41,426 nucleotides of DNA. Source: Candidatus Nanopelagicaceae bacterium (lineage in GTDB: Bacteria > Actinomycetota > Actinomycetes > Nanopelagicales > Nanopelagicaceae). Shown in pieces: positions 1 to 41,426 of this stretch. A program made the translations under genes and the position numbers. Under the pieces are notes generated by a model that saw only the letters and a program-made list of their open reading frames with translations, did not search any database and was not told the origin of the DNA. Numbering within the stretch: the stretch's first letter is position 1; the number at the start of each line of letters is the position of its first letter. The stretch spans positions 1-41,426 of the forward strand of contig CANGLK010000011.1 of NCBI GenBank assembly GCA_947454735.1. The letters run 5' to 3'.

Positions 1-1536
1 AAGGGTCGTTGGGCATTTAAGTATGTAACTTCAACTGATCGTCTTACCCAGCCACTCGTTCGTAACGCAGAAGGAATTCTCGTTGAAGCATCATGGCCAG
101 AGGCGCTCGCTGCAGCTGCAGCAGGTCTCAAGGGCAAGCGCGCAGCAGTCCTTACAGGTGGTCGCGTCACAACAGAAGATGCATATGGTTATGCAAAGTT
201 TGCGCGAATCGCGTTGAAGACAAACGATATTGATTTCCGCGCACGAGTATCAGGTAAGGAAGAAGGCGAATTCCTTGCAGCTCAGGTTGCAGGTAAGTTC
301 GACGTTCATTACAGCGATATCGATTCTGCAGATCATGTACTTCTGGTTGCCTTTGAGCCAGAAGAGGAATCACCAATCGTCTTCCTCCGCCTCAATAAGA
401 ACTTTAAGAAGCGCGGACTCAAGGTCACATCAGTGGCGACAAAGGGTTCTATTGCAATGGATAAGCTCTCAGCAGAGTTCATCAAAGTTGCACCGGGCGC
501 AGAAGCTGCTGCAGTTGCAGCCGTTGCACTCACTGCAAAGTCAGTGATTCTCGTCGGTGAGCGCGCATCTGAATCTGCTGGACTTCTCTCTGCAGCTACG
601 GCACTTGCTGAGAAGAGCGGTGCAAAGCTTGCATGGATTCCACGTCGCGCAGGCGAGCGTGGAGCACTTGAAGCTGGCGCTTTCCCAACACTCCTTCCTG
701 GCGGTCGCCCAGTTGCAGATTCTGCAGCTCGCGTCGATATCGCAGCTGCATGGGGCGTTGATTCACTTCCTGCAACACCTGGTCGCACAACACATCAGAT
801 CATCGAAGCTCTTGGCAACGATGAACTCGATTCAGTCGTCGTCGGTGGCGTAGATGCATATGACCTACTCAATAGCCGCAAGGCCCTCGAAGTACTTAAG
901 AAGAGCTTCGTAGTCTCACTTGAAATCGCTGAATCATCGGTAACTCAAGTTGCTGATGTTGTTCTTCCAGTTGCAGCAGTTACTGAAAAGTCTGGCTCAT
1001 TCCTTAACTGGGAAGGTCGCGCACGTTCATTCGATGGAGCGGTTTCAGAGTCACTCAACCGAAGTGATCTTCGTATCTTGTCAGCACTCGCTGATGCGAT
1101 GGGCGAATCAATCATGCTCGGAACAGTGTCAGCAGCTGCGCGCGAAATCGCACAACTTGGCAAGTGGGATGGTGCTCGTGCACCATTCACACCAGTTGCT
1201 GCAGGTAGCGCACCATCTGCATCAGGCGATCAAGCTGTATTAACTTCTTGGCGTCGCTTGCTCGATATGGGAACAATGCAGCGCGGTGAAGATAACTTGG
1301 CTGGCACACGTCGCCAGACCGTTGCTGTGATTTCAGAGAAGCGTGCATCTGCAGCTGGTGTTACCACTGGCGATCAGGTTCGTATCTCAAACAATTACGG
1401 TTCAATCACATTGCCAGTTCTCGTTGAAGATATTCACGATGATGCAGTCTGGATTCCACGTAATTCATTTGGTTCTCAGGCACTTACCGCTCTCAATGCG
1501 GTTCACGGCGAACTAGTAACGGTGGTGAAGGCATGA
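1..1536 (+). CDS. nuoG: NADH-quinone oxidoreductase subunit G, 3' part (5' end outside window)
   Basis: This is the C-terminal part of the large iron-sulfur/molybdopterin-fold subunit of complex I, which passes electrons from NADH along the peripheral arm. The frame is open from base 1 (KGRWAFKYVTSTDRL at the start), so the gene begins upstream of the window and the first internal ATG at 214 is not its start. The visible part is the catalytically inert molybdopterin-oxidoreductase-like domain, ending with a short beta-rich C-terminal domain (about the last 90 residues, GDQVRISNNYGSITLPV). The stop overlaps the ATG of the following nuoH (ATGA), as expected in a nuo operon. Identification rests on fold signature plus operon position. 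The N-terminal Fe-S ligands cannot be seen here. Confidence 0.9.
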   Translation, partial: KGRWAFKYVTSTDRLTQPLVRNAEGILVEASWPEALAAAAAGLKGKRAAVLTGGRVTTEDAYGYAKFARIALKTNDIDFRARVSGKEEGEFLAAQVAGKFDVHYSDIDSADHVLLVAFEPEEESPIVFLRLNKNFKKRGLKVTSVATKGSIAMDKLSAEFIKVAPGAEAAAVAAVALTAKSVILVGERASESAGLLSAATALAEKSGAKLAWIPRRAGERGALEAGAFPTLLPGGRPVADSAARVDIAAAWGVDSLPATPGRTTHQIIEALGNDELDSVVVGGVDAYDLLNSRKALEVLKKSFVVSLEIAESSVTQVADVVLPVAAVTEKSGSFLNWEGRARSFDGAVSESLNRSDLRILSALADAMGESIMLGTVSAAAREIAQLGKWDGARAPFTPVAAGSAPSASGDQAVLTSWRRLLDMGTMQRGEDNLAGTRRQTVAVISEKRASAAGVTTGDQVRISNNYGSITLPVLVEDIHDDAVWIPRNSFGSQALTALNAVHGELVTVVKA

Positions 1537-2783
1537 CAACAGCTCAGCTTCTCGGGCAAGATCCAGGATGGCTCGTCGCAGTAAAGGCAGTACTTGTCTT
1601 TGCAATCTGCGTCGTCGCAACTTTGATGGCTGTCTGGACCGAACGTCGCGTCTTGGCAAAGATGCAGCAGCGCACCGGCCCTAACCGCGTTGGCCCATTT
1701 GGACTTCTCCAATCTCTCTCCGATGGCGTCAAGCTCGCTCTTAAGGAAGACATCATTCCTGCAGCGGCAGATAAAATTGTTTTCATCGCTGCACCAATCA
1801 TCGCTGCCGCAATGTGCTTTATGTCTTTCGCAGTTATTCCAATGACGGGGCTTGTCACACTCTTCGGTCATAAGACAGCGATGCAGTTGACTGATCTTCC
1901 AGTTGGAGTTCTCTACATCCTGGCCGTTACATCAATTGGTGTTTATGGCGTTGTTCTTGCTGGATGGTCTTCAGGATCAACTTACCCACTTCTCGGTGGT
2001 CTTCGCTCAAGTGCACAGGTCATCTCTTATGAGGTAGCGATGGGACTTTCCCTCGTTGCTGTCTTTATCTATGCAGGTTCTATGTCGACCTCAGATATCG
2101 TCGCATCACAGCATGGACATATCTGGAACATCATCGTGCTCTTTCCATCATTTGTTATCTATGTAATTTCAATGGTCGGTGAGACAAACCGCGCACCATT
2201 CGACTTGGCAGAAGCTGAAGGTGAGCTCGTTGGTGGATTCCACACCGAGTACTCATCGCTGAAGTTCGCACTCTTCTTCTTGGCAGAGTACGTCAACATC
2301 ATCGCTGTATCTGCTCTTGCAACAACGCTCTTCCTTGGTGGCTATCACGCACTTCCAGGCCTCGGCTTTACCGAAGGCTGGCTCGGCGGTTGGTTCGTCA
2401 TCATCTGGTTCTTCCTCAAGGTGAACTTCTTCTTCTTTATCTTTATGTGGCTCCGTGCATCACTGCCACGTCTTCGCTACGACCAATTTATGAAGTTCGG
2501 CTGGAAGGTTCTTATTCCAATCTCACTCATCTGGATCTTGATTGTGGCATCACTTCGCGTGATTCAACAGAACGGTGCATCTCGAACAGTTGCTCTCGCA
2601 TTCGCTCTTGGAATCGTCATTATCGTGATGGCAATCTCTTCACTCTTTGAGAAGTCAAAGAAGGAGGCGCGCAAGCCACAACCAGTTGGCGCAGCGCCAG
2701 ATTTCCCACTGCCACAACTGCCAGGCGTTTCATCTTTCAATGCATCAGCACAGGCACACACTTCAGGAGAAGCACATGAGTAA
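1533..2783 (+). CDS. nuoH: NADH-quinone oxidoreductase subunit H
   Basis: NuoH is the membrane subunit at the joint between the peripheral arm and the membrane arm, and it forms much of the quinone-binding channel. The protein has about eight to nine membrane segments and family motifs: [24 protein letters not shown] near residues 29-51, then [26 protein letters not shown] in the quinone-channel loop. At 416 residues it is longer than the roughly 325 of E. coli. The extra part is a hydrophilic, Pro/Ala-rich C-terminal tail of a kind common in actinobacterial NuoH. Its start overlaps the nuoG stop by four bases. Its last eight bases overlap the chosen start of nuoI. Confidence 0.96.
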
Positions 2784-3405
2784 TTCATTAGAGCCAAAGA
2801 AGTCAGGTGCTGCAAAGGACATCAACGATGTCTCTTATGTTGAAGTTGAACAGCCAGGACCAGCCTCTCTCGGAAAGCAATCATTGGGATTCTGGGTCAC
2901 CTTCAAGACAATGTTTAAGAAGAACCTCAGTGTTCAATATCCAGATGTAAAGGCGCCGACAGAAGAACGTTTCCATGGTCGCCACCAACTCAACCGCCAC
3001 CCAGATGGTCTTGAGAAGTGCATCGGTTGCGAACTCTGCGCATGGGCATGTCCTGCAGATGCGATCTACGTTGAAGGTGGAAATAACACACCAGGCAATC
3101 AGGTCTCACCAGGAGAGCGCCATGGTGCGGTCTATCAAATTAACTATCTCCGCTGCATCTTCTGCGGTCTCTGTGTTGAGGCATGTCCTACACGTGCACT
3201 CACAATGACAAACGAATATGAGCTCGCAGATGATTCACGTGAAAAGCTGATCTTTGAAAAGGAAGATCTCCTTGCCCCACTTCGTGCAGGAATGGTCATG
3301 CCACCACACCCAATGTATCCAGGAATGGATGAGAACAATTATTACCGTGGAGAAGTGAAGTCAGCAGATCCATCACAGGGACCAATTGTGGGGGAGGTAA
3401 AGTAA
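2776..3405 (+). CDS. nuoI: NADH-quinone oxidoreductase subunit I (2[4Fe-4S])
   Basis: NuoI carries two [4Fe-4S] clusters that pass electrons from the NuoG chain towards the terminal cluster next to quinone. Both ferredoxin-type motifs are intact: C82-x2-C85-x2-C88-x3-C92-P and C127-x2-C130-x2-C133-x3-C137-P, with the usual swap of the last cysteine between clusters. I chose the ATG at 2776. It sits behind an AGGAGA ribosome-binding sequence inside the end of nuoH and gives 209 residues. The same frame is open further upstream but would add an unlikely extension. The C-terminus is a polar tail. The stop shares one base with the nuoJ start (TAATG). Confidence 0.96.
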
Positions 3406-4172
3406 TGATTATCCAGACTCCAGAGGCAGTGATGTTCTGGTTCCTCGCTCCAGTTGCTGTTATCGCAGCACTTGGAATGTTGCTTGTGAAGAAGGCTGTT
3501 CACTCAGCACTCTTACTCGCTTGGGTCATGATCACTCTTGCTATCTTCTACATCGCACAAGATGCTCTCTTCCTCGGAATCGTTCAGATTGTCGTTTACA
3601 CCGGCGCTGTGATGATGCTCTTCCTCTTTATCTTGATGCTCGTTGGCGTTGATTCATCGGATTCTCTTAAAGAGACAATTCCAGGACTTCGTCCGATTGC
3701 AATTACTGCAGCTCTCGGCTTCGGTGGACTTCTTACATCTCTGATTGGCCGCGCAACAATTGGCCATCCAGCGATTGGATTAACTGAAGCTAACTCAACT
3801 GGAAATGTTCAATCACTTGCACAACTTCTCTTCTCGGATTTTGTCTGGCCATTTGAAGTTGTCTCAGCACTCCTGATTACTGCAGCGCTTGGAGCGATGG
3901 TTCTTGCGCATCATCAGCGCACAGTCGAGCGCCCAACACAGCGCGAGAGTTCAATTGCACGTTTCCGTACCGGCTCACTTTCAAGCGCTGCTGGACTTCC
4001 TGGCCCAGGCGTCTTCGCCCGCCACAACGCAGTCGATGTTCCCGCGCTCCTTCCAGATGGATCACCAGCGCCAACTTCAATCTCTGCAACTTTGAAGGCT
4101 CGTGGCGACATGCTCGAGTCGGCGCCATTCCAACTTGATGTTGTAGATACAACAGTCGTGGAGGAGAAGTAA
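3405..4172 (+). CDS. nuoJ: NADH-quinone oxidoreductase subunit J
   Basis: NuoJ is a small membrane subunit lying between NuoH and the antiporter-like subunits. Five membrane helices occupy roughly residues 5-170, with the conserved core [17 protein letters not shown] around residues 60-78, where the pi-bulge helix of the family lies. Beyond the last helix there is a hydrophilic tail of about 75 residues, so the 255-residue protein is longer than the E. coli one (about 184). Start and stop both overlap their neighbours as TAATG, consistent with translational coupling in the operon. Confidence 0.94.
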
Positions 4173-4471
4173 TGAATCCCTATAACTACCTCTACGTTTC
4201 GGGCCTGCTCTTCACAATTGGAGCTGTCGGCGTTGTTGTTCGCCGCAATGCAATCGTTGTCTTTATGTGTGTTGAGTTGATGCTCAACGCTGCCAACCTC
4301 GCATTTGTTACCTTCTCACGGATCAACGGAACTTTGGATGGACAGGTCACCGCCTTCTTCACCATGGTTGTTGCAGCGTGTGAAGTTGTAGTCGGTCTAG
4401 CCATTATCGTGACGATTTATCGCTCACGCCGTTCAGCATCTGTCGACGATGCTAGTTTGTTGAAGCGATAA
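4172..4471 (+). CDS. nuoK: NADH-quinone oxidoreductase subunit K
   Basis: This is a three-helix membrane subunit of complex I, related to MrpC/MnhC, and part of the proton path next to NuoN. Its length of 99 residues is the family norm. The two buried glutamates expected in helices 2 and 3 are visible, in the segments [13 protein letters not shown] and [13 protein letters not shown]. The start overlaps the nuoJ stop (TAATG) and nuoL follows two bases after its stop. Confidence 0.95.
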
Positions 4472-4473
4472 CC

Positions 4474-6366
4474 ATGAGCACTTCATCATCACTTGTATAT
4501 CTGATCGCACTGCCACTCTTTGGAGCTGCAGCACTTCTCTTGGGAGGACGCCGCACTGATAAGTGGGGACACTTCCTCGCAACGGCAATGTCTGCCAGTG
4601 CATTCGGCGTTGGTCTCTATCAGCTCTCTCAGATGCTCGCTCGTCCTACTGAAGAGCGCGCAGTAACTCAGAAGCTCTTCTCATGGATTGCAGTCGGCAA
4701 TTTCAATATCGATGCCGCTCTCTTACTCGATCAGCTCTCAATCTGTTTTGTACTCCTCATTACAGGTGTAGGAACTTTGATTCATATCTACTCAATCTCT
4801 TACATGGCACATGATGAGAACCGTCGCCGCTTCTTTGCATATCTCAACCTCTTTATTGCAGCGATGCTCCTGCTCGTTCTCGGTAATTCCTACCTCAATC
4901 TTTATGTCGGCTGGGAAGGTGTGGGCCTTGCCTCATACCTTTTAATTGGTTTCTGGAATCAGAAACCCGCCTATGCAACTGCTTCCAAGAAGGCATTTGT
5001 CATGAACCGCGTCGGTGATATGGGGCTCTCATTTGCCATCATGATCGCCTTTGCAACACTTGGAACTACAACATTTGCAGGTATTGCCGATGTTGCACCA
5101 CGTGCATCTGAAGGAGCTCTCACAGCCATTGGAATCATGCTCGTTGTTGCTGCTGCAGGTAAGTCAGCACAGTTCCCATTGCAGGCATGGCTCGGCGATG
5201 CGATGGCTGGCCCAACGCCAGTTTCCGCCCTTATTCACGCAGCGACAATGGTAACTGCGGGCGTTTACCTCATCGTCCGCTCACACTTCATCTTCGACCT
5301 CGCACCAACTGCTCAGCTTGTTGTTGTAATTGTCGGCGCAATTACTTTGATCTTCGGTGCCCTCATCGGTACTGCAAAGGATGACATCAAGAAGGCTCTC
5401 GCAGCTTCAACGATGTCTCAGATCGGTTACATGATCCTTGCGGCTGGCCTCGGCCCTGTTGGCTATGCATTTGCAATCATGCACTTGCTGACACACGGTT
5501 TCTTTAAGGCGAGCATGTTCCTCGGAGCAGGTTCTGTCATGCACGGAATGAACGATGAAGTGAATATGCGAAAGTTTGGAAATCTTCGTAAGTTCATGCC
5601 AATCACATTCGTCACATTTGGATTTGGTTACCTCGCAATTATCGGTGTTCCACCATTTGCAGGTTTCTACTCGAAGGATGCAATTATCGAGACCGCGTTT
5701 AACGCTGGTGGTCTTAAGGGAATTCTCCTAGGCGGAGCAGCTCTTCTCGGCGCAGCAATTACAGCTTTCTATATGTCTCGCGTAATGATCCTTACCTTCA
5801 CAAGTAAGGCTCGTTGGGATGATGAAGCACATCCACATGAATCACCAGCTTTGATGTGGGTTCCAATTGCAATCCTCTCATTCGGATCCATTGCATCTGG
5901 TTTTCTCTTCACTCGTGGCCATGCTCTCGTTAATTGGCTCGAACCTATCGTCGGTGGCCATGAAGGCAATCACGAAGAGTTCTTAGCTCCGATGGTCGTT
6001 TCAGCTCTTGCACTGACAGCTGTTGCCATCGGCGTTGCAATCGCGCTTATGAAGTATCAATTCGCAGATGTTGCACCGGTTGCTCCTGTTGATGTCTCTG
6101 CACTTACCCGCCTTGTACGCAATGACCTTGGACAGGATGCCTTTAACGAAGCGGTCTTTATGCGTCCAGGTATTGCACTCACTGAGCTTGCTCAAAAGGC
6201 TGATGAGAGCGTTGTTGATGGAGCAGTCCGTGGTGTCGGACGCCTTGCAACAGGTTCTGGTTCAGTTCTTCGCAGAAGCCAGACAGGTTTTGCTCGAAGC
6301 TATGCAGCTTTCATTCTCATCGGCGCGGTCATCTTGATCGCTGGAATCTGGGTGGTCACACAATGA
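4474..6366 (+). CDS. nuoL: NADH-quinone oxidoreductase subunit L
   Basis: NuoL is the distal antiporter-like subunit of complex I, with a proton channel and the long lateral helix that runs along the membrane arm. The 630-residue protein shows the family core: [18 protein letters not shown] near residue 144 with the essential Glu, then [38 protein letters not shown], which carries the conserved Lys and His. The C-terminus has the amphipathic stretch and final transmembrane helix ([19 protein letters not shown]). It lies two bases after nuoK and its TGA overlaps the nuoM start. Confidence 0.96.
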
Positions 6367-7880
6367 GTTCACTAGTCACACTCGGTCTACTGCCGCTCCT
6401 TGGCGCACTCCTTGTTGGAGTTCTTCCAAGCGAGAATGTGCTTCGCATCAAGCAGGCAGCCCTTGGAACAACGTTTCTCACAGCGATTTTCGGCATCTAT
6501 ATCGCCACAAAGTTTGTTGCCAATGACACTGCTCTTCAATTCATTGAGAAGAACGAATGGATTCCATCATTTGCAATCAACTTCTCAGTAGGTGTTGATG
6601 GACTCGCACTTGTCTTGATTCTGATGTCAGTACTTCTCACACCAATTGTGATTCTTGCTGGTTGGAATGAATCAGAGGGTGGACGTTGGTCCGCAAAGGT
6701 CTTCTACATTCTTATCCTTGTACTTGAGACGATGATGATCGGCGTATTTGCTGCAACAGATGTCTTCCTCTTCTATGTCATCTTCGAGGCGATGTTGATT
6801 CCGGTCTACTTCCTTATTGGTGGTTATGGCTCAGGGGAGCGCGCAGCAGCTGCTGTGAAGTTCCTTCTCTATAGCCTCTTCGGTGGCCTCTTGATGCTCG
6901 CGTCAATTATTGGAATCTACGTAGTCTCAAGTAGCGCAGGACATGCAAGCTTCGATATCACCGAACTAGCCGGTCTCCACACTGTCATGAGCTCTACAAC
7001 GCAGAACTTCTTATTCTTAGGCTTCTTTATTGCATTCGCAATTAAGGCTCCTTTATGGCCTCTTCACACATGGCTTCCAGATGCAGCTCAGGCAGGTACA
7101 CCTGGAACTTCCGTTCTCTTGCTCGGCGTCCTCGATAAGGTCGGTACATTCGGAATGATCCGTTTCTGTGTCACAATCTTCCCTGATGCAAGTAAGACAT
7201 TTACTCCTGTAATTATTGTTCTCTCGGTCATCTCAATTATCTACGGTGCTTTCCTTGCAATCCGTGCAACTGACTTGAAGCGTTTAATCGCATACACCTC
7301 AATCTCCCACTTCGGATTTATCACAATGGGAATCTTTGCGATGACAACTCAAGGACATTCTGGCGCAACCCTTTATATGTTTAATCACGGCTTCTCGACG
7401 GCAGCGCTCTTTATCGTTGGTGGTTGGATGATCGCTCGTCGCGGTTCATCAACAATCGCTGACTTCGGCGGTCTGCAGCGAGTAACACCTGTAATGGCTT
7501 GGATGTTCTTCATCGCTGGAATGTCATCACTGGCACTTCCTGGCCTTTCAAGCTTCGTCTCTGAGTTCTTGGTTCTCGTTGGTACCTACACTCGCTACCC
7601 AGTAGCTGCGGTGATTGCGACCATCGGAATCGTCCTCGCAGCGTTGTATATCTTGATTCCAGTCCAACGCACTCTCCATGGTCCAACAACTCCGGGAAAT
7701 GAGAACCTTCCAGATCTCAACCTCCGCGAGAAGATTGCCATCGCTCCAGTAGTTGCTGTGATTGTTGCCCTCGGCTTCTATCCATCACCGCTACTGAACA
7801 TTATTAATCCAGCATCAGCTCATGTCATTGAGTCTGCAGGATTTACAGATCCAGCTCCAACAGAGATTGCAGGTAAGTAA
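6363..7880 (+). CDS. nuoM: NADH-quinone oxidoreductase subunit M
   Basis: NuoM is the middle antiporter-like, proton-pumping subunit of complex I. It has about 14 membrane helices over 505 residues, the helix-5 glutamate in [18 protein letters not shown], and the channel-lining motif [36 protein letters not shown] with its conserved Lys. The next signature ([21 protein letters not shown]) is also present. Start overlaps the nuoL stop (ATGA); nuoN begins at the next base after its stop. Confidence 0.96.
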
Positions 7881-9398
7881 ATGACATTTACAGCTCCCGT
7901 ACTTGATTACGCGCTCCTTGCGCCAATTCTCATCGTGCTTGCTGGCGCACTTGTCGGTGTACTTATCGAGGCATTCGTCCGAAGCAGCGTGCGTGCGACA
8001 GCTCAGCTCTTCGTCGCCGTTGCAACAATTGTGATCGCCTTCGCTCAATTGATGCGAGTAAGAAATCAGGCATCGACAACAGCTGCAATGTCTTCGTTGA
8101 CATTCGATGGTGCTGGAGTCCTTTTCATGGCCTCAATCCTTGTTATTGCGCTTATCTCAATCTTCCTCATCGCTGATCAAGATAACTTCACAGCTGCAGC
8201 TGCTGCTGTTCCAGGGTCACTGGAGGAGCGTGAAGCTCATCAGGCTCGTGTGCGCACGACAGAGGTCTTCCCACTGACTCTCTTTGCAGTAGCAGGAATG
8301 CTCCTCTTCCCACTTGCAAGCGACCTAATCACTCTCTTCGTCGCTCTCGAGATGCTCTCATTACCCCTTTATTTGATGGCCGGGCTCTCACGCTACCGAC
8401 GTCTTGCATCTCAAGAGGCAGCACTTAAGTACTTCTTGCTCGGTGCATTCTCATCAGCATTCTTCCTCTTTGGTGCAGCATTCCTCTACGGGTATTCATC
8501 ATCAGTAACTTTTGCGGGAATTCAGGCGGCTGTAACAGGCGGCTCAGGAAATGATGTATTCCTCTTGCTCGGAATCGCATTTGTCTCTGTCGGACTTCTC
8601 TTTAAGGTCGGCGCATTCCCATTCCATGCATGGTCACCAGATGTTTATCAGGGCGCACCAACTCCTGTAACTGCATTTATGGCAGCAGCGACAAAGGTTG
8701 CAGCATTCGGTGCAATCCTTCGCATCTTCTATGTGGCCTTCGCTAACGCTGAATGGGAGTGGCGCCCAGCAGTCATCCTCATTGCAATTGCAACAATGCT
8801 CTTTGGATCTCTTGTTGCGATCGCACAGAAGGATGTAAAGCGCATGTTGGCTTACTCATCCATTGCACATGCAGGTTTCTTGCTCGCAGGCGTTATCGCT
8901 CTGAGCAAGTCAGGCCTTGATGCTTCAATCTTTTATCTCTTTGCGTATGGCGTAGCGACAGTGGGTGGCTTTGCAATCGTAACGTTGGTCCGTGACTCTG
9001 CAGGTGAAGTCACCGACCTCAACCGTTGGAGCGGTCTTGGAAAGCGGTCTCCACTTGTTGCAGGAACATTTGCATTCTTCCTACTTGCATTTGCGGGAAT
9101 TCCGATGACTTCAGGGTTTATCGGAAAGTTCTCAATCTTTTCAGCGGCATATCAATCAGGCAGCGTTGCAACTCTTATTGCCGGTGTTCTCTCATCAGCG
9201 ATTGCAGCCTTCTTCTATATCCGCGTAATTGTCTTGATGTTCTTTAAGGATCCAGTTGAGGATGGAACAAGCGTTGTCATTCCTTCAGCGCTGACTTCGA
9301 CAACTATTGCAATCTCTGCAGTGGTCACATTGGTACTTGGAATATTCCCAGCGCCGTTGATTAACTTCATCGCCTCTACCGCTGTATTCCTTCGCTAA
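7881..9398 (+). CDS. nuoN: NADH-quinone oxidoreductase subunit N
   Basis: NuoN is the antiporter-like subunit closest to NuoK and the quinone site. The 505-residue protein has about 14 predicted helices, with FVALEMLSLPLYLMAGLSR (helix-5 glutamate), FKVGAFPFHAWSPDVYQGAPTPVTAFMAAATKVAAF (channel Lys and the NuoN-type YQGAPTPVTAF motif) and QKDVKRMLAYSSIAHAGF. It starts immediately after nuoM and its last base overlaps the next gene (TAATG), so the polyprenyl synthase downstream is very probably co-transcribed with complex I. Confidence 0.96.
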   Translation: MTFTAPVLDYALLAPILIVLAGALVGVLIEAFVRSSVRATAQLFVAVATIVIAFAQLMRVRNQASTTAAMSSLTFDGAGVLFMASILVIALISIFLIADQDNFTAAAAAVPGSLEEREAHQARVRTTEVFPLTLFAVAGMLLFPLASDLITLFVALEMLSLPLYLMAGLSRYRRLASQEAALKYFLLGAFSSAFFLFGAAFLYGYSSSVTFAGIQAAVTGGSGNDVFLLLGIAFVSVGLLFKVGAFPFHAWSPDVYQGAPTPVTAFMAAATKVAAFGAILRIFYVAFANAEWEWRPAVILIAIATMLFGSLVAIAQKDVKRMLAYSSIAHAGFLLAGVIALSKSGLDASIFYLFAYGVATVGGFAIVTLVRDSAGEVTDLNRWSGLGKRSPLVAGTFAFFLLAFAGIPMTSGFIGKFSIFSAAYQSGSVATLIAGVLSSAIAAFFYIRVIVLMFFKDPVEDGTSVVIPSALTSTTIAISAVVTLVLGIFPAPLINFIASTAVFLR

Positions 9399-10387
9399 TG
9401 GCTAATCTCGGCATCCCTGGTATGGCTCCTGCCCTCGAGGCAGAGCTTGCTATCGGCATGGCCGAGGTAGAAGCGCTCCTTCATAGCCATATCCAAGGGA
9501 AATATCCTTTAGTGGAAGAGACTTCACGCCACCTTGTAGCGGCCGGAGGCAAGCGTCTACGCCCTCTCCTGACCCTTCTCGCATCTCACTATGGTGATAA
9601 GACACGTAAGGGCATTATCGAATCTGCGGCAGTCTGCGAGCTCACCCACGTCGCAACCCTCTATCACGATGATGTGATGGATGAAGCGCCACTTCGCCGC
9701 GGGGTCGAGAGCGCCAACAATCGTTGGGGTAATACCGTGGCAATTCTTACCGGTGATTACCTCTTTGCAAAGGTCTCGGCACTTCTTGCAGACATCGGAC
9801 CTGAGGCGGTTCGACTTCAAGCACATACCTTTGAACGACTTGTTATTGGTCAGATCATGGAGACACAAGGGCCGCTAGATGGGGGAGATGCTCTCGAGCA
9901 TTACCTCTCAGTTGTTGCAGATAAGACCGGTTCATTAATTGCAGCTTCAGCTCGTTTTGGTGCGATGGTCTCTGGTGCGCCAGATGAAATTAAAGAGACA
10001 CTGACAATTTTCGGCGAGAAGATTGGGGTCGCATTCCAGCTTGTTGATGATGTCATCGATATCGCCTCTGAATCATTTGAATCTGGCAAGACCCCCGGAA
10101 CAGATCTCCGTGAAGGCGTACCAACTCTTGTCACCCTCAACGTGATTGCAATGAATCGCCCAGAAGATGCGCAATTGATTGAACTCTTGAAAGCGCCGAT
10201 CAAAGATGAGGCAACCGTTCAAGAAGTCATTAGAACTCTTCGCGCACATCCTGCCTTAGAACTTTCTCGCCAACAGATGTTGCAATATGCACATGACGCT
10301 CGCAAAGCGCTAGGACCGCTGCCAGTCAGCGATGTAACTGGTGCGCTCTATTCGCTATGCGATGCGATTATCGACCGCACGGCTTGA
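9398..10387 (+). CDS. Long-chain polyprenyl diphosphate synthase
   Basis: This is an (E)-prenyl transferase that condenses isopentenyl diphosphate units onto an allylic diphosphate. Both aspartate-rich Mg-binding motifs are intact: D91-D-V-M-D95 and D217-D-V-I-D221. The GGKRLRPLL motif is at residues 50-58. The residues four and five places before the first motif are small (Ala86, Thr87) rather than aromatic, which in this family permits long products. A long chain, plausibly the menaquinone side chain, is therefore likely. Overlap with nuoN supports a link to respiratory quinone supply. The exact chain length cannot be read from sequence. The 3' end overlaps the convergent rarD-like gene by 33 bases. 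Confidence 0.88.
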   Translation: MANLGIPGMAPALEAELAIGMAEVEALLHSHIQGKYPLVEETSRHLVAAGGKRLRPLLTLLASHYGDKTRKGIIESAAVCELTHVATLYHDDVMDEAPLRRGVESANNRWGNTVAILTGDYLFAKVSALLADIGPEAVRLQAHTFERLVIGQIMETQGPLDGGDALEHYLSVVADKTGSLIAASARFGAMVSGAPDEIKETLTIFGEKIGVAFQLVDDVIDIASESFESGKTPGTDLREGVPTLVTLNVIAMNRPEDAQLIELLKAPIKDEATVQEVIRTLRAHPALELSRQQMLQYAHDARKALGPLPVSDVTGALYSLCDAIIDRTA

Positions 10388-11254
10388 TCGCACTAGATCA
10401 ATCGTTAAAGCAACTAGCGCACACCAGATAATTACAAAGCCAATCCAACGTGCAGTTGGCATCGCTTCGTGACGCACCCAGACTCCAATAGAGAATTGAA
10501 TCGTCGGAGTGATGTACTGGAGAAGTCCAATCACCGTATAGGGCAGACGAGTAGTCGAGCCATTAAAGAGTAGAAGTGGAATCGCAGTGATGGCTCCTGC
10601 ACTCAACAAGAGAAGTGAGAGTCCTAAATGGTGGCCGAATTGGCCGGTGCCATTCTTCTGCAAGATAAGTAAGAAGGTTGCATAGGGGATAAAGCTGAGC
10701 ATCGTCTCGATGGTGAGCCCCTCAAGTGCCCCTAAACCAAGGACTTTCTTGATGACTCCGTAGCTGCCCCAAGAGAGGGCAAGGGCAATAGCAATCCATG
10801 GCAGGCGCCCATAATCAATAGTGAGTACCGCTACTCCAACCGTTGCGATGCCAACTGCAATCCACTGACCTGCACGCATCTTCTCTTTCAGTAAGAGAAC
10901 TCCGAAGGCGATGATGACGAGCGGGTTGATGTAATAACCAAGTGATGCCTCAACGACATGGCCAGCATTTGTTGCCCAGATGTAAACAATCCAATTGATA
11001 GAGATCAGGATTGAAGTTGCCAGAAGACCGAAGAGAATCTTCGGCTTCTTCAATTGCGCAATGGTGTGGCGAAGTTTCTTATGAAATGCGAGAACGATGA
11101 GACAGAAAGCCAAAGTCCACACTGCTCGGTGCGCAACGATCTCATAAGCACTCGCTGGCTTAAGGAGCGGCCAGTAGAGCGGAAATGCTCCCCATAAAAT
11201 ATAGGCGCTAAGCCCAAAGATTAAGCCGAGCGATCTCTCGCTTTTCTTGGCCAT
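10355..11254 (-). CDS. rarD: RarD-like EamA/DMT-family permease
   Basis: This is a membrane transporter of the drug/metabolite (EamA) superfamily. The 299-residue protein has about ten hydrophobic helices arranged as two five-helix repeats, and the N-terminal part (GLIFGLSAYILWGAFPLYWPLLKPASAYEIVAHRAVWT) matches the RarD subgroup. E. coli RarD is linked to chloramphenicol sensitivity, but the substrate of this group is not established. The gene is read opposite to the nuo operon and overlaps the end of the polyprenyl synthase. It lies three bases after the yajQ-like gene, so the two are probably one transcript. Confidence 0.85.
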   Translation of the reverse strand: MAKKSERSLGLIFGLSAYILWGAFPLYWPLLKPASAYEIVAHRAVWTLAFCLIVLAFHKKLRHTIAQLKKPKILFGLLATSILISINWIVYIWATNAGHVVEASLGYYINPLVIIAFGVLLLKEKMRAGQWIAVGIATVGVAVLTIDYGRLPWIAIALALSWGSYGVIKKVLGLGALEGLTIETMLSFIPYATFLLILQKNGTGQFGHHLGLSLLLLSAGAITAIPLLLFNGSTTRLPYTVIGLLQYITPTIQFSIGVWVRHEAMPTARWIGFVIIWCALVALTIDLVRSSRAVDNRIA

Positions 11255-11257
11255 CGA

Positions 11258-11746
11258 TTAACGGAAGTTTGTAAATTGAACTGCGAAATCAAATGGGCCT
11301 TCTTTGATCTGCTGGATAGCATCCTGAAGGTCATCACGACTCTTTGAAGTCACACGGAGTTCATCGCCCTGAATCTGAGACTTGATTGATTTGGGTCCCT
11401 CATCGCGGAGGAACTTCGCAATCTTCTTTGCATTCTCCGTTGAGATTCCCTCTTTAAGGGTGCAGCCAATCTTGTAAATTTTGCCTGAAAGCTGTGGTTC
11501 ACCTGATTCAAGGTGCTTGAGTGAAACTCCGCGCTTGATCATCTTCTCTTTGACAACTTCAAGAGCGGCTTTTGCGCGCTCTTCTGTACCCGCTTCAATC
11601 TTGATTGCCTCGCCTGCGAGTTCAACTGTTGTTCCAGTGTTCTTAAAATCAAAGCGAGTATCAATCTCACGGATTGCCTGGTTAATTGCGTTATCGAGCT
11701 CCATACGGTCGATCTTGGAAACTACGTCAAAACTTGCGTCAGCCAT
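11258..11746 (-). CDS. yajQ: YajQ/UPF0234-family nucleotide-binding protein
   Basis: This small cytoplasmic protein has the YajQ fold (two ferredoxin-like domains). Its length of 162 residues is the family norm. It opens with MADASFDVVSKIDRMELDNAINQA and ends QIKEGPFDFAVQFTNFR, both strongly conserved. Xanthomonas members bind cyclic di-GMP, but in actinobacteria the ligand is unknown, so I would not assume a signalling role. It is upstream of and probably co-transcribed with the RarD-like gene. The promoter should lie in the 118 bases before the divergent tRNA gene. Confidence 0.9.
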   Translation of the reverse strand: MADASFDVVSKIDRMELDNAINQAIREIDTRFDFKNTGTTVELAGEAIKIEAGTEERAKAALEVVKEKMIKRGVSLKHLESGEPQLSGKIYKIGCTLKEGISTENAKKIAKFLRDEGPKSIKSQIQGDELRVTSKSRDDLQDAIQQIKEGPFDFAVQFTNFR

Positions 11747-11864
11747 TGTTTTTGGCCCTCTCTCTAGGTCTACTTTGCGAAAATAAAGGACGATTTTTCA
11801 TCCTTATGAGCCTAAGGTATCCTTTCGCCTCGTACTTCAATAGCCGCAACACTTGTTCGACCCT

Positions 11865-11949
11865 GGCGGGTTGCCCGAGCGGCCAATGGGAGGGGACTGT
11901 AAATCCCCCGGCTCTGCCTTCGAAGGTTCAAATCCTTCACCCGCCACCA
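11865..11949 (+). tRNA. tRNA-Tyr (anticodon GTA)
   Basis: An 85-base class II tRNA with a long variable arm, as bacterial tRNA-Tyr has. The acceptor stem GGCGGGT (11865-11871) pairs with ACCCGCC (11939-11945), followed by discriminator A and an encoded CCA at 11947-11949. The anticodon stem GGGGA/TCCCC encloses the loop CTGTAAA with GTA at 11899-11901. The T loop is TTCAAAT. A strong hairpin terminator follows within six bases. Confidence 0.96.
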
Positions 11950-11954
11950 GAATG

Positions 11955-11985
11955 ACGGCCTTAGCTAATCGCTAGGGCCGTTTTC
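11955..11985 (+). terminator. Rho-independent terminator of tRNA-Tyr
   Basis: An 11-bp stem (ACGGCCTTAGC with GCTAGGGCCGT, one G-T pair) has a 5-base loop and is followed by TTTTC on the plus strand, just after the tRNA CCA end. On the minus strand no T-run follows, so it should stop only tRNA transcription. The stem contains the stop codon (11961-11963) of the convergent hydrolase gene. Confidence 0.85.
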
Positions 11986-12764
11986 TTTATAAAGTCGACG
12001 GTGAGATCGGGATAGTTCCACATGATTACATGGGCGCAGTTATCCACGACGACCCACTTGGAGTGATCTGGGGCGACGTTCTTCTCTTGAGCAATTTCCT
12101 CGGGCAAGGTTAGATCGTAATCTCCGAAAACAATTGAGACATTTACATCAGTCGGAATTGTTGATTCAAACTTACGCCCACGCAGGCCGCGCCATAGCGG
12201 CATGTAACCCTTTGAATTTGCCATTGCGAGCACAGAATCACGACATGCCTCAAAATCAAGTTCTCGCCATAAGTGTGTAATTTTCTTATAGCCAATCGCT
12301 TTCAAAGGTGGCAAGTTATAAGCGAGTTTCATAAAGTGCTGAGAAATCTTAGAGAGAATTCGCGCGTCGAAGAAACTTGGCGGAAGTTTGCTTGTTGGAA
12401 CCTGATGCCAAAGCCCTGCAGGCGCAAGGGCTGTAATGCTCTTTACCTGCGCAGGTGCAACAGCGCCCATCTCAAGTGCAATCCAACCGCCGAGAGAATT
12501 TCCTGCGACGTGCATCTCTGAAATTCCATGGCTCTTTGAAACCTCATTAACAATTGCCCGGGCTAGCGATTTGGGATCGACCTCTTCTTCAGCGTGTATA
12601 CCTGCGACTCCATGTCCGGGTAGGTCCACAGCAATAACAGTGAAGTCCGGCATCAATTTTGGAATCAAACTCTTCCAAATATTTCCTGCAGAACCAAGAC
12701 CGTGAACTAGCACCAGGGCAGGGCGGTTGCGGTCTTCACGAAAGAGATGGGTTGCAATCGGCAC
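11961..12764 (-). CDS. Alpha/beta-fold hydrolase
   Basis: A serine hydrolase of the alpha/beta fold, 267 residues. The oxyanion-hole region LVLVHGLGSAGNIWKSL is near residues 17-33 and the nucleophile elbow GNSLGGW around residue 93. A late Asp (FGDYDLTLP) and the His in NCAHVIMWNYPD near residue 247 complete a plausible catalytic triad. The start is a GTG, 29 bases after the P450 stop. The two genes are probably co-transcribed and may act on the same compound, but the sequence does not identify the substrate. Lipase/esterase, C-C hydrolase or lactonase activities are all possible. Confidence 0.8.
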   Translation of the reverse strand: MPIATHLFREDRNRPALVLVHGLGSAGNIWKSLIPKLMPDFTVIAVDLPGHGVAGIHAEEEVDPKSLARAIVNEVSKSHGISEMHVAGNSLGGWIALEMGAVAPAQVKSITALAPAGLWHQVPTSKLPPSFFDARILSKISQHFMKLAYNLPPLKAIGYKKITHLWRELDFEACRDSVLAMANSKGYMPLWRGLRGRKFESTIPTDVNVSIVFGDYDLTLPEEIAQEKNVAPDHSKWVVVDNCAHVIMWNYPDLTVDFIKKTALAIS

Positions 12765-12793
12765 GAGGGAATCGTACTTGCCTTACTTTCTTA

Positions 12794-14047
12794 TCACCGA
12801 CTTAAACGTACAGGCAGAGATAAGAGTCCCCGGAGTGCGATATCGGAGCGCCATCGCAACTCATTGGGAGCGACTGCTAATTCGATTGCAGAAAACTTCG
12901 CGAGCAAGACTTTGATTATCTCTTCACCCTCAACTCTGGCTAGGGGCGCGCCGAGGCAGACATGAACTCCACGCCCGAAAGCTAAATGTTTTCGAGCATC
13001 TCTACCGATAGTGAATGAATCCGAATCATCAAAGAGAGTCTCATCTCGATTGGCAGAGGCAAGTATCGGAAGCACGAGATCGCCAGCAGGGATTTGTACA
13101 CCTGCTATATCCAGATCACGTTTTGCTATTCTCCAGGATCGCGGTACCGAACCATCAAAACGCGCCATCTCATCAAATGCCGATCTAATGAGATCAGGAT
13201 TGGTGCGAAGTTGTTCTAGCGACCCTGGTTGAGAAAGCAATGTAAGCATTCCATTTCCGAGAAGGTGCGTTGTCGTCTCATGGCCAGCAACAAATAAAGT
13301 GACAGCTGTAGATACCAGCTCCGATTCACTGAGTGAATCACCATCAAGTTCTGCGCTAACCAGAGCGGATAAAATATCTGCCTGCGGATCTAGCGCACCT
13401 TTGGCTCGCAACTCTCGACGATTCTCTGCCAATCTGCCAACAAAGATTCGCATCTCTTCCAACATTGCCTCTGCATGGAGAGCTTTATCCGCTGCTATCA
13501 GACCACCCTTCTCATAAAGGCCATTGATGGCGTGAGCCCATCGAATTAAATCCGGGATATCGCTCTCAGCTGAGCCAAGTAGTCGCCCGACGACGAGAGC
13601 AGGGACTGGAGTAAAGACTTCTTCAATGAGATCAGCCTGCAGATTAAGATTATTTAAGACGCGTTCTACAACCTCACTTGTTATAGGGCGCATACCTTCC
13701 GCCATCTTGGGAGTGAATGCCTGAGCTAAAAGCCCGCGTAGACGCTTATGTTCTGGAGCATCCGAGTGAGCTAATCCAGTTGCAAAGTGCATCTGCAGAA
13801 GTGGCAATTGATCTTGCACCTCTTGCTTCAGCTGCTGAATGAGATGGAGAACTCTGCCTTTACTGGAGTAATCCTCGTGGTTATGGAGGATTTCAGATAC
13901 GTCGTTATATCGAGTCACAACCCATCCGCCTAAATGAGAGCTGTAGAAAACAGGCGATTCACGACGAAGCCGAGAAAAGAGAGGATATGGATTTGAGAAG
14001 TAGCTGCCATCGGCGAGAGCCGCACCTAATAACTCATCTGCACTCAT
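12794..14047 (-). CDS. Cytochrome P450
   Basis: A soluble bacterial class P450 of 417 residues, likely a monooxygenase that takes electrons from ferredoxin. All hallmarks are present: oxygen-activation motif AGHETT at 254-259, ExxR as E293-MA-R296, and the heme-binding loop FGRGVHVCLG with the thiolate Cys364. There is no membrane anchor. No ferredoxin or ferredoxin reductase gene is adjacent, so redox partners must be encoded elsewhere. It lies upstream of the alpha/beta hydrolase and divergently from the M24-like gene. The substrate is unknown. Confidence 0.93.
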   Translation of the reverse strand: MSADELLGAALADGSYFSNPYPLFSRLRRESPVFYSSHLGGWVVTRYNDVSEILHNHEDYSSKGRVLHLIQQLKQEVQDQLPLLQMHFATGLAHSDAPEHKRLRGLLAQAFTPKMAEGMRPITSEVVERVLNNLNLQADLIEEVFTPVPALVVGRLLGSAESDIPDLIRWAHAINGLYEKGGLIAADKALHAEAMLEEMRIFVGRLAENRRELRAKGALDPQADILSALVSAELDGDSLSESELVSTAVTLFVAGHETTTHLLGNGMLTLLSQPGSLEQLRTNPDLIRSAFDEMARFDGSVPRSWRIAKRDLDIAGVQIPAGDLVLPILASANRDETLFDDSDSFTIGRDARKHLAFGRGVHVCLGAPLARVEGEEIIKVLLAKFSAIELAVAPNELRWRSDIALRGLLSLPVRLSR

Positions 14048-14053
14048 ATGCAG

Positions 14054-14059
14054 AATTTA
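14054..14059 (-). promoter_or_regulatory. Candidate -10 element for P450 gene (leaderless)
   Basis: On the minus strand TAAATT fits the actinobacterial TANNNT pattern and ends six bases before the P450 ATG. Transcription would therefore start at or next to the start codon. There is no convincing Shine-Dalgarno sequence, which agrees with a leaderless transcript. I see no clear -35 element. Confidence 0.35.
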
Positions 14060-14110
14060 CCGCCATTTAATTCACCTGCATAGGTCTTCTAAAAGTTAGC
14101 TCAAGTTAAG

Positions 14111-14116
14111 TACTCT
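14111..14116 (+). promoter_or_regulatory. Candidate -10 element for M24-like gene (leaderless)
   Basis: TACTCT matches TANNNT and lies seven bases before the ATG at 14124, so the predicted transcript start falls at the start codon. No Shine-Dalgarno sequence precedes the gene. This is inference from spacing only. Confidence 0.35.
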
Positions 14117-14123
14117 TCCTACT

Positions 14124-15197
14124 ATGAACCATAGCGAGGCATTTGCGGGCAAAATCAATTCTCTGCGCACACTGATGGTTGTGAAGAAGTTAGATGCGAT
14201 TATTCTGCGCCGTAATCCCAATCTTGCATGGGCAATCAGCGGTCGCGCACATGTTCCCACCACAATCGATGCAGCTTGCTTTGACCTCGTTATTACCGAG
14301 AGCACGACTTATGCAGTAACAAATGCGATAGAGGCTCCGCGCCTAGCTGCAGAAGAGTTCCCAAATGGGCTCGAGATCAAGGTTGTCCAATGGTGGGAAG
14401 GTCGCAACCATGGGCTTGCTGATTCAACTGCAATCGGTTCAGATCAACCTGGAACAGGCTTAGTAGACCTTGGAACTGAGATTGAAATTCTTCGATCTTC
14501 ACTGGATCAATATGATCAAGAGAGAATAAGCGATATTTCTCGCCGTTCGGCTATTGCTTTAAGTAATGCGATGCGCGAGGTAACCTCTGCTGATCGAGAG
14601 ATTGATGTTGCTGCTCGAATTACATCAGCGCTCTGGCAGAACAATCTAGAGATTGCTTTCTTAGGAGTTGCAGGAGAATCGCGAGTAAAACTTTTCCGCC
14701 ACCCACTTCCTACCGACTCTCTTATTGGCAATCGCGTAAGCGCATCTATCTGCGCAAAAGAGAAGGGTTTGATTGCATCTGTTACTCGTATTGTCACCTT
14801 TGGCGGATTAACTCCCGTTGAGGAGAGCGAATATGCATCAATTCTTGAGGTAGAAGCCGATTTGCTCGATGCAACGATTATCGGCAAACCATTCTCTACA
14901 GTCATTGATGTAGCCACTCGCTCTTATGGCGTTCATGGATTTGATAGTGATGAGTGGCACCACCATCATCAAGGTGGTCCATCTGGATTTATGCCGCGAG
15001 ATTGGCCAGCAACGCAAGCAAGTACACGTTTGATTCAAGAGAACCAAGTGATTGCATGGAATCCAACTGGCAAAGGGTGGAAAGTTGAAGAGACACTTCT
15101 GACTAAGTCGGGTGGCAATCTCATTCTCGGGGGAGAGGACTTTTGGCCAACTCGCTCAATTCGGGGTCGAATTCGCCCCGACGTGCTTCGAAAGTAA
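14124..15197 (+). CDS. M24 (pita-bread fold) family protein lacking metal-binding aspartates
   Basis: This 357-residue protein has the two-domain layout of creatinase/aminopeptidase-P relatives: an N-terminal domain to about residue 130 and a C-terminal pita-bread domain. Where metallopeptidases carry two Asp ligands, this one reads SICAKEKGLIASVTRIVTFG (about 208-227) with no Asp. The first late Glu is also replaced, in IAWNPTGKGWKVEETLL. A His run (279-282) followed by QGG remains. It is therefore unlikely to be a dinuclear metallopeptidase; creatinase-like metal-free hydrolysis or a non-enzymatic role is possible. It overlaps the ADP-ribosylglycohydrolase-family gene, pointing to a shared pathway. 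Confidence 0.75.
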   Translation: MNHSEAFAGKINSLRTLMVVKKLDAIILRRNPNLAWAISGRAHVPTTIDAACFDLVITESTTYAVTNAIEAPRLAAEEFPNGLEIKVVQWWEGRNHGLADSTAIGSDQPGTGLVDLGTEIEILRSSLDQYDQERISDISRRSAIALSNAMREVTSADREIDVAARITSALWQNNLEIAFLGVAGESRVKLFRHPLPTDSLIGNRVSASICAKEKGLIASVTRIVTFGGLTPVEESEYASILEVEADLLDATIIGKPFSTVIDVATRSYGVHGFDSDEWHHHHQGGPSGFMPRDWPATQASTRLIQENQVIAWNPTGKGWKVEETLLTKSGGNLILGGEDFWPTRSIRGRIRPDVLRK

Positions 15198-16087
15198 TTC
15201 AAGTGGATCTCACCGCTGCAGAGATTGAAGAGATCTTACGAGGCTATGCCGCAGGTGATGCATTTGGTGTGGCATACGAGTTCTCTGAATTTCGTGGTGA
15301 AGTCGATCCGGATCTCCTGAAGGAGAAAGAAGGATGGCCTTACGGTGGAGTAAGTGATGACACCTTTCTTACACTTCTGACTATAAATTCATTTAGACCA
15401 GAGAGCGCGAAAAGTTCTGCAGATAATTTCCTCATGCAGCTTCGTCTATCAATCCCCAAGTTGCGTGGTCTTGGCCCGACGACACGTTCTGCTTTAGGTC
15501 TACCAGTGAAAGATTTTGAGAAGTCTCAAATCGGTATTTCAAATGGTGCGCTCATGCGCACTGCACTTCTCGGATTGGCCTTTCGCGAAAACGAGGCAGA
15601 GGAGAGGCGTCACTTTGTTCGTGCATTAGCCGAGGCTACACACCAGAGTTCGGTAGCAATTGGCTGCGCAATTATCGGATCAGCGCTCTTCGCCGATGCG
15701 AGAGCAAATGGCGATAAGAATTCACCCTTTGAAATTGCCGAGCACGAACGTCAGATGTTGATAGATGATGTTGCTATTACGGATTGGCTTGAGCCAATCT
15801 GCACCGGAGTTTCGAATGAATCAACAGAGACCCTCAATGCAGTGCTCTGGACTGTAAAAACAAGTACTTCAGCGAGGCAGGCGCTCCAGCGCGCATGCAA
15901 ACTTGGGGGAGATACAGATACCGTTGCAGCTCTCGCTACTGCGCTTGTGATTGCACGTAAACGAAACAAATCAGAGTTCCAGAAGATTCGATGGTTATCA
16001 GAAATTGACTGGTTGGAGATATCTGGACTTTCTCAATCAGCAAATTCTCTTCATCAACTATATGAGCAGAGAAAGGAACTCTCATGA
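15143..16087 (+). CDS. ADP-ribosylglycohydrolase-family protein
   Basis: A member of the ADP-ribosyl-glycohydrolase (ARH/DraG) fold, whose enzymes use Mg ions to cleave N-glycosidic bonds to ribose. Metal-binding motifs are visible: GYAAGDAFGVAYEF near the N-terminus, GGVSDDTFLTLL, and near the C-terminus KLGGDTDTVAALATAL. The frame begins with a TTG at 15143 behind a good GGGAGAGGA sequence, overlapping the M24-like gene by 55 bases. A GTG at 15203, five bases after that gene's stop, is the alternative. Its position between an M24-fold protein and a PfkB kinase suggests salvage of a small N-glycoside rather than protein de-ADP-ribosylation, but that is inference. Confidence 0.8.
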   Translation: MANSLNSGSNSPRRASKVIQVDLTAAEIEEILRGYAAGDAFGVAYEFSEFRGEVDPDLLKEKEGWPYGGVSDDTFLTLLTINSFRPESAKSSADNFLMQLRLSIPKLRGLGPTTRSALGLPVKDFEKSQIGISNGALMRTALLGLAFRENEAEERRHFVRALAEATHQSSVAIGCAIIGSALFADARANGDKNSPFEIAEHERQMLIDDVAITDWLEPICTGVSNESTETLNAVLWTVKTSTSARQALQRACKLGGDTDTVAALATALVIARKRNKSEFQKIRWLSEIDWLEISGLSQSANSLHQLYEQRKELS

Positions 16088-16917
16088 CTCGTAGAGTGTG
16101 GATTGTCGGCCCAGTTTCAATTGACCGTGTTCTCTATTTAGATCAATTACCCCAGCAAGGATCGTTTACACGTCCATCCCGAATCATTGAGCGAATCGGT
16201 GGCTCATCTGGAAATGTTGCACTCGCACTCGCAGCAACAGGAATTGAGACGGGATTTATTAGTTACATCGGTGGAGATGAGAATGGAAGAAAGATTGAAA
16301 AGTCTTTCTCCGAAAGCAATATTTCACATCTTCACCTTCAACAAGTTGTTGGTGAGAGCAACCATGCACTTGTAATGGTGGATAGTTCATGTGAGCGCAC
16401 CATCGTCACTCTTACCGATAGCCACCTTGCAGAAATCTCAGTGAAAGAAATCGATTTCCGAAATAACGACATTGTTGTTTTCTCACTATGGCGTCCATTC
16501 TTTCTCGATCATTTCAATCAGATAAAAAATATTGGATGCACGATGGTGGTGGGTCTCGAGGCGCTCAATGACCCGCACCTATCTGGTGCAGATTTCGCAA
16601 TCGGCAGCGAGGCAGAACTTGGTGGTGCACTCCCATCCCACCATTTCGATAGGTTTGCGACAATTGTGGTGACGAGAGGTGCTGCGGGGGTAGATCTCTA
16701 TTACGGCGACGGACACGAGCACTTTGACTCACAAGCCACCGTCATTCTCGACTCTACGGGGGCAGGGGATTCATTCCTCGCTGGTTTTCTCTCTCATCTG
16801 GCGCTCAACGCTCAAGATTTGCGCTCAGCTATTCAATATGGAGGGCGTTGGGCGGCCGATACCTTGGCTATTGAGGGTTCGCAGCCCGCTCCACCCCCCT
16901 CTATAACAATTAGGTAA
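16084..16917 (+). CDS. PfkB-family carbohydrate/nucleoside kinase
   Basis: A ribokinase-fold kinase of 277 residues, using ATP to phosphorylate a sugar or nucleoside hydroxyl. The N-terminal signature GGSSGNVALALAATG lies at about residues 39-53. The catalytic anion-hole motif is STGAGDSFLAGF near residue 222, with the base Asp present. Its ATG overlaps the previous stop (ATGA). In this context it may phosphorylate the sugar released by the preceding ADP-ribosylglycohydrolase-like protein. The substrate cannot be assigned from sequence. A separate promoter region follows, so it is probably the last gene of its transcript. Confidence 0.82.
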   Translation: MTRRVWIVGPVSIDRVLYLDQLPQQGSFTRPSRIIERIGGSSGNVALALAATGIETGFISYIGGDENGRKIEKSFSESNISHLHLQQVVGESNHALVMVDSSCERTIVTLTDSHLAEISVKEIDFRNNDIVVFSLWRPFFLDHFNQIKNIGCTMVVGLEALNDPHLSGADFAIGSEAELGGALPSHHFDRFATIVVTRGAAGVDLYYGDGHEHFDSQATVILDSTGAGDSFLAGFLSHLALNAQDLRSAIQYGGRWAADTLAIEGSQPAPPPSITIR

Positions 16918-16943
16918 CTCGGCGATTTCCCTCGCTTAGACCA

Positions 16944-16972
16944 TTGACGAGGGGTTCACTGAGGGGCAAACT
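16944..16972 (+). promoter_or_regulatory. Candidate promoter of the isomerase/transport operon
   Basis: TTGACG at 16944-16949 is a good -35 hexamer. With a 17-base spacer it is followed by CAAACT (16967-16972), a weak TANNNT-like -10. A degenerate copy of the operator motif (GCTTAGACCATT, 16934-16945) overlaps the -35, and a full copy lies downstream at 16981. Confidence 0.4.
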
Positions 16973-16980
16973 TCTCCAAG

Positions 16981-16994
16981 AGGTCTTACCACTT
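16981..16994 (+). promoter_or_regulatory. Operator-like site 3 of putative GntR regulon
   Basis: AGGTCTTACCACTT contains the inverted repeat GGT-N3-ACC typical of FadR-type GntR operators. It shares 12 of 14 bases with the sites at 25224 and 25297, including the flanking ACTT. It lies between the predicted transcript start and the ribosome-binding sequence (TTGGAGGA) of the isomerase gene, a position suited to repression. Confidence 0.55.
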
Positions 16995-17002
16995 GGAGGA
17001 AT

Positions 17003-18403
17003 ATGAGCACTGTAGCTCTGGTCGCACTAGCTCGACCTACCTTTGATCTCGCATGCGCACAGGCTAATTTTGATAGCGCCCGCGCTCTCCTCGCAGATCT
17101 CGGCGCGACAGTGGTCGGACCAGCAGAACTTGTCATGACTGTTGAAGATGTTGCAGCGGTCACATTGCCTGAGGCTGATCTCCATATTCTCTTTATGGCT
17201 TCCTTCTCAGATGCATCTCCTGCCGTTGAACTACTTGGTGCAGTCAAAGGGCCAATCCTTGGATGGTCGATGCGCGAACCTGGTGAAGTGGGTGAACGTC
17301 TCAAACTCAATTCAATGTGTGGAGTAAATCTCGCAGCACATGCGCTAATGGATGCAGGTCAATCGATTCGTCACATCCATGGAAATGCAGATGAATCGCA
17401 TGTGCGAACCGCAATTGCTGACGCGCTGGCAGGAAAGCTTCCAGCAGCTATCACACCAGCGAATATCTCTGGAGATCGCGCACCGCAAGGGGTTGCAGAT
17501 AAAGCATTTGCATGGCTTAAGAATAAGAAAGTTGGAGCAGTTGGAGAGGCGCCAGTTGGTTTCACTCCTTGTCTCTTCGATGGCCCAAAACTCAACTCAC
17601 TCTTTGGTTTAGATGTCCGACAAATTTCAATCGATAATGCTTTTGAGAGAATCTCTGCAGTTGATCCCGCTCGCGCTGATAGCGCCTATGCGGCCGCACT
17701 TGCAGATCAACCATCACTTGGGGATGTCAATGTTGAGCAAGCTAAAAAAGTCTATGGCGTAGAAGTTGCTCTCGATGATTGGCGCGAAGAAGATGCTCTT
17801 GATGCAATTGCAATTCGTTGCTGGCCAGAGTTCCCAACTGATCTTGGTGCTTGTATCTGCTCTTCACTCGGCCGACTCTCTGATCGCGGAACAGTAACGA
17901 CCTGTGAGCGAGATGTTCTTGGCGCTGTAACGATGTTGGTCTGTGAAGCACTCGGCTCTGACGAAAACTATCTCGTCGATATTGTTGATCTCGTTGAAAA
18001 AGAAGGCCTATTGCGACTTTGGCACTGTGGTTCTGCAGCAACAAAACTTGCAGCTGATCCAAAGAGCGCTACGCAATATATCCACTGCAATCGCAAGCTT
18101 GGCGTTGCAGGTAATTTTCCGCTCAAGACGGGACCGGTAACACTCTTCCGTATTGATCGGGATGTAGATCCGAGCAACAGCACGGGTTTACGTATGGTTG
18201 TGAGTCGAGGGGAATCAATCCCAGCTCCCAATCACTTCCAAGGCAATACAGCGACAGTTCGAACAGAGCCAGATGCTGCTGTCTTGGTGAATGGAATAGT
18301 CACAGGTGGATACCCACATCACTTAGTCATTTCTTGGATTGATGTGAGACCGGGTATCCGCAAAATGGCAGACATGTTAGGGATCCCCCTCACTGAATGG
18401 TAA
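17003..18403 (+). CDS. L-fucose/L-arabinose isomerase-family protein; candidate sulfoquinovose isomerase
   Basis: A 466-residue sugar isomerase-fold protein. The C-terminal half carries the fucose-isomerase-like segment CWPEFPTDLGACICSSLGRLSDRG followed by CERDVLGAVTMLVCEAL (about 274-314), and a late His-rich part (HCGSAATKLA, NHFQGNTATV, HHLVISW). Family members are metal-dependent aldose-ketose isomerases. It opens an operon with an ABC importer, a YihV-like kinase and a YihT-like aldolase. The expected job is therefore to turn the imported aldose (sulfoquinovose in my model) into the ketose used by the kinase. Classical SQ isomerase YihS is of another fold. A strong TTGGAGGA precedes the ATG. 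Confidence 0.75.
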   Translation: MSTVALVALARPTFDLACAQANFDSARALLADLGATVVGPAELVMTVEDVAAVTLPEADLHILFMASFSDASPAVELLGAVKGPILGWSMREPGEVGERLKLNSMCGVNLAAHALMDAGQSIRHIHGNADESHVRTAIADALAGKLPAAITPANISGDRAPQGVADKAFAWLKNKKVGAVGEAPVGFTPCLFDGPKLNSLFGLDVRQISIDNAFERISAVDPARADSAYAAALADQPSLGDVNVEQAKKVYGVEVALDDWREEDALDAIAIRCWPEFPTDLGACICSSLGRLSDRGTVTTCERDVLGAVTMLVCEALGSDENYLVDIVDLVEKEGLLRLWHCGSAATKLAADPKSATQYIHCNRKLGVAGNFPLKTGPVTLFRIDRDVDPSNSTGLRMVVSRGESIPAPNHFQGNTATVRTEPDAAVLVNGIVTGGYPHHLVISWIDVRPGIRKMADMLGIPLTEW

Positions 18404-18444
18404 GTAACTCAACCCCTCAAACCCAAAAGGCAAGGACTACACAA

Positions 18445-19875
18445 ATGAAAGTTAAAGGACTAAAGACCTTCGGCGCAGTCGCGACAGTTGCATTGGCTCT
18501 TCTTGCAACATCTGTTCCAGCGACCTTCGCTGCTGGTGAAGAATTCGGTACGACATGTGCAACTGAAGGTGTTAGCACAGGAAACATGACTACATCTTTG
18601 ATCTGCGTTAAGGGATCAAATGGCAAGCTCACATGGCAGCGCGTTCGCTTGGGTGCTAACTCAGGTGCTCCAGTCGCAGCATTGAAGGCACCAAAGGGAA
18701 CTATTGAGTTCCACCACTGGCGCCCAGAAGACAAGGTAGTGCTTCAGAGCATCATCGATAAGTTCCAGGCTGCAAACCCAGGAACATTCGTTAATCAGGT
18801 GATCATGAACTCTGTCGATTACACAAACCTTGCATACTCAAAGATCAGCGTGAATAAGAAGGCAGCTGTCTTCGTTACATCACGTGGTGGACAGTTCGAC
18901 CAGTTCTACAATGGTGGACTTCTTCGCGATCTCTCATCAGATCGCTATATTAAGCAGAACGTTATTCAATCTGCACTTACACCTGCAACTGTAAATGGCA
19001 AGGTATACGGAGTTCCGTACCAGTCACTCTTTAATAACCCGATCTACAACACAGAGCTCTTCGCTAAGAAGGGTTACAAGGTTCCTACAACTTGGACTGG
19101 CCTTCTTGCATTCTGTAAGCAGGTCAAGGGCGATGGAATCATTCCTTTCGCATGGCCAGCTGCAACTCGCGGTAACGCAGGACAGATCCTTAACTCATTC
19201 ATGATGAACTCAGCTCCACTTGCTGAGGTTAAGGCTCATGTTGCTGCAATCGAATCAGGTAAGGAAGACCTTACAACTGACTGGTTCAAGGGCATTGCTA
19301 CAAAGTACAAGCAGATGAACGATGCAGGTTGTTTCCCAGCTAACGTCGCTGGTTATAACGACACAGTCGCTCCAGCTGACTTCGCTTCAGGCAAGGCTGC
19401 TGTCTACCCAACAGGAACATTTGGAATGAGCACAGTTACAAAGCTCAACCCAGATATGAAGGGCAAGATGGGAATCTTCGGCTTGATCACAACAGATGCC
19501 AAGCCATACTATGAAGGAATTACAAATAACACCTTCATCTTGAGCGTCAATGCAAAGGCATCAGCAACAGATCAGAATATCGCTCGTGCTTTCATCTCTT
19601 ATCTCACGACTGCGCAAGCAGCACAGGAGTATGCAGTTGGAACATCACAGCATGTTTCAATCATTAACGTTGATTACGCAGACAACATTGATCTCTTGAA
19701 CACATCAGCGATCATGGGCAAGAAGCTTCTTCTTGCACCACGTTTCTTATTCACCAACGTCAACAATGTACGTAACCCACTTGAGGATGCTTTGATTGCG
19801 ATTGGATCTGGTGCTGATATCAACACCACATTGACCAATACTTCAAAGACCATCAAGCAAGGTATCGGTGCATAA
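18445..19875 (+). CDS. CUT1-type ABC transporter sugar-binding protein
   Basis: An extracellular solute-binding protein (family 1) that should deliver the sugar to the permeases encoded next. I chose ATG 18445 because it gives a clean signal peptide (MKVKGLKTFGAVATVALALLA, cleavage near TFA-AG). The in-frame ATG at 18397 lies inside the isomerase stop and would add a polar leader. There is no lipobox, which is unusual for a Gram-positive binding protein. A short segment with a Cys pair (TTCATEG, SLICVKGSNGKLTWQRV) precedes the binding domain and may serve as a surface attachment or spacer. Codon use is strongly biased to GCA, TCA and ACA, suggesting high expression. Confidence 0.88.
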   Translation: MKVKGLKTFGAVATVALALLATSVPATFAAGEEFGTTCATEGVSTGNMTTSLICVKGSNGKLTWQRVRLGANSGAPVAALKAPKGTIEFHHWRPEDKVVLQSIIDKFQAANPGTFVNQVIMNSVDYTNLAYSKISVNKKAAVFVTSRGGQFDQFYNGGLLRDLSSDRYIKQNVIQSALTPATVNGKVYGVPYQSLFNNPIYNTELFAKKGYKVPTTWTGLLAFCKQVKGDGIIPFAWPAATRGNAGQILNSFMMNSAPLAEVKAHVAAIESGKEDLTTDWFKGIATKYKQMNDAGCFPANVAGYNDTVAPADFASGKAAVYPTGTFGMSTVTKLNPDMKGKMGIFGLITTDAKPYYEGITNNTFILSVNAKASATDQNIARAFISYLTTAQAAQEYAVGTSQHVSIINVDYADNIDLLNTSAIMGKKLLLAPRFLFTNVNNVRNPLEDALIAIGSGADINTTLTNTSKTIKQGIGA

Positions 19876-19896
19876 TTAAGACCACAGCAACAAATG

Positions 19897-19927
19897 AGCT
19901 GACCTCCACCAATGGTGGAGGTCAGCT
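19897..19927 (+). terminator. Perfect 14-bp hairpin between binding-protein and permease genes
   Basis: AGCTGACCTCCACC and GGTGGAGGTCAGCT pair without mismatch around a three-base AAT loop, 21 bases after the binding-protein stop. The run behind it (TGTTGCACC) is not a proper T-tract. It is more likely a partial terminator or an RNA-stabilising hairpin that keeps binding-protein mRNA in excess over permease mRNA than a full stop. It also lies inside the open frame that leads into the permease. Confidence 0.7.
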
Positions 19928-19979
19928 TGTTGCACCATTTAAGAAGAAGCGCAAAAAGGAGTCCTTAATCCTCCTTGCG

Positions 19980-20822
19980 ATGGCCTCTCCTGCCCTTGCT
20001 ATCTACGCTTTCCTCTATCTCTACCCATCAATCTCAAATCTTCTCTACTCAACAACCCGATGGGATGGCGTCACTAAGCCGATCCAGATCGGTCTTCGTA
20101 ACTTCACTTATCTCCTCACCAACGATGACCTCTTCATGAAGGTCCTTGGTAATAACTTTAGATTTACCTTGATAGTCGTAATTTTCCAGACTTCACTAGC
20201 TCTGATGTTTGCGACATTCCTCGTGAAGAACACGAAGATGACAATCTTCCTTCGCACTCTTTACTTCTTCCCAACGATTCTCTCCTCAGTCTCAGTTGGC
20301 CTTATTTGGAACTTCCTCTACGACCCAAACTTCGGCTTCATCAATGCCTCACTTAAATTCTTTGGACTCGATGCTCTTGCAAAGAACTGGCTTGCAGATC
20401 CAAAGCTCGCGCTTTATGCGATTGCAGTTACACAGATTTGGTTCCACACCGGCCAGATGGTGATCATCTATGTTGCTGGCCTGCAGCAGATTCCTAGCGA
20501 TCTCTACGAGGCGGCTCAGGTAGATGGTGCATCTCGTTGGCAGCAATTTAAGAGCGTGACCTGGCCAATGGCTTTGCCAACTACGGCAGTAGTTGTCGCC
20601 TACACAACTATTCAGACCTTTAGGGCCTTCGATCTGGTCTACTCAATGGCGCAGCCGGCTTCGCTCAATGGTTCCGATCTTCTTGTAAACCTTGTTTATA
20701 ACTCAGCATTCGTGGGTTACAAATTTGGTTATGCCGCTGCGCAATCAATTTATCTCGTGATCTTGGTGCTTCTTGTTACATGGCTCCAGCGTCGTGTCCT
20801 CAAGAATAAGACGGAGGATTAA
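19980..20822 (+). CDS. CUT1-type ABC transporter permease (MalF/UgpA-like), start uncertain
   Basis: An inner-membrane permease with six helices and the EAA loop EAAQVDGASRWQQFKSVTWPMALP that contacts the ATPase. The first ATG in frame is 19980, giving 280 residues but cutting into the first helix and removing the basic leader. The frame is open upstream to the binding-protein stop and reads sensibly (KKKRKKESLILLAMASPALA). It contains no ATG, GTG or TTG there. The natural start could be the ATT at 19875, which overlaps the stop as TAATT. An AAGGAG at 19956-19961 is too far (18 bases) from ATG 19980. Coordinates given are the conservative ones. No ATPase gene is adjacent. Confidence 0.85.
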   Translation: MASPALAIYAFLYLYPSISNLLYSTTRWDGVTKPIQIGLRNFTYLLTNDDLFMKVLGNNFRFTLIVVIFQTSLALMFATFLVKNTKMTIFLRTLYFFPTILSSVSVGLIWNFLYDPNFGFINASLKFFGLDALAKNWLADPKLALYAIAVTQIWFHTGQMVIIYVAGLQQIPSDLYEAAQVDGASRWQQFKSVTWPMALPTTAVVVAYTTIQTFRAFDLVYSMAQPASLNGSDLLVNLVYNSAFVGYKFGYAAAQSIYLVILVLLVTWLQRRVLKNKTED

Positions 20823-20824
20823 GA

Positions 20825-21640
20825 ATGTTGTATAAAGTTATTCGTAGTTCACTCTTGACCGCCTTCGCACTCGCGGTGATTGTGCCTACATCGATTGTAA
20901 TTCTCGGAACCTTTAAGACCGACCTGGAAATTTATACAAAGCCACTTGCTCTTCCTAAGTCATTTAATCTCGACAATTTCAGAACTCTCTTTGCAGATGG
21001 TCAGATGATCGTTCCATTCCGTAACTCTGTGATTGTCTCGGTCTTCTCGGTCTTCTTCACCCTTCTCTTTGCAAGCATGGTCTCATTTGCAATCGCTCGC
21101 AGCATCACGATCACCGGAAAGGTGATGTTGGGGCTCTTCACACTTGGCCTAGCAATTCCAGGTCAGATTAATATCGTTCCTATCTTCACCCTCTTTGTGA
21201 AGCTCAATCTCAACAACTCTCTCTTTGGCTTAATTCTCGTCAATATTGCGCTCACGCTTCCGATCTCAGTATTTATTATCACTGCATTCTTTAAAGATCT
21301 CCCTAAAGAGATGTTTGAATCGGCTGGACTCGATGGGGCAAATCATTGGCGCATATATCGCTCCATCGCCCTGCCATTGGCTCGTCCTGCAGTAGGTGCG
21401 ACGGGAATCTTCCTATTCGTAATTACCTGGAACGATCTTTTGTATCCGTTGATGCTCATTAACGAAGCATCGAAGAAGACCCTGCCACTGGTCTTGATTG
21501 ATTTCCGCGGAGAGTTCGCAACTAGCTACAGCATGCTCTTTACAGCGATTATCGTCGCTTCAATTCCAATGATTGTGATGTATGTCGTCGCGCAAAAGTC
21601 ATTTATTGCAGGTCTCACTGCGGGCGCTGTGAAAGGCTAG
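20825..21640 (+). CDS. CUT1-type ABC transporter permease (MalG/UgpE-like)
   Basis: Second permease of the importer, 271 residues, six membrane helices, with the EAA loop ESAGLDGANHWRIYRSIALPLARP at about residues 164-187. It lies two bases after the first permease behind GGAGGATTAAG. In CUT1 systems the two permeases form a heterodimer that takes substrate from the binding protein. The ATPase must be supplied from elsewhere, as with MsiK-type shared ATPases in actinobacteria. Confidence 0.93.
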   Translation: MLYKVIRSSLLTAFALAVIVPTSIVILGTFKTDLEIYTKPLALPKSFNLDNFRTLFADGQMIVPFRNSVIVSVFSVFFTLLFASMVSFAIARSITITGKVMLGLFTLGLAIPGQINIVPIFTLFVKLNLNNSLFGLILVNIALTLPISVFIITAFFKDLPKEMFESAGLDGANHWRIYRSIALPLARPAVGATGIFLFVITWNDLLYPLMLINEASKKTLPLVLIDFRGEFATSYSMLFTAIIVASIPMIVMYVVAQKSFIAGLTAGAVKG

Positions 21641-21644
21641 CCCC

Positions 21645-22349
21645 ATGAGTACACCAGCGACCCATCTTGCTCCACAGAGAGCCGCCAAGATTGCCAAGCA
21701 ATTAACTGAGTTAATAGAGATCCAAAATCTCGGCCCGGGGGAGAAGTTACCTCCTGAGCGCCAATTAGCTGATTTGCTTGAGGTATCTCGTCCATCACTT
21801 CGAGAGGCGCTCCATATCTTGCAGGCGCAGGGTCTTGTGCAGATTCGCCATGGCCAGGGAACTTTCGTTCAAGAGCCACTCGTCGCGCAAGAACTTCGGG
21901 CCTCAATGATGGCGACAACTCATGACCTCAATGAACTCTTTGATGCCCGTGAAGTACTTGAGGTCCCTGCATCGAATTGGGCGGCGCTAAAGGCGACTAA
22001 GGAAGATATTCGTATCTTGCGCACAACTCTAAATCAGATCGATACCATCTGTGCGAAAGAGCCGATTGATTACGATCAATTGCAGATGCTTGATGCAAAG
22101 TTTCACCTCACAATTGTGGGTATCGTCGGGAATAGATTTATTAATCAGACTCTCAACGTTCTTCAAGATGTAATGAAGATGTCAATGGATACAACTCTTC
22201 GCCTGCCAGGACGTAAAGAGATTTCACGTAAAGAACATAATGAGATTCTCGATGCCATCGAAAATGGTGATGGAGTCCTAGCCTCCAAAATTACTCATCA
22301 ACATATCTCTGGAGCTCGTGCAACAGCTCTCGCCGACGCCCGTGGCTAA
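21645..22349 (+). CDS. GntR-family (FadR subfamily) transcriptional regulator
   Basis: A 234-residue repressor-type protein. The N-terminal winged helix-turn-helix has the GntR signature LGPGEKLPPERQLADLLEVSRPSLREALHILQAQGLVQIRHGQGTFV (about 28-74). An all-helical FCD ligand-binding domain follows with candidate metal ligands in DAREVLE, DAKFHLTI and a late His pair (KEHNEIL, HQHISG). It sits in the operon between transport and kinase genes, so it probably senses an intermediate of this pathway. The GGT-N3-ACC sites at 16981, 25224 and 25297 are of the type this subfamily binds and are its likely targets. Confidence 0.9.
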   Translation: MSTPATHLAPQRAAKIAKQLTELIEIQNLGPGEKLPPERQLADLLEVSRPSLREALHILQAQGLVQIRHGQGTFVQEPLVAQELRASMMATTHDLNELFDAREVLEVPASNWAALKATKEDIRILRTTLNQIDTICAKEPIDYDQLQMLDAKFHLTIVGIVGNRFINQTLNVLQDVMKMSMDTTLRLPGRKEISRKEHNEILDAIENGDGVLASKITHQHISGARATALADARG

Positions 22350-23229
22350 TATTCAAGTCGTCTGCATTGGCGTCATCACCATGGACACAATCGGCCTCGT
22401 AGAAAAATATCCTTCAGAAGATGAACGAGTTATCGCCCAAGAGATAGCACGCGGCGGAGGCGGCCCTGCCGCCGTTTCAGCTGTAGCTCTCTCCAGATTA
22501 GGAATCTCCACCGCCATCGTTGGCACAATCGGAGACGACTCCGATGGCCGCGAAATTCTTGAGATATTTAAGCGTGAGGGTGTCGATACAACAGGCATTT
22601 CCATCGGTACTTCACCGACTGCTGGAAGCGTCATTGTTGTCTCAAAGGAACATAGCGCTCGTGCAATTAGTACGCGCCAACCAATGGTTCAAGCTCCAGC
22701 AAATGCAGCGGCGAAGAAACTCACGAGCCAGGCTCTCTGGGTTCATTGCGATCACGTTGGAATCAATCGACTTGAAGAGCTCGGGATTTCACGGGGAGCT
22801 GGGCCAAAGATCTCATTTGATGCTGGATATGGCGTTGAGGACTTTGATGTAAATCTCGTAGATCTCTTTGTTCCCACAGATCGTCAGATGGCCCTTCGCC
22901 ATCCCGGGCTATCTCTTGAAGATGCGATGGCGAAAGATGCAATCAGCGCCGGAAATACAGTTGTCGCCACTTGCGGCTCCGAAGGCAGCGCTGCTTACTC
23001 AGATTCCTTTCTCACTGCGCCGGGATTTGCTGTTGATGTAGTGAGTACCCTCGGCGCAGGAGATGTCTTCCATGGTGCGCTCATGGCTCAAGTTGTTGAA
23101 GGACGCCCAATGGCGCAGGCGCTTCGTCGCGCAAATGCCGTTGCGGCACTTTCATGCCGTGGCCTCGATGGCCAATCTGCAATTCCAACCCTGCAAGAAC
23201 TCAATACCTATCTGGAGGCACAATCATGA
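22342..23229 (+). CDS. PfkB-family kinase resembling sulfofructose kinase YihV
   Basis: A ribokinase-fold sugar kinase. From this GTG start it has 295 residues, close to the 298 of E. coli YihV. An upstream GTG at 22318 is the alternative; 22342 is preferred because it yields the usual short N-terminus (ANIQVVCIGVITMDTIG). From memory, similarity to YihV is unusually specific: the start CIGV.TMD, then GGGGPAAVSAVALSRLG, IVGTIGDDSDG, and the C-terminal VDVVSTLGAGDVFHGAL followed by ANAVAALSC. YihV Lys27, which contacts the sulfonate, aligns with Arg29, so substrate recognition may differ in detail. It is followed, with ATGA overlap, by a YihT-like aldolase. A fructose-type kinase remains possible. 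Confidence 0.75.
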   Translation: MANIQVVCIGVITMDTIGLVEKYPSEDERVIAQEIARGGGGPAAVSAVALSRLGISTAIVGTIGDDSDGREILEIFKREGVDTTGISIGTSPTAGSVIVVSKEHSARAISTRQPMVQAPANAAAKKLTSQALWVHCDHVGINRLEELGISRGAGPKISFDAGYGVEDFDVNLVDLFVPTDRQMALRHPGLSLEDAMAKDAISAGNTVVATCGSEGSAAYSDSFLTAPGFAVDVVSTLGAGDVFHGALMAQVVEGRPMAQALRRANAVAALSCRGLDGQSAIPTLQELNTYLEAQS

Positions 23230-24110
23230 GAAGAGCACTAACAAACCTTGCACGCCCATCTGGTGCTCTCGCTATGGTTGCCGTAGATCAACGTGAAGCG
23301 CTCCGTGGAATGTTTGCCGCTCATCAGAGCACGCCAGTACCAGATTCACAGCTCACTCAATTTAAAGTTGATGTAGCGCGCGAGCTCTCGCCTTTTGCAT
23401 CCGCGCTCCTTGTTGATCAAGAGTTTGGTATCGATGCGATTATTGATCAGAAGGCACTTGCGCCAACATGTGGTCTCATTGCAGCTGCCGATTTATTGGT
23501 AGGACCGGCCGGGGGAGCAGCAACAGATACAGCGGTAGATCCTGATGTTGACCCACTTCGTATGCGTGATATCGGATCGGTCGGCCTTAAGTTTCTAGTT
23601 CTCTGGCGTAATGATGAGAGCCCAGAATCACGTTTGAAGTTGGTCGATGAATTTAACGCGCTCTGCGAAAAGTCAGGGCTCCCATCAATTATTGAGGTAA
23701 TCGTTAAGCCACCAACAGATACTTCACGTTCCTTTGATCGCGAAGAAGAGTTGATTATCGCTGCAAAGGAGGCTGCCAATTGGAAGGCTGATCTCTATAA
23801 GGCAGAGGTTCCATTTCACGGTGAAGGCGATCTGCTTTCCATCACTCGTAACTCACAGCGAATCACAGAGGCAGTTGGAACTCCTTGGGTTGTTCTCTCT
23901 AATGGCGTGAAGGCGCCATTCTTCGCTGATGCTGTCAAGGCATGCGCACAAGGCGGAGCGAGCGGATTCCTTGCAGGTCGCGCAGTCTGGGCAGATATTG
24001 TCGGTTCAGCAGATATTCCTGCAGCTCTCCGCGAAGTATCTATTCCACGCCTAGAGAAGCTTGCAGAGATTGTTGATCAATACGCGAGACCTTGGTCAGA
24101 CGTTCGCTAA
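23226..24110 (+). CDS. Class I aldolase resembling sulfofructose-1-phosphate aldolase YihT
   Basis: A 294-residue TIM-barrel aldolase of the LacD/YihT family (E. coli YihT has 292). Recalled YihT features match along the whole length: AMVAVDQREALRGMFAA, LTQFKVD, LSPFASALLVDQEF, LVLWRNDES, EFNALCEKSGLPSIIE, SFDREEELIIAAKE, ADLYKAEVP and GASGFLAGRAVWADIVG. Lys192 in DLYK is the expected Schiff-base residue. YihT splits sulfofructose-1-phosphate into DHAP and 3-sulfolactaldehyde. Tagatose-bisphosphate aldolase (LacD) is the alternative in the same family, but the neighbouring sulfolactate genes favour the sulfonate reading. ATG overlaps the kinase stop. Confidence 0.8.
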   Translation: MRRALTNLARPSGALAMVAVDQREALRGMFAAHQSTPVPDSQLTQFKVDVARELSPFASALLVDQEFGIDAIIDQKALAPTCGLIAAADLLVGPAGGAATDTAVDPDVDPLRMRDIGSVGLKFLVLWRNDESPESRLKLVDEFNALCEKSGLPSIIEVIVKPPTDTSRSFDREEELIIAAKEAANWKADLYKAEVPFHGEGDLLSITRNSQRITEAVGTPWVVLSNGVKAPFFADAVKACAQGGASGFLAGRAVWADIVGSADIPAALREVSIPRLEKLAEIVDQYARPWSDVR

Positions 24111-24113
24111 GAG

Positions 24114-25223
24114 CTAAGCCCACATCTCAGCAAGGGTTACAACGCGACCCTCCCGAATAGATTTATGAGCTGCAAGTCCGGTCGCAACGCTAGTTACACC
24201 ATCGTTCAGAGTTACCTCTGCTGGCGTTGAATTGAGTAGCGCATCACGGAACTTAACGTGTTCGATGTAGCTTGCGCCAAAATGGTGGCCCATAACGCGT
24301 ACATCGTAATTGTGCACATGTTTGACTTCGTTTCCGCGACCTCTACTTGCACCACTCGACCATTCGGTACGAGCGCCATAATTGTCGCGACGTGAAGCTT
24401 TGAGAGTTTGTGATGGCAAGAATGATTCAAGCTTTCCTTCACTACCAACCACTGTGAGAATCTCTTTATCAAATGTGCCTTCTGCAAACATACAGAGATC
24501 GAGCATGCCTCGTGCGCCATTGGCATATTCGAGAATAACAAATGCATTATCGAGCATATCTGCCTGCTTGCCATCGTACTTTTCATCAAGGTGGTTGACC
24601 GCCTGGTTACCTGATGCAAATACTCTGACAGGATTTTCGCCAACGACGATATCCATCAAGTTAAAGTAATGGCAGCACTTCTCAACCAAAGTTCCACCGG
24701 TGCGCTCTGTAAAGCGATTCCAGTTATCAATTTTTGGATAGAACGGCTCGCGATGTTCGCGAATTGAAACTTGATGAATCTTTCCCGCCTCGCCCGCTTT
24801 AGCGCGTTGGATCACTTCAGTCACCGGTGGCATAAATCGATATTCAAGTGCCATCCAGGTGAGCGCCTTTCGCCCTTCACCCCATGCGGTGATCGCCTTG
24901 CAATCTTCTATCGTTGTAGCGAGCGGTTTTTCAATGAGAGCTGCAATGTCGGTTGCAAGCACATCTTTGAGAACCGCGGCGTGAGTGTCATTGGGCGTCG
25001 CAACCACGACTGCATCGACCAACCCTGATTCAAGGAGGGCGCGGTGATCCGTAAAAGTCTTAGCTCCCGGCGCCATCTCCAACGAGGCATCGAGGCTCGC
25101 CTGATGCGGGTCGGCGAGGGCGGTAACGACTCCATCGCCCATGACCTTAATGTTCACAATGTGCTCGCGCCCCATGCTGCCGGCGCCGATGATTCCATAT
25201 CGAAGTTCGCGTCCCATGGTCAA
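24114..25223 (-). CDS. Gfo/Idh/MocA-family protein; candidate NAD-dependent sulfoquinovosidase
   Basis: The N-terminal Rossmann domain has GIIGAGSMGREH and the family motif IEKPLATT (about residue 98), followed by the alpha/beta substrate domain. The region REHREPFYPKIDNWNRFTERTGGTLVEKCCHYFNLMD contains the catalytic-type Lys-x2-His. I recall that a family of NAD-dependent sulfoquinovosidases (GH188), found in sulfoquinovose clusters of Arthrobacter and Agrobacterium, has this fold, and I suspect this gene is one. Ordinary inositol or sugar dehydrogenase is the alternative. The frame starts with TTG 25223; ATG 25217 is an equally good start. The gene converges on the aldolase and diverges from suyA. 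An operator-like site abuts its start. Confidence 0.7.
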   Translation of the reverse strand: MTMGRELRYGIIGAGSMGREHIVNIKVMGDGVVTALADPHQASLDASLEMAPGAKTFTDHRALLESGLVDAVVVATPNDTHAAVLKDVLATDIAALIEKPLATTIEDCKAITAWGEGRKALTWMALEYRFMPPVTEVIQRAKAGEAGKIHQVSIREHREPFYPKIDNWNRFTERTGGTLVEKCCHYFNLMDIVVGENPVRVFASGNQAVNHLDEKYDGKQADMLDNAFVILEYANGARGMLDLCMFAEGTFDKEILTVVGSEGKLESFLPSQTLKASRRDNYGARTEWSSGASRGRGNEVKHVHNYDVRVMGHHFGASYIEHVKFRDALLNSTPAEVTLNDGVTSVATGLAAHKSIREGRVVTLAEMWA

Positions 25224-25237
25224 AGGTTAGACCACTT
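25224..25237 (+). promoter_or_regulatory. Operator-like site 1 of putative GntR regulon
   Basis: AGGTTAGACCACTT has the GGT-N3-ACC inverted repeat and the ACTT flank, with 13 of 14 bases identical to site 2 at 25297. It abuts the start codon of the minus-strand Gfo/Idh/MocA gene, where a bound protein would block its transcription. Confidence 0.55.
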
Positions 25238-25245
25238 GCCTTATT

Positions 25246-25273
25246 TTGGGCAGGGGTATAGACAAAATACGCT
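25246..25273 (+). promoter_or_regulatory. Candidate promoter of suyAB operon
   Basis: TTGGGC (25246-25251) and TACGCT (25268-25273) are separated by 16 bases and fit -35 and TANNNT -10 elements. The resulting transcript would start near 25280 and run through operator-like site 2 before suyA. Prediction from pattern only. Confidence 0.35.
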
Positions 25274-25296
25274 CAAAACCTTTAGACTTCCCGCAG

Positions 25297-25310
25297 AGGT
25301 CAGACCACTT
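25297..25310 (+). promoter_or_regulatory. Operator-like site 2 of putative GntR regulon
   Basis: AGGTCAGACCACTT contains the perfect inverted repeat GGTC-A-GACC, which fits the FadR-subfamily consensus TGGTNNGACCA apart from the first base. It lies 52 bases before the suyA start and downstream of the candidate promoter, a repression position. Confidence 0.6.
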
Positions 25311-25361
25311 CCTCCTAGGGGAGCGGAAAGACGCACGACTATTCAAGGGCGAGGGGCATAT

Positions 25362-25664
25362 ATGGCAATCACACCTCCACAGTTCTTGCTTCACCACGAT
25401 GGCGATAACGTCGCAGTGGCGATGGAAGATCTGGAGCCAGGGACTCTTCACGGCCGTTCCGTGAAGCAGGGAACTGAGAGCACAGCAGTGTTGAATCACG
25501 CAATTCCATTGGGTCATAAGTTCGCTTTGACCGATCTCGCCGAGGGCGACGCAATTATTAAGTACGGCATCAAGGTTGGCCTTGCTTCTGCAGCAATTAA
25601 AAAAGGTGATTACATCCATACACACAACATGAGGAGTTATCGATGGGAAGCAAGCCGCGCTTAA
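25362..25664 (+). CDS. suyA: Sulfolactate sulfo-lyase small subunit (SuyA-like, SAF domain)
   Basis: A 100-residue SAF-domain protein equal in size to SuyA and to the N-terminal part of altronate dehydratase. Conserved stretches are LNHAIPLGHKFALTDLAEGDAIIKYG and the end DYIHTHNMRSYRW, where the His residues are likely metal ligands. With SuyB it would split (R)-3-sulfolactate into pyruvate and bisulfite. The ATG follows GAGGGG at five bases spacing; longer in-frame extensions upstream run through the promoter and operator sites and are unlikely. It overlaps suyB by 22 bases. UxaA-type hydro-lyases are the alternative family reading. Confidence 0.82.
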   Translation: MAITPPQFLLHHDGDNVAVAMEDLEPGTLHGRSVKQGTESTAVLNHAIPLGHKFALTDLAEGDAIIKYGIKVGLASAAIKKGDYIHTHNMRSYRWEASRA

Positions 25665-26809
25665 CAGGATACCGTCGCCAAAATGGCACGATGGGTATCC
25701 GCAATCACGTCATTATCTTGCCTCTCGATGACCTCTCTAATGCAGCTGCAGAAGCAGTCGCAAAGGTTATTCCTGGCACTCTCGCTCTTCCACACGCATT
25801 CGGTCGTTTGCAATTCGGTGAAGATCTAGAACTTACCTTCCAGACACTTATCGGAACTGGTCGCAATGCAAATGTTGCAGCAGTTGTCGTTATTGGTATC
25901 GAACCAAAGTGGACTCAGAAGGTTGCAGATGGAATCGCATCAACAGGTAAGCCTGTTGCAGCTTTCTCTATCGAAGGAAAGGGTGACCTTCAAGTCATCG
26001 CTGATGCAAGCCGCGTAGCTGCGATGTTCCTCCAGGATGCATCAGAGATTCAGCGCGAGCAAGCTGAAATCGGCGACATGATCATGTCAATTAAGTGCGG
26101 CGAGTCAGATACAACTTCTGGCCTCGGTTCATGCCCAACAACTTCACAGGCTGTTGATCGCTGGGTTGAAGCAGGCGGAACAGTCTTCTTCGGTGAGACA
26201 TCAGAGCTCACAGGTGGAGAACACCTCATTGCAGATCGTTGTATCGATGATGCTTGTCGTAACTTGTTCCAGACAACATACGACAATTACATCAAGGTCA
26301 TTGAATCAACTGGTGCAAACCTCCTTGGCTCACAGCCAACACAGGGCAATATCGCTGGTGGACTTACAACAATTGAAGAGAAGGCACTTGGCAATATTGC
26401 TAAGACTGGATCTGTCCCAGTTGTTGGCGTTCTCAAGCCAGCTCAAGAGCCAGATCCAAAGAAGAAGGGTCTCTACTTCATGGATACCTCTTCAGCAGCT
26501 GCAGAGTGCGTAACTCTGATGGCTGCAGCTGGCGCAGTAATTCACTTATTCCCAACAGGTCAGGGCAACGTGATTGGTAACCCAATCATTCCTGTATTGA
26601 AGTTGACTGCAAATATCAAGACTGCACGCAGCATGAAGGAGCATATGGACCTTGATGTCTCTGGTCTTCTTCGCTACGAGTATGACTTGCCTAAGGCTGG
26701 CGACATGATGATGGATGTCATCGAGCGCACAGTTAACGGTCGTCTCTGCACCGCTGAGGTAATGGGTCACCGCGAATACACATTCACTAAGCTCTATATC
26801 TCTGCGTAA
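25643..26809 (+). CDS. suyB: Sulfolactate sulfo-lyase large subunit (SuyB-like, UxaA family)
   Basis: A 388-residue protein of the UxaA/altronate-dehydratase large-domain family. It reads like SuyB rather than a sugar-acid dehydratase: LPHAFGRLQFGEDLELTFQTLIGTG, VVIGIEPKWTQK, KCGESDTTSGLGSCPT (dehydratases have CGGSD..SGI.ANP here), QGNIAGGLTTIEEKALGNI and GLYFMDTSSAAAECVTLMAAAGAVIHLFPTGQGNVIGNPIIPVLKL. The reaction would be (R)-3-sulfolactate to pyruvate plus bisulfite in the cytoplasm. Flanking SlcC- and ComC-type dehydrogenases fit exactly this step. Strong GCA/TCA/CCA codon bias suggests high expression. The ATG follows GAGGAG. Confidence 0.85.
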   Translation: MGSKPRLTGYRRQNGTMGIRNHVIILPLDDLSNAAAEAVAKVIPGTLALPHAFGRLQFGEDLELTFQTLIGTGRNANVAAVVVIGIEPKWTQKVADGIASTGKPVAAFSIEGKGDLQVIADASRVAAMFLQDASEIQREQAEIGDMIMSIKCGESDTTSGLGSCPTTSQAVDRWVEAGGTVFFGETSELTGGEHLIADRCIDDACRNLFQTTYDNYIKVIESTGANLLGSQPTQGNIAGGLTTIEEKALGNIAKTGSVPVVGVLKPAQEPDPKKKGLYFMDTSSAAAECVTLMAAAGAVIHLFPTGQGNVIGNPIIPVLKLTANIKTARSMKEHMDLDVSGLLRYEYDLPKAGDMMMDVIERTVNGRLCTAEVMGHREYTFTKLYISA

Positions 26810-26828
26810 GCGAAAGATATTTAACTTC

Positions 26829-27788
26829 GTGATTCTTATTTCAGAAGATGTATGGGGAGCTCCTTTCGAGAAACTTGGAGGGAGCTTCCCCATTCTTCGA
26901 GAAGATAATTTATGGCAGGAGCCAGAACTTCTTAAAGAGAAGATCAAAGATGCGACTGCACTTGTTGTGCGTAACCGTACTCAAGTTACTGCAGAGATCA
27001 TCGCTGCTGCGCCAAAGCTACGCGTTATCGCACGTGCAGGTGTTGGCCTGGACAATATTGACCTCAAGGCGGCAGATGCAGCTGGAGTTGTAGTTGTTGC
27101 AGGTCTTGGCGCTAATGCCGTCAGCGTTGGTGAATTAACACTCGGCCTCGCCCTTGCAACGCTTCGAAATATTCCGGCGCATGATGTTGCTACTCATGAC
27201 GGTAAATGGATTCGCACACCAGGTCGCGAGCTCTCTGGACTCACCTGGGGACTTCTTGGATGTGGTGCAACTGGTATGGCAACCGCACGTTTGATTCAAG
27301 GATTTAATTGCAAAGTTTTGGGCTATGACCCATTTGTGAAGGCGGATGATCCACGCCTTGCACCACTCAATATGTCTATGCACTCACTTGAAGAAGTTCT
27401 CCAAGGTGCAGATGTCATCAGTATCCATATGCCATCGACTCCTCAGACAAATAACACGATTAACACAGCCACTCTTGCGATGATGAAGCCAAGTGCAATC
27501 ATCGTTAACGTTGGACGCGGAGAAGTGATCAACGAGGCCGATCTCATAGATGCTCTTAAATCAAAGGTAATTTCTGGCGCGGCACTTGATGTTCGCGCTC
27601 AAGAACCGCCAATAGTGGGCGAACTAGAGACGCTTCCCAATGTGATTCTCGCTCCACACGTAGCTGGCATTACGGCTGAGAGCCAGCTTCGTATCAATGA
27701 AATCTTGACAGCAAATATCGAGCTAATGCTCAACGGAAAGGCTGCAATCAATGCAGTCGGATCTATTAAGGAGAGCACTCGCTCATGA
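26829..27788 (+). CDS. slcC: D-isomer 2-hydroxyacid dehydrogenase; candidate (S)-sulfolactate dehydrogenase
   Basis: An NAD-dependent dehydrogenase of the SerA/D-2-hydroxyacid family, 319 residues from a GTG start. NAD-binding motif GLLGCGATGMATARLIQ is at about 138-154. Catalytic residues are visible: Arg in VNVGRGEV, Glu in AQEPP and His in APHVAGIT. It lacks the C-terminal ACT domain of true SerA. Between suyB and a ComC-type gene the likely reaction is (S)-sulfolactate to sulfopyruvate, as described for SlcC of Chromohalobacter. A glycerate or phosphoglycerate dehydrogenase cannot be excluded by sequence alone. Confidence 0.75.
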   Translation: MILISEDVWGAPFEKLGGSFPILREDNLWQEPELLKEKIKDATALVVRNRTQVTAEIIAAAPKLRVIARAGVGLDNIDLKAADAAGVVVVAGLGANAVSVGELTLGLALATLRNIPAHDVATHDGKWIRTPGRELSGLTWGLLGCGATGMATARLIQGFNCKVLGYDPFVKADDPRLAPLNMSMHSLEEVLQGADVISIHMPSTPQTNNTINTATLAMMKPSAIIVNVGRGEVINEADLIDALKSKVISGAALDVRAQEPPIVGELETLPNVILAPHVAGITAESQLRINEILTANIELMLNGKAAINAVGSIKESTRS

Positions 27789-28771
27789 CACAACTGACCG
27801 TCGGCGCTGCAATCACAAAGGCGACAGAGCTATTAGTCGCAGCAGGAATGGATTCAGCAAAGGCGGCAACGAGTGCACATGCAATCGTTGCAAGCGATCG
27901 TTGGGGAATCGGCAGCCATGGCTTAATGCGTCTTCCCTTCTATCTAGATCGCTTGAAGGCGGGCGGAATTAATCCGAAGGCAGAGCTGAGGAAAGTCACA
28001 GATATGCCAGGCCTTGTGATCTTTGATGGCGATGATGGACTCGGACATTGGCAGATTCAGCAGGCGGCGCAGCTCGCTGCAGAACGCGCAAAGGTCAATG
28101 GAATTGCAGCTGTTGGCGTAGGACGCTCTTCGCATTGTGGAGCACTTGGAATTTACGTCTGGCCGATGATTGATGCAGGTTTAGTCGGAATTGCATTTAG
28201 TACAGGACCAGCAGTGATGCCACCGACTGGTGGAAATCAGCCACTTCTCTCAACCTCACCCCTTGCAGCAGGTATCCCTACGAATCCTCCAACAGTTGTT
28301 GATCTCGCAACGAGTGCTGTTGCTCGCGGAAAGATTCAAGCAAAGGCTCAAGCTGGCGCAGAACTAGAACCAGGCTGGGCATTTACAAAAGATGGTGCCC
28401 CTACAACGGATGCAAAAGAGGCTCTTGCAGGAATGCTCGCACCACTGGGTGGCGCTAAAGGTTATGCACTTGCAGTTCTCGTTGAATCTCTTACCGGCGT
28501 ACTGATCGGCCCTACTCTTTCAAAAAATATTCCAGATATGTTTAATCACGATTTTGATAGCGCGCCACAAGAGATCGCGCACTTTGTTATTGCAATCGAT
28601 GCATCAAAGCTCTCTGTGGATGGCGATAACAATCGACTCAATGATTTTGCTGGCGAAGTCAAGAACGCTGGTGGTCGACTTCCCGGATCAAAGAGGGTCA
28701 ATCCTGGAAAACTCAACCTCAGTGATGAGATCACAATTACCGATTCTGTTGCTGCACAGTTAGGACTATAA
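27785..28771 (+). CDS. comC: Ldh/Mdh2-family oxidoreductase; candidate (R)-sulfolactate dehydrogenase
   Basis: A 328-residue member of the malate/L-lactate dehydrogenase type-2 family, whose NAD(P) fold is unrelated to Rossmann LDH. Signatures are SDRWGIGSHGLMRLPFYLDRLKAGG near residues 38-62, SSHCGALGIY around 116-125 with the catalytic His, DLATSAVARGKI and PLGGAKGYALAVLVE. ComC of methanogens and sulfolactate degraders belongs here and reduces sulfopyruvate to (R)-sulfolactate. With the SlcC-like neighbour it can invert the (S) form, giving the isomer SuyAB accepts. It overlaps slcC by four bases (ATGA) and is followed directly by the transporter gene. Confidence 0.77.
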   Translation: MTQLTVGAAITKATELLVAAGMDSAKAATSAHAIVASDRWGIGSHGLMRLPFYLDRLKAGGINPKAELRKVTDMPGLVIFDGDDGLGHWQIQQAAQLAAERAKVNGIAAVGVGRSSHCGALGIYVWPMIDAGLVGIAFSTGPAVMPPTGGNQPLLSTSPLAAGIPTNPPTVVDLATSAVARGKIQAKAQAGAELEPGWAFTKDGAPTTDAKEALAGMLAPLGGAKGYALAVLVESLTGVLIGPTLSKNIPDMFNHDFDSAPQEIAHFVIAIDASKLSVDGDNNRLNDFAGEVKNAGGRLPGSKRVNPGKLNLSDEITITDSVAAQLGL

Positions 28772-29764
28772 ATGGTTAAGAGCTACGCCCCAGGCCTTGC
28801 ACTAATCTCGCTATTAGTTGCAACCGCATTTCAAATTAACCATATGCAATCAGCGATAAGCCCACTTGCCCTCTGTGTTGCATTTGGATTCTTGGTTGCT
28901 AACTTCATCAAGTGGCCCTCATTCGCAGCTCCTGCAACGAAGCTCTCTAGTAAGACTTTGATGCGTATCGGTGTGGCCCTTCTCGGTGCACAGGTCAGCG
29001 TTGCATCGCTCAAGGAGATTGGCCTCAAAGGTGTCATCACCGTTGTCATCGTTGTCACCTTCACGATTTTCGGCATCCTTGGCCTCTCCAAGCTCTTCAA
29101 GATGTCAGGAGATCTCGGCTTACTAATCGGTGTGGGTTTTGGCGTCTGTGGTGCAACGGCGGTTGCTGCAATCCGCCCACAGACTCGAGCAACTGAGGAA
29201 GAGACCTCATATGCAATTGGCCTGATCTCCCTCTGCGGAACGCTCTCAATCTTCCTCCTCCCATTTCTGGGTCATCTCTTCAATCTTGATACTCGTGAAT
29301 TTGGTTCATGGGCAGGTGCTGCAGTTCATGATGTTGGACAGGTAGTTGCAACCGCTTCTGTCTGGGGAGATGGCGCTGATAAATATGCAATCGTTGTAAA
29401 ACTTGCTCGAGTCTGCCTCTTGGCTCCGATCGTACTTATCCTTTCGATTCGCCACCGTAAGTGGCTGACATCGCAAGGTGAGAGCGAGACTTCATCTGCA
29501 AAGGTGCCGCTCATTCCATATTTCGTCCTTGGATTTATTGCAGTTGCAACCTTCCATAATCTTGTTGAGATTAATGCGAGATTGCTCGCCGACATCGTCT
29601 TCACAAGCAAGTTATTACTTGGCGCAGGTCTTGTTGCACTCGGCTCTGGCGTTCGTTGGAAGTCAATCCGCGCAATCGGCCCACGTCCTATGGCGATGGG
29701 AATGATTGCCTGGGTGATAGTCGCTGGCGTCGCGTTGGCGGCGGTAAAGGTCACTGGGCTCTAA
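28772..29764 (+). CDS. YeiH/UPF0324-family membrane transporter; putative sulfite/sulfate exporter
   Basis: A 330-residue protein with about nine to eleven membrane segments and the family motifs LMRIGVALLGAQVSVASLKEIG, GVGFGVCGATAVAAIRPQTRATEEETSYAIGLISLCGT and GAAVHDVGQVVATA. The family is annotated as putative sulfate exporter, and members often sit beside sulfonate catabolism genes. As last gene after SuyAB, SlcC and ComC, its likely task is to remove the sulfite released by SuyAB, or its oxidation product, from the cell. Direct evidence for the substrate is limited, so the direction and ion are inferred. ATG follows the comC stop without gap. Confidence 0.82.
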   Translation: MVKSYAPGLALISLLVATAFQINHMQSAISPLALCVAFGFLVANFIKWPSFAAPATKLSSKTLMRIGVALLGAQVSVASLKEIGLKGVITVVIVVTFTIFGILGLSKLFKMSGDLGLLIGVGFGVCGATAVAAIRPQTRATEEETSYAIGLISLCGTLSIFLLPFLGHLFNLDTREFGSWAGAAVHDVGQVVATASVWGDGADKYAIVVKLARVCLLAPIVLILSIRHRKWLTSQGESETSSAKVPLIPYFVLGFIAVATFHNLVEINARLLADIVFTSKLLLGAGLVALGSGVRWKSIRAIGPRPMAMGMIAWVIVAGVALAAVKVTGL

Positions 29765-29787
29765 ATCACCCTGTAAAAGATCGCTCT

Positions 29788-29817
29788 TTGGTAATTATGT
29801 TGGGGTAGCCCTATATA
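29788..29817 (+). promoter_or_regulatory. Promoter for PIG-L gene, probably leaderless
   Basis: TTGGTA (29788-29793) and TATATA (29812-29817) are separated by 18 bases. The predicted transcript start falls about at the GTG start codon (29828) of the PIG-L gene. No Shine-Dalgarno sequence is present, consistent with a leaderless mRNA. Confidence 0.5.
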
Positions 29818-29827
29818 AACTCCCGCA

Positions 29828-30805
29828 GTGCTATCCCGGAGAAGAGTTGTCGCAGGCCTTGCTGGCCTCTTTCTCACCAATGCTCTCGGTGGAGAATCAG
29901 CGCAAGCGTTGACGAAGAAGAAGAGTTCTTCAAAGGTAAATCCAACCACTTCATCTGTGACCAAGCCAGAGCCACTTCTGCCATCAGTATTGGATTCATC
30001 TGTATTGAGTTCGCCTACAAAGCAGGTGGTCTTCTATGCGCCCCATCCTGACGATGAACTTCTCTCATTCGGAGTTATTGCATCTGAATATATTGCTCTC
30101 GGCTATGAAGTGATCTATGTCTTGCTTACCAGTGGCTCGACATCGACTGCAATTAAATTGATTAATGGAGAGCTCGCATCTCCTGGCAATGGAACGCGAT
30201 TTGTATATAAAGGTATGCATAACCCTGCAATCTCTGGATATACGCCACTCACAGTTGAAGAAATTGGCCGGGCTCGTGTCACTGAATTCAAATCCTCTGC
30301 TGGAGAGATGAACGTGACACCACAACGCATCCATACCTTTGATTTGCTGAAAGATAATGAACTTCACATTGAAGATGTAGTTGGAGCGATGCTCGGAATA
30401 GTTGCCCTCTATCCTCAAGCAATTCACTGGACTATGTCGACGATTGATATTCACCCACACCACCGAGCGGCAGGCGAGTCCTTACGTTTGATATCGGAGG
30501 GTACAGAACTCTTGACCGGCTATTCAATCTCTCGCACAACATGGGAGGCGCTCACTGCAGAGCGCGCACGTTTGAATACGACACTTCCATCAACCCATCT
30601 CTTTAAGCCATCAGCAGATCGGATGCAGCGAGTACGCAATGCTGCTCTTCCATACAACGCATGGAACCCACAAGCAGGCTCTTTTGCCGTTGGATATGCA
30701 TCCGTGCCCAAGCAATTTGAAGATCTTGATTCGAAGTCGGATGCGCAATATTCAACCACTGCGCCGACTCTCGAGAGCGTAAAGGTCTGGATTGCCTCTA
30801 TTTAA
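29828..30805 (+). CDS. Secreted PIG-L/LmbE-family deacetylase
   Basis: A zinc-dependent N-deacetylase-fold protein, 325 residues from a GTG start. The N-terminus MLSRRRVVAGLAGLFL is a Tat-like signal, followed by a Lys/Ser/Thr-rich linker, so the enzyme likely acts outside the membrane. The catalytic zinc motif is VVFYAPHPDDELLSFG at about residues 68-83, with the later histidines in IDIHPHHRAAGESL. Cytoplasmic relatives deacetylate mycothiol precursors. A secreted form more likely acts on amino-sugar material in the envelope or on captured oligosaccharide. The substrate is unknown. Its 3' end overlaps the convergent CoA-binding gene by eight bases. Confidence 0.82.
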   Translation: MLSRRRVVAGLAGLFLTNALGGESAQALTKKKSSSKVNPTTSSVTKPEPLLPSVLDSSVLSSPTKQVVFYAPHPDDELLSFGVIASEYIALGYEVIYVLLTSGSTSTAIKLINGELASPGNGTRFVYKGMHNPAISGYTPLTVEEIGRARVTEFKSSAGEMNVTPQRIHTFDLLKDNELHIEDVVGAMLGIVALYPQAIHWTMSTIDIHPHHRAAGESLRLISEGTELLTGYSISRTTWEALTAERARLNTTLPSTHLFKPSADRMQRVRNAALPYNAWNPQAGSFAVGYASVPKQFEDLDSKSDAQYSTTAPTLESVKVWIASI

Positions 30806-31217
30806 CTAGCGCTGCATAATCAACTTTGATGCAGCGATCCATTACAACCTGAATTCCCGCTGCAGTTCCCTTGGAAGCAACTTCATCGCTACTTATTCCT
30901 AATTGAAGCCAGATGGTCTTTGTGCCAATCGCAATGGCTTTCTCAAGGACTGACGGACAATCTTCTGCCTTACGGAAGACATCGACGATATCTATCTCCT
31001 CAGGCACATCAGCAAGTGATGCATAAGTCTTCTGCCCTAGGACTTCATCGATAACTGGATTGATAAAGAAGAGGGTGAAGTGTGAATTCTCCTGAAGCCA
31101 CTTCGCCACTTGATGGCTCGCGCGATCTTCTTTATTTGAGATACCGACAATTGCAACGTTCTTCGACTCTTGAAGTATTGCCTTAATTTCTTCGCTGCTC
31201 TGCGCGCTCCATGACAT
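30798..31217 (-). CDS. CoA-binding (YccU-like) protein
   Basis: A 139-residue Rossmann-type protein of the CoA_binding_2 family. It has NVAIVGISNKEDRASHQVAKWLQEN near residues 23-47, INPVIDEVLGQKTYASLADVPEEIDIVDVFR in the middle and TIWLQLGISSDEVASKGTAAGIQVVMDRCIKVDY at the end. Members are related to the nucleotide-binding domain of succinyl-CoA synthetase, but their biological role is poorly known. It is read divergently from msrB. Confidence 0.85.
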   Translation of the reverse strand: MSWSAQSSEEIKAILQESKNVAIVGISNKEDRASHQVAKWLQENSHFTLFFINPVIDEVLGQKTYASLADVPEEIDIVDVFRKAEDCPSVLEKAIAIGTKTIWLQLGISSDEVASKGTAAGIQVVMDRCIKVDYAALVK

Positions 31218-31276
31218 AGAAGGAGTCTAAACCCGCAAGATACGCGTTGATAGTTGAAAGGCTCTAAAGTTGGAGC

Positions 31277-31690
31277 ATGGAGAACATCTCAAACCCAGCA
31301 AATCTCGATGAGGCCAAGCTTGCAGAAAACCTTGATCCGCTCTCGTTTGAGGTGCTTCGCAAAGGCGCGACAGAGCGTCCCTTTACAGGCGAATACACAG
31401 ATACCGACAAGGTAGGTTCGTACCGCTGCAAGGCGTGTGGCAATGAGTTGTTCCGCTCTGAGACAAAGTTTCACTCTGGCTGCGGATGGCCATCGTTCTA
31501 CGCACCCACAGAGGCAGATTCAGTTCGCCTTCTCGAAGACCGCTCACTTGCTCCACGAGTTCGCACAGAGGTTCGTTGTGGAAAGTGTGACTCGCATTTA
31601 GGCCACGTCTTTAAAGGCGAGGGTTATGACGTTCCTACAGATGAACGCTGGTGCATCAACTCAGTTTCACTCATTCTCGAAGAGAAGTAA
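31277..31690 (+). CDS. msrB: Peptide-methionine (R)-S-oxide reductase
   Basis: MsrB repairs methionine-R-sulfoxide in oxidised proteins using thioredoxin. The 137-residue protein has both zinc-binding CxxC pairs (C51/C54 and C101/C104), the GCGWPSF motif with a potential resolving Cys69, and catalytic Cys126 in RWCINSVSL. There is no signal peptide, so it is cytoplasmic. GTTGGAGC precedes the ATG. The stop shares one base with the following membrane-protein gene (TAATG). Confidence 0.95.
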   Translation: MENISNPANLDEAKLAENLDPLSFEVLRKGATERPFTGEYTDTDKVGSYRCKACGNELFRSETKFHSGCGWPSFYAPTEADSVRLLEDRSLAPRVRTEVRCGKCDSHLGHVFKGEGYDVPTDERWCINSVSLILEEK

Positions 31691-32745
31691 TGTTGAAAGA
31701 CCTCCTCTGGATTCGCCAGATTCTTGTTGCAAGTCTTGCCGGTGGAACCGCTTGGTTAATCGGTAATGAACTTGGCGGCCGAGGTGGAATCGTTGCGGCG
31801 ATTGTTTGCACGCTGACAGTCAGAATTAGCCTCCATCGCTCACTTCGTGAAGGATTTGGGCAGATTCTTGGCAACTTCATCGGTGCAGTTGTTGCAACTA
31901 TTACAGTGCACTATCTCGGCCTTGGCTTCTTCTCTATCGCTTTGACGATCCTGGTCTGTTCAATTTTGGCAGCCACTCTTCGCCTGGGAAGTATCGCCTC
32001 TGTAAATGTTCCAGTCGTTGCCATGATCATCATTGGCCCAGATCTCTCCGAAAGCACTGTCGTACACAGACTTGGCGCTACTTTAGTCGGAGCGATTACT
32101 GGAATCGTCTTCTCATACTTTTCGCACCCAAAGACTCCTATCGATCGCACTTACGAGCTACTTAATAAATTGGGTTTGCAAGGTGCCACACTTTTGGCAG
32201 AGATGTCGGAAGGCGTTGCATCTGGATATTCTCAAGAAGATGCCGGTCATTGGTTAGCACGTGCTCGTGCGCTCGTTCGTTCGCTTCCTGAACTTCGCCT
32301 TCAGATTGGTGATGCCAAGGGATACACGCGTTGGATTCGCACCGGACAGAGAGAAGAGGCAGAGAAGGCCTCGCGCGAAAGCCTTGCTATTGAACATACC
32401 TTGGTGCAGATTCGCGTCATCGCTCGTACTGTCTTTGATGCATCTCTAGATTCAGGAATTGCTGACCTTGCCCGGAAAGAAACTGCAGTTGTTCTTTCTG
32501 CTGCCAGCTATGCGTTGAGTGCTCATATTGACGATCCAGAAGAGATTGTCGGAGCACCCGTTTCGCCCACAGAAGATCTTCGCGAAGCTACACATGCTCT
32601 CACTCAGATTCTGGTCGCCAATAATGCCAAGGTGGAGAAGGCTCAGATAGTGAAGGGCTTATCGATTGTCTCTAACGCTGAAATCATCGCCGACTCCCTG
32701 GATTTCAGCTCTCCTGCGCTCAATGACCAGGTAGAGGGCGGATAA
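31690..32745 (+). CDS. FUSC/aromatic-acid-exporter-like membrane protein
   Basis: A 351-residue protein with six closely packed N-terminal membrane helices (to about residue 145) followed by a long helical cytoplasmic domain, the layout of ArAE_1/FUSC-type proteins. The segment AAIVCTLTVRISLHRSLREGFGQILGNFIGAVVA is typical. Related proteins export aromatic acids or are of unknown function, so no substrate is assigned. I start it at ATG 31690, which overlaps the msrB stop (TAATG); the longer open frame upstream lies inside msrB. Confidence 0.75.
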   Translation: MLKDLLWIRQILVASLAGGTAWLIGNELGGRGGIVAAIVCTLTVRISLHRSLREGFGQILGNFIGAVVATITVHYLGLGFFSIALTILVCSILAATLRLGSIASVNVPVVAMIIIGPDLSESTVVHRLGATLVGAITGIVFSYFSHPKTPIDRTYELLNKLGLQGATLLAEMSEGVASGYSQEDAGHWLARARALVRSLPELRLQIGDAKGYTRWIRTGQREEAEKASRESLAIEHTLVQIRVIARTVFDASLDSGIADLARKETAVVLSAASYALSAHIDDPEEIVGAPVSPTEDLREATHALTQILVANNAKVEKAQIVKGLSIVSNAEIIADSLDFSSPALNDQVEGG

Positions 32746-32791
32746 AAGGAGCCTGCTAGCCATTTCGAAGGGCCTCTGATACAGTTTTGGC

Positions 32792-32807
32792 ATACCCTAG
32801 GGGGTAT
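32792..32807 (+). promoter_or_regulatory. CsoR/CstR-type operator of the persulfide operon
   Basis: ATACCC-TAGG-GGGTAT is a perfect inverted repeat with a four-base centre, the form known for CsoR-family operators. A -35-like TTGGCA (32787-32792) abuts it, so the site would lie in the promoter spacer and block RNA polymerase. A CsoR-family gene lies in the same operon (34586), suggesting autoregulation. A ribosome-binding AAAGGGG follows before the first gene. Confidence 0.75.
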
Positions 32808-32837
32808 ACAAGAACTAGCTAATAAAGGGGTTTACAG

Positions 32838-32954
32838 ATGTGTTCAAGAGTTACTTGCGATCGTTGTAAGAAGTACACCTGGTCAGGCTGCGGCGAGCAT
32901 ATTGACGATGCGCTGCGTGGGCTTTCAGACGATCAAATTTGTAAGTGTAATTAA
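32838..32954 (+). CDS. 38-residue Cys-rich small protein
   Basis: A short gene: AAAGGGG lies seven bases before ATG 32838, and the frame encodes 38 residues with six cysteines. The pattern is C2, C7-x2-C10, W15-x-G-C18-G, then His21 and Ala-Leu-Arg-Gly, ending in a C-x-C pair (C35, C37). It is clearly related to the 55-residue protein at 36924 (shared C-x2-C, K-x-T-W-x-G-C-G-x-H and A-L-x-G). It is the first gene after the CsoR-type operator. A zinc-binding or sulfur-relay role is conceivable. I know of no assigned function. Confidence 0.75.
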   Translation: MCSRVTCDRCKKYTWSGCGEHIDDALRGLSDDQICKCN

Positions 32955-32974
32955 GGGCTGAGGCGGAGAGAATC

Positions 32975-34432
32975 ATGGCCCGTGTAGTCGTACTTGGCGC
33001 AGGTATTTCAGGACATACAGCTGTCCTTCACCTTCGCCGATCTCTAGGCAAGAACCACGAAATCGTGATGGTGACACCTAACTCAAAATGGAATTGGATT
33101 CCTTCAAACATTTGGGTCGGTGTAGGAAAGATGAGCGCCGAGCAGGTGACATTCCCATTAGCGCCAATTTACAAGCGCAAGGGAATTGAATTTCATCAAG
33201 CTCTCGGAACATCGATCCACCCTGAAGGCGATAAAGATCATGTCAAGGGATTTGTGACAATCAAGTACACAAGTCCAGAGAAGGCAGGCCAAGAGGCTCA
33301 GCTCGAGTACGACTACCTCATCAATGCAACAGGACCTAAGTTGAACTTCGCTGCAACAGAAGGACTTGGACCAGATGGACATACTGTCTCTGTCTGTACT
33401 GCGGGCCACGCAATCGAGGCGGCAGAAAAGTTTCAAGAAGTTATTGCAAAGCTCAAGGCTGGTCAGAAGCAACGCCTAGTAATCGGCGTTGGTCACGGAA
33501 CCTGCACCTGCGAAGGTGCGGCATTTGAATATACATTCAATGTTGAGCACGAACTTGTTCAAGTTGGAGTTCGCGACCTCGCAGAAGTCATCTACCTCAC
33601 CAATGAATATGAGCTTGGTGATTTCGGTGTGGGTGGAATGTCATTTGCGCAGCGTGGCTTCCAGACAAATTCAAAGCTCTGGACTGAATCTCTCTTCCTT
33701 GAGCGCGGGGTTAAAGCAATTCTTCAATCGCACGTTTCGAAAGTTGAAGCTGGCGTAATTCACTACGAACAGCTCGATGGCGTCAAGCGCACATTAGACT
33801 TTGATTTCGCCATGTTGCTCCCGCCATTTCGCGGCGCAGATATCAAGGCATTCAATAAAGCAGGTGAAGAGATTACCTCTGAGCTCTTTGCTCCAAGTGG
33901 CTTTATGAAAGTTGATGCCAACTACACACCTAAGCCTTATGAAGAGTGGAAGGCAGAGGATTGGCCAACTACTTATCAAGTTCCAGCATTTCCAAATATC
34001 TTCGCAGTGGGAATTGCATTTGCACCACCACACCAGATTTCAAAACCCCTTACAAGTGCGACAGGAACTTTGATTGCTCCCTCTCCTCCGCGTACCGGAA
34101 TGCCTTCAGGTGTTATGGGTAAGACAGCTGCTCTGACAATCATTGATCAGATCAAGCGCGGAGTAAACGGCAAAGTTCATGGCGCCTCCATGGCCAACAT
34201 GGGAGCCGCATGCGTTGCATCTGCAGGTGCAGGATTTACAAATGGTTCTGCTGCCGCAATGACTATGTATCCGGTAGTGCCCGATTACGAGAAGTACCCA
34301 GGGGTTGGTCGCTCTTCAAAGGATACCTTCGGTGAAATTGGACTAGCTGGTCACTGGATCAAGTACATGCTTCACATCATGTTTATCTACAAAGCAAAAG
34401 CCAGACCTTTCTGGTTCTTGATTCCGGAATAG
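32975..34432 (+). CDS. Sulfide:quinone oxidoreductase-like flavoprotein
   Basis: A 485-residue FAD-binding oxidoreductase. The FAD motif VVVLGAGISGHTAVLHL is at residues 4-20. Redox cysteines are placed as in sulfide:quinone oxidoreductases: Cys177/Cys179 in GTCTCEGAAFEY and Cys413 in MGAACVASAGAG, with an additional Cys141. The C-terminus has aromatic and hydrophobic patches (HWIKYMLHIMFIYKAKARPFWFLIP) suited to membrane attachment. It would oxidise sulfide to persulfide or polysulfide and reduce menaquinone. Downstream rhodanese and CoA-disulfide reductase genes support this. The ATG follows GGAGAG. A related NADH or flavocytochrome-type function is the alternative. Confidence 0.8.
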   Translation: MARVVVLGAGISGHTAVLHLRRSLGKNHEIVMVTPNSKWNWIPSNIWVGVGKMSAEQVTFPLAPIYKRKGIEFHQALGTSIHPEGDKDHVKGFVTIKYTSPEKAGQEAQLEYDYLINATGPKLNFAATEGLGPDGHTVSVCTAGHAIEAAEKFQEVIAKLKAGQKQRLVIGVGHGTCTCEGAAFEYTFNVEHELVQVGVRDLAEVIYLTNEYELGDFGVGGMSFAQRGFQTNSKLWTESLFLERGVKAILQSHVSKVEAGVIHYEQLDGVKRTLDFDFAMLLPPFRGADIKAFNKAGEEITSELFAPSGFMKVDANYTPKPYEEWKAEDWPTTYQVPAFPNIFAVGIAFAPPHQISKPLTSATGTLIAPSPPRTGMPSGVMGKTAALTIIDQIKRGVNGKVHGASMANMGAACVASAGAGFTNGSAAAMTMYPVVPDYEKYPGVGRSSKDTFGEIGLAGHWIKYMLHIMFIYKAKARPFWFLIPE

Positions 34433-34442
34433 GAGAGATGTA

Positions 34443-34586
34443 ATGGATAACTTTGCAGATTTAACGGGAGCCCCACGCCCCATCGACAAGACGCTCAAAA
34501 TGCGAAAGAACGTTCTCTTCCAGTTCTGGCGATTCATCAGCCTAAATGTTCGTATGGTTGCGATGATTTTTCGAGGAGATCACTAA
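34443..34586 (+). CDS. 47-residue small protein between SQR-like and csoR genes
   Basis: A GGAGAG sequence precedes ATG 34443, and the stop shares a base with the csoR start (TAATG), so this reading frame is well anchored. The 47-residue product has a polar N-terminus, a basic patch (KTLKMRKN) and a moderately hydrophobic amphipathic C-terminal half (VLFQFWRFISLNVRMVAMIF). It could be a short membrane-associated partner of the upstream oxidoreductase. I do not recognise the family. Confidence 0.65.
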   Translation: MDNFADLTGAPRPIDKTLKMRKNVLFQFWRFISLNVRMVAMIFRGDH

Positions 34587-34876
34587 TGGCAACAAAAAAA
34601 GAACCAACACATGTCCTTCAAGATGAAGATCAGGTCGTTGCAATCTCCAAGCGCCTGAAACGTGCCCATGGTCAGCTAGCTGCAGTGATTCGCATGCTTG
34701 AAGAAGGTCGCAATTGCGACGAAATCGTTACCCAAATGTCAGCAGTCAGCAAGGCGGTAAATACCGCAGCATTCACACTGCTTTCGACAAGCCTTCGTGA
34801 ATGCATCGTTGACGATAAGAACGACAGCAAAGAAGTTCAAGAAAAACTTCAAAAACTATTCCTCAGCCTCGCCTAA
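34586..34876 (+). CDS. CsoR-family repressor, persulfide-sensor (CstR)-like
   Basis: A 96-residue, all-helical DUF156 protein. The DNA-binding face contains RLKRAHGQLAAVIRMLEEGRNC. Two cysteines, Cys44 and Cys73, occupy the sensing positions. Copper-sensing CsoR needs a His four residues before the second Cys; here that position is Ser69 (STSLREC), so Cu(I) coordination should be impaired. A Cys pair without His is the arrangement of CstR, which senses per/polysulfide by forming di-, tri- or tetrasulfide links between protomers. The ATACCC-N4-GGGTAT operator upstream and the surrounding sulfur genes agree. It probably represses its own operon until sulfane sulfur builds up. Confidence 0.85.
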   Translation: MATKKEPTHVLQDEDQVVAISKRLKRAHGQLAAVIRMLEEGRNCDEIVTQMSAVSKAVNTAAFTLLSTSLRECIVDDKNDSKEVQEKLQKLFLSLA

Positions 34877-34895
34877 TAGAGAAGAAAACCATTAA

Positions 34896-35279
34896 ATGAA
34901 GAAGCTCATCGCAGTACTTTTTGCCTCAACCCTCGCCCTCACTTCTTGCGGCAGTTCAGCAGCTACAAATATGGGAGCCGCTGAATTTCAGAAGAAGATG
35001 CAGGAGGCCGGCGTTGTTGTTCTCGACGTTCGCTCAGCCGGTGAGTTCTATTCAGGTCATATTGAAGGAGCAATTAATATCGATGTCGAAGGTATGACTT
35101 TCGATGGAGATATCGCAAAGTTAGATAAGACAAAGACCTATGCCGTGTACTGCCATAGCGGTCGACGATCAGGAATCGCCGTTGGAAAAATGGCAGATGC
35201 TGGATTCACAAAACTATTTAATCTCGATGGTGGAATACAGGTTTGGCAGGCTGCGGGACTTCCATTGGTAACTCAGTAA
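34896..35279 (+). CDS. Rhodanese-domain lipoprotein
   Basis: A 127-residue sulfurtransferase with a lipoprotein signal: MKKLIAVLFASTLALTSC, lipobox LTSC with Cys18. The mature protein is thus fixed to the outer face of the membrane. A single rhodanese domain follows (VVVLDVRSAGEFYSGHIEGAINI) with active-site loop Cys86-HSGRR, where Cys86 carries the persulfide. Outside the cell it may accept sulfane sulfur made by the SQR-like enzyme and transfer it to sulfite or a thiol. The stop overlaps the next start (TAATG). Confidence 0.88.
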   Translation: MKKLIAVLFASTLALTSCGSSAATNMGAAEFQKKMQEAGVVVLDVRSAGEFYSGHIEGAINIDVEGMTFDGDIAKLDKTKTYAVYCHSGRRSGIAVGKMADAGFTKLFNLDGGIQVWQAAGLPLVTQ

Positions 35280-36907
35280 TGCGAGTTGTTATTGTCGGTG
35301 GCGTTGCAGGTGGAATGTCCGCAGCAACGCGTATGCGTCGCCTTGACGCCGATGCTGAAATCATCGTGCTCGAGAAGAGTGGCCACGTTAGCTATGCCAA
35401 TTGTGGCCTTCCATACTTTGTAGGTGGAGTTATTGAAGAGGAAGATGCGCTCCTTTTGCAGACACCCGCTTCTCTTCACGCTCGTTTTAAATTAGATGTT
35501 CGAGTCGCAACTGAAGTTACTTCTATCGACCCTGCTGCTAAGTCAGTCAAAATCAAGGATTGGCTCAAAGGCGAAGAGTATGAACTACCATATGACAAGT
35601 TGATTCTTAGCCCAGGTGCTTCACCGGTTGTTCCTCCGATTCCAGGTATTGAACGCGCTCTTACGCTTCGCACAGTTGAAGATGTAGAAAAGATTGCCAA
35701 TCGAGTCAATGCTAAGCCGAAGAACGCCGTCGTAATCGGCGGTGGATTCATTGGCGTAGAGATTGCTGAAAATCTTGTTCATAAGGGTGTTCCCACAACG
35801 GTTGTTGAAGCTGCACCTCAGGTACTTGCTCCACTTGATCCCGAGATGGCAACGCTTGTGGCAAAGGAGATGCGCAAGCATGGAATCACTCTGCACCTCG
35901 GTGTGAGTGCCAAGGATGTCACTGCAACAACCGTCGCGTTATCTGATGGAACTATCCTCGATGCTGAATTAGTGATTATGGCGATTGGTGTACGTCCAGA
36001 TACGGCCCTAGCAAAGGCTGCAGGTCTCACCATTGGTACCCGTGGAGGAATCGAAGTCGATGACTTTAATCGCACTAGCAACCACGACATTTACGCAGTA
36101 GGAGATGCGGCTGAGAAGACCGATGCCATCGATGGTTCGGCAACTCTTGTTCCGCTTGCAAATCTTGCCAATCGCCACGGACGCGTTGTCGCAGACCACA
36201 TTGCTGGTCGCGCCACTCGTCCGATCAAGACTATTGGCACAGCAATTGTGAAGGTCTTCGATTTGATGATCGCCGCGACTGGCTGGAATGAGAAGCGTTT
36301 AACTGCAGCCGGGCGTGAGGTGATGGTGATTCATACCCATCCCAATAACCATGCGGGCTACTACCCAGATGCAAAACAGATCGCACTCAAACTCATCTTC
36401 GATCCAAGCACTGGCGAGATTCTCGGTGGTCAAGGAGTAGGTGTGGATGGCGTCGATAAGCGTATTGATGTGATTGCAACTGCAATTCGCGGTGGAATCA
36501 CAGCACCAGAATTAGCAGATCTCGAGCTGGCCTATGCGCCACCATTTGGATCTGCCAAGGATCCCGTCAATATGCTCGGCTATATCGCCGAGAATATGAT
36601 GAGCGGTTTGCTAGGAACTGCGCAATGGAGCGAAACTCAAAAATATCGTGAAGCTGGTTATCAGCTCATCGATGTGCGCACCCCTAGTGAGTATTCAAAT
36701 GGAGCAATCCCTGGTGCAGTGAACATCCCTGTTGATGAAATACGTGCCCGAGTTGCAGAAATCAAGAGAGAACCCATTCTTGTCAATTGCCAAGTAGGAC
36801 AGCGTGGCCACACGGCAACAATGTTGCTAAAAGAACTTGGTTTCGATGCAATTAATCTCGATGGCGGCTACCTCACCTATTCAAATTCACCAGCAGCAAT
36901 CAACTAA
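35279..36907 (+). CDS. CoA-disulfide reductase/rhodanese fusion (CoADR-RHD)
   Basis: A 542-residue fusion. The N-terminal flavoprotein part has VVIVGGVAGGMSAATRMRRL, the single redox cysteine Cys42 in VSYANCGLPYFVGG (SFxxC-type, one Cys), and NAD-binding AVVIGGGFIGVEIAENL near 160. The dimerisation domain follows. A C-terminal rhodanese domain (from about 455, LIDVRTPSEYSNGAIPGAVNIP) has catalytic Cys504 in NCQVGQRG. Such enzymes reduce CoA persulfide and polysulfides with NAD(P)H. Together with the SQR-like enzyme they would recycle sulfane sulfur to sulfide or move it to acceptors. I chose ATG 35279 (TAATG overlap) over an in-frame start inside the previous gene. Confidence 0.88.
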   Translation: MRVVIVGGVAGGMSAATRMRRLDADAEIIVLEKSGHVSYANCGLPYFVGGVIEEEDALLLQTPASLHARFKLDVRVATEVTSIDPAAKSVKIKDWLKGEEYELPYDKLILSPGASPVVPPIPGIERALTLRTVEDVEKIANRVNAKPKNAVVIGGGFIGVEIAENLVHKGVPTTVVEAAPQVLAPLDPEMATLVAKEMRKHGITLHLGVSAKDVTATTVALSDGTILDAELVIMAIGVRPDTALAKAAGLTIGTRGGIEVDDFNRTSNHDIYAVGDAAEKTDAIDGSATLVPLANLANRHGRVVADHIAGRATRPIKTIGTAIVKVFDLMIAATGWNEKRLTAAGREVMVIHTHPNNHAGYYPDAKQIALKLIFDPSTGEILGGQGVGVDGVDKRIDVIATAIRGGITAPELADLELAYAPPFGSAKDPVNMLGYIAENMMSGLLGTAQWSETQKYREAGYQLIDVRTPSEYSNGAIPGAVNIPVDEIRARVAEIKREPILVNCQVGQRGHTATMLLKELGFDAINLDGGYLTYSNSPAAIN

Positions 36908-36923
36908 CGAAAAGAGAAGAAAA

Positions 36924-37091
36924 ATGTGTCACAAGACAACATGTCGTAAGTGCGGAAAGCCAACTTGGGCAGGATGTGGTAACCACGTTGAGATTGCACT
37001 CAAAGGCGTTCCAAAGTCTCAACGTTGCCAGGGCCACCAGAATGATCCTAAAGAGCCAGGATTCTTCGCTAAACTTTTTAAGAAGGCATAA
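36924..37091 (+). CDS. 55-residue Cys-rich small protein, paralogue of the protein at 32838
   Basis: The frame from ATG 36924 encodes 55 residues: C2, C7-x2-C10, W15-A-G-C18-G, His21, A-L-K-G and a further Cys35 with His38 (RCQGH), then a basic tail (FFAKLFKKA). It matches the 38-residue protein at the other end of this sulfur operon position by position in the first 30 residues. The Cys/His set could bind one or two zinc ions. Its stop overlaps the methyltransferase start (TAATG). Only a weak ribosome-binding sequence (AGAGAAGAAA) is visible. Function unknown. Confidence 0.8.
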   Translation: MCHKTTCRKCGKPTWAGCGNHVEIALKGVPKSQRCQGHQNDPKEPGFFAKLFKKA

Positions 37092-37867
37092 TGACGACAG
37101 CTGCAGAACAGTGGAAGAACGATCTTGATTCTTGGGCAATTCCCCAAGAGATTCTCGACCAAGCAGTTGAGAAGCCTTGGATTCATCCACCTGCACTCTT
37201 TGAAATCCCTGAAGTAATTGGAGATTCACTTTCACATCAACGAGCACGCGAGGCAATGCCGATTGGTGGAACCGTTCTCGATATTGGTTGCGGTGGGGGA
37301 GTTGCAACGTATGCAATCACTCCACCTGCTGCACATGCGATTGGTGTTGATGAACAAGAGGCGATGCTCGATCTCTATAAGAGCAATGCACCGAAATATG
37401 AAGTCACCGTTGAAACGGTTTTAGGACAGTGGCCTGCAGTGGCAGCACAGACGCCGATTGCTGATGTTGTAACCGTGCACCACGTTGTCTTTAACGTGGG
37501 AGATATAGTTCCATTCTTAGCAGAGCTAAATTCGCATGCACGAAAGCGAGTGGTTATTGAAGCTCCTGTAGTTCACCCGATGTCGAATATGAGTGATGGT
37601 TGGAAACATTTTTGGAATTTGATTCGTCCAACAGTTCCACAGGCCGGTGACCTCATCTCTGTTCTAGATCAGATGGGAATCAGAGCGAATATCGAATACT
37701 TTGAGAGCGAGATCCTTCTCGACAAGAAGGTTGAGGGCGCAAATGGCTTTATTCGCCGCCGCCTCTGCCTGCCGGAGGAGCGACAAGGTGAGATTGACGC
37801 CTTCTTGGAGGCCAACCCACGCCCAGATCGTCGACAGCTCGCTGTTATCTGGTGGGATATCCAATAA
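37091..37867 (+). CDS. Class I SAM-dependent methyltransferase
   Basis: A 258-residue cytoplasmic methyltransferase. Motif I is GGTVLDIGCGGGVATYAI at about residues 56-73, and the acidic residue after the second strand is in AIGVDEQEAML. Post-motif II (IADVVTVHHVVFNVGD) is also visible. No substrate-binding signature is recognisable. It overlaps the small Cys-rich gene, so it may be the last member of the sulfur operon, where a thiol or small acid could be methylated; that is only positional inference. Confidence 0.82.
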   Translation: MTTAAEQWKNDLDSWAIPQEILDQAVEKPWIHPPALFEIPEVIGDSLSHQRAREAMPIGGTVLDIGCGGGVATYAITPPAAHAIGVDEQEAMLDLYKSNAPKYEVTVETVLGQWPAVAAQTPIADVVTVHHVVFNVGDIVPFLAELNSHARKRVVIEAPVVHPMSNMSDGWKHFWNLIRPTVPQAGDLISVLDQMGIRANIEYFESEILLDKKVEGANGFIRRRLCLPEERQGEIDAFLEANPRPDRRQLAVIWWDIQ

Positions 37868-37958
37868 ACCCTGCAAGTTCCTGCAAAGAAACCCCAAGTC
37901 TCAACCTGTGGAATCGCTTGCATCTGCAAAAGTAATCATTTCGTTACTCAAACTCCAT

Positions 37959-37972
37959 AGCGTATTCACGCT
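37959..37972 (+). promoter_or_regulatory. Inverted repeat before the second ABC operon
   Basis: AGCGT-ATTC-ACGCT is a perfect short inverted repeat in the 191-base region between the methyltransferase and the binding-protein gene. It may be an operator for the transport operon, since no regulator gene is adjacent. The rest of this region shows repeated CTGCAA words but no convincing promoter or terminator. Confidence 0.3.
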
Positions 37973-38058
37973 CATGACCATACATTTTACGCGTGTCGAC
38001 GAATGCGCCGACGCAACCTTTCAAGAGGTTTTACTTCCAGGAAAGCTAGAGGACGTAA

Positions 38059-39354
38059 ATGTCAGTAGAACAAAACGGAGTATCACGTCGTACCCTCATT
38101 AAGGGTGCAGCATTGGGTGGTATCGGAATCGCTGGAGGCGCAACAGTGCTTTCATCATGCGGTTCAAAGGCATCAGGACCAATGTCATTCGGCGCGCGTA
38201 CAGTTGACGAATCTCCAACAAAGCAGCTTAAGGGTCTTGTCGCTGCATATGAGAAGAAGTCAGGCAACAAAGTTACATACAACGCAACAGAATCAAATGC
38301 GTTCCAGAACAACCTCTCACAGTATCTTCAGGGAACACCTGACGATGCATTCCAGTGGATGGCCGGATACCGCATGCAGTTCTTCGCAGAGCAGGGCCTC
38401 CTAGAAGACATCTCAGATGTCTGGAAGGATCTCGAGAGCCAGTACGACAACTCATACAAGATTGCATCAACAGGTCTTGATGGCAAGCAGTACTTCGTTC
38501 CACAGTCTTGGTACCCATGGGGTCTTCACTACCGTAAGTCAATGGTCAAGGATCTCGGTCTTGATCCAGAGAACATTGCAAACTTCGATGACATGATCAA
38601 GATGTTTGATGCGATGAAGAAGAAGGGTCTTGTTGGATTTGCAGCTGGCGATAAGGGCGGCTGGGAAGCAATGGGAACATTCGACATCATCAACGCACGT
38701 CTGAACGGTTACCAGTTCCACGTTGACCTTCTTGCAGGTCGCGAGAAGTGGACAGATCAGCGCGTTATCGACGTATTCGCACAGTGGGAGAAGCTCCTTC
38801 CTTACACAAATAAGAACGTTCTTGACCTCGAGTGGGATGGCGCTATGCAGCTCCTTCTACAGAAGAAGGCTGGATCAACTCTTATGGGTTCATGGTTCGG
38901 ACAGAACTTCAAGGATAAGTCACAGGCTGACTACGACGATCTATGGATCGTTCCATTCCCAGAAATCAATCCAGAGCACGGCGTTGACACAATCGATGCA
39001 CCAATCGATGGTTTCTGCGTAGCAGCTAACGGTTCAAACACAGCTGTTGGTAAGGACTTCATCAAGTTCGCTGGTGATAAGGAAGGTATGCAGGCGATGC
39101 TTGATACAGGAGTTGCAATGACTTCTGCTAACAAGAACCAGGACACATCAACATACGATCCATTCCAGAAGCAGCAGTTGAACGTTATGAGCCAAGCTAA
39201 GTACATCACTCAGTTCTTGGATCGTGACACACGCCCTGACTTCGCAGGTCCAGTTGTTGGCCCAGCAATCCAGTCTTGGTACAAGAACCCTAAGGATGTC
39301 AACAAGATTGTTGATTCTCTTCAGGCACAATGGGAAGCACTTCCAAAGCTCTAA
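38059..39354 (+). CDS. CUT1-type ABC transporter substrate-binding lipoprotein
   Basis: An extracellular sugar-binding protein, 431 residues. The N-terminus combines a twin-arginine signal (SRRTLIKGAALGG, Arg10-Arg11) with a lipobox (LSSC, Cys34), so it should be exported folded by Tat and lipid-anchored. The binding domain is rich in Trp and Tyr (WMAGYRMQFF, QSWYPWGLHYRKS, SWFGQNF), as in proteins that bind mono- or oligosaccharides. The ligand is not identifiable. Codon choice is extremely biased, suggesting very high expression. Permease genes follow after 66 AT-rich bases. Confidence 0.92.
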   Translation: MSVEQNGVSRRTLIKGAALGGIGIAGGATVLSSCGSKASGPMSFGARTVDESPTKQLKGLVAAYEKKSGNKVTYNATESNAFQNNLSQYLQGTPDDAFQWMAGYRMQFFAEQGLLEDISDVWKDLESQYDNSYKIASTGLDGKQYFVPQSWYPWGLHYRKSMVKDLGLDPENIANFDDMIKMFDAMKKKGLVGFAAGDKGGWEAMGTFDIINARLNGYQFHVDLLAGREKWTDQRVIDVFAQWEKLLPYTNKNVLDLEWDGAMQLLLQKKAGSTLMGSWFGQNFKDKSQADYDDLWIVPFPEINPEHGVDTIDAPIDGFCVAANGSNTAVGKDFIKFAGDKEGMQAMLDTGVAMTSANKNQDTSTYDPFQKQQLNVMSQAKYITQFLDRDTRPDFAGPVVGPAIQSWYKNPKDVNKIVDSLQAQWEALPKL

Positions 39355-39420
39355 TTCTTAACAACTGAGATTAATTATTTTCCACAGTTATTAATAAACA
39401 ATTAGAGATAAGGTAAAGGT

Positions 39421-40344
39421 ATGAACTCGACGGCGGATAACAAGAACACAACTCAAGTTACCCGCCGTCGAGCCTTTTCCCCGAAGGATCGTTTAACGCT
39501 CGGTGTATTTATCGGAGTCCCAACTGCGCTCCACGTACTACTTGTATGGATTCCAGCAGTTGCAACTATCGGTCTCTCATTCACATACTGGACCGGAATC
39601 CATATCAACGATATTCGTTGGGCAGGATTTGCTAACTATCACAATATCTTTTTCTCAACGCCAGTCTTCTGGCAGGCGTTGAAAGACAACGTTATTTGGC
39701 TCGGTTGGTTCGGCTTGATTGCAACTCCTCTAGGAATTTTGCTCGCCTACCAAATTGATCGCCAGATTCGCGGACATGCTTTCTTCCAAACTGCTTACTA
39801 CATCCCTGTAGTTCTCTCATTGGCAGTTACTGGAGTCATCTGGAACTTTATGTTGCGCCCTGATGGATTCATCAACGGAATCTTGGGTAAGGACATCACC
39901 AACCCAATCTCCTTCTTCGGCGACGATAGATGGAACCTCTATGTCATCTTGGTGATGGCCTCCTGGCGACATATTGGCTACATCATGTTGCTCTATTTAG
40001 CTGGCCTTAAGGCAGTTGATCCAGCTCTCCGTGAAGCTGCTGCCCTTGATGGAGCAACTGAGTGGGAGACATTTAAGCGAATCATCCTTCCTACGATGCG
40101 CCCGGTAAATATCATCGTGCTCGTTATTACGATCATTGAATCACTTCGAGCATTCGACATCGTTTACATTATTTACGGAACATCAGGGGCACAGGTTCCA
40201 ATCCTCGGCACCTTGGTCTTCCAGAACATCTCAGGAGAAGGTCAGTCGATGAAGGGTGCGGCATACGCAACGATTCTCTTCTTACTTTCTATTGGGCCGA
40301 TCATCGCGTACTTACGCACGACCTTTAAAGAGGATGTGAAGTAA
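39421..40344 (+). CDS. CUT1-type ABC transporter permease
   Basis: First permease of the second sugar importer: 307 residues, six membrane helices (first helix LGVFIGVPTALHVLLVWIPAVATIGLSF), and the ATPase-contact loop EAAALDGATEWETFKRIILPTMRP at about residues 206-229. The basic Arg-rich leader (VTRRRAFSPKDR) confirms the start. AAGGTAAAGGT precedes the ATG. The next permease begins directly after its stop. Confidence 0.93.
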   Translation: MNSTADNKNTTQVTRRRAFSPKDRLTLGVFIGVPTALHVLLVWIPAVATIGLSFTYWTGIHINDIRWAGFANYHNIFFSTPVFWQALKDNVIWLGWFGLIATPLGILLAYQIDRQIRGHAFFQTAYYIPVVLSLAVTGVIWNFMLRPDGFINGILGKDITNPISFFGDDRWNLYVILVMASWRHIGYIMLLYLAGLKAVDPALREAAALDGATEWETFKRIILPTMRPVNIIVLVITIIESLRAFDIVYIIYGTSGAQVPILGTLVFQNISGEGQSMKGAAYATILFLLSIGPIIAYLRTTFKEDVK

Positions 40345-41229
40345 ATGTCAGGTATCGTCGTTAATAAGGAGTACCGCGATAAGCAGCAACGTAAAGATAC
40401 TGCGATCTCACTCTTCATCGGTTTCTTTGCACTCTTGTGGATCTTCCCGCTCGTATGGACTTTGTACTCATCACTTCGCCCATATGTAGATCTTGAAGCA
40501 AATGGCGTCTTCTCATTCCCGCATCACCTGAATTTCCAGAACTACTTCGATGCAGTTCGTCGAATGAATCTTCCGCTCTACTTTGCTAATACTGCAATCA
40601 TCACAATCCCAGCCGTCTTCCTGACGCTCTTCTTGGGCTCTTTGATGGCATTCGTTGTCTCACGTTACTCATTTAAGGCAAATGTCGGACTGCTCCTATT
40701 CTTCACAGCAGGTAACTTGCTTCCAGGTCAGTTGATCTTTATTCCTTTATTTAAGATGTACCTTGCAATTGGCGATGCATTTGGAAATCGAAAGCTTCTC
40801 TACGATTCACATTGGGGCATCATCTTGATTCACGTTGCATTCCAGATGGGATTTGCGACATTCGTACTCAGCTCTTATATGAAGACGATTCCAAAAGAGA
40901 TTTCAGAATCAGCGATGATTGACGGTGCATCTGTCTTTACTCACTACTTCAACATCATCTTGCCGCTTCTTCGTCCAGCTCTTGCATCTCTCACCGTATT
41001 GATGACAACCTGGATCTATAACGACTTCTTCTGGGCTCTCGTTCTCACATCCAGTGATAGCAAGCGTCCAATCACCTCGGCCCTTGGCCGATTGACCGGT
41101 GAATATGTCACCGATTACAACCTCCTTGCGGCGGGCGCGATGATTGCGGCCCTACCGACTTTGATTGTCTTCTTCGTCCTGCGTAAGCAGTTCATCTCAG
41201 GCTTGACCCTCGGCTCAACAAAGGGCTAA
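40345..41229 (+). CDS. CUT1-type ABC transporter permease
   Basis: Second permease of the importer: 294 residues, six membrane helices, EAA loop ESAMIDGASVFTHYFNIILPLLRP at about 190-213. It ends with the common CUT1 tail FVLRKQFISGLTLGSTKG. No ATPase gene follows; instead a terminator and tRNA genes come next, so the ATPase is shared from elsewhere in the genome. Confidence 0.93.
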   Translation: MSGIVVNKEYRDKQQRKDTAISLFIGFFALLWIFPLVWTLYSSLRPYVDLEANGVFSFPHHLNFQNYFDAVRRMNLPLYFANTAIITIPAVFLTLFLGSLMAFVVSRYSFKANVGLLLFFTAGNLLPGQLIFIPLFKMYLAIGDAFGNRKLLYDSHWGIILIHVAFQMGFATFVLSSYMKTIPKEISESAMIDGASVFTHYFNIILPLLRPALASLTVLMTTWIYNDFFWALVLTSSDSKRPITSALGRLTGEYVTDYNLLAAGAMIAALPTLIVFFVLRKQFISGLTLGSTKG

Positions 41230-41238
41230 ATCCGAGGG

Positions 41239-41260
41239 TTGGTCGATCGGGCCAATTTTT
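41239..41260 (+). terminator. Rho-independent terminator of the second ABC operon
   Basis: TTGGTC pairs with GGCCAA (41239-41244 and 41250-41255, one G-T pair), a five-base loop lies between, and TTTTT follows. It lies nine bases after the permease stop. Confidence 0.7.
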
Positions 41261-41300
41261 ACTTTCCTGACCTAGCGCTTAGACTGCGTCCTCTACCTCT

Positions 41301-41373
41301 GCCCCCCTAGCTCAGTCGGTAGAGTGTTTCCATGGTAAGGAAAAGGTCACCGGTTCGATTCCGGTGGGGGGCT
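41301..41373 (+). tRNA. tRNA-Thr (anticodon GGT)
   Basis: A 73-base cloverleaf. Acceptor GCCCCCC (41301-41307) pairs with GGGGGGC (41366-41372), discriminator T. The anticodon stem TTTCC/GGAAA encloses ATGGTAA with GGT at 41334-41336. The T arm ACCGG/CCGGT has loop TTCGATT. CCA is not encoded. A TAGACT at 41280-41285 may be the -10 of its promoter. Confidence 0.96.
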
Positions 41374-41411
41374 CGCAGTACAGCTTGGCACAATTGAATA
41401 TGCAGGATCTT

Positions 41412-41426
41412 GGCGGGGTAGCTCAG
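41412..41426 (+). tRNA. Start of a tRNA gene, probably tRNA-Met (cut by window end)
   Basis: The last 15 bases, GGCGGGGTAGCTCAG, have the form of a tRNA 5' end: seven acceptor bases, TA, then the D-arm start GCTCAG. The sequence and the place after tRNA-Thr(GGT) match the common actinobacterial Thr-Met pair. The anticodon lies outside the window, so identity is inferred. Confidence 0.7.

Follow-up and report, generated by a model that had tools for sequence, protein, structure and literature searches.

The acI strain IMCC26103 was already described in 2024 as carrying a cluster of the type analyzed here (PMC11465081). As listed in the sections of that account available to us, its genes match ours: a GH188 enzyme with the active-site Tyr, a fucose-isomerase-family gene, an ABC transporter, a regulator, an SF kinase, an SFP aldolase, SuyA and SuyB, and a PGDH-like dehydrogenase. 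The gene order in the IMCC26103 locus (L034) equals that in our window, the 41,426-nucleotide stretch of DNA that was analyzed. The same sections give an "SLA dehydrogenase"; we detected no aldehyde dehydrogenase in that locus, and the gene meant may be the ComC-like one. They make no mention of the M24-like gene or the YeiH gene, nor of what becomes of the sulfite.

Other described systems share parts of this gene set. The sulfo-EMP pathway of Arthrobacter (PMC8873060; PMC10755693; related plasmid cluster L201) has a YihV-like kinase, a YihT-like aldolase and, in strain AK01, GH188. Its isomerase is reported to be YihS, its SLA dehydrogenase to be of the GabD type, and its end product, sulfolactate, to be excreted; the window has a putative SftI-type isomerase along with SuyAB, and its cluster shows no SLA dehydrogenase. 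The isomerase, putatively of the SqvD type, would be a feature in common with sulfo-EMP2 and with hybrids of the sulfo-EMP1 and sulfo-EMP2 enzyme sets, which have been reported in Proteobacteria and Actinobacteria (PMC9594981; PMC12890257). Unlike sulfo-EMP2, the window has a PfkB kind of kinase and a class I kind of aldolase in place of SqiK and SqiA, and SqvB-like PF04115 was not found in the cluster genomes searched. Paracoccus wurundjeri Merri has SlcC, ComC, SuyA and SuyB in one cell with a sulfosugar pathway, and in the available sections of its description an SLA dehydrogenase was likewise not identified; its upper half is of the ED type and acts on sulfofucose, unlike that of the window (PMC12421959). 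The plasmid SuyAB cluster of Rhodococcus koreensis (L202), also an actinobacterium, has a SuyB 74% identical to the window's, and SlcC and ComC 53-54% identical. There an aldehyde dehydrogenase adjoins SuyAB, unlike in the window, and the 13 kb examined held no sulfosugar upper half.

For the cluster in the window, the best interpretation is a sulfo-EMP pathway coupled to sulfolactate desulfonation. It would probably allow a small freshwater actinobacterium of the acI type to draw carbon from sulfoquinovosyl glycerol or sulfoquinovose, the sulfur-bearing sugar of algal lipids, with activities, substrate and export all predicted from sequence. What is new relative to the published cluster is the counts across the family, the gap at the SLA dehydrogenase, the failure to detect a sulfite reductase domain, the M24-like partner and the genomes that lack the aldolase.

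Gene content and conservation of the cluster

The preliminary description placed sulfosugar genes, from an isomerase to a YeiH-type transporter, at 17003..29764. Each gene that it named is an open reading frame in the place given, and profile searches matched each to the family given. The list was incomplete in two respects: it missed a GH188 homologue within that interval and a conserved M24-like gene just beyond it (Table 1). No gene for an importer ATPase was seen within the cluster.

Table 1. Features of the sulfosugar cluster, with positions in the window
Feature	Position	Strand	Evidence
M24-fold protein, degenerate metal site, conserved cluster partner	14124..15197	+	PF00557 23.2 bits; co-occurrence; model and fold; ligand losses
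Putative SftI/SqvD-type sulfosugar isomerase	17003..18403	+	NF048012, PF02952, fold
ABC importer: binding protein (18397-19875), permeases (19980-20822 and 20825-21640)	18397..21640	+	Profile matches
GntR/FCD regulator	21645..22349	+	Profile matches
Putative sulfofructose kinase, YihV-like, PfkB	22318..23229	+	Best solved match
Sulfofructose-1-phosphate aldolase, YihT-like, DeoC/LacD fold	23226..24110	+	269 bits to YihT
GH188 NAD-dependent sulfoquinovosidase homologue, Tyr160 type	24114..25223	-	349 bits to 8qc2; residues
SuyA, small subunit of sulfolactate sulfo-lyase	25362..25664	+	SAF domain; 47% to R. koreensis SuyA
SuyB, large subunit of sulfolactate sulfo-lyase, GD_AH	25643..26809	+	SuyB clade
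SlcC-like (S)-sulfolactate dehydrogenase, D-2-hydroxyacid dehydrogenase family	26829..27788	+	53% to R. koreensis SuyAB-cluster gene
ComC-like (R)-sulfolactate dehydrogenase, Ldh_2 family	27785..28771	+	NF040650 188 bits; 54% to R. koreensis
YeiH-family exporter, sulfite likely	28772..29764	+	PF03601 234.7 bits; TIGR00698 174.3 bits

The same gene set and order were found again in related actinobacterial loci. In loci L002-L035, the genes from the isomerase through YeiH were 40-99% identical to those of the window, and this identity together with the recurring order indicates a cluster beyond chance. Among 151 genomes drawn from the larger family, GH188 was present in 38 and SuyB in 39. Both were present in 37, out of 40 with either, indicating that the upper and lower halves of the pathway travel together. 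The YihT-type aldolase was undetected in 16 of the 38 GH188-positive genomes.

In the pathway that we propose, the ABC importer would take up sulfoquinovosyl glycerol or sulfoquinovose, and GH188 would release the sugar. The SftI-type isomerase would convert sulfoquinovose to sulfofructose, from which the YihV-like kinase and YihT-like aldolase would produce DHAP and (S)-sulfolactaldehyde. Oxidation to (S)-sulfolactate would most likely fall to a housekeeping GabD-type aldehyde dehydrogenase encoded outside the cluster. SlcC and ComC would then convert (S)-sulfolactate, by way of sulfopyruvate, to (R)-sulfolactate; SuyAB would cleave this, giving pyruvate and sulfite, and export of the sulfite would fall to the YeiH-type protein. 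The earlier proposal that one genome holds genes for both upper sulfoglycolysis and desulfonation was borne out, with both sets in one cluster. Its wording "near-complete" passes over the step from sulfolactaldehyde to sulfolactate, which is without an assigned enzyme.

Proposed sulfosugar substrate and enzyme assignments

The GH188 homologue, a minus-strand gene of "oxidoreductase" type, is the putative gateway enzyme of the pathway. It scored 348-349 bits against GH188 structures, and its likely start is the ATG at 25217. We rejected assignment as a myo-inositol dehydrogenase (TIGR04380, 129 bits against a cut-off of 355). Active-site residues were taken from PMC10755693, and position numbers were transferred by counting along the alignment of the window protein with 8qc2. 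Eight of the nine positions checked were identical, and the ninth was a published variant with Tyr for Leu170. Lys107, Tyr136, Glu189, His193 and His321 were kept in the window protein and in all 70 aligned rows (70 rows counting the window's own, out of a possible 81, after filtering for query cover of 85% or more and for identity). The sulfonate contacts Arg166 and Lys172 were also kept, and residue 170, a backbone contact, is Tyr; its presence in 70 of 70 rows is a biased count, because the loci were gathered partly by a pattern that holds this Tyr (FYPKIDNW).

The isomerase had a single NCBIfam match, the SftI model NF048012, at 256.6 bits, far under the 700-bit cut-off. Its score against PF02952 was 28 bits (cut-off 29.3). 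The predicted model, of medium confidence (mean pLDDT 73.5), has the fucose/arabinose isomerase fold; with a whole-chain rmsd near 25 Å to its structural matches, it supports the fold only. This low score and this fold would also suit another sulfohexose, such as sulfofucose degraded via sulfotagatose, with sulfoquinovose a minor substrate or none. Sulfofucose degraders with SlcC, ComC and SuyAB do exist, and the YihV- and YihT-family homologues in the same cluster of one such organism were reported not to be raised on sulfofucose (PMC12421959). We consider this reading unlikely, as the GH188 enzymes characterized to date act on sulfoquinovosides (PMC10755693) and the window's protein retains the sulfoquinovose-contacting residues.

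Sulfoquinovose metabolism through to pyruvate, the reading we prefer, would need an enzyme that links the two halves. No aldehyde dehydrogenase was detected in the cluster or in any of 44 actinobacterial GH188 loci, and none of the aldehyde dehydrogenase groups across 14 genomes of the genus tracked the cluster by presence or absence. That survey covered 80 regions from 14 of 20 genomes; PutA-type fusions, short paired fragments and weak matches that we read as ProA-like were excluded, the weakest matches not being among those listed. The nearest group was only 36-37% identical to the Arthrobacter and Rhodococcus cluster enzymes, and the assembly to which the window belongs, 89% complete, yielded no member of it. 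These two absences, from the cluster and from the pattern across the genus, leave sulfolactaldehyde oxidation without an assigned enzyme. A shared housekeeping enzyme may serve the step.

The missing link would also fit a cell in which sulfolactate, instead of being degraded, is mostly passed on or imported, with the upper half leading to export and the lower half acting on sulfolactate from outside. Arthrobacter is reported to excrete sulfolactate (PMC8873060), and clusters with a lower half only exist, as in the R. koreensis segment. We regard such a split as somewhat less likely even than a different sulfohexose, given that the genes are contiguous, that the cluster has no separate gene for a sulfolactate importer, and that GH188 and SuyB co-occur so regularly across the family.

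The kinase and the aldolase also grouped with sulfonate enzymes. The best solved match of the kinase was sulfofructose kinase (98.6 bits versus 77.7 for ribokinase, a modest margin); it is only 32% identical to YihV and 41% identical to the kinase of the Arthrobacter plasmid cluster. The aldolase scored 77 bits against LacD and was 46-48% identical to YihT and 30% to LacD, and we rejected a LacD identity. Its tree, small and with long branches, adds little. SuyB was 56-74% identical to four reference SuyB proteins, and UxaA-family proteins were at most 38% identical among the rows listed. In a tree built from the window protein, 8 reference rows and 10 of 12 requested loci (the other two had not passed the filters), it grouped with the SuyB proteins of sulfonate-gene clusters, apart from UxaA and GarD, with 100/100 support, and SuyA is adjacent. 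UxaA and GarD identities were ruled out on these grounds. The preliminary description would have counted as refuting a phylogeny that placed the aldolase with tagatose-bisphosphate aldolases and the SuyB candidate with altronate or galactarate dehydratases; instead, the candidate belongs to the SuyB clade and the aldolase resembles YihT. The SlcC-like and ComC-like dehydrogenases both adjoin SuyAB, and the ComC-like score is below the NF040650 cut-off of 500. An annotation error, with the genes acting on ordinary sugars or sugar acids (tagatose, altronate, galactarate), is very improbable. In its favor, the nearest NCBIfam models are those for tagatose-bisphosphate aldolase and galactarate dehydratase, with every match below cut-off, but this reading is already contradicted by phylogeny, by the YihT and LacD scores and by the GH188 sulfonate contacts.

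Probable fate of the sulfite

The sulfur is probably expelled as sulfite by the YeiH-type protein. The PF03601 match is over cut-off and the TIGR00698 match is below it (232.6); two plasmids carry exporters next to SuyAB that are 30-31% identical to the protein. The sulfite reductase domain PF01077 was found in none of five cluster genomes, versus 11 of 14 controls, which agrees with a report that acI lacks assimilatory sulfate reduction (PMC5301498). Oxidation of the sulfite instead is possible. A fragment of PF00174, a domain of sulfite oxidation, was present in one of the five genomes (G000, contig C73, positions 70-146 of 169) just over the cut-off (24.9 versus 24 bits); none was found in the other four.

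Should roughly a quarter of this family's species (38 of 151 drawn) be able to carry a sulfosugar as far as pyruvate and sulfite within a single cell, they could mineralize a pool of algal sulfonate without the cross-feeding that is usually assumed. With no sulfite reductase detected, they would release the sulfur back to the water, although acI, by published account, requires sulfur in reduced form. Two points can now be put to the test: the identity of the enzyme that oxidizes sulfolactaldehyde where no SlaB is found, and the job of the conserved metal-free M24 protein.

A conserved M24-like partner protein

The five metal ligands of the M24 family are D209, D220, H284, E313 and E327 in Pyrococcus furiosus prolidase. 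By alignment, the M24-like protein is without four of the five: only the last is kept (E322), and the others are S208, S219, G285 and N313. An invariant signature (RH, TR, HHQGG, WNP, K.E) lies where the metal site would be. The chances seem evenly balanced that this metal-free M24-fold protein has an unrecognized working role in how actinobacteria with an SftI-type isomerase break down sulfosugars. Acting as a mutarotase, it may supply the isomerase and so take the place ascribed to SqvB in Firmicutes, or it may act on sulfoquinovose conjugates. None of five cluster genomes had SqvB-like PF04115, though the same search was positive in just 1 of 14 controls. The M24-like gene accompanies the cluster in 37 of 41 of the family genomes drawn, and it was seen again in isomerase clusters of two distant actinobacteria.

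Cluster type, host and entry enzyme

The window holds a further member of the IMCC26103-type cluster; the same cluster is already described for IMCC26103 in PMC11465081, which proposes new sulfoglycolytic pathways and was the one match listed that names both IMCC26103 and sulfolactate. What is new here is the family survey, the analysis of a gap in the pathway, the result on sulfite, and the linkage to an M24-like protein. Sulfoquinovose clusters have been reported in more than 9% of aquatic genomes, with sulfo-SMO named for Actinomycetota (PMC13372026). Our literature search found nothing on sulfoquinovose with Nanopelagicales. The host genome (G000; 1.40 Mb, 75 contigs, 89.5% complete) was placed among the acI freshwater actinobacteria because IMCC19121 (CP015605.1; G106), IMCC26103 (CP015604.1; G094) and LanE43 (OX376642.1; G054) belong to the same genus.

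Locations of the cluster genes, neighboring genes and related loci
Feature	Location	Strand or setting
Degenerate M24-fold protein of the window	14124-15197	plus
ADP-ribosylglycohydrolase and second PfkB kinase	15143-16917	between M24-like gene and isomerase
Isomerase, binding protein, two permeases, GntR/FCD regulator, PfkB kinase, aldolase (in order)	17003-24110	plus
GH188 homologue	24114-25223	minus
SuyA, SuyB, SlcC-like, ComC-like, YeiH-like (in order)	downstream of 25223, to 29764	plus
Pyridine-nucleotide-disulfide oxidoreductase, small CsoR/CstR-type regulator-like protein (by eye), rhodanese lipoprotein (by eye), oxidoreductase with rhodanese domain	32975-36907	
Degenerate M24-fold protein in two distant actinobacteria	loci L192, L193	SftI-type isomerase clusters

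The genes listed in the preliminary description were present, but the gateway enzyme had been overlooked. The minus-strand gene has the appearance of a generic Gfo/Idh/MocA oxidoreductase; the best solved relatives of its product were 8qc2 (349 bits), 8qc3 (348 bits) and the oxidoreductase 8zn9 (294 bits), with the next at only 90 bits. 8QC2 is a crystal structure of GH188 (PMC11465081), a family that cleaves sulfoquinovosides via NAD+-dependent oxidation at C3 and whose substrate contact residues have been published (PMC10755693). We transferred these positions by counting along the alignment with the solved structure. Lys107, Tyr136, Glu164 (corresponding to Glu163 as written in PMC10755693), Arg166, Lys172, Glu189, His193 and His321 were kept in the window protein and in all 70 aligned rows. 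Leu170, the backbone of which binds the sulfonate (PMC10755693), was replaced by Tyr in 70/70 rows, a constancy that is partly built in because one of the six patterns used to collect loci contains that Tyr. With numbering from the second of the potential starts, this Tyr falls at position 160, matching the 'Y160' group of PMC11465081, of which IMCC26103 is an example.

Freshwater Burkholderiales (proteobacterial loci among L036-L078) carry GH188 proteins 54-59% identical to that of the window, with the same Tyr. SuyB and SlcC/ComC-like genes lie close by in four of these loci (L045, L049, L061, L064), and an aldehyde dehydrogenase gene in seven (L036, L037, L041, L065, L066, L067, L075).

Upper and lower pathway enzymes

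The aldolase scored 269 bits against the YihT structure vs 77 against the best LacD, and was 46-48% identical to the Arthrobacter plasmid aldolase and Citrobacter YihT vs 30% to LacD. The earlier proposal of a YihT-like enzyme thus held against that of a tagatose-bisphosphate aldolase. For the kinase, the best solved match was sulfofructose kinase (98.6 bits; ribokinase, 77.7). It shared 41% identity with its counterpart in the Arthrobacter plasmid cluster, which also encodes an aldolase, an aldehyde dehydrogenase and TauE, and 32% with YihV of Citrobacter. The isomerase had a single NCBIfam match, SftI sulfoquinovose isomerase, at 256.6 bits, far below the cut-off of 700, so that on sequence its exact sugar is putative. 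SqvD-type isomerases occur in sulfo-EMP2, sulfo-TAL and sulfo-TK (PMC9594981), and the combination with YihV/YihT-type partners is a hybrid arrangement. Such hybrids are known from Proteobacteria and Actinobacteria (PMC12890257).

The assignment of SuyB was also supported: it fell in a clade split from UxaA-family, UxaA and GarD rows with support of 100/100, on a tree with long outgroup branches. Among the best 40 of 316 plasmid records, identity dropped from 55% to 38%, where the UxaA family starts. For the window's SuyB, identity was 74% with a protein from Rhodococcus koreensis (neighbors: SuyA, aldehyde dehydrogenase, MFS transporter and SlcC/ComC-like genes), 60% with Cupriavidus pinatubonensis SuyB, which lies near hpsN and hpsO, and 56% with Paracoccus versutus SuyB, which adjoins a putative sulfate exporter. 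The SlcC-like and ComC-like proteins were 53% and 54% identical to their Rhodococcus cluster counterparts.

There were also variant layouts. In L007 (LanE43) and L014, the upper-pathway genes beside GH188 are replaced by genes that look, by eye from their N-termini, like KDG kinase, KDPG-type aldolase, dehydrogenase and KduI-like isomerase; in LanE43 the aldolase and M24-like genes lie 12-21 kb further along. A sister cluster type (L053, L058, L062, L069, L072, L074, L077, L079-L081), with GH188 55-57% identical to the window's, has the kinase, and no YihT-type aldolase gene was found in these loci.

Distribution and the M24-like protein

We surveyed 151 genomes drawn from the family (E cut-offs: GH188 ≤1e-60, SuyB ≤1e-100, M24-like ≤1e-20) and found GH188 in 38, SuyB in 39 and the M24-like protein in 40. 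GH188 and SuyB occurred together in 37 genomes (GH188 alone, G089; SuyB alone, G065 and G077), as did GH188 and M24 (GH188 alone, G145; M24 alone, G049, G065 and G149; neither, 110; Fisher p = 1.5e-30, relatedness ignored). The exceptions were 73-90% complete. Within the window's genus, besides G000, GH188 was present in 10 near-complete genomes and absent from nine. Of the 38 GH188-positive genomes, 22 have a close YihT-type aldolase (at least 74% identity), which was not found elsewhere among the 151; three other genomes carry homologues of 34-35%. In the 16 GH188-positive genomes left over, 15 from genus g17 and one from g9, none was found at E 1e-10, although six of these genomes are at least 90% complete; this fits what PMC11465081 says of the Clavibacter-type cluster.

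The M24-like gene was present in 25 of 26 actinobacterial loci holding the isomerase; the exception, L062, starts at GH188. In a draw of 346 genomes from the phylum, the isomerase at ≥53% and the M24-like protein at ≥40% identity were found in the same three genomes only (G000, G239, G325). Two findings speak against a strict tie: isomerase homologues at 30-36% turned up in five more genomes, of which one (G306) also gave an M24-like match, and another 21 genomes had M24-like matches at 25-35%. The cluster of G239, a distant actinobacterium, has kinase, aldolase, isomerase, importer, GH31 hydrolase, M24 and aldehyde dehydrogenase genes; that of G325 is alike, with no aldehyde dehydrogenase detected in the 19.5 kb covered. 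The sugar of these two clusters can be named only tentatively, because their GH31 proteins are nearer the alpha-xylosidase model PRK10658 (488 and 454 bits) than PRK10426 (235 and 226 bits), which we take to be the YihQ model, all scores being below cut-off. In the Arthrobacter plasmid stretch, neither an M24 gene nor the isomerase was seen.

AlphaFold gives the M24-like protein a prolidase/creatinase fold (pLDDT 90.4). Aligned to prolidase, with metal-ligand numbering that we presume, four of the five metal ligands are replaced, by S208, S219, G285 and N313. In 25 family sequences S219, G285 and N313 were invariant and position 208 was S or V; six more distant proteins all held G285 and N313, and three held S219. 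From these substitutions, the protein is unlikely to be a metal-dependent peptidase. The gene of one distant relative neighbors those for an FGGY kinase and a class II aldolase. As judged by title and abstract, our literature search found no related paper on sulfoquinovose with M24 or Xaa-Pro. Beyond M24, ADP-ribosylglycohydrolase/second-PfkB-type genes occur in some relatives and were not seen in others.

Sulfolactaldehyde oxidation and the fate of sulfite

No gene of the window cluster could be assigned to the step from sulfolactaldehyde to sulfolactate. A tblastn search with 11 aldehyde dehydrogenase queries found no such gene in any of the 44 GH188 loci from actinobacteria (L002-L035 and the sister-type loci), many of which are cut by contig ends. 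The same hole is described for Paracoccus wurundjeri (PMC12421959). We grouped 80 aldehyde dehydrogenases from eight cluster-bearing genomes (seven single-contig and G000) and six single-contig genomes lacking the cluster; every group of two or more members also occurred in genomes without the cluster. The live candidates are three groups: one that is aminobutyraldehyde-dehydrogenase-like (14/14 genomes), a GabD-type group (13/13 single-contig genomes; not found in the 89.5% complete G000 assembly), and a PRK09407-type group (8/8 cluster-bearing genomes, 4/6 others). The GabD-type group was closest to the Arthrobacter plasmid (36%) and Rhodococcus (37%) enzymes. By solved structures it is SSADH, with 8c54, presumably the R. 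leguminosarum sulfolactaldehyde dehydrogenase, among near-equal matches. A GabD-type gene 70% identical to this group adjoins the M24-like gene in G049 (locus L199), a weak pointer to the GabD-type candidate.

The sulfite reductase domain PF01077 was found in none of five cluster genomes (the window's, IMCC19121, LanE43, IMCC26103 and single-cell genome AAA044-N04) vs 11 of 14 controls. PMC5301498 reports assimilatory sulfate reduction to be missing from all of its acI strains. The simplest reading is that sulfite would be exported, given the YeiH-family gene in the cluster; sulfite is a putative cargo, since the YeiH-like protein scores under the TIGR00698 cut-off. A single PF00174 fragment in G000 makes oxidation of sulfite a possible alternative. 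The window genes that include rhodanese-domain proteins could serve in sulfite or persulfide handling. In L007, L009, L014, L021 and L025, the YeiH gene has a counterpart of the rhodanese-domain oxidoreductase gene in its vicinity.
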